A DNA stretch of 40,739 bases. Origin: a virus. The number at the start of each line of letters is the position of its first letter. Within the stretch, counting starts at the first letter, position 1. The position numbers and the translations under genes are program-made. Of the stretch, positions 1-40,739 are shown piece after piece. The DNA lies in IMG/VR virus record IMGVR_UViG_3300021197_000699, positions 1 to 40,739 of that record, one strand, 5' to 3'. A model generated the notes under the pieces. It had not been told where the DNA came from. It saw nothing but the letters and a program-made list of their open reading frames with translations, and ran no database searches.

Positions 1-3000
1 CTTTTTGTTTCTGGATCCACGCTAGAGCTTTTCTGTTCTTAGGTGGAGTGTTTAAAAATCTCTGTGTCTCAACGTACACTTTATCAAAGTTTTTCTGTCT
101 ATCAAGGTCTTCTAATCCTCCACTGTTGTCAATGATATGGAAACGTCCTGCACCAAAAATCTGCTGAAACTGCATTAAATTTTGTTGTACGTCATTCCAC
201 ATTTTTTCTACTTCTGCAGGTGTTAAACTGCGCTCTCTTTCTTTGTTGCGCTGTTGTGCAACTTCTAGGCTTGTGTTTACATATATCATACTAAGGTCAT
301 AACCAATTGCTTTAAGTTTTTGTGCCATCACTTGATACTTGCTTACGTCTTTGCCTGTGCCATCAATGATCAATCCAATGCGTCCATCCAAGTAAGTTGC
401 TTCACGCTTACGGGATATACCTTTTGCCTTGTCACGAATTTCTTGGCCCTGGGGCGAAAAAATAGTCTCAGGATCCAGAGAAAGACCCTGCTTTTTCATT
501 AAGTATTCATATACTTCGTCGCTGTTAATACTGCGCAGTCCTGTGCCGCCAAGTATGTTCTTAGCAACAAAACTTTTACCACTGCCTGGTCCACCTGCTA
601 GGAACACTGCTTTAAAGATGTGTGGGTCGTTTACGCCTTCGTCAACTTGTGTCTTTTTAGTAGCAACAAATCTGCCACCTGTATCCTTTACATCCAGATT
701 AGGGTAAAACTTAGCAAGACTTGTCCATATTTTACTACCTTGTGGTGTTTGACTATCATCACTGTATAGTGTACCAAACTTGTCTACTAGATATGCATAC
801 ACTTCTGTTGCTTTCACAGTGCCATTACTGCGCACATTGCCAATAGCAACACCATCGTCAAACTTGCTGTACATTACATAAAACACTGCTTGATCATCAT
901 TGTTTACTAGGAACATCAGTGTGTCATTACCTTTTGTAAATGTTACAACCTTCAGTCCTTTAAAGTTGCCTTCTGTTCTCGCTGATCCAAAGTTTTTAGG
1001 TGCGTGATCTGTATAAAAGTAATCTATGCTTTGCTGTAGTTTATCAGCATCCAAATTCATACTGTCTCTGGCAGTAGGTGCTTCTTGCACTGGCTTTTTC
1101 ATTAAACTAGCAATTTGCTTTGCTAACTCGCTATTACGAGGAGCATCAGGCAGATCTGTCATTCTTAGTTTACGAACTTCTGCAATCCGTGTGCCTTCAT
1201 TTTTTTCAAATCTGCTGACAACTTCTTCTTGTGTGCCTGGCCCATCAAAGTCATACATTGTGTTGCCTTTTTGAACCACTGCATGATCAGCAGTTCCGTC
1301 ATTGCGTACCAATGCCATAAGTTCGCCGCCATGTATTAACTGTAATGCTTGCGCTACAACAACACAGCCTCCATCAAATGGTCCAGCACCAATATTATCT
1401 AATAGCAGTTCATATACTTTGTCACTTGCATCATCTTCATTCATTGCATTATCAAGTGCTGCATAACTCTTTGGACCGTCTGGATGTTTAGGATTTACAC
1501 TTACAATTTCACCATTCATTAGTTCACTTATGTTACTTGCTTTACCAATAACATCTAGCAGTTGGTGTAGTTCGTCATTCTCGTCATAGTCTATTTCATA
1601 GTTAGGATTGCCGCGTACTTCTGCACGTTCACCTGTGCGAGTATTTCTAATGTGCAACACAAGCAGGTCTTCGTCATTTTCTAGTCTTAGTTTATAGCCT
1701 TCATTAATGTCATCAGTAAACCAACTTTTCACTTTGTCTAATACACTTTTATCTTGTTTAGGAACAGGTTTATACTTAGGCTTTTTTTCTTTTTTCTCAT
1801 ACCCAGGAAAGTTTATAATGCTGCCCAAAGTGTCTTTGCTGTCATCTTCATTTTTCTTTTTGCCTGCGCAGTGTGCTTTTTGCGAGAAGCCTTTTGGATT
1901 GCTGCAGTTTATACTCTTTTTGTATTTTGCACTCCAACCTTCCACAGGAAACTCTCTGTTAGGAGTTTTAAAATCTTTTTTACGCATAACAGTTTTAGCA
2001 ATTAAGTCTAGTTCATTATTGTCTTTGTCATACTGTAGTGCAAACGGCAAGTTAATATCTGTTTGCAAATCTTTCATTACTGCTTCCTGCCCAGGTCCCA
2101 TTTGCGCAATAGGCTTTGACCAACGCTTAAACTCTTGCTTAAACAGTCTAGTAAGTTCCGCCATAGTAATCGGTTTCTTGTTTCTTTCATCATTAACTCT
2201 GTCTAAGAAATGGCGAGTAAACTCTACATCAATGCCTACTTTAGCAAACAATTTATCTGCAAACGTTTCTAATTGCTGTAGGTCTACAGTTGTAATAGTT
2301 TCGTCATAGCGCAGTTTACCAGGTGTACTCTTTTTAATCTTTAGTGGACGATGTGGAAACAGCGACATTACAAGTCCACTAGCAAGTGGCACGCCAATAC
2401 TTCCACGTTCATTATAGATGTCTTTGTAATATGTCTTTTCAAACTTGTTTACCAGATCATATAGTTCATAAGCAGGCAAGTTAATACGGAAAACATTTAA
2501 GTCTCTGCCTGTGTTAATAGCAACAAGCCATCTATGATGACCGTCCATGATGTAATCATCACTACTAGCAATAACTGCTTTTCTGTTTGGTCCTTGTTCA
2601 ATGTTCTTCATCAACTGCTTCATAATGCCTTCGTCGCTGAACTCTTTTTGCATTGCTTTTAGGTCACGAGCAGGAATAGTTTCTTTGGTAAATTTAGCAC
2701 CATTTGATTTTAAGTATTCTATAAACTCCGCATAGTCATCGCTTTTTACTTGAGGCATATCTTTACGCAGTACACCTAGTGTGTCTTTAGGATCTGGCTT
2801 TTCTATTTTAAGTTCATCTATTTGCACACTAAATGCAGTGCTAGGTATAATGCCTTTGTATGCCAGTGTACTGTCATCATCCATTACATTTGTATCATCT
2901 TCCAGGTTGTCCTGGTCTAGTTGACTAGCATCTATACTTAACACAACAATATCGTCAATGTATTCGTCTGGCACTTCTTCGTTTGCTTCTGCATGACTGA

Positions 3001-3670
3001 CAGCAACTTCTGGATCTTTAGCAAGGTAGATATAACCAGGTTTACTATCTTCCCACTGTGTTTGTGCGCCACTGCCGCCCAGTCCGTTTTTCATAATACT
3101 ATCAAGAAACGGTTTGTATGTTGCATGGTACAACATTGCAGGTTCTTCATTTTCAAACAAACTTGGATCTTTGCCAGCCCATTTGCGCATTATTACACCA
3201 GCAACAGCATTTGCTTGATTCTCATGCTTGCTACCATCACTACCATCAATGTCTTGATTCTGCTCATCTTGTGCTAGATGCACAAGTTCATGGGCAAGTG
3301 TTCTCATAATGTCTGCAAGGTGCCTGTCACTTGAACTAACAGTTAGTGTTTTTGCATCAGTATCATAGTAGCCAAATGTGCCATCTAGTTTCTTTTTGGT
3401 GATAACAATCTTAGGTACACTCTTTAGTTCTAAATTTTTAATGCAAAACTTTACAAATGGTTTCAGTGATGATGCATCTACGCCTTCACCAATACCCAAG
3501 TTAAACAGTGTGTTTGGATCACTGTTCTTAGTTGCTTTCTTATTGTGAAGTTTAGGCTTACCAGATCCAAGACCCAGTTTTTTGACATTACTATACTCAC
3601 TACCTATAGGAGCATCCTTGGTAGCGTTCTGTTTAGTAATTTTGCCTACTCCAAATTCACCTAGTTTCAT
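1..3670 (-). CDS. Giant multidomain phage protein, C-terminus beyond window (partial)
   Basis: An open frame starts at the ATG at 3670 and runs without a stop to the left edge, giving at least 1223 residues. A zinc-metallopeptidase-like HELVH lies at residues 127-131. YHAT at 181-184, followed by GYIYLAKDP near 211, resembles the core of ADP-ribosyltransferase-like folds. DGHHR at 376-380 recalls ParB-like domains. A Cys motif (CSNPKGFSQKAHC) lies near residue 586; I recall similar stretches from large T4-like marine phage virion proteins. Cys769 (in GGCVV), His796 (DHAVV) and Asp807 (YDFDG) have the spacing of a papain-like triad. GGPGSGKS at 1026-1033 is a Walker A motif of a kinase or zeta-toxin-like domain. 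The start codon overlaps the stop of the upstream gene (ATGA), suggesting coupling. It may be a virion-carried or ejected effector. The motifs are visible; the domain functions are inferred. Confidence 0.8.
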   Translation of the reverse strand, partial: MKLGEFGVGKITKQNATKDAPIGSEYSNVKKLGLGSGKPKLHNKKATKNSDPNTLFNLGIGEGVDASSLKPFVKFCIKNLELKSVPKIVITKKKLDGTFGYYDTDAKTLTVSSSDRHLADIMRTLAHELVHLAQDEQNQDIDGSDGSKHENQANAVAGVIMRKWAGKDPSLFENEEPAMLYHATYKPFLDSIMKNGLGGSGAQTQWEDSKPGYIYLAKDPEVAVSHAEANEEVPDEYIDDIVVLSIDASQLDQDNLEDDTNVMDDDSTLAYKGIIPSTAFSVQIDELKIEKPDPKDTLGVLRKDMPQVKSDDYAEFIEYLKSNGAKFTKETIPARDLKAMQKEFSDEGIMKQLMKNIEQGPNRKAVIASSDDYIMDGHHRWLVAINTGRDLNVFRINLPAYELYDLVNKFEKTYYKDIYNERGSIGVPLASGLVMSLFPHRPLKIKKSTPGKLRYDETITTVDLQQLETFADKLFAKVGIDVEFTRHFLDRVNDERNKKPITMAELTRLFKQEFKRWSKPIAQMGPGQEAVMKDLQTDINLPFALQYDKDNNELDLIAKTVMRKKDFKTPNREFPVEGWSAKYKKSINCSNPKGFSQKAHCAGKKKNEDDSKDTLGSIINFPGYEKKEKKPKYKPVPKQDKSVLDKVKSWFTDDINEGYKLRLENDEDLLVLHIRNTRTGERAEVRGNPNYEIDYDENDELHQLLDVIGKASNISELMNGEIVSVNPKHPDGPKSYAALDNAMNEDDASDKVYELLLDNIGAGPFDGGCVVVAQALQLIHGGELMALVRNDGTADHAVVQKGNTMYDFDGPGTQEEVVSRFEKNEGTRIAEVRKLRMTDLPDAPRNSELAKQIASLMKKPVQEAPTARDSMNLDADKLQQSIDYFYTDHAPKNFGSARTEGNFKGLKVVTFTKGNDTLMFLVNNDDQAVFYVMYSKFDDGVAIGNVRSNGTVKATEVYAYLVDKFGTLYSDDSQTPQGSKIWTSLAKFYPNLDVKDTGGRFVATKKTQVDEGVNDPHIFKAVFLAGGPGSGKSFVAKNILGGTGLRSINSDEVYEYLMKKQGLSLDPETIFSPQGQEIRDKAKGISRKREATYLDGRIGLIIDGTGKDVSKYQVMAQKLKAIGYDLSMIYVNTSLEVAQQRNKERERSLTPAEVEKMWNDVQQNLMQFQQIFGAGRFHIIDNSGGLEDLDRQKNFDKVYVETQRFLNTPPKNRKALAWIQKQK

Positions 3671-5640
3671 GATGTTCTAAAACTACTTTTTGATTTCTTC
3701 TTACCGCCTGTAAGTGTTGCTGTACGCTTTGCTACTTGACCTTTAGCATAGTCTACTACTTTATCCATTATGCCTTCGTCTAGTCCAATGTTCTTTCTAC
3801 AGCCGTCAATCATTTGCATAACTTCAAAATGTTCTGGACTGCCTGGCTTACACTGCATTTCTTTATCATACAGTTTCATTAGTAGCATACGCATTGGCTT
3901 ATGATCATCAGCCATTGGATCACCACAGTGTTCATTTGCTTTTGGTTTAGGCTGTGCTATTACAGACTTCACTGAGCCACGTGGTGGTAGTTTATCAATT
4001 TTACTTTGCAGTGCACCTTGTCTTGCATCCTGTGCCGCTTGTTTTTTATCAAAATTATCATAACTTTTTTGCGCACTCTTAGTCACAATATTTAATGTGG
4101 GTACTAGTGCATCTTTGTCTACACCACTAGTTCTTGGCTGTCCCATCATTGCTAGTGGATTAGCAGGTGTTGCTACAAGATAATTTTCTTCAATATCTCT
4201 GTCTATTCCCTTACTTGCTGTACCACCACGCTTGCGTTGCTGTGCTAGTTCACTGTATGCTTCTTGGATACCATCGTTGTATACGTTAAGCAAACTCATG
4301 TAGCGATCAAAGTTATCCTGTATTCCTTTAGCATGTTTTACTTTAGCAAGATTTGAAACATTTGCTGACATTTCACTAACTTCTTTAAGCGCACTGCTAA
4401 TACTCATTGTACCAATGCCACGAATAGCAATAACACTGTTCATAGGATCTTCTTTATTAAAGTCTGTGATTTCTTCTTTCACGCCCTGTCCTCCAAAGGC
4501 TTTGCCTTGCCATTCAGCACTTTCTTTTTCAGTTTTGATAGGACCACCTTTAGCCCAGGTATGACAACTTCTTGCACTGTGGCACTTAAAGTGATGCATC
4601 CAGCAATAGCCTAGTTCGCCGTCATCATCAAATGTATCGCCAGGCAAACAATCCTTCATGCGTTCACTAATATCAAACGCTACACAGTTACCGCAGTTAC
4701 TGGCTAGTGCTGCTTCTTCTGAGGTGTTCCAATACTCGCCAATATCTTTCCAGTAATCACCTGGTACATCAACATTAAGTGGACCATAGTTAAACTGCTT
4801 TATAGTTCTATCTCTGTTCTCTGTGTTGACTGCTAGGTCTTGTGTAGCAAGTGGACAAGCAAGTTCTGCTTCTCGCACAATTTCATTTTCTGGTAAACTA
4901 TGTCCACCTTCCATGATTGCTTGGTATAGTGTTTGCTTTCTCTGTTTCATTGTTATGCTCTCTACAAGTGTGTCAACTCTTATGCAGGCTTCTAAGATGT
5001 AACAATCATCTGCACCCAATTCAATAAGTTGATCTAATATTTGGTCTGCACGAACAAGTTGTTCGTTAATTTTTTGTGACATTGTGTTGTGCGTTTTTGG
5101 ATCATACTGACCAAATAAATCTGTAATCATTGCCTTTTGTGTTTCACTGTCTGCACTGGCAAAGTTAGCACGAAACTCACTGGCACTGCGCATAGGTTTA
5201 CCCAACACATTGAACTGCAGTGTAGGCACAGTTATAATATAACCATGCTCTGACATTGGCTGCATGTCTTTTTGTGCTGGCTGATAGTAACTAGGGTTAC
5301 CATCTTTTTTAGGTTTGAATGAAAAGCGAGGATCTTCAGCCATATCCTTATCACTGACCGCAAACAACGCTGTTGTGTTTTGGGGATCAAAGTTGTCTGT
5401 GATTTCAGTTGCTTGGTATGGATTTTTTGTTTGAACAACACGGCTTGGATCAACGCCAGTTAGCGCCATCATTGCTCGCTTCTCATCAAATGTGAATGGG
5501 GATTTTGGGGGATCTACCTTATTACTGGTAGCAATGTATACACGATTCTTACCGAAACGCTTTACAAGAGCATCGTAAACACTCTTATGACCTTTATGGA
5601 ACGGGTGAAAACGCCCCGGATAGATTACGACTGTATCCAT
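3667..5640 (-). CDS. Nucleotidyltransferase-domain protein with Cys-rich module (657 aa)
   Basis: The N-terminus reads VVIYPGRFHPFHKGH, with the HxGH-type signature at residues 12-18, and is followed by SPFTFDEKRAMM. Both are typical of cytidylyl/nicotinamide-nucleotide adenylyltransferase-like (HIGH superfamily) enzymes, which transfer a nucleotide from NTP to a phosphorylated substrate. At about residues 313-365 a Cys/His-rich module (CGNC, then DC, YCWMHHFKCH, and RSC) looks able to bind metal or an iron-sulfur cluster. The rest is charged and of unknown role, with a lysine-rich C-terminus. The protein overlaps the giant downstream gene by 4 nt, so the two are probably made together. An ATAAATA motif lies 26 nt upstream. 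I recall comparable fused proteins in T4-like marine phages, annotated as virion or hypothetical proteins. The substrate cannot be told. Confidence 0.85.
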   Translation of the reverse strand: MDTVVIYPGRFHPFHKGHKSVYDALVKRFGKNRVYIATSNKVDPPKSPFTFDEKRAMMALTGVDPSRVVQTKNPYQATEITDNFDPQNTTALFAVSDKDMAEDPRFSFKPKKDGNPSYYQPAQKDMQPMSEHGYIITVPTLQFNVLGKPMRSASEFRANFASADSETQKAMITDLFGQYDPKTHNTMSQKINEQLVRADQILDQLIELGADDCYILEACIRVDTLVESITMKQRKQTLYQAIMEGGHSLPENEIVREAELACPLATQDLAVNTENRDRTIKQFNYGPLNVDVPGDYWKDIGEYWNTSEEAALASNCGNCVAFDISERMKDCLPGDTFDDDGELGYCWMHHFKCHSARSCHTWAKGGPIKTEKESAEWQGKAFGGQGVKEEITDFNKEDPMNSVIAIRGIGTMSISSALKEVSEMSANVSNLAKVKHAKGIQDNFDRYMSLLNVYNDGIQEAYSELAQQRKRGGTASKGIDRDIEENYLVATPANPLAMMGQPRTSGVDKDALVPTLNIVTKSAQKSYDNFDKKQAAQDARQGALQSKIDKLPPRGSVKSVIAQPKPKANEHCGDPMADDHKPMRMLLMKLYDKEMQCKPGSPEHFEVMQMIDGCRKNIGLDEGIMDKVVDYAKGQVAKRTATLTGGKKKSKSSFRTS

Positions 5641-5665
5641 TAATTGGTATCCCTAAAACACAGTG

Positions 5666-5672
5666 TATTTAT
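5666..5672 (-). promoter_or_regulatory. T4-type late promoter motif (ATAAATA)
   Basis: The minus strand reads CATAAATAC here, matching seven of the eight bases of the T4 late promoter core TATAAATA. It lies about 26 nt upstream of the ATG at 5640, in the short gap between genes, which is a suitable place for a late start driving the two large proteins. Confidence 0.5.
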
Positions 5673-5675
5673 GCG

Positions 5676-6128
5676 TTAAAGATTTTCCAATAACCAAATG
5701 TAGACTGGAGTTGTAAAGCGCAGTGTTGTTTTGCCGTTCCACGCAAGTTTAGTAGCATCAAAACTTGTTGTTTCATAACCTTCTGGATCAATGGTTTCAT
5801 ACTTAAATGTATCCGGATCTGTTAATTGAAAAAAGTCTAGTTCAATATCGTCAAAACTAATGCTTGTAATTTCAACACGTTTGTCTAGAATTGGCATGCC
5901 ATCTTCGCCTAGCACAACATCATGCTTGGCATTTTTATTATGATATTCAATTGTCAAAAAGTTTTCAGTATCGTCTTCGATCTCAACATCAAACTCAACT
6001 ACTGTGTCTTGTTCGCAAATTTCACCAAACTGCGGAAAGCCATTGATGCCGATGTTTACAAACGGATGCTCGCTTACTGCATCATGTGTAATAATGCTTA
6101 GGTCTAGTTTAATATTAACTGTTTCCAA
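5676..6128 (-). CDS. Possible beta-sandwich carbohydrate-binding-like protein
   Basis: This 150-residue acidic protein has alternating beta-type segments and the pattern EITSISFDDIELDFF, which recalls calcium-dependent carbohydrate-binding modules of the CBM60 type; that resemblance is weak. I place the start at the TTG at 6128 because GGGAG lies 9 nt upstream. The longer frame also begins with TTG (6170), which would overlap the upstream glycosyltransferase gene by 56 nt. The chosen start overlaps it by 14 nt. Position downstream of two glycosyltransferase-like genes suggests a role in glycan binding or virion decoration, which is inference. Confidence 0.7.
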   Translation of the reverse strand: METVNIKLDLSIITHDAVSEHPFVNIGINGFPQFGEICEQDTVVEFDVEIEDDTENFLTIEYHNKNAKHDVVLGEDGMPILDKRVEITSISFDDIELDFFQLTDPDTFKYETIDPEGYETTSFDATKLAWNGKTTLRFTTPVYIWLLENL

Positions 6129-6783
6129 TTTTAATTGCTCCCATGTCTGGTTGAAACCTATACGATCCAACGTGTGCTAGTGCTACTGAAGTATCTGCCC
6201 AAATTTGTCCACCTATTTCACGCCACTTTCGACAGAAACTCCAGTCCTCTGTTAAGTAGCGTCCGTTGCTATCAATAGTACAATTAAAAAAATCATATTG
6301 ATTGTCATTTTCTGCATCCGAAAGTCCTATTTCATCAGTGTACTTTGTAGCACCTTGATCAATCATTGCCTCGAATACAACACGTTTGATTAACATAAAA
6401 CCTGTGCCTAGTGTGCCTACTTCAATTAAGTCGCCTTCACGTTTTCCATTGTCTAGTGTGTTAACAACCATCTTAGGCGGTAGTGTTTTCTGTGGATAAA
6501 TGCCCCCAACAATGTCCTTGTCATGCCCAGCAAGTTTAACAATGTCAGTGGGATTGAATTGTATGTCTGCATCCACAAACATCAAGTGTGTGCAATCTCC
6601 GCTAAGAAACTTTGCTGCACAACTATTGCGGGCTCTATTAACATTGCTTTCGTTACTCAGTGTATCAATGGTAAAATTTATATTATTTTTAATTGCTAGA
6701 ATGGTCCACTGTAAGTAACTACTAAAACATACTTCAGTAATTTGTCCACCATAACAAGGTGTCATGAAATGTATTTTAGGCAT
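6115..6783 (-). CDS. GT-A fold glycosyltransferase (GT2-like)
   Basis: The 222-residue protein begins MPKIHFMTPCYGG and contains RARNSCAAKFL near residue 50, followed by THLMFVDADIQF. The DAD at residues 71-73 fits the metal- and nucleotide-sugar-binding DxD of GT-A glycosyltransferases. Later, GGIYPQK and TLGTGFMLIKR match the phage branch of this family as I know it. It overlaps the upstream gene by 8 nt. It would transfer a sugar to phage DNA, a virion protein or a host surface glycan; the acceptor is unknown. It is somewhat shorter than typical GT2 enzymes, as is common in phages. Confidence 0.8.
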   Translation of the reverse strand: MPKIHFMTPCYGGQITEVCFSSYLQWTILAIKNNINFTIDTLSNESNVNRARNSCAAKFLSGDCTHLMFVDADIQFNPTDIVKLAGHDKDIVGGIYPQKTLPPKMVVNTLDNGKREGDLIEVGTLGTGFMLIKRVVFEAMIDQGATKYTDEIGLSDAENDNQYDFFNCTIDSNGRYLTEDWSFCRKWREIGGQIWADTSVALAHVGSYRFQPDMGAIKIGNS

Positions 6784-7987
6784 TGTATTCCAATCTGTTT
6801 AGTAAGTTGTTTATCCTGTGTACCTTGGGCATTAGAAAAACTTTTTGATTATGTTCGACCACATCTGCAATAATTTTCTGTATTCGTTTATGATGGGTAT
6901 CGCTGAGATTACACAAGTCATAACTAATCTTTAACAGCATACTCATACGCTCTCTGTGATCTGTTTCTATATCATATGTTTCTTTTATTACATCATCAAA
7001 TGTTTTATATCCTAGACTTTTTAGTAGTTGTAAACTGCCAGGGTTACCTATAATAATAAAAGGTTGCATGTTAAGTATAGGCTTAAATGTCTTTTCTGTC
7101 AAGAAGATTGTATCATCGTCAAAGTGTGTTTCTACTACAAAGTTCCAATACGCATTTTGATAAAAGTTGTGATTGATTAATTTGTGATTGTTATGGTCTG
7201 CATCTGAAAGTTCATCGCAGTTAAATGGCATTTGCAGTTCAAAACTCAGTACGTCTTGCTGTAGTGTGTCGTCATACTTTTCCCACAAACTAAAATCATC
7301 TAAACCTTTATGGCTTGTTTCATATTTGTAGCCTGTATAACTAAAATAACCGTGTTTTGCAACATCTAAATTATGTAGGAAACTTGCGTATATTTTACGC
7401 CATGCTTTGTCTGCACGGATCAAGCAGGTAAACTTTTTGTCTCGAGATTCTAAATTATGTTTCTTGACATACTTGCCTTCAAGTAATTGCAAGTATCTAT
7501 AATAAAGTTCATCGTCAGGAAAGTAAACAAAAGGTTCTTCACTGCGCAGTTTATAGTTTGCAGTTACGAAACGTATGCTTTGTTTTGTAACACCGTGTGT
7601 TGCACACATGCGATCTAAACTGTTATGTATCTCTGGATTCGGATTGTCACCTTCGCTGTAGTAAAACAATACTCTAAAGTCGCCTTGTTTAAAACGCTGA
7701 CGACTGCGATCATCCATGAGTGCAATATAGTCTATGTCAGGATCCCAAAAGTTTAAATTAATAGGATAGTACGCACTTGATGTGCCACTGATGTAATCGC
7801 TGACCAATGTACACTGTTGTACGACACCATCCAGTTTACAGTATTTCAAGAAGCGGAACTCATACGAAAAAGGCGGATTAATGCACAGGTCCCACCATGC
7901 ACTGGTATTTGGTTCCAGTGTTTCATCTTTAATTAAGTTCGGAAGGAAACCGTGCTGGTTTCTTTTATCGAACAACCATAATATCAT
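6776..7987 (-). CDS. Glycosyltransferase-like protein (403 aa)
   Basis: The C-terminal half contains FVVETHFDDDTIFLTEKTFKP and then PFIIIGNPGSLQLLKSLGYKT (in two blocks around residues 284-328). The TEKTFKPI core followed by a PFI..G.PG..L..LGYKTF stretch resembles the nucleotide-sugar-binding region of GT-B enzymes, fucosyltransferase-like. I know this protein type from marine phages, usually as a hypothetical protein. It starts at ATG with an AAGGA-type site upstream and overlaps the GT-A glycosyltransferase by 8 nt, so the two probably work on one glycan. The exact family is not certain. Confidence 0.75.
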   Translation of the reverse strand: MILWLFDKRNQHGFLPNLIKDETLEPNTSAWWDLCINPPFSYEFRFLKYCKLDGVVQQCTLVSDYISGTSSAYYPINLNFWDPDIDYIALMDDRSRQRFKQGDFRVLFYYSEGDNPNPEIHNSLDRMCATHGVTKQSIRFVTANYKLRSEEPFVYFPDDELYYRYLQLLEGKYVKKHNLESRDKKFTCLIRADKAWRKIYASFLHNLDVAKHGYFSYTGYKYETSHKGLDDFSLWEKYDDTLQQDVLSFELQMPFNCDELSDADHNNHKLINHNFYQNAYWNFVVETHFDDDTIFLTEKTFKPILNMQPFIIIGNPGSLQLLKSLGYKTFDDVIKETYDIETDHRERMSMLLKISYDLCNLSDTHHKRIQKIIADVVEHNQKVFLMPKVHRINNLLNRLEYNA

Positions 7988-7999
7988 CGAATGTGGTCC

Positions 8000-8254
8000 T
8001 TATTGACCGGTTGCTTCTACTGTAAAATCTTCTATGTGTGTTGCAAGCGATTCAATAATTGCTTCTACAACACGCTCGTCTAAATCTTCTGCTACACTAA
8101 ACTCTATGCTTTCGCCGAGTTCAGTTTGATAGTATGTAGCATCATTGTCGTCATCTTCCATGCACACTGTTTCACAATACATATCTACAGCGGCAGCAAT
8201 TGTTTCCATTTGCTGTTCACTTAAACTAGTTGCTGTGAAACGAATGTAACTCAT
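8000..8254 (-). CDS. Small acidic protein of unknown function (84 aa)
   Basis: This 84-residue, strongly acidic protein has no motif that I recognise. A run of Asp (EDDDND) lies mid-protein, and the remainder looks alpha/beta. Its ATG touches the stop region of the upstream gene (8254), showing tight coupling to the small virion-like genes 8254-9211. It could be a minor structural or regulatory protein. Confidence 0.7.
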   Translation of the reverse strand: MSYIRFTATSLSEQQMETIAAAVDMYCETVCMEDDDNDATYYQTELGESIEFSVAEDLDERVVEAIIESLATHIEDFTVEATGQ

Positions 8255-8628
8255 TAGTGTGCCATGAAAACGTTGTTGATAGTGCCAGCAGTGAAGTCAC
8301 TTACTGCAATGCGTATCCAAACAAAATTACCTGTAAAGTTATTTAGGTAACTGTTAGTAATTGCTGTGCTACCGTCAGTGGTAACCACACTTGCAATGTC
8401 TACCCAGTCTGTATCTGCTGGATCTTTAACAAGTGTGCCTTGTATTTTTACTGTGGCAACCAATGATGTAACACGAGTTTGTACTGTGTGTACACCGTCA
8501 CTGAATCCATAGTAGCCATCACCTTTAACTTTGTCGCTGTTAAACGCTGCGCTGGAACCATCATAGTTACCTGCTGATGTGCCAAAAGTGGTTGTTGGTA
8601 ATAATGTTACGCTGGATGTTGCTGGCAT
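8254..8628 (-). CDS. Probable virion protein, beta-rich (124 aa)
   Basis: The 124-residue protein is rich in Ser, Thr, Gly and Val with alternating beta-type segments (for example VTSLVATVKIQGTLVKD), which suits an immunoglobulin- or jelly-roll-like virion decoration or neck domain. No enzymatic motif is seen. It lies 2 nt after the preceding 54-residue gene and overlaps the next gene by 1 nt. Structural assignment is inferred from composition and neighbours. Confidence 0.7.
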   Translation of the reverse strand: MPATSSVTLLPTTTFGTSAGNYDGSSAAFNSDKVKGDGYYGFSDGVHTVQTRVTSLVATVKIQGTLVKDPADTDWVDIASVVTTDGSTAITNSYLNNFTGNFVWIRIAVSDFTAGTINNVFMAH

Positions 8629-8630
8629 TG

Positions 8631-8795
8631 TTATTCCTGAATAAGTTCTACTACTTTACCTGGTCCTGCAAGTTCGCTAATCACTGCTTCTAGTTGACCT
8701 AGAACCTCTGGATCAAGTGGCGGAGTTGCTTCTTGATTGTCTTTAAGTAATTCACTTACTTTAATAACTAACATTTGTTCGTTCAGTTTAGCCAT
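8631..8795 (-). CDS. Small acidic protein (54 aa)
   Basis: A 54-residue frame runs from the ATG at 8795 to a TAA at 8631. Its start shares one base with the stop of the upstream gene (TAATG), and its stop lies 2 nt before the next ATG, so it fills the gap between two clear genes. It reads as two short helices, ending GPGKVVELIQE. Function unknown. The perfect fit between its neighbours is the main evidence that it is translated. Confidence 0.7.
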   Translation of the reverse strand: MAKLNEQMLVIKVSELLKDNQEATPPLDPEVLGQLEAVISELAGPGKVVELIQE

Positions 8796-9211
8796 TAACT
8801 AGCACCTGTGAATGCCATTACACCCTCAGTTGTTAGTGCGCCAAAACTACGAATTGGTAACACATCACTACCGCTAATGTCAATGTCATTAGGACCAATA
8901 CTTGTTGTACTTGCTCCACTATCAACACCAATACGTCTAATACGAGTTTGCAACTCTGTGTGATCATCAACATTAAAGTCCATAATTAGTGCAATTGTTC
9001 CAGCATTACTGTCAGTAATAAAGTAACCAAGTGGTGCAATTTCCATTATGATTGCTTCTACTGCTTCGTTGACTGCATCATCTTCTGCTCTGAGGTCAAT
9101 TGCACTGTTAGATGCATTTTGCACTGTTAACAAATAACAGTGGCATCCTGGTTCGTGTTGTACACCGACGGTCATGTGGCTAGTGCCGGTACTTCTTGTT
9201 ACTGTAGCCAT
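8795..9211 (-). CDS. Probable virion-associated protein (138 aa)
   Basis: The protein begins MATVTRSTGTSHMTVG and has acidic, Ser/Thr-rich stretches and no catalytic motif. The ATG at 9211 has a good ribosome site (AGGAGATAAATTCC) and a late-type ATAAATA about 31 nt upstream, so it heads a small late operon covering 8000-9211. A structural role is inferred from the late promoter and the operon partners. Confidence 0.7.
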   Translation of the reverse strand: MATVTRSTGTSHMTVGVQHEPGCHCYLLTVQNASNSAIDLRAEDDAVNEAVEAIIMEIAPLGYFITDSNAGTIALIMDFNVDDHTELQTRIRRIGVDSGASTTSIGPNDIDISGSDVLPIRSFGALTTEGVMAFTGAS

Positions 9212-9241
9212 GGAATTTATCTCCTATATAATTATATAGTA

Positions 9242-9248
9242 TATTTAT
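9242..9248 (-). promoter_or_regulatory. T4-type late promoter motif (ATAAATA)
   Basis: The minus strand reads ATAAATATAC, followed by a leader of about 30 nt with GGAG before the ATG at 9211. It overlaps the last codons of the gene ending at 9245. Confidence 0.5.
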
Positions 9249-9520
9249 GCTAACTCTGTCTTAGGCTTACGTCCACGCTTTTTATGTTCTTTGTATGTAC
9301 CATCAGGTTTGATATTGTATGCTTTAGCAAAACGCTCAGGAATCATACCTTCAATATCATTAATGGCGCCTGCACTCATACCAGGATACCAATACACATC
9401 CTTTTTAATGTAGATATCTTTGCCACCTAATCCTTTACTTTTAACATTTGCATACACCAGTGTTTCCTCTGTTACGAGCTTGCGTTCTACTAGTGTTGCT
9501 AGAAGTGATTCATTCATCAT
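9245..9520 (-). CDS. AT-hook-like basic-tail protein (91 aa)
   Basis: I choose the ATG at 9520 (MMNESLLATLVE), which overlaps the upstream stop by 11 nt; a longer upstream extension would lie almost entirely over the preceding gene. The C-terminus reads KKRGRKPKTELA, an RGRKP core typical of AT-hooks that bind the minor groove of AT-rich DNA. The middle (KDVYWYPGMSAGAIN, IPERFAKAYNI) is not recognised. A DNA-binding or nucleoid-associated role is plausible. Confidence 0.75.
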   Translation of the reverse strand: MMNESLLATLVERKLVTEETLVYANVKSKGLGGKDIYIKKDVYWYPGMSAGAINDIEGMIPERFAKAYNIKPDGTYKEHKKRGRKPKTELA

Positions 9521-10208
9521 TTTGTTTAGTTTCCCTAATTTGATATTCAACAATTTTATTAATTTTAGAGCCAAGTTTAAATTGTACAAGTTGTAGCATC
9601 TTTTCATCACTGATGTAGCCAATGCTTTCTCCACACCATGTTCCCCATCTACGAATAGTATTACTATCGTTTACTCGGATAGTATCTGGATATTGTGCTG
9701 CCCACACTGCCCAGTCGCTGTATTGCTCGTAATTCATTCTATTGCCAAGTATTTGAAAACGATACTTACCATATGGCAAACGCTTTTTACGATAGCGTAT
9801 GTTACGTTCTGTAACTGTGCCTGGAAAATAACGTATTGCAACCAGTTCAAGCATAAGATCAGTAATATCTTCCTCTTTACGCTTTAGTCTATTGACATAT
9901 TCAGCAAGTTTTTGTATTCTATCTACATTGTCTGTGTAATAGTTAAGTGTTTCAGTTTCAACACGAACACGATCACTCCACTTGTTTGCAAAGCGTCTTA
10001 GTGTGCTTGTAAAACTTGTTTGATATTCTGTGTCAACTTTCCACCCCCAATTGTCAATAGTAGGTACACGCATTAGTTGTGGATAGTGATAGCGGTACAT
10101 ATGAATGCTCAGCCGATAGAGATACTTGCCGTAAAACAGTCTGTCGTTATGCTGTAACGGAAGGTTGTACTGATTGCTCAGAGCTTCCAGCTTCTGTAAT
10201 AGTTCCAT
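9510..10208 (-). CDS. Unknown protein, basic and aromatic (232 aa)
   Basis: This 232-residue protein is rich in Tyr, Arg and Trp, with no Walker, nuclease or transmembrane motif that I can name. A predicted helix (about residues 85-120, NVDRIQKLAEYVNRLKRKEE) is charged. It overlaps the end of the ClpA-like gene by 62 nt; AGGT lies upstream of the ATG. Nucleic-acid binding would fit the composition but is speculative. Confidence 0.7.
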   Translation of the reverse strand: MELLQKLEALSNQYNLPLQHNDRLFYGKYLYRLSIHMYRYHYPQLMRVPTIDNWGWKVDTEYQTSFTSTLRRFANKWSDRVRVETETLNYYTDNVDRIQKLAEYVNRLKRKEEDITDLMLELVAIRYFPGTVTERNIRYRKKRLPYGKYRFQILGNRMNYEQYSDWAVWAAQYPDTIRVNDSNTIRRWGTWCGESIGYISDEKMLQLVQFKLGSKINKIVEYQIRETKQNDE

Positions 10209-12423
10209 CTGTGTACCTAAATTTAATAACGAGCTTGTTATCTACATTTCTTATTTTAATTTTACAGCCATTCTTGTTATTGTCAACCGTTATTTGTTTA
10301 GCAATTGGCATACGCAACATAGTATCAATAGCACGAGACATCGGTCTTGCACCCATCTTATCGTCATATCCCTGTGCAAGAATAATGTCAATACTTGATT
10401 CATCAACGTGCAATGCAAATCCTTTTTCTTTAAGTTGTATTTGTAGTTCATTAATAAACTTCATGCACACTTTACGCTTTGCAACATCAGGTAGAGGATT
10501 AAACTTGCACATTGCGTCAATACGATTGCGGAACTCTGGTGCAAAGAATTTCTTGTATGCTTCATCTACTGCTTCAGTATGGTGCTCTTGTTCGTTAAAT
10601 CCAATTACACGTTTTTCTGATTCTGATGCACCTAAGTTAGTTGTAAGAATTACATAACAGTTTCTGGCATCAGCTCTCTTGCCATTACTGCCTGTAATAA
10701 AGCCTTCATCCATCAACTGTAGTAGCACATTACTAACATCTGGATGTGCTTTTTCAATCTCATCAAACAGTATAACTGCATGTGGATTACGCTCAATATC
10801 GCGAATAAGCAGTCCACCACTGAGGTTACTGTCTTCAAAGCCAACATACCCTGGAGGTGCACCAATAAAACGTGCTACTGTATGACGCTCTTGATACTCA
10901 CTCATATCATAGCGTAGCAGTTTCATTGCATTTGCTTCTGCAAGTTGTTTAGCAAGTTCTGTTTTACCTGTACCAGTCGGCCCAGTAAACACAAACACAC
11001 CCAGTGTTTTGTCACGCCTGTTAAGTCCTGCTTTAGCAACCCAAACTTTCTCAAGCACTCCGTCTACTGCATTGTCCTGTCCAAATACCTGTGACTTGAT
11101 ACTTGCTTCAATGTCCTGAGGTTTGACAGTGTCCTCATTGTCCTCTAACTGTGCAATGGGAATCTTTGCATATTTGCTAATTTCTTCAAGGATGTTTTGT
11201 CTGTCAATAGTTGCATCCTTAACACCAAGTCTGCGCTGCTTCGCACCAGCACTGTCGATCATATCAAATGCTTTGTCAGGCAATCGTTTGTCTGTGAGAT
11301 AACGCACACTCAAATCAACTGCATCCGTAACTGCTTGTGCTGTAATCTTGCAACTGTGAAACTTCTCATAGTACTTCTTACTGTTCATAAGAATCTTTTT
11401 AGCAAGTGCAGGCGTAGGTTCTGAAATAGTAATGTGATAGAAGCGACGCATAAGCGCACGATCTTTTTCAAAACTACTGTTGTATTCTTCCCAGGTAGTG
11501 CTTGCAATAACTTTAAGTTTACCTCTTCCTAAGTAAGGCTTTAGCATGTTAGCAAAGTCTGTGCCGCCGCCGCCGCCTGAGCCTGCTCCTTTAAGAGTGT
11601 GTGCTTCATCAATAAACAAGATACACTTACCTTTTTGGATCAGCGCACCTAGTACTTCTTTAACACGTTCTTCAAACTGTCCACGATACTGTGTGCCAGC
11701 GAGCATACTGCCTACATCCAAATTGTAAACAACGTGGTCTTGTAAATATTCAGGCACTGATTTATTAACAATCTTTACAGCCAGTCCTTCTGCAACTGCA
11801 GTTTTACCAACACCGGGATCTCCCACCATAAGCACGTTGCTTTTATTACGTCGTGCAAATGTTTGTGTAATATCATCAATAACATCATCTCTGCCAATAA
11901 CAGGGTCTAGTGTTTTTTCACTTGCTTGTGTATTCAAGTTTTCACAAAACTCGTCAATAATACCGTCTAAATACTGCATCTGTTGCTTGTTGAGTTGACT
12001 GCTTCTAGTGTTTTGTTTCATAAACCGCATAAACTCTTCTTTGTTGACGTTATATTTCATCAAGAAGTAACTACTGTGACTGTTGTGTTCACTCATAATA
12101 CTAATGAAAATATCTAGTAACGCAACATTTTCTCTGCCACTAAACAGTACACTTGTAAGCGCACGATTAAACACACGCTCTAGTGCTTGTGTTTTAATTT
12201 GACTTTTGCCGAGTGTTGATTGAAAAGTATCGGCAATATGACTTTCTAAATCCATTTTAAGTTCGTTAAGTTGTGCGCCATACTGTACTAACATTTTGGC
12301 AAACTCTTTGTTTAGAAACATTGCGAGCAACATGTGTTCAGTACTGATGTACACATGACCATATTTGTTTGCAATCTTGCCTGCGTGTTCTAGAGCTTTA
12401 TCTACTTCCTTAGAGGTTTTCAT
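10147..12423 (-). CDS. ClpA-like AAA+ unfoldase (758 aa)
   Basis: The length matches E. coli ClpA, and the layout is an N-terminal Clp_N-like helical region (about 1-150) followed by two AAA+ modules. The first has Walker A GDPGVGKT at 201-208 and Walker B ILFIDEAHT with a glycine-rich loop. The second has Walker A GPTGTGKT at 481-488 and Walker B VILFDEIEKAHPD. An IGF tripeptide at 607-609, just before the FFAPEFRNRIDA sensor region, lies where ClpA carries its ClpP-docking loop. This suggests that it can engage the host ClpP peptidase rather than act only as a disaggregase; no ClpB-type coiled-coil middle domain is present. It is coupled to the DnaJ-like gene by an ATGA overlap. Substrates are unknown. 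Confidence 0.9.
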   Translation of the reverse strand: MKTSKEVDKALEHAGKIANKYGHVYISTEHMLLAMFLNKEFAKMLVQYGAQLNELKMDLESHIADTFQSTLGKSQIKTQALERVFNRALTSVLFSGRENVALLDIFISIMSEHNSHSSYFLMKYNVNKEEFMRFMKQNTRSSQLNKQQMQYLDGIIDEFCENLNTQASEKTLDPVIGRDDVIDDITQTFARRNKSNVLMVGDPGVGKTAVAEGLAVKIVNKSVPEYLQDHVVYNLDVGSMLAGTQYRGQFEERVKEVLGALIQKGKCILFIDEAHTLKGAGSGGGGGTDFANMLKPYLGRGKLKVIASTTWEEYNSSFEKDRALMRRFYHITISEPTPALAKKILMNSKKYYEKFHSCKITAQAVTDAVDLSVRYLTDKRLPDKAFDMIDSAGAKQRRLGVKDATIDRQNILEEISKYAKIPIAQLEDNEDTVKPQDIEASIKSQVFGQDNAVDGVLEKVWVAKAGLNRRDKTLGVFVFTGPTGTGKTELAKQLAEANAMKLLRYDMSEYQERHTVARFIGAPPGYVGFEDSNLSGGLLIRDIERNPHAVILFDEIEKAHPDVSNVLLQLMDEGFITGSNGKRADARNCYVILTTNLGASESEKRVIGFNEQEHHTEAVDEAYKKFFAPEFRNRIDAMCKFNPLPDVAKRKVCMKFINELQIQLKEKGFALHVDESSIDIILAQGYDDKMGARPMSRAIDTMLRMPIAKQITVDNNKNGCKIKIRNVDNKLVIKFRYTDGTITEAGSSEQSVQPSVTA

Positions 12424-13247
12424 TTGTCATCCCGTAATTTTTTACAAATATTTAATTGTTGTTCAGTTAAGTTTTCAGGTATTTTAACTAGCACTTGCAC
12501 AAGCAAATCGCCTCTTGTGCCTGCTTTATTATACATTCCATGCATTGGTATTTTAAGACTAGTGCCGTACTGTGTGCCTGCTGGAACATTAAGGTTAATA
12601 GTTTTATTTTCAATGGTGTTAATTTGCACAACCTTACCTATTATAGCATTGAATGCATCTATAGTCAAGTGCATTTTAAGATTATCACCTTCTCTGGTAA
12701 ACACTTCATGTTCGTTTACATTTATTGTAACTGTGAGATCACCCGGCGGCAAATTACTGTGTGTCTTATCTCCTAACTTACTGTACTTTATTTTAGTACC
12801 ATTATTCACACCTTGGGGTATCTTTAGATTAACTAAGTGTCTGCTTCCATCCGTGTGTCTAATACTAACTGTTTTTTCTTGGTTTGCTAGTATTTCTTCC
12901 AGTGTACAATCTATGCTTATTGCTAAATTTTTGTTGACTTTTGCACGATGGTATTCTCTTTTGCTAGGATGGAAGCCTGCACTGCCAAATACATTAAACA
13001 TATCATCAAATACACTGTCCATGTTGCCAGTGTTTATTTTAATGTTTTGTCTACGACTGTTGCGAACGTCAAATGCTGCACGTTTATGCGGATCTTTTAG
13101 GACTTCATATGCTTCTGCAACCGCATGAAAAGTATCAACATCTCCGCCACTGTCAGGGTGATGCTGTTTTGCTTTGTTGCGGTATGCTGATTGTATATCT
13201 TTAGGACTACAAGTAGGTTCAAGTCCTAGCACATCATAATAGTTCAT
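12420..13247 (-). CDS. dnaJ: DnaJ-family co-chaperone, CbpA-like (275 aa)
   Basis: Residues 1-65 form a J-domain (NYYDVLGLEPTCSPKDIQSAY) with the HPD triad at 30-32, which stimulates the ATPase of DnaK. The C-terminal part (from about 110) has the two beta-rich substrate-binding subdomains of type II DnaJ/CbpA. The CxxCxGxG zinc finger of classical DnaJ is absent. It lies directly upstream of the ClpA-like gene with a 4-nt overlap. No Shine-Dalgarno sequence precedes the ATG. A sigma70-like promoter lies so close that the transcript would start at or next to the ATG. Confidence 0.9.
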   Translation of the reverse strand: MNYYDVLGLEPTCSPKDIQSAYRNKAKQHHPDSGGDVDTFHAVAEAYEVLKDPHKRAAFDVRNSRRQNIKINTGNMDSVFDDMFNVFGSAGFHPSKREYHRAKVNKNLAISIDCTLEEILANQEKTVSIRHTDGSRHLVNLKIPQGVNNGTKIKYSKLGDKTHSNLPPGDLTVTINVNEHEVFTREGDNLKMHLTIDAFNAIIGKVVQINTIENKTINLNVPAGTQYGTSLKIPMHGMYNKAGTRGDLLVQVLVKIPENLTEQQLNICKKLRDDK

Positions 13248-13254
13248 AACTGTA

Positions 13255-13283
13255 ATTATACTATACTAGGAATTGATTGTAAA
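13255..13283 (-). promoter_or_regulatory. Sigma70-like promoter of the dnaJ/clpA-like operon
   Basis: The minus strand has TTTACA (13283-13278), a 17-nt spacer and a perfect TATAAT (13260-13255). Transcription would begin near 13248, immediately before the dnaJ ATG at 13247, so the mRNA would be leaderless or nearly so. Confidence 0.6.
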
Positions 13284-13284
13284 T

Positions 13285-13617
13285 TTACTTTTTTGTTTTG
13301 CCCACTGCTTGTGCGCCAAAGAATGCAGCAACAATAGCAGCAACAGAAACAAAATATACAGCAGCCATATCACCTAGGATCTTAGCAGCCTGGTCAACGC
13401 CAACTAGCACTGCAATCAATACAATTGCCGGATATAATAACATGCCTCCTAAACTAAACCATGCCATCTTACGCTGTGCATCGCGCATTGCATCTGCATC
13501 TTCTAGTTCTCTACGCTTGAATTCCATGTACATTTTGTGTTCTTCTTCAGTAACCTTGCCGTCACCGTTAGTATCAGCAGGATGGAACCCTGCTTGTTTA
13601 ATTTCTTCATCAGCCAT
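13285..13617 (-). CDS. EF-hand membrane protein with two TM helices (110 aa)
   Basis: Residues 15-26 (DTNGDGKVTEEE) form a canonical 12-residue EF-hand loop with ligands at positions 1, 3, 5, 7 and 12. A charged helix follows, then two hydrophobic segments (about 50-70 and 80-102). The C-terminus is basic (GKTKK). A good AAGGAG site lies before the ATG, and TATAAATA lies 23 nt upstream. The protein would sit in the host inner membrane with a calcium-sensing N-terminus. A holin-like or membrane-remodelling role is possible but unproven; the clearer lysis cassette lies elsewhere (17578-19119). Confidence 0.8.
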   Translation of the reverse strand: MADEEIKQAGFHPADTNGDGKVTEEEHKMYMEFKRRELEDADAMRDAQRKMAWFSLGGMLLYPAIVLIAVLVGVDQAAKILGDMAAVYFVSVAAIVAAFFGAQAVGKTKK

Positions 13618-13639
13618 ATTGAACTCCTTGCTCCAAATT

Positions 13640-13651
13640 TATTTATAAATA
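13640..13651. promoter_or_regulatory. Back-to-back overlapping late promoter motifs
   Basis: A palindromic AT-rich core carries a perfect TATAAATA on the minus strand (13647-13640, toward the EF-hand gene) and another on the plus strand (13644-13651, toward the 2OG-oxygenase gene at 13662). This is a natural divergent late promoter. Because the core is palindromic, one of the two may be incidental. Confidence 0.5.
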
Positions 13652-13661
13652 TTATTTCGCA

Positions 13662-14246
13662 ATGCACAATTATTCCAACAAATCAGGTAAGATTGAATCT
13701 TGGGTTGACGCCAATACATTAGACGATTGGTGTGAAAAATTTACTATGACTACTGCTTCTTCTGCAAACGCTGAGAATAGCATAACTTACGGTATTGATA
13801 AGAATAACAAAAAGATGTACCTTTGGTTCGAGCATGCAATACTCAAGTCTTTAAGAAAAGAATTTTCCGAGTGTGAGTTATTTTTTGCACATTACATGGA
13901 CAGCAAAACTCCTCTGCACATACACTGCGATACATTTCCAGAAAAAGAAGATTACACTCCATATGTTAGTTTTCTTATTCCTATTAGTGTAGACAATGAT
14001 GCTGAACTATGCAATAATAGTAGTACAATTATATTAGATCCTGGCACAGGAGATTCCAACGATTACGAAAAGTATTTTACCCATGAGGCAGTAGAAAAAG
14101 TATCTCAGTATAAAATACGACAAGTGTTGGAATGGAATAAAGGAGACTTGCTATGGTGGGATAGTACATTGTATCATGCAAGTAATAACTTTTTAAAAAC
14201 AAATTCGAGTAAACAATGCATAGTAATACACACAAAAATTTATTAG
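13662..14246 (+). CDS. 2OG-Fe(II) oxygenase-like protein (194 aa)
   Basis: The facial triad typical of 2-oxoglutarate/Fe(II) dioxygenases is readable: His88 and Asp90 in LHIHCDTF, and His172 in LLWWDSTLYHASN, with beta strands of a double-stranded helix (YVSFLIPI) between them. The enzyme would hydroxylate or oxidise a substrate while converting 2-oxoglutarate to succinate; the substrate is unknown. The next gene, a short PLP-fold protein, overlaps it by 31 nt, so the two probably act together. The ATG lies only about 10 nt after a TATAAATA motif, and no ribosome site is visible. Confidence 0.8.
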   Translation: MHNYSNKSGKIESWVDANTLDDWCEKFTMTTASSANAENSITYGIDKNNKKMYLWFEHAILKSLRKEFSECELFFAHYMDSKTPLHIHCDTFPEKEDYTPYVSFLIPISVDNDAELCNNSSTIILDPGTGDSNDYEKYFTHEAVEKVSQYKIRQVLEWNKGDLLWWDSTLYHASNNFLKTNSSKQCIVIHTKIY

Positions 14247-15061
14247 AAGGAAGGTTACCTCCTTTAACTGATAGACTGTTACAGCAAATTGCACAAGATA
14301 GTTTAAAAAATATAGAGTTGGCGACACACAGTTGGAGTGATGCCAGTTATGAAGAATTTAAAACACTTGCCGTGCAATCTATTCTAGCACACAAATATAA
14401 CACAATTCTAGGTTTAGAAAACTATACCTGTGTGGATGTCCTTCAAGGCAATCAACAATACATAGATAGTTTGTTAATACAATATGGTGTTCAAGGTGTT
14501 CAAACATTTGAACATGATTATGGATATTATCGCAAAATCACGCCAAATATTGAATATGCTAGGTTAGGAAATTTATTATTTAATAAGCCGCTAATTATTG
14601 CAGCACCTATGCCTGGTTATATGAACTTACACCCCCAGTGGGATGCAATACTAGACGAGTGTGAACAAAAAGGTATTGATGTACACATTGACGGTGCCTG
14701 GTGGTGCTGCAGTCATGGTTTAACAATTGATCTTAATCGTAGTTGTATTAAAAGTTTTAGTGTAAGTCTTAGTAAAGCACTAGACCTTGGATGGAATAGA
14801 GTCGCTATACGATGGAGACGATTTGAAACTGTGGATAATGCGTGGCTAATGTCTGATGCAAAAATGATTAGTCATGCAAGCATTGAAATTGCTAGATATC
14901 ATTTACAAAATCTAAGTGTTGATTATTTCATAGATACATATCTAGACAAGTATAACAGCATTGTGCGAGAACTAAAACTTCGTCCAGGCAAAGTTATTCA
15001 TGCTGCAAGTAGTATAGATAGAAAAACTTTATATGGACTTAAGAATCTTCTTAAGGACTAA
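14216..15061 (+). CDS. Short PLP-dependent (fold type I) enzyme-like protein (281 aa)
   Basis: A fold-type-I core is readable: Asp159 in VHIDGAWW (contacts the PLP ring nitrogen) and Lys187 in SVSLSKALDLGWNRVAIRW (Schiff-base lysine). At 281 residues it is much shorter than the usual 380-420, and the C-terminal small domain is mostly missing. It is clearly paralogous to the minus-strand protein at 15694-16530: both share SHG, T, DL, R, CIK, FS and the lysine block in the same order. It overlaps the upstream 2OG-oxygenase gene by 31 nt and the convergent minus-strand oxygenase gene by 11 nt. It may be an aminotransferase, decarboxylase or aldolase; the reaction is not known. Confidence 0.8.
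   Translation: MHSNTHKNLLEGRLPPLTDRLLQQIAQDSLKNIELATHSWSDASYEEFKTLAVQSILAHKYNTILGLENYTCVDVLQGNQQYIDSLLIQYGVQGVQTFEHDYGYYRKITPNIEYARLGNLLFNKPLIIAAPMPGYMNLHPQWDAILDECEQKGIDVHIDGAWWCCSHGLTIDLNRSCIKSFSVSLSKALDLGWNRVAIRWRRFETVDNAWLMSDAKMISHASIEIARYHLQNLSVDYFIDTYLDKYNSIVRELKLRPGKVIHAASSIDRKTLYGLKNLLKD
15038..15055. repeat. Inverted repeat at the convergent gene junction
   Basis: CTTAAGAA-TC-TTCTTAAG forms an 8-bp perfect inverted repeat in the last codons of the plus-strand PLP gene, where the two cassettes meet. No clear U-run follows on the plus strand, so it is at best a weak terminator. Confidence 0.3.
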
Positions 15062-15725
15062 CTTTTCCATCACCATTGCTGACTGTTTCAGTTAATATGC
15101 CTGTTACATTAAAAGTCCATTTATTACTTATACCAACATTAGCACTTAGATGCCAACGATCAGGATGCCATACAATTACATCACCGGCTTTCCAATGTGT
15201 AATGAATGTTGTGCCTGCTTGTAACAGATGTCCGTGATCCCAATCCTTTGGAAATACAATATATCTTATTGCATACTTACCGATATCTGGATAATTATGT
15301 CTGAGATTCCAAAAGTTATCTACATGCCATGGCATTGTGTTTCCAGGCGGTTGCATCATTATTCTACAACCTTTATGAGTAAGAGGCAATTGTTCCATTA
15401 CTTCATCCATCCAAGGACTTGTAAGTGTAGGTTTATTAGCAGTGCTCTCCCAATGTCTTGTATTATGTTTATTATAGCCTTGAAACTTGTTACTAGGTGC
15501 TAGTCCGTACTCGCCAAAACTATCCCAATACTTTTTAAATTTTACACCCGCTTCGTCCCATGGTTTGTAATCTTCTCCCATGTCGGGACGCCAGTGATCC
15601 TGATTATTTTCTGCTAAATCTTCGCAGTCTTTGTGGATCGATTCCCAATCGGCACTTATATTTGTACACCATAGAAAATCATTGTCTTGTAGGTTATTTA
15701 GATAGGTATTCCGTGATACAGACAC
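15051..15725 (-). CDS. 2OG-Fe(II) oxygenase / aspartyl hydroxylase-like protein (224 aa)
   Basis: His134 and Asp136 (TMPWHVDNFWN) and His192 (VIVWHPDRWHLSANVG) form the metal triad of 2-oxoglutarate/Fe(II) oxygenases of the cupin type, close to the aspartyl/asparaginyl beta-hydroxylase group. The start is GTG at 15725, supported by GAGGAG 9 nt upstream. It overlaps the upstream PLP gene by 32 nt, the mirror image of the plus-strand pair. The substrate is unknown; a protein side chain or small molecule made by the PLP partner are both possible. Confidence 0.8.
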   Translation of the reverse strand: MSVSRNTYLNNLQDNDFLWCTNISADWESIHKDCEDLAENNQDHWRPDMGEDYKPWDEAGVKFKKYWDSFGEYGLAPSNKFQGYNKHNTRHWESTANKPTLTSPWMDEVMEQLPLTHKGCRIMMQPPGNTMPWHVDNFWNLRHNYPDIGKYAIRYIVFPKDWDHGHLLQAGTTFITHWKAGDVIVWHPDRWHLSANVGISNKWTFNVTGILTETVSNGDGKVSP

Positions 15726-16530
15726 GATTATAGTCTCCTCTTAGATATTGAGAATTATTAATAATAGCAAGTGTTATTGTATTGGTCGAAGTAAGATCAT
15801 ATTTTTTACAAATATTAGTACTTTTATCTACATATTTACTAACAAACTTATCATGACTAAAATTTTCTAATAGTTGCATAGTAATATAAGCATTGACCCG
15901 ATCAAATAATCCAGGACCAAGTAATGGTGCTGTTACTGCATCGTCTACTAACTCTTTGGTAAATCTTACACCTGATCTAATTGTTTCGCACCCAAAAGTT
16001 TTTGTTATGCTTGTTGAAAAATCTTTTATACAAGGTCTTTTTAAATCATAAGTTATACCATGACTTATTCCAAAATATGCTGCATCTATAAACACAGGAA
16101 TATCTAGCTCATCACATGTATCTAATAAATTATCGTATTCTGGATAAATGCTTCCGTTGCCACTAAATGGCAAACTTATAATTAGTGCGTCGTTTGATTC
16201 TAGTGGCGCTTCTTCTAGGTATTTCCAACTTACGTTATATTGATTACATAGAATTTTTGTTATTACAAAATCACTTCGGCTTACTCTTATTCTACACTGA
16301 TTGTATCTTGCTACAAACTCGCTAAAACTTTGAGTAGTACCGGATGTAAATCCGCAATGCTTCATAGTATCTAAATTACATTTATTATAACTACTGCTTT
16401 GCAACCAGTCACGCCATTTATTTTCAAAATCGCTGAATGAGAAATTTTGTAACTTTTTATATGATAGATCAATATTGTTGATAAAATCTATTACTTCGTT
16501 ATCTTTAAGATGTATATGATTAATATTCAT
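15694..16530 (-). CDS. Short PLP-dependent (fold type I) enzyme-like protein (278 aa)
   Basis: The sequence shows FTSGTTQSFSEF (phosphate-binding loop type), Asp149 in VFIDAAYFGISHG and Lys177 in STSITKTFG, followed by RSGVRF. These are the markers of fold-type-I aminotransferases, in a protein about 100 residues shorter than usual. It is paralogous to the plus-strand protein at 14216-15061. It overlaps the downstream 2OG-oxygenase gene by 32 nt. The start is ATG with no strong ribosome site. The AT-rich, partly divergent sequence suggests an acquired cassette. The reaction is unknown. Confidence 0.8.
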   Translation of the reverse strand: MNINHIHLKDNEVIDFINNIDLSYKKLQNFSFSDFENKWRDWLQSSSYNKCNLDTMKHCGFTSGTTQSFSEFVARYNQCRIRVSRSDFVITKILCNQYNVSWKYLEEAPLESNDALIISLPFSGNGSIYPEYDNLLDTCDELDIPVFIDAAYFGISHGITYDLKRPCIKDFSTSITKTFGCETIRSGVRFTKELVDDAVTAPLLGPGLFDRVNAYITMQLLENFSHDKFVSKYVDKSTNICKKYDLTSTNTITLAIINNSQYLRGDYNRVCITEYLSK

Positions 16531-16561
16531 ATCTAATTATAACATTGTTTTTTTGGATATG

Positions 16562-16846
16562 CTACTTATTTTTTCCTTCAAGTTTACTAATTCTCGCTTC
16601 AAGTTCATCTATCTTACTTGTAATTTTAGGATACTTTACACGCCATGCATTAGGATCATTTTGTACCCAAGTCCACCCCCACTTTGTAGCCAGGCATTCG
16701 AGACTTGCATCAAACTTGCGTACTGCCCATATAGCCATGCGTGTATCTTTGAACCAGAACAAAAATGCTGCACCAAAAAGTGATCCTACTATTCCTGTAT
16801 AAATCCATAAGCGATCACTCGCCATGTTTGAGATCGTCTCCCACAT
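16562..16846 (-). CDS. Single-pass membrane protein with C-terminal coiled coil (94 aa)
   Basis: A hydrophobic segment (about residues 14-33, IYTGIVGSLFGAAFLFWF) is followed by a soluble part and a short coiled coil (KIDELEARISKLEGK). The ATG at 16846 has a strong GGAGGAG site and overlaps the FkbM gene by 32 nt. Placement beside the lysis genes suggests a role at the inner membrane, but no family is recognised. Confidence 0.75.
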   Translation of the reverse strand: MWETISNMASDRLWIYTGIVGSLFGAAFLFWFKDTRMAIWAVRKFDASLECLATKWGWTWVQNDPNAWRVKYPKITSKIDELEARISKLEGKNK

Positions 16847-17636
16847 TTTGATTTCTCCTCCAAACCATTCTTTCCACAGAATCTTCGTTATCTACAACTG
16901 CTTCCAGTGTTGTATTTAACTTAGTTGCACTGCATAGCCAATTGATTACTCCGTGTTTTGGCCCAAATACATCTTCAGTGTTACCTTTAAAGTTTTCCGC
17001 ATGATATGTACTAACAGGTAGCCAGTACATGTAGTAGTCTTTTGCTTTCAAGTAATCAAATGTTCTACTATAAGTTTCAACATCTTGCATTTCGACAAGT
17101 AAGATTGGGCGATGGGTGTCTATTGTGTTTGTAGCACCTTGCAGACATGGCAACTCCATGCCTTCAACATCTATCTTGATAAAGTCTGCAGGCAAATCAA
17201 GCATGTCTATTGTAGTATATGGAATTGTGTTGCCGTGTCTGAGCTTGCTTTTACCGTAGTTAAATCTTGTGTCCGTTCTGCCTTCGCAGTTACTAATTGC
17301 AAGATTCATGCATGTAACATTTTCTCTGCCTTCTGTGTTTTTTACAAGTAGTTTATAGTTACCCGGATCTGGTTCTATTGCGATTACATGACCTACTGTT
17401 TCGCATACTCCTAGTGTGTGCGTTCCTATGTTAGCACCTACGTCTACCACACAACTGCCTATATCAGTAAAATACTGCATAAACAGTATTTCGACATGTG
17501 TGTATTCACCATAAAGTTCTAAGCATCTTCCAATAGTAGGATCTTCATCATAGTACGACATCTCACCATAGCGAGTTTTAGTTTTGTGTATTGCTGTCGG
17601 TAGATGTAGTTTTCCCAGAGGTCTGTTCTCGATCAT
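16815..17636 (-). CDS. FkbM-family SAM-dependent methyltransferase (273 aa)
   Basis: The SAM-binding motif I VVDVGANIGTHTLG and motif II AIEPDP are followed by DFIKIDVEGMELPCLQGA, the hallmark of the FkbM family, which O-methylates sugars and other hydroxyls. The C-terminal extension is not recognised. It overlaps the spanin lipoprotein gene by 59 nt; a start at the internal Met of GEMSYYDEDP is possible. Methylation of a surface glycan or phage product is likely, the target unknown. Confidence 0.85.
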   Translation of the reverse strand: MIENRPLGKLHLPTAIHKTKTRYGEMSYYDEDPTIGRCLELYGEYTHVEILFMQYFTDIGSCVVDVGANIGTHTLGVCETVGHVIAIEPDPGNYKLLVKNTEGRENVTCMNLAISNCEGRTDTRFNYGKSKLRHGNTIPYTTIDMLDLPADFIKIDVEGMELPCLQGATNTIDTHRPILLVEMQDVETYSRTFDYLKAKDYYMYWLPVSTYHAENFKGNTEDVFGPKHGVINWLCSATKLNTTLEAVVDNEDSVERMVWRRNQNVGDDLKHGE

Positions 17637-18018
17637 CTGGCTTCATTGCCTCTTCGTAATAGATTATAATTTCTTTTTGTTGATTGATAAAGCGGCGTAG
17701 TTCTGCAACGTTAAGTGCAAGGTTTTCGTAATCTTTGACGCTAAGTGCAACAAAAGCCAAGTCGCCATTCTCTGCCTTAAAGTCCTCAATAAACTTTTGT
17801 AGGTTTGCTTGGTTGACTACATATACTCTAGTGTCAACTAAATCAATTGGCTTTGGTCGTGTCGCTATCGGTACTGTTGTTTTCACCGTTTGCGTCACTA
17901 CTTGTATTTCCGGCTCCGGCTGGAACCGACTGCAACCACTTAGGAAGAGGACGGCTACTGCCATCAGTACTACCGGTCTCGCCCATGATTTCACGCCATA
18001 GTTTTGCTGTTGCGCCAT
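17578..18018 (-). CDS. Outer-membrane lipoprotein, o-spanin candidate (146 aa)
   Basis: The N-terminus is basic, then hydrophobic, then ends in the lipobox LFLSGC, so the mature protein would be anchored to the outer membrane through Cys. It starts inside the i-spanin candidate gene in another frame (176 nt overlap), which is the Rz/Rz1 arrangement. The C-terminus is polar (Ser, Thr, Gln). It would join the inner-membrane partner to fuse the two membranes at lysis. At 146 residues it is longer than classical Rz1. Confidence 0.75.
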   Translation of the reverse strand: MAQQQNYGVKSWARPVVLMAVAVLFLSGCSRFQPEPEIQVVTQTVKTTVPIATRPKPIDLVDTRVYVVNQANLQKFIEDFKAENGDLAFVALSVKDYENLALNVAELRRFINQQKEIIIYYEEAMKPDDREQTSGKTTSTDSNTQN

Positions 18019-18343
18019 TCATACGTCCTTCTAGATTTGCTGCATCTCGTAATGCATCTCCAAGCAAGTCTAACTGACGAAGTTTTTTGCGTAAGTTATC
18101 TCCATACGCTTCTGCTTCCTGTAACTGTGCTTGTAGGTTTTGTTGTAGTTTTGCGTTGTTCTTTGCTTGTGTTCTAAGTGTGTCTATGCTTGCTTCACTG
18201 GTTTCAATCGCAACTTCTAGTTTAGCATTGTTGTCTCGCAACGTTGCTATTTCTGCTTGCGTTGTGTCGTAGTAGTACTTGGCACCGTAACCTACAATGC
18301 CAAGTATTCCTAATAGTGCAATTAATGCATAGACTTTAAACAT
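17843..18343 (-). CDS. Inner-membrane coiled-coil protein, i-spanin candidate (166 aa)
   Basis: One N-terminal transmembrane helix (about residues 5-24) is followed by a long coiled coil (about 30-110) and a Ser/Asn/Gly-rich tail. This is the Rz (i-spanin) layout. The start follows GAGCGAGTAA, directly after the stop of the holin candidate gene. The overlap with the lipoprotein gene supports the spanin reading. Confidence 0.75.
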   Translation of the reverse strand: MFKVYALIALLGILGIVGYGAKYYYDTTQAEIATLRDNNAKLEVAIETSEASIDTLRTQAKNNAKLQQNLQAQLQEAEAYGDNLRKKLRQLDLLGDALRDAANLEGRMNGATAKLWREIMGETGSTDGSSRPLPKWLQSVPAGAGNTSSDANGENNSTDSDTTKAN

Positions 18344-18508
18344 TTACTCGCTCTTGTAAATTGTCCATGCGCCATATGCAATAGCAATATATGCTGCTAG
18401 TTTAGCAAATGGTCCTGCAATTAAAACAATGAGACCCATAGCAATTAACATTGCTCCATCCCAACTTGTTCTTTCTTCTAATCTACTTGTTATAAACTTT
18501 TTTATCAT
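18344..18508 (-). CDS. Small membrane protein, holin candidate (54 aa)
   Basis: I choose the ATG at 18508 (MIKKFITSRLEER), preceded by AAGGAG, rather than a longer frame from 18535. Two hydrophobic stretches (about residues 20-34 and 37-50) give a small holin-like topology. It sits between the lysozyme and spanin genes, where holins are usual. No specific holin family is recognised, so this is an assignment by size and context. Confidence 0.6.
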   Translation of the reverse strand: MIKKFITSRLEERTSWDGAMLIAMGLIVLIAGPFAKLAAYIAIAYGAWTIYKSE

Positions 18509-18659
18509 TTTCACACTCCTTACATCTGCATGCATCGCACACTTTAATTAAAATATGCCCGCCGTCATAATCTCGTTCTTCTCGCCAGTTTTGCGAACCG
18601 CAATGACTGTAATCACCGCAGTTCTGGCATGTAGTTGGTTTGTATTTTATCTGACTCAA
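18483..18659 (-). CDS. Zinc-ribbon-like small protein, TTG start (58 aa)
   Basis: A 58-residue frame starts at TTG (18659), four nt after a strong GGAGG, and ends at TAG (18483). It carries CQNCGDYSHC and later CDACRCKEC, i.e. paired CxxC motifs able to bind one or two zinc ions. It overlaps the holin candidate by 26 nt and fills the gap to the lysozyme gene. The role is unknown; the ordered cysteines and ribosome site argue for a real gene. Confidence 0.6.
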   Translation of the reverse strand: MSQIKYKPTTCQNCGDYSHCGSQNWREERDYDGGHILIKVCDACRCKECENDKKVYNK

Positions 18660-18675
18660 GTTGCCTCCAAGTCTA

Positions 18676-19119
18676 TTATGCTAGAGCTCGCATGCGATCA
18701 ACAAGACGCTGTGCTCTATTAGTTACCTGACGATACCATCCACTGTCAACCATTTCATCTGCAGCATCGTTCCAATCACGATTATCAACTCCGCGCTTCA
18801 TGCCTTTGAACTTGCTTAGTCTTGGACGGCCCATGTTGAACATCATATTGGCAACAATTAACTGCACTTCTTCTGGCAAGTCATCAAAATCTGGATAGAG
18901 GATTTGGCAATCCGCTAGTACTATTTCACAATCTTTTTGGAATAGTTCTGTAACACGTTCCTCTGTTACTGGAGTACCGACATCAGCACCATGCTCGGGG
19001 TCACTTTCAAGGATAAGATGCCCAATGCCAACAGTAGGCAAACCCAGATGATCCAGGTATACTTCATATACTACGCCTTCGTCAGTCGCGAGATCTTCTT
19101 GTAAACGCTCTAAATTCAT
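18676..19119 (-). CDS. T4-type lysozyme / endolysin (GH24, 147 aa)
   Basis: The catalytic region reads DEGVVYEVYLDHLGLPTVGIGHL, split by the E-8aa-D-5aa-T spacing: Glu14, Asp23 and Thr29 match Glu11, Asp20 and Thr26 of T4 lysozyme. The C-terminal lobe (MMFNMGRPRLSKFKGM) also fits. It cleaves the glycan strands of peptidoglycan during lysis. No signal peptide is seen, so export needs the holin. GGAGATATCA precedes the ATG, which overlaps the upstream gene by 38 nt. Confidence 0.9.
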   Translation of the reverse strand: MNLERLQEDLATDEGVVYEVYLDHLGLPTVGIGHLILESDPEHGADVGTPVTEERVTELFQKDCEIVLADCQILYPDFDDLPEEVQLIVANMMFNMGRPRLSKFKGMKRGVDNRDWNDAADEMVDSGWYRQVTNRAQRLVDRMRALA

Positions 19120-19615
19120 TGATATCTCCTTTTGTACGAGGTACTCTCGCTGTGTTTAAAATACTTTCGATTGCTACTGTTGCTGTTTTTGCATCTCTGT
19201 AGCGTTTAGGACTTAATGGAACACTTGCTGCAATTGTATCTGCGCTAAGTGGTTGTACTGGATTTTTCTTACTGTCTGGCTTTGCAAAGTAAACCATGGT
19301 CCAATCCTCTACGTCTGTGAGATTGTTTAAATCGCCGATCAAGCCCATAAACTTTTGCGGGTAACTATTACGGCGTTCTGCTTCTACAAAAACAATATAC
19401 CGACCTTCGCTGATTTCACCTGCGCTAGTCTCTGCATCAATTACCCAGTCATAGCCCATTTCAATAAAGTTCTCTAGATCCTGTGCAGCCTGCTTGCCAA
19501 AAACTTTAAATGTAGCAACAATTATTGCATCATCTTTGCCCATCTTTGGCTTGTACTCGTCAAAATGTACAGTGCTTTCAATGCGACCTTCTAGGTCTTG
19601 CGGATCAAGAGCCAT
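19082..19615 (-). CDS. Conserved-looking phage protein of unknown function (177 aa)
   Basis: A soluble, mixed alpha/beta protein with no catalytic motif that I recognise. Segments such as GRYIVFVEAERRN and WTMVYFAKPDSKK suggest beta strands. It overlaps the upstream gene by 11 nt and the lysozyme gene by 38 nt. I have a vague recollection of this pair (with 19605-20132) in marine T4-like phages as structural or hypothetical proteins. Confidence 0.75.
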   Translation of the reverse strand: MALDPQDLEGRIESTVHFDEYKPKMGKDDAIIVATFKVFGKQAAQDLENFIEMGYDWVIDAETSAGEISEGRYIVFVEAERRNSYPQKFMGLIGDLNNLTDVEDWTMVYFAKPDSKKNPVQPLSADTIAASVPLSPKRYRDAKTATVAIESILNTARVPRTKGDINEFRAFTRRSRD

Positions 19616-20132
19616 CCATTTGTTCCTCGTCTGTTTTTGTGTTCATTAGTTCTGCTTGATCCAATCCTTCTTCGTAGGCATCGTCAATCTCTTGTAAATC
19701 AACTTCGCTACCTTCAATTTCCATGTAGCCATCGCGGAACTCTTTAATAAGTTCTATAGGAAGTTTAACTTTTACCAGCCAGACTGGATCTTCACGCAGT
19801 TTAGCCTTTTTAGTACCAGGACGAAAATCGCCATAGTCTTCAACCTTGACTGGTGTACTTAAAGAGCCATTTTCATATGTAACTTTAGCATTATATCCTA
19901 ACAGTCTCTTTGCACCATCTGGATCAGGCATTGCCTTTTTTGGCCACATAAATGTTGCTTCTACCCAGTGCTTCTTACGGATAGGACCTTCTACTAGCTC
20001 GCCCTTTTTCCAATTTTTAAAAGCATACATGTCCAAACTATCCATGACACGTTCAATGTCCATCATGGTTTCGAGACTGCTCTCGCTCATGTAGATTTGT
20101 TTTGTATTTTTGATGATGTCAACAATATCCAT
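19605..20132 (-). CDS. Phage protein of unknown function (175 aa)
   Basis: A soluble acidic protein with helices in the N-terminal third and a beta-rich centre (AKVTYENGS, WLVKVKLPIELIK). Its tail is acidic (EEGLDQAELMNTKTDEEQ). The ATG follows GATAGGATAGTGTA, and a late-type ATAAATA lies 23 nt upstream, so it probably starts a late transcript leading to the lysis genes. Confidence 0.75.
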   Translation of the reverse strand: MDIVDIIKNTKQIYMSESSLETMMDIERVMDSLDMYAFKNWKKGELVEGPIRKKHWVEATFMWPKKAMPDPDGAKRLLGYNAKVTYENGSLSTPVKVEDYGDFRPGTKKAKLREDPVWLVKVKLPIELIKEFRDGYMEIEGSEVDLQEIDDAYEEGLDQAELMNTKTDEEQMDGS

Positions 20133-20857
20133 TACACTATCCTATCGTATAACATATTTATCCATTCTATGTGCGCACTCTCTCTAGGATGAGTCGTGTA
20201 AAACGGCTGCTTTGTTCGCTTCGCCCATGTATACATGCCTTCATCATGTGCAAACCAATTTATATTTTGCCTTAGGGTAGTTAAACTAGTGTCCATTTCG
20301 CAGTTAGATTCAAACAGACTGTTATCAACACATAAAAACGCATAATGAATATCTTTATTATCCAAATAGTTTTGTAACATAACTATCTCACACCAACTTG
20401 TATATAGTTCCCAATACTCTGTCTGTGCCACGTTTTGTACATAACTTTTAGCAAAATCACTTATACCTGTTGCTTCTGCATTGGCTCTATTTGCTTGCTG
20501 TGCTTGTAATACTTCATCATCTTTGTTATGGAAATGATCTTCAAAATTTTGATCATTGTAAGTCCAAGGATTGACGCTGTACCATGGACTATCTAAATGC
20601 CCAGTATCATATGCAAATCTAAATTCGTAACGATTAGGAAAACTCCACATTACTGCAACAAACAAGTCGAGGTCTTTGTACTTGTTTACTGCGTTCATTA
20701 CATTGCGGCGTATACTACTATTACTTGCTGCTGGTCGTGCGGTGTTGCATATGTTCCAGCCTTTACGTTGTGCAACTATGTTTGCCCAAGCATGTTCTTG
20801 ACTAGGCAGTTCACTTCCGTAAGTAAAACTATCGCCGCCGGCGATTAATACTGTCAT
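20132..20857 (-). CDS. SGNH/GDSL-like hydrolase (241 aa)
   Basis: GDSFTYG near residue 8 is block I of SGNH hydrolases with the nucleophilic Ser. AASNSSIRR may hold the block III Asn, and THPRESAHIEW near the C-terminus may hold the catalytic His. Such enzymes remove acetyl or acyl groups from glycans or lipids. It overlaps the upstream 2OG-oxygenase gene by an ATGA. The substrate is unknown. Confidence 0.75.
   Translation of the reverse strand: MTVLIAGGDSFTYGSELPSQEHAWANIVAQRKGWNICNTARPAASNSSIRRNVMNAVNKYKDLDLFVAVMWSFPNRYEFRFAYDTGHLDSPWYSVNPWTYNDQNFEDHFHNKDDEVLQAQQANRANAEATGISDFAKSYVQNVAQTEYWELYTSWCEIVMLQNYLDNKDIHYAFLCVDNSLFESNCEMDTSLTTLRQNINWFAHDEGMYTWAKRTKQPFYTTHPRESAHIEWINMLYDRIV
20155..20161 (-). 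promoter_or_regulatory. T4-type late promoter motif (ATAAATA)
   Basis: The minus strand reads GATAAATATG, about 23 nt before the ATG at 20132 and inside the end of the SGNH gene. It would drive genes from 20132 through the lysis cassette. Confidence 0.5.
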
Positions 20858-21594
20858 ATTTTAAATATTGTATCCTTGTTGGAGTTTGCTAGTATTTCTC
20901 GAGTACGATCTGTTTTAAGTCCAGTCATTTGCAACACTGCACGAGGATGACTGCTTGCATTTGCTGTACAGTGCGGGACATTACTCCAATCAAACACATG
21001 CACTTCTCCTGCACGCCATCTATCATACATGCAGTTTCCATACATATAAAAATGTCCAGGCTTCCAATCATCTAACATAATAGTAATACGCACAATACGC
21101 TCTGGATCTTCTGGACAACGATCCCAAAGTTTGTCAATGTGCATGTTAAACATTTGACCAGTCATTTGTATATGTGCTTGCCACTTAACTAAACTAACAC
21201 CATCACTGGTCAGTTGAAAGTAATCCATCATTTTGTACAGTGTTGGATAGTCTGACCAGTCTGCAAAACTATTTTTATTAGTAAGCATTATGCCTTTTGG
21301 ATCACCGCCTGCTTGTGCAATGTCGTATTCTTCTTGCGATAGCATGTCAGGATCTTTTTGCTTTTGTGCAAAATGTTTGCGGGTTGCCCAGTTTACAGGA
21401 TGTGTTGCTTGTACAAGTCTATCACGTTCCTCACGCCAATCGCCTTCAAATCTACCAATTACATTAAACCAATCGCCTGGCTTATCATCTATAGTATCAT
21501 CAAAATGATATTCACTGTGTCTCACAGTCCAATCCCAACTGCTTGGATATAAGTCAGGATCGTCTAGTTTTGTGTTTTTATTCCAATTTCTCAT
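20854..21594 (-). CDS. 2OG-Fe(II) oxygenase / aspartyl hydroxylase-like protein (246 aa)
   Basis: His152 and Asp154 (MFNMHIDKLWD) and His208 (VPHCTANAS) make up the metal triad of cupin-type 2-oxoglutarate oxygenases; RITIMLDDWKPGHFYMYG is a core strand pair, and the Arg in HPRAVLQMTG could bind 2-oxoglutarate. It is the third such enzyme in the window. It lies between a sulfotransferase-like gene and an SGNH hydrolase gene with 4-nt overlaps at both ends. Confidence 0.8.
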   Translation of the reverse strand: MRNWNKNTKLDDPDLYPSSWDWTVRHSEYHFDDTIDDKPGDWFNVIGRFEGDWREERDRLVQATHPVNWATRKHFAQKQKDPDMLSQEEYDIAQAGGDPKGIMLTNKNSFADWSDYPTLYKMMDYFQLTSDGVSLVKWQAHIQMTGQMFNMHIDKLWDRCPEDPERIVRITIMLDDWKPGHFYMYGNCMYDRWRAGEVHVFDWSNVPHCTANASSHPRAVLQMTGLKTDRTREILANSNKDTIFKI

Positions 21595-22262
21595 TGTGTG
21601 TCTTTTTCGATGTGAGGCTTACTGCCGTCAATCATATGTCCTATATCGTTTCTGCGTCTATCTAACCAACTGTTTTCTACATAGTGTACATACTTTGCAT
21701 TTGGATCTTTGTTAAGAATGTAATGCAAACGTTCATTGGTGTAATCTACAGGAATATCTAGTACGCTGTCAAGACTTTTGACATACTGGTGTCTAAACAT
21801 GTAAAGCAATTCAACACTTAAGAACGTGTGTCGATACTCCATGATATCTTCGATCTTATTTAAGTAGTTATGCAGGCTTTCCACGCCACGCTTGCGTAAT
21901 TGGTTTTGTGCTGTAATGTTTTGGTCTCTACCAATAATGCCGACTTGCAAATTACCTTTTTCATTTAGCCTACGCAATACTTCTTTGTAGTTAGGATACT
22001 TTGTGTGTCTTACGCCGTCTTTGTCTTTATCAACATAAGGACCACTAACACTTAGCACATAGTTTTCATGCTCTGTCCAGTTATAGTTGTCAATGTTTTC
22101 AGGCGTGTTCCAAATATCTTTGAATGGAGCATTGTCATGGTTAATCCAGTATTCACGCAGTAGTTGATCCCAACCATGCACATTGCTGTGCATGGAGAGA
22201 ACTTTACTAAACACATGATTACCTGTGCCCTGAGGGCCACTGATAACTAGTATGTTTGCCAT
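21591..22262 (-). CDS. Sulfotransferase-like P-loop protein (223 aa)
   Basis: The N-terminal SGPQGTGNHVFSKVL is a P-loop variant like the 5'-phosphosulfate loop of PAPS-dependent sulfotransferases, with the following HSNVHGWDQLL in register. A clear 3'-phosphate motif is not evident, so a kinase-like P-loop protein is an alternative. It abuts tctC (1-nt overlap) and overlaps the 2OG-oxygenase gene by 4 nt. Confidence 0.65.
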   Translation of the reverse strand: MANILVISGPQGTGNHVFSKVLSMHSNVHGWDQLLREYWINHDNAPFKDIWNTPENIDNYNWTEHENYVLSVSGPYVDKDKDGVRHTKYPNYKEVLRRLNEKGNLQVGIIGRDQNITAQNQLRKRGVESLHNYLNKIEDIMEYRHTFLSVELLYMFRHQYVKSLDSVLDIPVDYTNERLHYILNKDPNAKYVHYVENSWLDRRRNDIGHMIDGSKPHIEKDTQ

Positions 22263-23323
22263 TACTTTACTAGCTCTGGCTTGTATACTGATTTTAGACC
22301 AAACGCTTGTGTGTTGAATTCCACTAGTGTTTGTAGTGCATCTGCAGTTACAAACTTCATTAGTGTATCAACTTGTGCATTGCCTGCATCACCTAGCATC
22401 CACTCATAGTTGCCAACTTTCTTTTGAATCTTCTTAACACTTTCAGGATTCTTTGAAACTTGCTCCAGTGCTGCTACTAGTTTAGCACGATTAGGATTGT
22501 TTTTGTTTACCCATAATGCTTTTTGTAATCCATCACGGAAACTTTTTACAAGTTTATATGCATCTGCTAGATCGCCTTTTGGCATGTCTTTATACATAGC
22601 ACTAAACTGTGATTCCATTTGAATGCCTGGATAGTTTGGATCATCTGCATGTGAACCGTCTGGCTGTAGAATGCCATGATGGAACCATAAACGTGCTTCA
22701 CCTTTGTCAATTACTGGCTGTACATGCTTTTTAAAACTTGCAGGATTTTCACGAGTACCGTTAAGTTCGCCACGCTTAAATGCAAGACGTCTTTCGTTGC
22801 CTTTCATTCCTTTAATCCAGTTTACCTTTTCGTTGAAGCAAGTTACATATGCTTCTGTGCTAGGCAAATTACCACACTTGAGTAGTGTCATTGCAATACC
22901 TTCAGGAACTTTACCGCCACCGCCTGAGAAACTTGTTCTGTCAGCATTTGGATTATGATCGCCATGTACCGCTGTAATAATATTTAGATTCATTAGTCCA
23001 ACACTATCATAGTCAGCATAGTTGTAATCCACTGCTTCTTGCAAGAAACTTACACCATTACCGCCGTTAGATACCATAATAGTTTTGTCATCAAAACGTA
23101 GTTCATTGTGAAACTTATTAAAGCCAGGAATATCTCTTGCACCACGGATATGCTTAAGAATAATCTTCTCACCATCCAAGTACTTTTCCATTTCAGTAGC
23201 AACAATTTGTGCCCATTGACTTGTACCGCCGCCTGGCTTTTGTGGTACAATCATTGTATAATCAGCAAGTGCTGATGTTGTGAATCCTAGCATCAGTGCT
23301 AGTGAAAATAATAGTTTACGCAT
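22262..23323 (-). CDS. tctC: TctC/Bug-type periplasmic solute-binding protein (353 aa)
   Basis: The N-terminus is a signal peptide (MRKLLFSLALMLGF... ending SALA), and the mature protein begins DYTMIVPQKPGGGTSQWA, the PxxPGGxxD-like opening of tripartite tricarboxylate receptors. It would capture a carboxylate in the host periplasm and deliver it to TctA. I choose the ATG at 23323 (AAGGAAG 8 nt upstream); a TTG at 23329 is also possible. It overlaps tctA by 8 nt. Two cysteines (LLKCGN, VTCFNE) could form a disulfide. Length is slightly above the usual 320-330. The ligand cannot be told. Confidence 0.85.
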   Translation of the reverse strand: MRKLLFSLALMLGFTTSALADYTMIVPQKPGGGTSQWAQIVATEMEKYLDGEKIILKHIRGARDIPGFNKFHNELRFDDKTIMVSNGGNGVSFLQEAVDYNYADYDSVGLMNLNIITAVHGDHNPNADRTSFSGGGGKVPEGIAMTLLKCGNLPSTEAYVTCFNEKVNWIKGMKGNERRLAFKRGELNGTRENPASFKKHVQPVIDKGEARLWFHHGILQPDGSHADDPNYPGIQMESQFSAMYKDMPKGDLADAYKLVKSFRDGLQKALWVNKNNPNRAKLVAALEQVSKNPESVKKIQKKVGNYEWMLGDAGNAQVDTLMKFVTADALQTLVEFNTQAFGLKSVYKPELVK

Positions 23324-24755
23324 AGTCAATTCTTCCTTTTCTCATTATGCTGTATATGAATATTCCAATAATGCACACTATTAGTGACATGAATATTGGT
23401 CTTGTTATTAGTGTTTCCACAGTGTAAAGTCCTGTGATCTGAAGTGTAAGTCCTTCAACTTTTTCTGCTAGAATGTAGCCAATTAGCATAGCAGGTCTGC
23501 TAAATTTGTAATGTCGCATTGTAAATCCTATTACAGAAAATACTGCTAACATTGCAAGGTCTTCCCATCCGCCTGTGTACTGCATACTAGTGAAAATAAT
23601 CAATCCTAGTAGCACAGGAAAATAGTATTTGTATGGCACTGCGGCTAGTTTACTAATAGGTTTAATTAGAAACATACAAATAAGTGCAACAACTATTGTA
23701 GCACCTAAGAAGCCAAATGTCATACTTTTAAATAACTCTGTGTCCTCTGCAATATCTGGAGTGCCTAGTTCTATGTTTAGATACATAAACAAACTCATTA
23801 ATATAGCAGCAAACTTTGCACCCGGTATTCCAAATATTACTGTTGTAATCATAGATGTTGCTTTTTGTGCATTGTTAGCACCCTCTGGTCCTATTACACC
23901 TTTGATGTTTCCTTTGCCAAACTGTTCATCGGGGTTACTAGCAACTGCTTGACCATATGCCATCCAGTCTGCCATCTGTCCACCTAGTCCGGGTAGCAAG
24001 CCAATAAACGCACCAATGAAACCTCCGCGCAGTGCAAGCCAACGATTGTCCCAACTTGCTTTCATGCCTGCCCATAATTCGCCGTCACGAATCACGCTGT
24101 CCGCAGTGCTGTGTTTGAGAAACAATCCTCGTGTAAGTTCTGGCACAGCAAATAGTCCTGCTGCAACTGCCATAATTTGTATACCATCTTCTAGGTAGAA
24201 CCAATATTGTGCGCCGAATCTTGCTTCGTTGTTATCAGGGTTGACACCTACCATGCCTACAAAGATTCCAAATGCAATAGCAAGCACAGTGCGGAACCAA
24301 AACTGGTTAGTTAAAAATCCTACAGTAACAAATGCTAGTAGAACAAATGCCCACAGTTCAGGAACACCCAATATGTAGATTAGATTAGTGTACCAGGGTA
24401 GTAGTAGAAAAACTAAACAACCCCATAACAGTCCGTTTACTGTGCTTGTTGTAACTGCAGCACTGATGGCATAACCTGCTCTACCTTTTTGTGCTAGTGG
24501 AAAGCCATCTACCATAGTAGCAGCCGCACTGTTAGCACCTGGTATACCTAGCAGTATTGCAGTAAAACTGTCGCCTGTTGTGCTTGCTGCAACAACTGCC
24601 ATAAGGAATATAACTCCCATGTATGGCTCATGTGCAAAATAACCTATGAATCCAAACAGTGCAACCAAACCTGTAGTAGCACCTGCACTAGGTATAATAC
24701 CTATAATAAGTCCATAGAATACTCCTGCGAGTAAGTATGCAATCATTTCAATCAT
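23316..24755 (-). CDS. tctA: TctA-type large membrane subunit of tripartite tricarboxylate transporter (479 aa)
   Basis: A hydrophobic protein with about 10-12 transmembrane segments and the family signature LLGIPGANSAAATMVDGFP followed by LAQKGRAGYA. A second related stretch occurs in VIFGIPGAKFAAILMS. TctA is the ion-coupled permease that takes substrate from TctC; the family's length is about 500. I choose ATG 24755; a TTG at 24776 would add seven residues. No TctB (small four-helix subunit) gene is visible; either TctB comes from the host or it is not needed. TctA in a phage is unusual. Confidence 0.85.
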   Translation of the reverse strand: MIEMIAYLLAGVFYGLIIGIIPSAGATTGLVALFGFIGYFAHEPYMGVIFLMAVVAASTTGDSFTAILLGIPGANSAAATMVDGFPLAQKGRAGYAISAAVTTSTVNGLLWGCLVFLLLPWYTNLIYILGVPELWAFVLLAFVTVGFLTNQFWFRTVLAIAFGIFVGMVGVNPDNNEARFGAQYWFYLEDGIQIMAVAAGLFAVPELTRGLFLKHSTADSVIRDGELWAGMKASWDNRWLALRGGFIGAFIGLLPGLGGQMADWMAYGQAVASNPDEQFGKGNIKGVIGPEGANNAQKATSMITTVIFGIPGAKFAAILMSLFMYLNIELGTPDIAEDTELFKSMTFGFLGATIVVALICMFLIKPISKLAAVPYKYYFPVLLGLIIFTSMQYTGGWEDLAMLAVFSVIGFTMRHYKFSRPAMLIGYILAEKVEGLTLQITGLYTVETLITRPIFMSLIVCIIGIFIYSIMRKGRIDYA

Positions 24756-24863
24756 GGAGAATCCACGACGATGCAAACACCGATCGTGCCTTTATTAATT
24801 TACGGGAATCTACAATGTTAGTTCTGGGCCTTCCGCCATACAAACATTAATTGTAGTATGTGT

Positions 24864-25544
24864 TTATTTAGTCCGCCAAGCGAAGTATAACCTGTTTTTG
24901 TGGCTGTCAGTACGAATATCTAGAACTTCAACATTAAGTTGTTCAGCACAATTAATAATAAAGTTACTGTCCCAGGGGTAAAAGTAAATCCAATCACTTT
25001 CTAATTTATCATGTGGCAAACCTGGATTTGCACGGAAGTACATTACAGCACCTGGATTACACAGGCTTACTGCATGTTCTAGTTCAGCATAGATTTTATC
25101 TGTACTACCAAAGTTGATTGATCCTAGTGCCATTGTCACATCAAACTTTTCTTCTGGATGATAATCTAACAGTGCAACTTCGTGATCTGCGGCTGTGTTG
25201 TATGGATCAATGCCTACAATGTTATGGATCTTATCTTTGAATAAGTGATAGCCGCAACCAATGTCTAGTACACGACGCGGCTTTTGATTGTTAATTTCAT
25301 CAACAAGTGCGTATCCACTGTACTTAAACTTTGCCATGTCGCCTTTCCATACGCTGCCAAAGTATTTGTGTAGTACTTTGTCATCAATACGATCTACAAG
25401 TTCACCTATGTTATTATATGATACATCATCTATTTCAATGTTAAACGTGCCTTGTATAGCCTGCTGTAGTGTTACAGGATTACGCAACAACTGTGGACTA
25501 ATGTGTAGCATTTTTTCAAGTTTGTGTAGGATTTTATGATTCAT
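24864..25544 (-). CDS. Class I SAM-dependent methyltransferase (226 aa)
   Basis: RRVLDIGCGYHLFKDK is motif I of a Rossmann methyltransferase, followed by IVGIDPYN (motif II acid) and FDVTMALGSINFG (motif IV region). The N-terminal 60 residues are helical. Its start overlaps the SGNH gene by 11 nt. The target is unknown; neighbours point to a glycan or small molecule. The 108 nt between it and tctA hold no gene that I can support and no clear terminator. Confidence 0.8.
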   Translation of the reverse strand: MNHKILHKLEKMLHISPQLLRNPVTLQQAIQGTFNIEIDDVSYNNIGELVDRIDDKVLHKYFGSVWKGDMAKFKYSGYALVDEINNQKPRRVLDIGCGYHLFKDKIHNIVGIDPYNTAADHEVALLDYHPEEKFDVTMALGSINFGSTDKIYAELEHAVSLCNPGAVMYFRANPGLPHDKLESDWIYFYPWDSNFIINCAEQLNVEVLDIRTDSHKNRLYFAWRTK

Positions 25545-26385
25545 TGCGTTGTTTCCATTCGTTGTAAAAATAGTCTGCGTATATTTTATTTGTTTCTTGA
25601 TTCATATGATGCCCGTCTCTGTTTTTGTATTTTTTGTACATTAAACTAGAGATGAACTGACCAAACTCCTTTGTAAGCATATCAGGATGAGGTTCAGCAC
25701 CTTGTGCGAATTGTTCTAGTGTTGGCCAATTATTTCCTCTGAGATTATTATATGACTCTTTGTCAATAAGTTTTCTATCTATTTCTTGATTATCGAAAAA
25801 GTAGAATGGCATATCAAAAAAGTATATTTCTAATTTAGATAAGAACTTTTGTTCTTCGTCTGTACAATTCCAACTTGGCAATGCACATTCAAAAACATTT
25901 AGTATTCTGTGTTCTAAAAAATAATTAAAATTTTCAATATCATCTAACACTTCTTGTTCAAATTTGTTATCAACCAACCGCCTATGCAAATGACTATACA
26001 TCACAAAAGTATTCTGCACATCAAATATTTCACATGCTCTATTGTACACTAATCTTATAGCATCATTACCAGCACCATCCATACCCAGATTTAGTGTGGG
26101 TACGTCAAAATGTAGTGCTAGTTGACTGCACCAACTGTGTTCAATTGGGCCACCTAGATTGACTGTAAAACTATCGCCTAAGCAGATGTTTACAGGCTTT
26201 CCAATATACTGTGTATATTCGGGACCTCTAAATCCCCAACTGTTGAACTTGTAATCAAAGTCCTGAATAGGATATGTATGCCAATCTTGATTTGTACGAT
26301 GACTTCTATTAGGATGATCCAATCCACTTGTTGTATTAGAATAGTTTGCTGATCTTCTAAAGTAATTTAAATCATTGATTAGCAT
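25534..26385 (-). CDS. SGNH/GDSL-like hydrolase (283 aa)
   Basis: NICLGDSFTVNLGG (near residue 70) is block I with the nucleophilic Ser, GMDGAGNDAIR fits the region with the oxyanion Gly and Asn, and RDGHHMNQETN at the C-terminus is block V with Asp and His. This is a second SGNH enzyme, more distant from that at 20132. It overlaps the upstream P-loop gene by 14 nt. It is probably an esterase or deacetylase acting on glycans. Confidence 0.75.
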   Translation of the reverse strand: MLINDLNYFRRSANYSNTTSGLDHPNRSHRTNQDWHTYPIQDFDYKFNSWGFRGPEYTQYIGKPVNICLGDSFTVNLGGPIEHSWCSQLALHFDVPTLNLGMDGAGNDAIRLVYNRACEIFDVQNTFVMYSHLHRRLVDNKFEQEVLDDIENFNYFLEHRILNVFECALPSWNCTDEEQKFLSKLEIYFFDMPFYFFDNQEIDRKLIDKESYNNLRGNNWPTLEQFAQGAEPHPDMLTKEFGQFISSLMYKKYKNRDGHHMNQETNKIYADYFYNEWKQRNES

Positions 26386-26923
26386 TTGGTTTATAGGTGC
26401 CTATAAAAATATCGCTGTGTTTATAATGTTGTACCCATTGTACACTATGTTTTTGCCCAAAGTCAAGTATTAATTTGTTTTGTTCTTGAATACGATAAGT
26501 CATAAAATAATCTGTTTCATACCAATCATAGTTTGGATATGTAATCTCAAATCCGCCTGCTTGTTTCCACCATAGAAAACTTACCCAGTCTGGTCTGTAT
26601 ACTAGTTGTATCCAAGCAAGTGGATAAGCATCTTGTATTGCCTCAAAGTAGTAGGGCCACTCATGACTCATTATTAGTTTACAGCCTTGTGCAGGATCTG
26701 CATCTGTATATGGAGCATTTAAGTTTGAACGATCTAAACTTACATTAAACTCCATGCCTGTGCCATAGTATGCTTCTTGGTGACCAGCAAAACCATGGTG
26801 AGTGTAATTGCGATGTTCTGCACGATCTGTGCAGTTGTATTGACCTGAGGATTTTATTTCCCTGGCAATGCCACTCCAGCGACTACCAGGAACACCTGTG
26901 AAAAATATATATTCAGGTAGCAT
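26372..26923 (-). CDS. Sulfotransferase-like P-loop protein (183 aa)
   Basis: FFTGVPGSRWSGIAREI at the N-terminus resembles the 5'-phosphosulfate-binding loop, and LVYRPDWVSFLWW fits the 3'-phosphate-binding Arg region. The protein is short for the family (about 250-300). It overlaps neighbours by 11-14 nt. It may be a minimal sulfotransferase, but a non-catalytic P-loop protein is possible. Confidence 0.6.
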   Translation of the reverse strand: MLPEYIFFTGVPGSRWSGIAREIKSSGQYNCTDRAEHRNYTHHGFAGHQEAYYGTGMEFNVSLDRSNLNAPYTDADPAQGCKLIMSHEWPYYFEAIQDAYPLAWIQLVYRPDWVSFLWWKQAGGFEITYPNYDWYETDYFMTYRIQEQNKLILDFGQKHSVQWVQHYKHSDIFIGTYKPNANQ

Positions 26924-27869
26924 AAATCTTACTTTCTGTTGCTATTCTTTGTGCAATATCCTCTTGTGATATCGGCATATGGCTGTTAGTAGTTGTTGTC
27001 CATTTGTTATAAACTTCAGCAGCTTCATCAAAATTTATAACACGTTTTTGTTTGTCTTGCATGGTGTTCATTTTTACAGGTATTTCATTTGGTAGTTTAT
27101 TTGGTACCAGGCTTTGTATAAACTTTTTTAATTGTGTTGCACCCGCTGCTTGTTCTCTATTACATATATATTTTTTATCTTTAGTTTGCATATACATACT
27201 AGTCATATACCTAATAGTGCTATACTCTTGTAAACTAATGCCAAGTCTACTTTCAACATTATGATCCAATCCTGTTAGCTCTTTCATCATACTGTCTACG
27301 TCGCGGTGATTGTCGTCATAGTTTACAGCTCTTGTAATATTAAAATTATCTTCTGCCCAATATTCGTAATTAGAATATTGTTTTAATTTTCCATTAAAAT
27401 ATCTTAAATCTAAAGTTTGCTTTATATCCTCACCATGCACTGATATTCTTTCTTTTACGCTATACACATTAAGCGTTTTAGTATTGCGCCTAATACTCCA
27501 ACTCAGTGCATATTCAAATGGATCTCTAGTACAGTAAAATATTTTATCAAATTTTTTATTACACACGTCGTATAACTGTTGATAGTTTTCTTTTTTATTC
27601 TCTAATCGACTGGTAATATGATATTGTGCAATACGAGAAACTAAACTATTGCTTGTAGATTCTAGCAATCCGCATATTTCAGGTATTGTTTGAGAATACC
27701 CTAAACTAAAATCTTTATACAAGTTTCCTTCCGATAATCCTAGCCCATTTAGCAGTTCATGAGTATTCCAGTAGTCTAATCCGGCACTATGCAAATACAC
27801 AGTGAGCGCACGTTGCAGGTAAGTACTGCCAACACCATCAGGTGTTAAAATCAAATATTTGGGAAGCAT
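26913..27869 (-). CDS. Sulfotransferase-like protein (318 aa)
   Basis: LTPDGVGSTYLQRAL near the N-terminus matches the PAPS 5'-phosphosulfate loop, and IFYCTRDPFEYALSWSIRR matches the 3'-phosphate motif with Arg and Ser. Size is normal for sulfotransferases. It is the first gene of the long minus-strand island, so the island begins with sulfation. An ATAAATA core lies only 5 nt before the ATG, leaving no room for a leader. Confidence 0.75.
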   Translation of the reverse strand: MLPKYLILTPDGVGSTYLQRALTVYLHSAGLDYWNTHELLNGLGLSEGNLYKDFSLGYSQTIPEICGLLESTSNSLVSRIAQYHITSRLENKKENYQQLYDVCNKKFDKIFYCTRDPFEYALSWSIRRNTKTLNVYSVKERISVHGEDIKQTLDLRYFNGKLKQYSNYEYWAEDNFNITRAVNYDDNHRDVDSMMKELTGLDHNVESRLGISLQEYSTIRYMTSMYMQTKDKKYICNREQAAGATQLKKFIQSLVPNKLPNEIPVKMNTMQDKQKRVINFDEAAEVYNKWTTTTNSHMPISQEDIAQRIATESKIYAT

Positions 27870-27874
27870 AAAAT

Positions 27875-27881
27875 TATTTAT
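27875..27881 (-). promoter_or_regulatory. T4-type late promoter motif (ATAAATA)
   Basis: The minus strand reads GATAAATAATTTT and then the ATG at 27869. As a -10-type element it would place the start of transcription at or inside the first codon, giving a leaderless mRNA, unless the true promoter is elsewhere in the 27870-28027 gap. Confidence 0.4.
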
Positions 27882-27962
27882 CCATTATATGCTCACTTAA
27901 CTAATATATGATACTTTAACTCTTGTATTAGCATCGTAAGTATTATTAGAAAGGGAGGCATA

Positions 27963-28019
27963 TTGGTCTTCATGAATTCGAGTAACATTCCTATGCTTCT
28001 CTATAACCCAAGGAGATAG
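27963..28019 (+). CDS. Short upstream ORF before phoH (18 aa)
   Basis: TTG at 27963, four nt after GGGAGG, opens an 18-codon frame (LVFMNSSNIPMLLYNPRR) ending in TAG at 28019. The last codons AGG AGA form the ribosome site AAGGAGA of phoH, whose ATG follows 8 nt after the stop. A start at the in-frame ATG 27972 is possible. A leader peptide or translational coupler is plausible. The rest of the 158-nt divergent gap holds no other gene. Confidence 0.4.
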   Translation: MVFMNSSNIPMLLYNPRR

Positions 28020-28027
28020 CATATACA

Positions 28028-28774
28028 ATGGCTAGAAAACAACGCAAAGCAAAGGCTCAGCGGCGTCAAACACACGCTGAATTTGTTGACTCAAACGTAC
28101 ACTACCTACCTCAAGCACAGAAACAAAAACAAGTTCTTATACAAGGACGCAATCCAAATCAAAAAGAGTATATTCAAAAACTCTTAGATCCTCAACAAAC
28201 TATTATTTTCGCAACGGGACCTGCAGGCACAGGTAAGACCATGCTGGCTGTACTAGCGGCTGTGAAAGCACTCAAGGATCAAACGATTGACAGAATTATT
28301 GTGACGAGACCGGCAGTGGGCGTTGATGATGAAAAGCATGGTTTTTTACCAGGAAGTTTAGAGGAGAAGATGGAGCCGTGGACCAAGCCTATATTTGATG
28401 TTGTTCGCGAATACTACAATGCAAAGCAAATACAAACCATGATTGCTGAAGGTGTGATTGAAATATCTCCACTTGCTTTCATGCGGGGTCGAACTTTTAA
28501 AAACGCTTTTGTTATTGCAGATGAAATGCAAAACGCTACACCAGGGCAAATGAAAATGTTGCTAACACGCATTGGTGACGATAGTCGCATGGCTATTACA
28601 GGAGATATTGCACAAACAGATAGGCAAGAACATGAAAACGGACTTATGGATTTTCAAAAGTTATATGCACAGTATAGTGGGAGCAAATACATCAGTGTAT
28701 GCGCCTTTGATCATTTTGACATTGAAAGACACCCAGCAGTTGCAGAAGTGTTAGACATCTACGGCGATAAATAA
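28028..28774 (+). CDS. phoH: PhoH-family ATPase (248 aa)
   Basis: Walker A GPAGTGKT at 64-71, VTRPAV shortly after, and Walker B VIADEMQNATPGQMKML with the GDIAQTDR motif define the PhoH family, a frequent gene in marine phages. The basic N-terminus (ARKQRKAKAQRR) could bind nucleic acid. It is a predicted ATPase/RNA-helicase-like protein of unsettled role. It is one of only two full genes on the plus strand in this half. Confidence 0.95.
   Translation: MARKQRKAKAQRRQTHAEFVDSNVHYLPQAQKQKQVLIQGRNPNQKEYIQKLLDPQQTIIFATGPAGTGKTMLAVLAAVKALKDQTIDRIIVTRPAVGVDDEKHGFLPGSLEEKMEPWTKPIFDVVREYYNAKQIQTMIAEGVIEISPLAFMRGRTFKNAFVIADEMQNATPGQMKMLLTRIGDDSRMAITGDIAQTDRQEHENGLMDFQKLYAQYSGSKYISVCAFDHFDIERHPAVAEVLDIYGDK
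28767..28773 (+). promoter_or_regulatory. T4-type late promoter motif (ATAAATA)
   Basis: The plus strand reads CGATAAATAATAA over the phoH stop codon, about 48 nt before the ATG at 28822, which also has GGAG. It would give the CBM-like gene its own late transcript. Confidence 0.45.
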
Positions 28775-28821
28775 TAAGTTATAACAATTAAGATAAATTT
28801 ATCGAATACGGAGAAGTTAAA

Positions 28822-29361
28822 ATGGATTATAGATTCGCAATTCGTTGCTGGCAGGATAGAGCAGGCAGTGATAACGCAAAAGTGAACGTTTTTATGGGCA
28901 GTACGAAAGTCGCTGATGAAGTCGAAGTCACTGCTACCAGTGAAGATAGCCCACAGGTTATTGCGTGGGAAAGCACAGGACTAACTGCACCTGCTGCAGA
29001 CACTAGTTTTGCTATTAAAGTAGTGCTTGTAAATGATTATTATGTTGATGCGGATACAGACAGAAATGTAAACATTAACGGCATTGGATATCTTACTAAA
29101 GCCGCAAACGGTAGCTATAAAAATAACACAGTAGATGGCAGTGACAATAAGGTTGAAGCTACGATCAGCGATTTTACAGATTTTAACAACTATTATATTA
29201 ATGGTATACCAACTGCAGTAACAGGTGATCAAATTCCAGATGATTTTTGGAGCGGCAGAGCGGCAGATGGTTTCTATACAATTGTTGTATGGGGCGGTAC
29301 TGACGACACTGGTGCTACAATGACATTTCCAGTTAAAGAATTTACATGTTTGGAAGCATGA
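28822..29361 (+). CDS. CBM60-like carbohydrate-binding protein, likely virion decoration (179 aa)
   Basis: A beta-rich protein with KVNVFMGSTKVADEVEV and IKVVLVNDYYVDADTDRN followed by VNINGIGYL. The VND...DRN...I.GIGY pattern resembles calcium-dependent xylan-binding modules (CBM60 type), where the acids bind Ca and sugar. It has no signal peptide. It is likely to decorate the capsid or fibres and bind host or particle polysaccharide, which is inference. A strong terminator follows. Confidence 0.7.
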   Translation: MDYRFAIRCWQDRAGSDNAKVNVFMGSTKVADEVEVTATSEDSPQVIAWESTGLTAPAADTSFAIKVVLVNDYYVDADTDRNVNINGIGYLTKAANGSYKNNTVDGSDNKVEATISDFTDFNNYYINGIPTAVTGDQIPDDFWSGRAADGFYTIVVWGGTDDTGATMTFPVKEFTCLEA

Positions 29362-29385
29362 TAGTTTAAATTTATACAAAAAAAG

Positions 29386-29410
29386 AAAAGAGCCTTAGGG
29401 CTCTTTTTTT
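29386..29410. terminator. Bidirectional intrinsic terminator
   Basis: The stem AAAAGAGCC / GGCTCTTTT with loop TTAG is followed by a T run on the plus strand and, read in reverse, by a T run on the minus strand. It separates the plus-strand phoH operon from the minus-strand tRNA operon. Confidence 0.85.
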
Positions 29411-29422
29411 ATGACTAAAATT

Positions 29423-29496
29423 TGGCAGAGGATGTAGGAGTCGAACCCACGCTTACAGGGTTGGAGCCTGTCGTGCTACCGTAACACTTATCCCCT
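29423..29496 (-). tRNA. tRNA-Trp (anticodon CCA)
   Basis: The cloverleaf folds: acceptor AGGGGAT pairs with ATCCTCT, anticodon stem ACAGG/CCTGT encloses the loop CTCCAAC (anticodon CCA), the T arm is GTGGG-TTCGACT-CCTAC, and the 3' end G-CCA is encoded. The anticodon reads UGG, the only Trp codon. Positions 8-9 are AA rather than the usual T at 8. Confidence 0.85.
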
Positions 29497-29498
29497 AT

Positions 29499-29575
29499 TG
29501 GCGATTCCGAGAGGATTCGAACCCCTGACCCATTGCTTAGAAGGCAATTGCTCTATCCAACTGAGCTACGGAACC
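29499..29575 (-). tRNA. tRNA-Arg (anticodon TCT)
   Basis: GGTTCCG pairs with CGGAATC, D stem GCTC/GAGC, anticodon stem ATTGC/GCAAT encloses CTTCTAA (anticodon TCT), T arm AGGGG-TTCGAAT-CCTCT, and encoded CCA. It reads AGA/AGG. Its first base is also the last base of the stop codon of the gene at 29575. Confidence 0.92.
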
Positions 29576-29721
29576 TATAACTTTGTGTTGCGCTTACCAG
29601 CCTTGCGAAGTTTGCGTAATTTATTAAACTTCCGCTCTAGACATTCACAAACTATGTCTTTTAGTTTGCGGCGTTTTGATCTGGCAGCATCACTCTTTGC
29701 AATACGCTTTGATTTATTCAT
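29575..29721 (-). CDS. Very basic small protein (48 aa)
   Basis: MNKSKRIAKSDAARSKRRK opens a 48-residue Lys/Arg-rich protein. The ATG at 29721 has GGAGAAC directly upstream and overlaps the preceding stop by 8 nt. It may bind nucleic acid. The TAG stop touches the tRNA-Arg 5' end. The size and charge are like small phage host-takeover proteins, but no family is recognised. Confidence 0.6.
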   Translation of the reverse strand: MNKSKRIAKSDAARSKRRKLKDIVCECLERKFNKLRKLRKAGKRNTKL

Positions 29722-30217
29722 GTTCTCCACCGGGATCATTTGGATCAAGCATAACTTTCTTACCATTGATCCACATATGTCCTCTTGTGCGACTTACAGA
29801 ATGATAACCATCCGAGCGCAAGTTAAAAAGTGATGGATTGTTTTTTGCTACAGCAAATGTTCCAACTGTGATTGCGATTGCTGCCAATACAATAACGTGT
29901 GCAATAGCAGTAATGCCAAACATCCACATACTACCAAAGTAACTACTAAACACAATACACCACATCCATGCTAATACCTGCATAATCATGTGCCGCGTGT
30001 GCAAATCTGGAATGTTGCGCAGTGGATTCATGTTATGATCCATTATTGCGTTCCAACCATTTACAATAAATGTTCTCACCGGATAAACTCCTTTTTCATA
30101 TGTAACTTTTAGTGGATAGTGAGCATCCACTATGTCTTTAAACTCTATAGCATCATACTGGTCAACAAAGTATCTTACAACTTTATGGTCTTTGAAATAT
30201 CCACTAACCCTGTACAA
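29714..30217 (-). CDS. Membrane protein with two TM helices (about 167 aa)
   Basis: A soluble N-terminal part (about 100 residues with aromatic and basic residues) is followed by two hydrophobic segments around MQVLAWMWCIVFSSYF and IAHVIVLAAIAITVGTFAV, and a polar tail ending DPNDPGGEHE. I suggest the TTG at 30217; the ATG at 30280 would overlap the HAD gene by 77 nt and also remains possible. Function unknown. Confidence 0.65.
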   Translation of the reverse strand: MYRVSGYFKDHKVVRYFVDQYDAIEFKDIVDAHYPLKVTYEKGVYPVRTFIVNGWNAIMDHNMNPLRNIPDLHTRHMIMQVLAWMWCIVFSSYFGSMWMFGITAIAHVIVLAAIAITVGTFAVAKNNPSLFNLRSDGYHSVSRTRGHMWINGKKVMLDPNDPGGEHE

Positions 30218-30776
30218 TGTCGTATATCTCTTTCCAGTTCTTAGCAAGCGGAAAGTCCTTGTTGTCCATGTTAAAGCCATGTTCTACCAGGATAGGCTTT
30301 AGTCCCTGCTTTTGTCCAGCAAGTGCGTTGTCAGGCTTATCTTCTACCCAATACATGTCGCTTCCTGCATACTTTGCAAGTGCATCATCTTTGTCTGCAC
30401 CTGTTGCTAAACATGTAACAGTTTCAAACGTGCCTTCTCCAAACAGTTTGTCTAAGTTCCGTTTCCGCAATTTTTGTGCATACTTGTTTGTGCTGAGGCT
30501 TGTAATTGCAATAAATGTCCAACCTTCATCTGCCATCCGTGTTACATATTGTACAGCATCACGCAGTGGAGGAAGGTAACCAATTGCAGCACTTTCGTTG
30601 AAAATCTTTACTAGTTTTTTAACTTGCGGCTTGTCAATACCATAACGCAGTGCCATATCATACATGAGATTTGCACCTTCTACTTTAGTAAATCCATGCT
30701 CTTGCATAAAAATATCAAATGCATATTCCCAATTAAGAACTACGCCATCACAGTCTACTAGTATTGTCTTTTTCAT
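30204..30776 (-). CDS. HAD-superfamily phosphatase (190 aa)
   Basis: DCDGVVL at residues 8-14 holds the nucleophile Asp8 and acid Asp10. ITS (motif II), a Lys region, and EDKPDNALAG (motif III/IV acids) complete the HAD fold. The size and cap resemble phage 5'(3')-deoxyribonucleotidases, so nucleotide salvage is likely. Its promoter (TTGACA/TATATT) lies at 30807-30834. Confidence 0.85.
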   Translation of the reverse strand: MKKTILVDCDGVVLNWEYAFDIFMQEHGFTKVEGANLMYDMALRYGIDKPQVKKLVKIFNESAAIGYLPPLRDAVQYVTRMADEGWTFIAITSLSTNKYAQKLRKRNLDKLFGEGTFETVTCLATGADKDDALAKYAGSDMYWVEDKPDNALAGQKQGLKPILVEHGFNMDNKDFPLAKNWKEIYDIVQG

Positions 30777-30806
30777 ATTATCTCCTCAACATCAACTTAC
30801 TATATT

Positions 30807-30834
30807 AATATAGCACAGTATTAGACTTTGTCAA
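30807..30834 (-). promoter_or_regulatory. Sigma70-like early promoter
   Basis: TTGACA (30834-30829), a 16-nt spacer and TATATT (30812-30807). The -35 lies inside the last codons of the gene ending at 30821. The upstream GTTGACAAAGTCTA stretch is also found at 31515-31542. Confidence 0.65.
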
Positions 30835-31483
30835 CCGTTTTAACATAGTTAAGCACAGTTTCTTTTCCACCATGGAACTTGCTTGTTTGATGGCGTTTTA
30901 CTTTGCCTTTAATCTCACAAGTTTCGCCCCAATGCGCTGCTGGATGCTTGGTAAAAAAGCAAACAATATTGCTGTTCATTTCAGCGTTTACTACATGACA
31001 CTGCAGGCTTTGAATAAAACTGCAGTTTAGAATGTTAATTGTTCCTTGAACATCTTCACCCAGCGTACCAATGTGTATACTGGAGGTGCTGAGTTTGCGC
31101 ATCTGTGTGTCAGTTGCATCACGCTTTACTGCACGAAAGTATGCTTTAGGTAAACTAGCAATAACACCAATGTCACGGCGATCAACTTGCTTACAATTAA
31201 TTAAACCAAGAACCTTTTGCTCAAAATCATTTATTTTATTTCCCATAGCCTTGAATGTAAGACCCTTGTAGTACTGAATCATTTGTTCAGCAATGTCTGC
31301 GCACTCTTGTGAGACATGATCTACAAATACTGCACGACTATCTTCTAGTAGTCCTAGATGCGTTTGTACAATCGTTTTGTTTGTTACTGTGCCGTAGTTA
31401 GTGTAATCTTCGCCTTTCTGCTTGTGAGCAGATACAGCAAAAGTCATTACAGTTTTAAGATCGAATAGTTGTTGGGATTGCAT
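30821..31483 (-). CDS. Unknown protein, possible C-terminal OB-fold-like domain (220 aa)
   Basis: The N-terminal half is helical (LGLLEDSRAVFVDHVSQECADI). The last 70 residues (EIKGKVKRHQTSKFHGGKET, VLNYVKTV) are beta-rich and basic, which could suit an OB-like nucleic-acid-binding domain. No catalytic motif is recognised. It has its own sigma70-like promoter and AAGGA before the ATG, and sits in the early/replication block beside the clamp loader. I recall similar C-termini in marine phage proteins but no assigned function. Confidence 0.75.
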   Translation of the reverse strand: MQSQQLFDLKTVMTFAVSAHKQKGEDYTNYGTVTNKTIVQTHLGLLEDSRAVFVDHVSQECADIAEQMIQYYKGLTFKAMGNKINDFEQKVLGLINCKQVDRRDIGVIASLPKAYFRAVKRDATDTQMRKLSTSSIHIGTLGEDVQGTINILNCSFIQSLQCHVVNAEMNSNIVCFFTKHPAAHWGETCEIKGKVKRHQTSKFHGGKETVLNYVKTVDKV

Positions 31484-31514
31484 GGTTGGTCCTTCTGTTT
31501 GTTTTACTATACTT

Positions 31515-31542
31515 ACAGTAGCACAGATATAGACTTTGTCAA
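31515..31542 (-). promoter_or_regulatory. Sigma70-like early promoter
   Basis: TTGACA (31542-31537), a 16-nt spacer and TACTGT with upstream TGC (31520-31515). The -35 overlaps the TGA stop of the clamp-loader gene. It shares GTTGACAAAGTCTA and CTGTGCTA with the promoter at 30807-30834. Confidence 0.6.
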
Positions 31543-32459
31543 CCTATTTGTGTAAGTTCTACCAGTGTTGCCGCCAAGTTAATCTCTTGGTCTGCTACCA
31601 TTGGAATGTTGCGTAATCCTTTAGCAATAATTAGAATAGCAGCATCCTTTTGTTCCTGTGTTTCTCCCCACAGTTCCAAGTTGTCATACATCCAGCGGAA
31701 CAGATCATCCATTTCTTCTGGACGCACTTGACTGCACAGCATCTTACGGGCTTCAAGTATCTTACCTTGCTTGAACAAGTCTACTACTGCCAGTTTATAG
31801 TCTGCTGTTGCACTGTCGCCTTCGTTTGGCTTTATCAGTACACCATCCACTGTGTTCATTTGACACAGGTTCAAGCATTTACGCAAGTCAGGATATGTTG
31901 CTTTTACATAACTGTCCAGTGTATCAATATCAATCTCTACACCTTCTTCAACACACACTGTTGCAATACGAGCAGTAAACTCTGTGTGATCAATCTTTTC
32001 GATATGAAAGCCTTGACAACGGCTGTGCAGTGCAGGGATAACTTTGTTTGGATAGTTACATGTGAGAATAAAGCGCGAACTACTAGAATATGTTTCCATA
32101 ACACCGCGCAGTGCCGCTTGACCATTTGGCGAGATATAGTCTGCCTCATCAAGCAGTACAACTTTAAACTCACCAAAAGGCATAGTTTGTACAAAGTTAG
32201 TGATCTTATCACGCACGTTTTCAACACTGTTCTCACGACTAGCATTGATCTCCAGCACATCATACTCGTCAATGTCCAGCATGTTGATAAGCACTTTTGC
32301 AAGTGTAGTTTTACCTGTACCTGGTGCACCACTAAACAACAAGTGTGGAATAGTTTTACTATCTACCCATCCTTGCACTTGTTTGCGTTGTGCATCATCG
32401 CGGAACACATAGTCTGTTAGTGTACTAGGGCGATACTTCTCAGTCCATAATTCTTTCAT
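31539..32459 (-). CDS. 44: Sliding-clamp loader ATPase subunit, T4 gp44-like (306 aa)
   Basis: The opening WTEKYRPSTLTDYV is the RFC box, Walker A GAPGTGKT lies at 44-51, Walker B LLDEAD at 102-107, and SRC (arginine finger) in LHSRCQGF near 148. Length agrees with T4 gp44 and archaeal RFC small subunits. With gp62 it would load the clamp gp45 at replication forks and for late transcription; neither partner gene lies in this window. It starts 9 nt after the aminotransferase stop. Confidence 0.93.
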   Translation of the reverse strand: MKELWTEKYRPSTLTDYVFRDDAQRKQVQGWVDSKTIPHLLFSGAPGTGKTTLAKVLINMLDIDEYDVLEINASRENSVENVRDKITNFVQTMPFGEFKVVLLDEADYISPNGQAALRGVMETYSSSSRFILTCNYPNKVIPALHSRCQGFHIEKIDHTEFTARIATVCVEEGVEIDIDTLDSYVKATYPDLRKCLNLCQMNTVDGVLIKPNEGDSATADYKLAVVDLFKQGKILEARKMLCSQVRPEEMDDLFRWMYDNLELWGETQEQKDAAILIIAKGLRNIPMVADQEINLAATLVELTQIG

Positions 32460-32467
32460 AGTTTACC

Positions 32468-33667
32468 TTAACTTAGTATAAGTTGTACAACTTTTGGGTC
32501 AGCACTGGTATATGACTCTATAGCAGCACCTACTCCGCTGCCTGGCTCAAAACGAACACCTAGATCACGCATTGCAAGCTCAACCCCACCGAGAACACCC
32601 AACACCATTGTTTCATTAAGCCATCCAAGATGTCCAATTCGGAATACATTTCCATTAAGCGGTCCAAGTCCTGCTCCTAAACTAATGCCATATTCATTGT
32701 ATGCATGTAGTATAACATCATTTGCATCTGTTTGTCTATCTACAACAATACTAGTTACTGTATCACTTGCTGTGCTAGGATCTTTTGCGGCAATAGTAAG
32801 TCCCCAAGCATCCACAGCAGCTCTTACACCGCTGGCTAATCTATTGTGCCTTGCCCACACATTTTCCATGCCTTCTTCCAACAGTATGTCAGTGCCAGTA
32901 CGCAATCCGCGCATCAGAGTCATTGCAGGTGTATAAGGAAAATAGCCAGTTTCGTTACTAGCAATCATTGTACCAAAATCATAGTACTTCATTTTTGACT
33001 TCCACTTGCCACCTTTGATAATGTTTACAACACGTTCACTTAGTGCAACAACTACCAACCCTGTTGGCATCATAAAGCCTTTCTGTGATCCTGCAATCGC
33101 AACATCCACACGCCAGTCATCATGCCTATATTCAATACAGCCAATACTACTGATACCATCTACCATAAGCAGTGCAGGATGATCCAGTTCGTCTAGCAGT
33201 TCGCGCACTGCGCCAACATCACTAGTGACACCAGTTGCTGTTTCATTCTGGCAAACCATTACTGCTTTGATCATTTTACTTGTATCGCTTGCCAAAACTT
33301 CACGATAACCATCAAGTGGTGTTGCTTCGCCCCATTCAACACTTATATCATGCACTGCAAACTTCATGTCCTGGCACATTTGTACCCATAGTTTGCTGAA
33401 CTGCCCAAACTGGCTAACAAGCACACGGTCACCTTCAAAAAGCAAGTTTTCTAGTCCTGCTTGCCAACCGCCTGTGCCAGTACCTGGAAACACAACTACA
33501 CTGCCTGTTTCAGTTTTAAATACTTGTTTCAAATCTTCCATAAGAGGTTTGACAAAGCTGGGCAAGTCAGGTGCTCTGTGATCCTCTGTTGGGATATACA
33601 TACTTTGTGATATTCTGTTAGGCACGTTAGTAGGTCCGGGTACTGCTAGTGTTCTGTTCCCAATCAT
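32468..33667 (-). CDS. Serine/alanine-glyoxylate aminotransferase-like enzyme, class V (399 aa)
   Basis: A complete class V PLP enzyme: VPGPTNVP at the N-terminus, PGTGTGGWQAGL (phosphate loop), NETATGVTSD at 141-150, Asp170 in MVDGISSIGC, and Lys196 in AGSQKGFMMPTGL, ending with RIGHLGWLNE. This is the serine-glyoxylate/alanine-glyoxylate aminotransferase pattern, and the length is full. It would turn glyoxylate to glycine with Ser or Ala as donor. It looks like a host-derived metabolic gene placed directly upstream of the clamp loader. A small coupled ORF (ATGA overlap) precedes it. Related class V enzymes are not excluded. Confidence 0.9.
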   Translation of the reverse strand: MIGNRTLAVPGPTNVPNRISQSMYIPTEDHRAPDLPSFVKPLMEDLKQVFKTETGSVVVFPGTGTGGWQAGLENLLFEGDRVLVSQFGQFSKLWVQMCQDMKFAVHDISVEWGEATPLDGYREVLASDTSKMIKAVMVCQNETATGVTSDVGAVRELLDELDHPALLMVDGISSIGCIEYRHDDWRVDVAIAGSQKGFMMPTGLVVVALSERVVNIIKGGKWKSKMKYYDFGTMIASNETGYFPYTPAMTLMRGLRTGTDILLEEGMENVWARHNRLASGVRAAVDAWGLTIAAKDPSTASDTVTSIVVDRQTDANDVILHAYNEYGISLGAGLGPLNGNVFRIGHLGWLNETMVLGVLGGVELAMRDLGVRFEPGSGVGAAIESYTSADPKVVQLILS

Positions 33668-33837
33668 TTGGAAGCCTCCTTATATGAACCGTCTAGGTTA
33701 TAGTGTTTGCCATTGTATAGCGTACACAATAATGATGTGTATATGTCATACTTCTGGCGTAGTTGTTTATACCATGCTATGTAATGTTTACAGTGATTGA
33801 TAAAGGTCAAAATCTTCTTTGTAAAGGTCTTCAACAT
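33664..33837 (-). CDS. Small basic protein coupled to the aminotransferase (57 aa)
   Basis: An ATG at 33837 opens a 57-codon frame (MLKTFTKKIL..., ending GSYKEASK) whose TGA overlaps the aminotransferase ATG. It overlaps the upstream gene by 50 nt and fills the apparent 120-nt gap. It is Lys/Tyr-rich. Its own ribosome site is weak (GAG 5 nt upstream), but the aminotransferase's AAGGAGG site lies in its last codons. Function unknown. Confidence 0.5.
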   Translation of the reverse strand: MLKTFTKKILTFINHCKHYIAWYKQLRQKYDIYTSLLCTLYNGKHYNLDGSYKEASK

Positions 33838-34327
33838 TGCACTCTTCTATAAAAAAATTAATTAGTGCTATTAACGCAGGGTCTGCGTTCTCTGGATATA
33901 GTTCAAACGACTCGTATACATTGTCAGTTGCCCACGCATCAAAATCGTCTAGTTTAACGAACTGCCAAGTGATATTCTTGTAACGCTCACTTGCACTGGT
34001 TTGTCTTTGCAGATGCACCGGATCAATGTTATGCCAATCTTTAGGATCATCTTCCAGTGTTTCACGCAGTAATTCTTCTGTATACTGCCACTGCACCATT
34101 GGCTCTTTGCCTTGTGCTACCGCAAAGCGTTTGGTTACTGTTTGAATCTGCTTTGGCAATCTACCGTTAGGATTCCTTACAAGGTAAATTGCTGTTGCTT
34201 CTTCAATCTTTTTTACATCTGCATCACCAAGTTGTACAAAGCCGTTTTGTTCGCCCCATGCAACAATACTGCGTCTAGCACATTTAGGGCTAGTTCCTAT
34301 CAGATGTTTGCCGTTCCATATCACCAT
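33788..34327 (-). CDS. Divergent sulfotransferase-like protein (179 aa)
   Basis: TSPKCARRSIVAWGEQNGF near the N-terminus resembles the PK(C/T)xxTS 5'-phosphosulfate loop, and AIYLVRNPNGRLPKQIQ resembles the vRdPyeRlvS 3'-phosphate motif. The family's Thr/Ser in the first loop is partly kept, and the protein is short. It may be a degenerate or very small sulfotransferase. It overlaps the upstream coiled-coil gene by 38 nt. Confidence 0.6.
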   Translation of the reverse strand: MVIWNGKHLIGTSPKCARRSIVAWGEQNGFVQLGDADVKKIEEATAIYLVRNPNGRLPKQIQTVTKRFAVAQGKEPMVQWQYTEELLRETLEDDPKDWHNIDPVHLQRQTSASERYKNITWQFVKLDDFDAWATDNVYESFELYPENADPALIALINFFIEECNVEDLYKEDFDLYQSL

Positions 34328-34478
34328 CGACTAAATTTGCAATACGTTTATACAATGTATAAACCTGTTCTTGCAGTTCCTTTATATTGTGTCTTAACAA
34401 CTCATTTTCTGCTTGTGTTGCTAACATTTGTTTCCTGTATACTTCTGCATCACTTTGGGTATGATCTTTGTAAGTCAT
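34290..34478 (-). CDS. Small coiled-coil protein (62 aa)
   Basis: A helical heptad pattern covers residues 17-50 (ATQAENELLRHNIKELQEQV). The ATG at 34478 immediately follows the GroES-like gene, with GGAGGT upstream. Probably oligomeric; function unknown. Confidence 0.65.
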   Translation of the reverse strand: MTYKDHTQSDAEVYRKQMLATQAENELLRHNIKELQEQVYTLYKRIANLVDGDMERQTSDRN

Positions 34479-34865
34479 TTAGACCTCCATTTTGCCTACA
34501 CTTACCTTGCCTTGATATGCACGATTCTGATGCCCGGCGGTTGCTTTAAAGATTGTATCAGCAGGTTCTTCATCCTGGATACCCAATACATCGTCAGGAT
34601 CAACCGTGCGCACTGTTTCGCCATTTAGTTCAAAGCCGCGGCTCCAGCGTCCATGTGCTACTAGTACATACTGTCCCACACTAACATCCTGTTGTTCATT
34701 GCCAACGGCAACTACTTCGCCCCAGCGAGGATGAATGCCACCAACTTTGCCATCATCACTTAGTACAATAATTCCACCTGGAGTTTTGTGTCCAGCGAAA
34801 TCCATATTACGCACAAGAATGCCGCTACGCAATGGCTTAAAAATACCTTCAACTCTTGTATTCAT
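34479..34865 (-). CDS. GroES/gp31-like co-chaperonin (128 aa)
   Basis: PLRSGILVRNM, a mobile-loop-like segment, then GGIIVLSDDGK, and later RWGEVVAVGNEQ, VGQYVLVAHGRWSR and VDPDDVLGIQDE follow the Cpn10 layout (beta barrel, loop with hydrophobic GGIIV tip, C-terminal acidic strand). T4 uses gp31 in place of GroES to fold the capsid protein, and this protein could do the same with host GroEL. A C-terminal extension of about 30 residues is not typical of GroES. It lies 1 nt after its upstream neighbour. Confidence 0.75.
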   Translation of the reverse strand: MNTRVEGIFKPLRSGILVRNMDFAGHKTPGGIIVLSDDGKVGGIHPRWGEVVAVGNEQQDVSVGQYVLVAHGRWSRGFELNGETVRTVDPDDVLGIQDEEPADTIFKATAGHQNRAYQGKVSVGKMEV

Positions 34866-35282
34866 TTATTCCTCCGTAGTTTTCTTTGCTGCCGCTACTG
34901 CCGCAGCCAACCCACCTGTTGGCGTTTTAGGTTTTTCTTCTGCCTTTACTTCAACTGTTTCAGTAGGCACTGTCATGTTTTCTACAGGAGCAGGTTCTAC
35001 TTGTATTTGTGGTTCCCAGTCTTGCCAATCATCATCTGCTTCTAATCCTGTACCTTCTGGAATAGCACCATCCTGAGGAACCATAGTGTTTAGTTCATTG
35101 TACTCGCGCATAATATCTTCGCGACTTTTTGTAATACTACCATCTGGCGCAATTTCATCGCCGCGAGCATTTACATTCATGTTGCCCAGTGCAGGCACAG
35201 TTTCATTATTCAATAGTAGAGCACCAAAGTCTACTTGTTGACCGCTTGATGTTCTGTAAGTTTTGCCACGTTTAGGTGCCAT
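34866..35282 (-). CDS. Phage protein of unknown function, acidic Pro/Ala tail (138 aa)
   Basis: RGKTYRTSSGQQVDFGALLLNN and VNARGDEIAPDGSI give a recognisable N-terminal block; I recall similar proteins in marine T4-like phages, without assigned role. The second half is acidic, Pro/Val/Ala-rich and probably disordered. GGAGAATTGAA precedes the ATG and a sigma70-like promoter lies just upstream. Confidence 0.75.
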   Translation of the reverse strand: MAPKRGKTYRTSSGQQVDFGALLLNNETVPALGNMNVNARGDEIAPDGSITKSREDIMREYNELNTMVPQDGAIPEGTGLEADDDWQDWEPQIQVEPAPVENMTVPTETVEVKAEEKPKTPTGGLAAAVAAAKKTTEE

Positions 35283-35307
35283 TTCAATTCTCCTATTATA
35301 TGCGTAT

Positions 35308-35336
35308 ATTATATACTTATCTTAAAAATTCTGCAA
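35308..35336 (-). promoter_or_regulatory. Sigma70-like promoter
   Basis: TTGCAG (35336-35331), a 17-nt spacer and perfect TATAAT (35313-35308). It overlaps the end of the DnaE-like fragment and would drive the 34866-gene and the GroES-like gene. Confidence 0.5.
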
Positions 35337-35832
35337 TATCTAAATCATAGTAAAGACTATCAATTTTGTGTACGCCTATTAGATAAAGCACATAACTTGC
35401 TACACTCGATCCTCTGCCTACACCCCAAACAATGTCTTGCTCTCGCATAACATCTACAATGTAAACAAGAAAGCGCAGTAGGTCAAACATATCTCGTTCT
35501 TGATACAACAACAGTTCTGTGCCTACACGTTGTAGTTCTGCATCTGTGTTACATAGTTTTAACAGATATTCTGCAATGTCTAACTGCTTATACTTTTCAG
35601 GCATGTGCCAGTTGCTTTGATTATTATTATGATACTGTGCTACATCAACGCCTATTTCATCTAATTGTGTTATAAACATGTTTAAATGAAGTTTCTTAGA
35701 TGCACTATTAAACTGATCACTATCTTGTAAACACAAGTTAGAAACATCAAGTGCAGGATCAGAATACAGCATCTCTACTGCCTGATTCTCACTCAGTACC
35801 TGTCTACTATATTTGTCAAGCAATATCGTCAT
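35317..35832 (-). CDS. DnaE-like (Pol III alpha) fragment protein (171 aa)
   Basis: The C-terminus WGVGRGSSVASYVLYLIGVHK followed by IDSLYYDLDIAEFL (split here) matches the GRGSxAxSLVAYxLGI..DPLxYDLxFERFL block of C-family polymerases, with GRGSS at 139-143. The catalytic Asp motif that follows in DnaE is missing: the protein stops 28 residues after GRGSS. It is not a polymerase by itself. I choose the ATG at 35832. It may be a remnant, or a decoy that binds nucleotide, clamp or host replisome parts. Confidence 0.7.
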   Translation of the reverse strand: MTILLDKYSRQVLSENQAVEMLYSDPALDVSNLCLQDSDQFNSASKKLHLNMFITQLDEIGVDVAQYHNNNQSNWHMPEKYKQLDIAEYLLKLCNTDAELQRVGTELLLYQERDMFDLLRFLVYIVDVMREQDIVWGVGRGSSVASYVLYLIGVHKIDSLYYDLDIAEFLR

Positions 35833-36436
35833 TATCACTCTTTGGTGGCTTTTTAAAATCTTTCAAACTAATTACATCTGCTTCTTTAGGTGCATCTTCA
35901 TACTGCAGGTCAACTTCATCCCAGGGATGATCTACAATTTTAAGTCCTTCGTGCAACAAAAACAGTTGCGGTGTAGGCTTGTACCAATACTTTACATATG
36001 CTTCCAAGTCCGGTTCATCCTCAAACAGTTCAAGCAAGTTTTCATTTCCGCCATCTGCTTCACTAAAGTTATGGCTTACACTTCGTGCCTGATGGCTATT
36101 AATAGTAATACTGTCTACATAAAACACTTCTTCACACATGCTGTTGATCTTAGTGTACAAGCACATTGCAATTAGATGATCCCATGGATCGTCCGGAAAC
36201 ACATGTACCTGTGCTTTAAACGGAATCTCATTAAGCAACTTTAAATTGTGACTGCCTACAAAAATACTGTTATCCAATACCTCATGAATATAGTATTGTA
36301 TACGTTCCATTGCCTTGTTGTAAAGTTTATTTCTACTAGTGTTGGGCATAAGTTGGACTGTAATATTCCAAGTGTTTGGAATAATTACATCCTCGATAAT
36401 CATTGTAGTGTTAAAGGTTTCGTTAAGTTCTATCAT
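35816..36436 (-). CDS. Conserved-looking phage protein of unknown function (206 aa)
   Basis: A soluble protein with PFKAQVHVFPDDPWDHLIAMCL in the centre and an acidic, Lys-rich tail (SLKDFKKPPKSDNDD). I recall similar proteins in marine T4-like phages as hypothetical. It sits in the replication block and overlaps the next gene by 17 nt. Confidence 0.75.
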   Translation of the reverse strand: MIELNETFNTTMIIEDVIIPNTWNITVQLMPNTSRNKLYNKAMERIQYYIHEVLDNSIFVGSHNLKLLNEIPFKAQVHVFPDDPWDHLIAMCLYTKINSMCEEVFYVDSITINSHQARSVSHNFSEADGGNENLLELFEDEPDLEAYVKYWYKPTPQLFLLHEGLKIVDHPWDEVDLQYEDAPKEADVISLKDFKKPPKSDNDDIA

Positions 36437-36685
36437 TTAAATGTCGATTAAATCGTCCCAGTTTGTGCCTTTGCTGTCAGCATTTTCGTTTGCTTGTTGT
36501 GTTCGCTCTCTGTCTCTGCGCATTGATTCTTCTCTGTAATCATTTAACATAAGTTCTACTTGTGAAATCATATTTGCGTTACCAGTTTGATGTCCGTAGA
36601 TAATACGCTTTTGCAACTCGCCTTGTTTTTTTTGCAAGTCTGCATCGCTCAGTTCTCTTAGATTTGGTGTAAGTGGATGGTTCAT
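36437..36685 (-). CDS. Small helical protein of unknown function (82 aa)
   Basis: Two helices (LSDADLQKKQGELQKRI; ISQVELMLNDYREESMRR) and an acidic end NWDDLIDI. A short acidic-hydrophobic C-terminus resembles clamp-binding tails of T4 transcription proteins gp33/gp55, but this is weak. Overlaps its upstream neighbour by ATGA. Confidence 0.65.
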   Translation of the reverse strand: MNHPLTPNLRELSDADLQKKQGELQKRIIYGHQTGNANMISQVELMLNDYREESMRRDRERTQQANENADSKGTNWDDLIDI

Positions 36686-36885
36686 CTTAGTCCGTCCCTG
36701 CGTTGTTCACAGTATGTGTTGAACGTTGTCCAGTTTCGCCACACAAGCCAAGCACCTAGCGCACTCCATAGCATGCTAGGAATCAACATTAGTTTAAGAC
36801 TAAACATTAAAAGTACAGCAAACACTGCACATACGATGTGATCTTTAGAGGTCACCGTCTTGCCTGTTCTCGCTATAGTATGCAT
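36682..36885 (-). CDS. Small membrane protein (about 67 aa)
   Basis: One or two hydrophobic segments (HIVCAVFAVLLMFSLKLMLI; SMLWSALGAWLVW). I place the start at ATG 36885 with AGGCGG 8 nt upstream; a longer frame from TTG 36936 would overlap mazG more deeply. Function unknown. Confidence 0.6.
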   Translation of the reverse strand: MHTIARTGKTVTSKDHIVCAVFAVLLMFSLKLMLIPSMLWSALGAWLVWRNWTTFNTYCEQRRDGLR

Positions 36886-37252
36886 CAAATGATCCGCCTG
36901 GATAACGTGCTTCCAGTTTGCGTACATTCTCTGCAATTACATCGTTAGGATCAATGTTAAGAGCGCGGCAACTATTAATCCAGTACCACATAATATCACC
37001 CAGTTCTCGTTTTGCATGAAATTGAGTCTCCTCTGATAAAGGTTTTCCTTGGAAAATGCACTTTTTTACAATTTCCATGAACTCGCCGCCTTCAGCACTT
37101 ATGCCGACAGCACCTGTTAGTAGCAAACTTACGTTTACGCCACTTTCTTCTAGTTTGCTAATAGCCATAGCCATTTCGCCACTATCGTTAGATTCTTGTG
37201 ATGTTACTTCTTGTACGAAGTCTTGATACTTGTTTAAGTCAATTTTGTTCAT
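36845..37252 (-). CDS. mazG: MazG-like NTP pyrophosphohydrolase (135 aa)
   Basis: AEGGEFMEIVKKC and KRELGDIMWYW give the ExxE...ExxD metal-binding motif of all-alpha NTP pyrophosphatases. The tail RKLEARYPGGSFDAYYSENR is also usual in phage MazG. It hydrolyses NTPs to NMP and PPi, and in marine phages is thought to clean nucleotide pools or alter stringent-response signals. AGAGGT precedes the ATG; a strong promoter lies just upstream. Confidence 0.9.
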   Translation of the reverse strand: MNKIDLNKYQDFVQEVTSQESNDSGEMAMAISKLEESGVNVSLLLTGAVGISAEGGEFMEIVKKCIFQGKPLSEETQFHAKRELGDIMWYWINSCRALNIDPNDVIAENVRKLEARYPGGSFDAYYSENRQDGDL

Positions 37253-37275
37253 AGATACCTCTTATATAATGTTAT

Positions 37276-37303
37276 ATTATACAGGATATAGAGTCAAAGT
37301 CAA
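37276..37303 (-). promoter_or_regulatory. Sigma70-like early promoter
   Basis: TTGACT (37303-37298) directly followed by a second TTGACT, with a 16-nt spacer from the first to a perfect TATAAT (37281-37276). It drives mazG and the replication genes. The GTTGAC(A/T) start with CT-rich spacer is like those at 30807 and 31515. Confidence 0.75.
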
Positions 37304-37306
37304 CTG

Positions 37307-38035
37307 TTAAATTGCTTGTAGAACTAGTTTTTTCCAAATTACAGTACTGCCGTCATGTGTACCTGTGCATACATATAGGTTAGTTGCATCTGCTGCAATG
37401 TCGCCTGCTTTATCGCCGGCTTGTCCAGCCGCTACTGCAGTGCGTACTTCAATTGCTCTGCTATTACGCAAACAATCAATAACAGCAATACTAGAACCGC
37501 TATCATCTGTAACAAATTCAAAGATGTGTACGCCAGTTCTGTCAGGTGTGATAACTCTTGCGCCATTGCTGCCAATTAGTTGATCTTGCCCAATGTCTAC
37601 TGCACTTGGTAGTGTGATAGTGTGCGCTACATTTGCAACGTTAATTTCAACACGGATTGTGCCTACTTTGCCACTTGCTGGGAAGTTACTAAATGCAAGT
37701 GTAATACTTCCGCTTGTAGTCGCTGTTACATACGGGCCATCTTCATAATCACATGTCACTGTTCCACTAACAGATCCTTTAGCAATACGAGTTTCACTCA
37801 TATCCTTTAGTTCAAAATCTTCCATAACAGCACCAGCGCCGTCATTATTTAGACTCTCACCACTTAGCGCACTCTTAAGTACTGCTTTTGCTTCCAGGTC
37901 ACTGATCTCTGTCTTAGCAGTATCTAGTGCTGTTTTTAGGTTTGTAAAGTTATCACGAAATCCTTGGCTGTCATTGTCCTGACCTGCCACTGGATACGCT
38001 GTGTCAATACCTGTTGTAATAATTCCGCTTGCCAT
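37307..38035 (-). CDS. Virion structural protein, baseplate/fibre type (242 aa)
   Basis: IITTGIDTAYPVAGQDNDSQG, FRDNFTNLKTALDTAKTEI (coiled coil) and a beta-rich C-terminus. I recall this N-terminal block as a recurrent one in T4-like marine phage structural proteins. A late-type motif lies 35 nt upstream with GGAG before the ATG. Probably a trimeric baseplate or fibre component. Confidence 0.8.
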   Translation of the reverse strand: MASGIITTGIDTAYPVAGQDNDSQGFRDNFTNLKTALDTAKTEISDLEAKAVLKSALSGESLNNDGAGAVMEDFELKDMSETRIAKGSVSGTVTCDYEDGPYVTATTSGSITLAFSNFPASGKVGTIRVEINVANVAHTITLPSAVDIGQDQLIGSNGARVITPDRTGVHIFEFVTDDSGSSIAVIDCLRNSRAIEVRTAVAAGQAGDKAGDIAADATNLYVCTGTHDGSTVIWKKLVLQAI

Positions 38036-38069
38036 TATCTATAAACTCCGTTTGTGGAAACTGTGCATA

Positions 38070-38076
38070 TATTTAT
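38070..38076 (-). promoter_or_regulatory. T4-type late promoter motif (ATAAATA)
   Basis: The minus strand reads GATAAATATATGC, 35 nt before the ATG at 38035, overlapping the stop region of the 816-residue gene. Confidence 0.5.
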
Positions 38077-40523
38077 CTTTCCGTGTAAGGCAGTCTATCA
38101 AAAGGTCCTGCCTGTGGGAATTTAATATACTTGTCGCCGTCATCTTGACTTGCATAATTGTCTATAAATCTAAAGAAATTTGTGCCGCCATTATCAAATG
38201 TTGTAGTAGGATCTGTAACATCAAAAGTAGTTTCGTCAGTTATTGTAAACTTGTTTGATGACTTATCGTAGTACTTGCTTAAATTATTATCTAGAATAAA
38301 TCTATCAACTTCAAAACTTATCTTTTTAATATCTAGATTAGCGGTTTTAATGCGCTGTTCTAGTCTATATTTAATTTTAGCACTAGTGCCGGGCTTACAG
38401 TATACAATAGGTGCTGCAAGTTTCCATCCTAACACAGTATCATCTGCTTGTTTATCCTGCATCCAATTTGGTAATACCTTACGTTCTAGTATTTGGTAAC
38501 CAATGTCTGTTTTAAGTCTGCTGCGCATATTTTCTATGCTGTTAGGATATACATAGTAATCATTTGCTTGTGAAGCAAGATAATGTCCGTGGCTAACATC
38601 TGGATTACTATCTGAAACATTAATTGGATTTGCCCAAGTAGTATTGTTACTGCGCACATCTTGTCTTAGCACAGGGCCTGCACTTAATCCAGTAGTTGGA
38701 TCTGTGCCTTGTTTGTTGTCAACAAGTTCTACATAAACAATTTCATATTTTACTGTGCCGTCACTATTAAGTGCTCTTGCAGTTTTAAATCCACCAAACC
38801 TCAGTGTGTTATTCCAGAAGTTCTTACTCATTGCCTCAACATAGTCTGTTTCTGGCACTGGTGATAAGCCTGCTGCAATCATAGTGCGTATGTCTTTTTG
38901 AACACCGAATGCATAATCACTAGGTCTATAAACATCTTGTTGAGGAATATCATCATTGTTTTGTATTAAACTATCATATACGTCTCTTTGGTCTTGTGGC
39001 GGCAATGCACGAGCAAATAAACTTTCATATGGCTTGTTAGTATCTGCATCAACTGTAACAGTGAATTTTTTAAAGGTGTCAATGACTCCGTCTGAACTGT
39101 AGATTCTAACTGTAAATTCGTGTATGCTTTCAAAGGTAGTTTCGTTGGTGTATAAATCTTCAATGTCAAATGTAGTAATGCCTGTGTCAAACACCATTGT
39201 TTCAAAACTAACTCTGCCAATCAACAGCCCGCTGCTGTTTAGTCTAAGTCCTTGAGGAAGATTTTGTACTGCACCTATGCTTCGTTTAAGTTCATACTGC
39301 ACAGGTCTACTATCACTAATAGTTGCGATAACATCTAACTCGCTTTGCTCACCTGTTTTAATTATGCCCAAATCACTATCGGGCCAAGTGATGACACTAT
39401 CAATATCACCTTCAATAGTCATTGTGAAACTAATTGTGTCTTGGCTTACATAGTCTGTATTATCACGCTTGCGACAGAAAATACCAAAACTATAGCTTGC
39501 GGTTGTACTTGCTTGTGCAGGAATATAGCCGCTTATCCACCCACTTGCAGGATCTAATACAAGTCCAGTTGGTAGATTTGCAGTCTCAACGTCAAAATTT
39601 AAACTATCAAAACCCAGTGTTGCTCCGTCAAAGCCGCCAGTTAACTGAAACTCAAGCACGTCACCATCAAAATCTTTGCCAAGTACTTGGAAACTAAAGT
39701 AGTTGTCATGCTTGATTGTTCCAAGTTCTGTTGCCTGTGTAAGCATGGCAGGCCTGCGAAAGTTAGTTTGACTTGCATCCAGCAAACTGTTAATGTCTGT
39801 GTCTGTGCTTTGACTTGCATAGTTGTCTGCAGTAATAAGGTCAATATCAGCAGTAACAATATTGCGACTTAGTGCATATAAACTATATGTCTTTAAATCA
39901 ATTTGTTTGCTGTCACTTACTTCAACTGTAAACTCGTAGTTTTTGTTAACACTTTTAGTGCCAAAGTCCCATTCGCCAATATCAAAATTATTAACATCAA
40001 ATCCTGGCGCACCAGTTATTGTGGCAAATGGTTCGATAGACCCTAAAATACGACCACTAGTACTAATACTCAATCCGTCAGGCAAATTACCACTTTGTAA
40101 CCGCCATGTAAGTGTATCACCTGGATCGGGATCTGTTGCTGTTAGTTGCACATCAACTTTATCACCATCAAAGTATGAACCTAAGTTTTCTGCTGGAAGT
40201 GTGTTAATAACAGGAGCATCCTGTCCTGTAACAGTCATTTCAAACACACGGTCTGCTACAGTACCATCTAGGCTGGTTGCACGAACAACAAACTTACTGG
40301 TTACGTCCTGTGCAATCTCAGTTGGAACACCTTGGATATAATCGTAGTTTTTAGGATTGCCTTCTAGTATACCGTTTTGTGTAACACGAATGCCAACAGG
40401 AAGAACACCAGCAAGATACAAGTAGGACTCTGCATTGTCTGCACTTAATTGTACTTGATAAAATTCACCTTCAACAACAGTGCCTAAATCACCTGGTGGT
40501 GTTACCCATACTGGAGCCGTCAT
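38073..40523 (-). CDS. Large virion protein with putative-Ig (He_PIG-like) repeats (816 aa)
   Basis: Four copies of the motif LPxGLxxxxxGxIxG can be seen: LPVGIRVTQNGILEG (41-55), LPDGLSISTSGRILG (147-161), LPTGLVLDPASGWISG (about 316) and LPQGLRLNSSGLLIG (about 421). This is the cadherin/putative-Ig repeat (He_PIG type) of adhesive proteins. The C-terminal half (from about 500) has no repeat and may hold the virion attachment part. DPDPGD type acidic loops suggest Ca binding. A tail fibre or baseplate-associated adhesin is likely. Confidence 0.85.
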   Translation of the reverse strand: MTAPVWVTPPGDLGTVVEGEFYQVQLSADNAESYLYLAGVLPVGIRVTQNGILEGNPKNYDYIQGVPTEIAQDVTSKFVVRATSLDGTVADRVFEMTVTGQDAPVINTLPAENLGSYFDGDKVDVQLTATDPDPGDTLTWRLQSGNLPDGLSISTSGRILGSIEPFATITGAPGFDVNNFDIGEWDFGTKSVNKNYEFTVEVSDSKQIDLKTYSLYALSRNIVTADIDLITADNYASQSTDTDINSLLDASQTNFRRPAMLTQATELGTIKHDNYFSFQVLGKDFDGDVLEFQLTGGFDGATLGFDSLNFDVETANLPTGLVLDPASGWISGYIPAQASTTASYSFGIFCRKRDNTDYVSQDTISFTMTIEGDIDSVITWPDSDLGIIKTGEQSELDVIATISDSRPVQYELKRSIGAVQNLPQGLRLNSSGLLIGRVSFETMVFDTGITTFDIEDLYTNETTFESIHEFTVRIYSSDGVIDTFKKFTVTVDADTNKPYESLFARALPPQDQRDVYDSLIQNNDDIPQQDVYRPSDYAFGVQKDIRTMIAAGLSPVPETDYVEAMSKNFWNNTLRFGGFKTARALNSDGTVKYEIVYVELVDNKQGTDPTTGLSAGPVLRQDVRSNNTTWANPINVSDSNPDVSHGHYLASQANDYYVYPNSIENMRSRLKTDIGYQILERKVLPNWMQDKQADDTVLGWKLAAPIVYCKPGTSAKIKYRLEQRIKTANLDIKKISFEVDRFILDNNLSKYYDKSSNKFTITDETTFDVTDPTTTFDNGGTNFFRFIDNYASQDDGDKYIKFPQAGPFDRLPYTER

Positions 40524-40547
40524 GCTCTAATACTCCTCATTATAGAG

Positions 40548-40554
40548 TATTTAT
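40548..40554 (-). promoter_or_regulatory. T4-type late promoter motif (ATAAATA)
   Basis: The minus strand reads GATAAATACTC immediately after the stop of the upstream gene and 25 nt before the ATG at 40523, with GAGGAG in the leader. Confidence 0.55.
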
Positions 40555-40739
40555 CTAGGCTACAACACAGTTCTGGTTAGCAAGTATTACCCATCCAGTA
40601 CTAGTATAAACTAACGTTGCGCTGTCTAACACTGCGTCCATTGTAAGTGTTGTGCCATTTGCAAATGTTGTTGGTGTGATAGTTGCATTACCGCCATCAG
40701 TTTTCATAACCAATATTTTCAGTTGTCCTAGTGTACCGT
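40555..40739 (-). CDS. C-terminal end of a virion structural protein (partial)
   Basis: An open frame enters from the right edge and ends at TAG (40557-40555), giving 61 residues: GTLGQLKILVMKTDGG, TTFANGTTLTMDAVLDSATL and WVILANQNCVVA. The Thr/Gly-rich beta pattern resembles C-termini of T4-like marine phage fibre or baseplate proteins. The start is outside the window. Confidence 0.75.
   Translation of the reverse strand, partial: GTLGQLKILVMKTDGGNATITPTTFANGTTLTMDAVLDSATLVYTSTGWVILANQNCVVA

Follow-up and report, generated by a model that had tools for sequence, protein, structure and literature searches.

Two oxygenase–PLP enzyme gene pairs at a variable site of a phage genome fragment

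The stretch of DNA analysed here (the window) comprises the 40,739 bases of virus record IMGVR_UViG_3300021197_000699 and is likely a genome fragment. Positions 13662–16530 hold four genes in two convergent two-gene operons, an arrangement described in a previous sequence-only reading and found again in the list of open reading frames: oxA and plpA on the plus strand (pair A) converge on plpB and oxB on the minus strand (pair B). The genes oxA (13662..14246, +; 194 aa) and oxB (15051..15725, -; 224 aa, GTG start) encode 2OG-Fe(II) oxygenase-like proteins, and their partners plpA (14216..15061, +; 281 aa) and plpB (15694..16530, -; 278 aa) encode putative compact fold-type-I PLP enzymes. The members of each pair had been described as fused by overlaps of 31–32 nt; the overlaps are as described (31 nt for oxA/plpA and 32 nt for plpB/oxB), but the genes are not fused. 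The 3' ends of the convergent plpA and plpB overlap by 11 nt. Conserved genes flank the four, namely those for an EF-hand-like/TM protein of 110 aa on the left (13285..13617, -) and for a small TM protein of 94 aa on the right (16562..16846, -). An FkbM-type methyltransferase gene adjoins this site, and ClpA and DnaJ genes are adjacent to each other at 10147–13247.

The PhyH profile matched both oxygenases weakly (oxA, E = 0.0056, 17.4 bits; oxB, E = 0.022, 15.5 bits), below the Pfam cut-off of 22 bits. Each nevertheless carries the HxD...H triad with a downstream basic residue at a K/R position: H88, D90, H172 and K184 in oxA, and H134, D136, H192 and K202 in oxB. No significant sequence similarity was detected between oxA and oxB (profile comparison, E = 0.5), and each PLP protein is thus accompanied by a different oxygenase, as had been claimed. 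Homologs of oxA occur in two settings among the related loci (numbered with L below), next to a PLP gene in L002 (49% identity) and as lone genes of 126–135 aa in L006 and L011, with H88, D90 and H172 retained; a distant relative lies at 581–1402 of L002. The oxB family has relatives in L086, in Synechococcus phage S-SCSM2R and in the window itself, where a third oxygenase is encoded at 20854–21594 (E = 7.5e-10). The last of these is 89–95% identical in L007 and L016, both of which are without the cassettes. In S-SCSM2R, the oxB relative adjoins an inosamine amidinotransferase gene and sits amid glycosyltransferases and an AHBA-synthase-like gene.

The proteins plpA and plpB are 27% identical over 244 residues (E = 1e-25), a similarity that is not due to chance and upholds their designation as paralogs. 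The Asp, the Schiff-base Lys of SxxK and the Arg at Lys+8 are invariant across five members of the family (D159, S184xxK187 and R195 in plpA; D149, S174xxK177 and R185 in plpB); the PLP Asp, Lys and phosphate residues are therefore kept in both proteins, and they stay invariant among family members down to 25% identity. The Aminotran_1_2 profile (PF00155) matched plpB with an E-value of 6e-4 at 19.5 bits, under the Pfam cut-off of 19.7, and did not match plpA, while the PLP protein of L086 matched a valine-pyruvate transaminase model (E = 3e-4). When the PLP proteins and the oxygenases were searched against PDB sequences, no match rose above chance level. The structure predicted for plpB from five sequences has a mean pLDDT of 68.5 and a pTM of 0.72, and all of the Foldseek and VIA matches listed for it are fold-type-I PLP enzymes. 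The Foldseek matches listed include HisC (E = 4e-6), GntC (1e-5), CobD (3e-5) and OrfR (5e-5), and in VIA the listed enzymes, MppP, RohP, CobD/CobC and HisC (Z about 14) among them, aligned over 228–252 residues with Z scores of 13.7–14.9. The cofactor residues and the plpB model thus agree with the fold-type-I assignment made earlier. A first model of plpA was of low confidence (pLDDT 46), and its top structural matches were again fold-type-I enzymes. The best viral structural match to plpB, A0A6J5KXV0 (BFVD; E = 5e-10, 20% identity), is an uncharacterized PLP-fold protein of an uncultured Caudovirales phage and, with 282 aa, is near plpB in length.

At 278–281 aa, plpB and plpA are unusually small for their fold, their structural matches having about 315–390 aa. 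The sequence-only reading had concluded that the greater part of the C-terminal domain is missing from both, which now appears doubtful: alignments of the plpB model span residues 1–278 and almost the full length of the matched chains, and most of the listed matches reach the final residue. Because of this near-full-chain alignment, the modelled plpB resembles the entire fold in compact form, with a low-confidence tail, rather than an enzyme without most of its C-terminal domain. As regards a complete C-terminal domain with its carboxylate-binding Arg, the last stretch contains an invariant Y-x-R-x-x-I-T-E, but residues 249–278 were modelled at a pLDDT under 50.

A search baited with the gene on the left side of the insert yielded 80 related loci. 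Scans of viral contigs rest on short conserved seeds, so that the count of relatives is a lower bound. The site, bordered by the EF-hand/TM and small TM genes, is empty in L007, L008 and L016, as it is in L017, L018 and L022, which are more distant; L006 and L011 have a single short gene of the oxA type there, L002 has oxA-plpA alone and L001 has plpB-oxB alone. Among the relatives compared, only the window has both pairs. DNA similarity to the relatives with an empty site or a lone oxA stops near 13585–13617 and restarts near 16576–16596, and the insert (approximately 13618..16575) therefore consists essentially of the four genes. Borders of a mobile element were considered for this insert and rejected, as no terminal repeats were found. 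In L068, a more distant relative, a lipase-like ORF (7243–8001) occupies the same variable site.

The pairing of the two gene types is not confined to this site. L086 carries plpB (51% identity) and oxB (47%) in the gene order of the window, with a 44-nt overlap, and in its collected contig neither the DnaJ/ClpA/FkbM backbone nor any of the flanking genes of the site was detected. All five PLP genes (window A, window B, L001, L002 and L086) overlap a same-strand oxygenase gene, by 8–44 nt, and none was found without such a partner. The reverse does occur: the lone oxA genes of L006 and L011 show that an oxygenase can be maintained on its own. A check of co-occurrence thus found the pairs in related (L001, L002) as well as unrelated (L086) phages. 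The oxygenase–PLP pairing is real and apparently undescribed in phages; literature searches found no description of such a pair in phages. Named phages searched by tblastn with oxA, plpA, plpB and the window oxB gave no match, a single-query scan of a genome collection for relatives returned none, and a PADLOC search for defence genes gave no match.

Two different oxygenases, each paired with a paralog of one PLP protein, had been taken as a sign of a duplicated two-step chemistry; duplication in place is rejected on the states of the site together with the identities. Pair A alone in L002 and pair B alone in L001 share one site, plpB has its closest relatives in other viruses (92% and 51% identity, against 27% for plpA), and the two oxygenases show no relationship at the sequence level; the modules were therefore acquired separately. 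Judged by these sequence comparisons, the cassettes are separately mobile modules at one hypervariable, swap-prone site.

A comparison of the window with L001 gives dN/dS values of 0.08 for plpB, 0.07 for oxB (with few changes) and 0.08 for DnaJ, and the value of about 0.08 indicates that plpB is under purifying selection. The corresponding dS values are unequal (0.06 for oxB, 0.45 for plpB and 0.83 for DnaJ), which suggests that part of the cassette has recently been exchanged. A 12-base palindrome, TATTTATAAATA, has exactly two copies in the 868 kb of collected DNA, one in the window (13640..13651) and one in L002 (5718–5729), both in the gap between the divergent EF-hand/TM (-) and oxA (+) genes. 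It contains two overlapping divergent TATAAATA octamers, which resemble T4 late promoters. However, the window has no excess of TATAAATA (2 copies versus 3.8 expected), and the label of a T4-type late promoter was therefore dropped; TATTTATAAATA is possibly a divergent promoter or a junction mark.

Judged by the clamp loader, the nearest named relatives are jumbo phages: the clamp loader encoded in the window is 57% identical to that of PA5oct and similar jumbo phages of Pseudomonas, and its ClpA is 38–42% identical to jumbo-phage proteins; by these matches, the phage is probably a relative of the jumbo phages. It is presumably also marine, to judge from the oxygenase-rich company of its relatives. 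Adjoining the clamp loader gene is a full-length class-V aminotransferase-like gene (32468–33667; Aminotran_5, E = 1e-21), the third PLP enzyme of the window. A large protein encoded at 2–3670 combines an M78/IrrE-like peptidase region with an AAA_33/zeta-toxin-like kinase domain.

We propose that each module consists of a 2OG-Fe(II) oxygenase and a compact class-I/II-aminotransferase-like PLP enzyme, translationally coupled via their overlapping genes, and that both enzymes of a module would act successively on one small amine, probably a free amino acid. The oxygenase would hydroxylate the amine substrate, and the PLP enzyme would then form an external aldimine on the hydroxylated product, leading to transamination, beta/gamma-elimination with cyclisation, decarboxylation or a retro-aldol reaction. 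Modules A and B differ in oxygenase and probably also in substrate. Successive steps on one substrate best explain why a single PLP family is teamed with two unrelated oxygenases, whichever gene comes first and with an overlap each time. The substrates of class I/II PLP enzymes are primary amines, chiefly amino acids. Catalysis, step order and substrate class of the pairs are what we infer; no substrate-specific residue was identified, and Foldseek with the plpB model did not tell arginine cyclases, HisC, C-S lyases and CobD apart. The two-step modification chemistry suggested earlier for this locus remains plausible, and we tentatively favor two exchangeable oxygenase–PLP modules performing successive steps on one small amine, to which we give somewhat less than an even chance. 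Amidinotransferase neighbors in two other phages hint at an arginine or guanidino substrate: a fragment of such a gene (HsvA, E = 2.5e-8) adjoins plpB-oxB in L086, the second being that of S-SCSM2R, and none was seen in the window. It is more doubtful that the modules serve as interchangeable mini-pathways by which, in the infected cell, a minimal PLP enzyme and its 2OG hydroxylase produce an unusual amino acid, possibly a guanidino one, or a small molecule of a related kind; if so, they would represent phage-encoded natural-product-like metabolism.

The main rival is glycan tailoring, since genes of sulfotransferase-like, FkbM-like and glycosyltransferase type occur in the vicinity of some loci. 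The targets would then be sugars or surface glycans, such as the amino- or guanidino-sugars of a virion or host polysaccharide, with the oxygenase acting on the sugar or a substituent and the PLP enzyme supplying or transforming an amine. The S-SCSM2R neighborhood described above fits this explanation, as do the FkbM gene beside the site and a sulfotransferase-like gene (recognized by eye) that adjoins plpB-oxB in L086 (2571–3728) and has a 26% identical homolog (E = 2e-32) at 26913–27869 of the window. However, the FkbM gene and the flanks are present also where the site is empty, and sugar aminotransferases normally belong to the DegT/DnrJ family, whereas the plp proteins match class I/II; we consider glycan tailoring unlikely. 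The two enzymes could also be independent metabolic levers that make no product, the oxygenase using up 2-oxoglutarate and the PLP enzyme transaminating, so that the host 2OG/glutamate balance is shifted. Such a role has been proposed for cyanophage 2OG oxygenases (PMC9602691), where it is still hypothetical, and the overlapping pairing in either order argues instead for a shared pathway, which makes independent action distinctly improbable here.

We hold it to be just as improbable that the pair modifies a macromolecule, be it a protein side chain, a tRNA or a base of the phage DNA. PLP enzymes do act in thymidine hypermodification in Vi1-like phages, and one is among the proposed 5-hmdU pathway genes of the Ackermannviridae (PMC6336734); but no hydroxymethyltransferase, kinase or pyrophosphorylase partner was recognized in the annotated ORFs of the window, which is a fragment, and the module is optional in close relatives, unlike a genome-wide base modification. 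The short length of the PLP proteins, the low-confidence tail of the model and the lack of PLP genes in many relatives would suit degraded or non-catalytic remnants riding an exchange hotspot. This is very improbable, given the low dN/dS of plpB, the cofactor residues retained at low identity and the recurrence of the family in L086.

The favored reading, that of successive steps on a small amine, has a parallel in VioC/VioD of capreomycidine formation, where a 2OG arginine hydroxylase yields hydroxyarginine and its PLP partner cyclises it (PMC8399532; PMC10367076), and clusters with a lone vioC are also known (PMC8399532), as is the lone oxA in L006 and L011. Like VioC/VioD, the phage pairs combine a 2OG-Fe(II) hydroxylase with a class I/II-like PLP enzyme, and by analogy they would follow the same logic; membership in that system is not claimed. 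Differences are that the PLP enzymes of the VioC/VioD and GntC type have about 350–390 aa, compared with 278–281 aa in the phage, that no sequence kinship is detectable and that no NRPS was seen. GntC (L-enduracididine), OrfR, MppP and RohP are among the structural matches to the plpB model, which they fit no better than HisC or CobD do. The best matches, the HisC and CobD/CobC group, share the layout of PLP residues with plpB, whereas identity to plpB is 10–14% and plpB is roughly 40–80 residues shorter, falls under the Pfam cut-off and is paired with an oxygenase. The 2OG-Fe(II) oxygenases of marine cyanophages have the HxD...H motif of oxA and oxB, which are distant from the named members. 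Unlike the modules described here, the S-SCSM2R stretches examined have no recognized short PLP partner. One of them (PQ898602.1, 213353–217073; L092) encodes KdsA, KdsB, a glycine amidinotransferase and two oxygenases, each oxygenase being followed by a hypothetical protein of ~240 aa with no PLP profile match.

Marine phages encode many 2OG oxygenases with substrates not investigated, and S-SCSM1 alone has 24, the functions of which were likewise not investigated (PMC9602691). A recurrent small PLP partner would narrow the oxygenase substrate to a compound bearing a primary amine, an amino acid being the simplest case, and the pair forms a two-enzyme system open to reconstitution in vitro. 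In addition, the natural series of empty, oxygenase-only, A, B and A+B sites permits the effects of the modules to be compared one by one. Elsewhere in the window, a TctA transporter gene is located at 23316–24776 (PF01970, E = 4e-91). In L001, a TctA-like gene is followed by an apparent TctC binding protein (15–2358), and a tripartite tricarboxylate transporter thus appears to be encoded in phage genomes.
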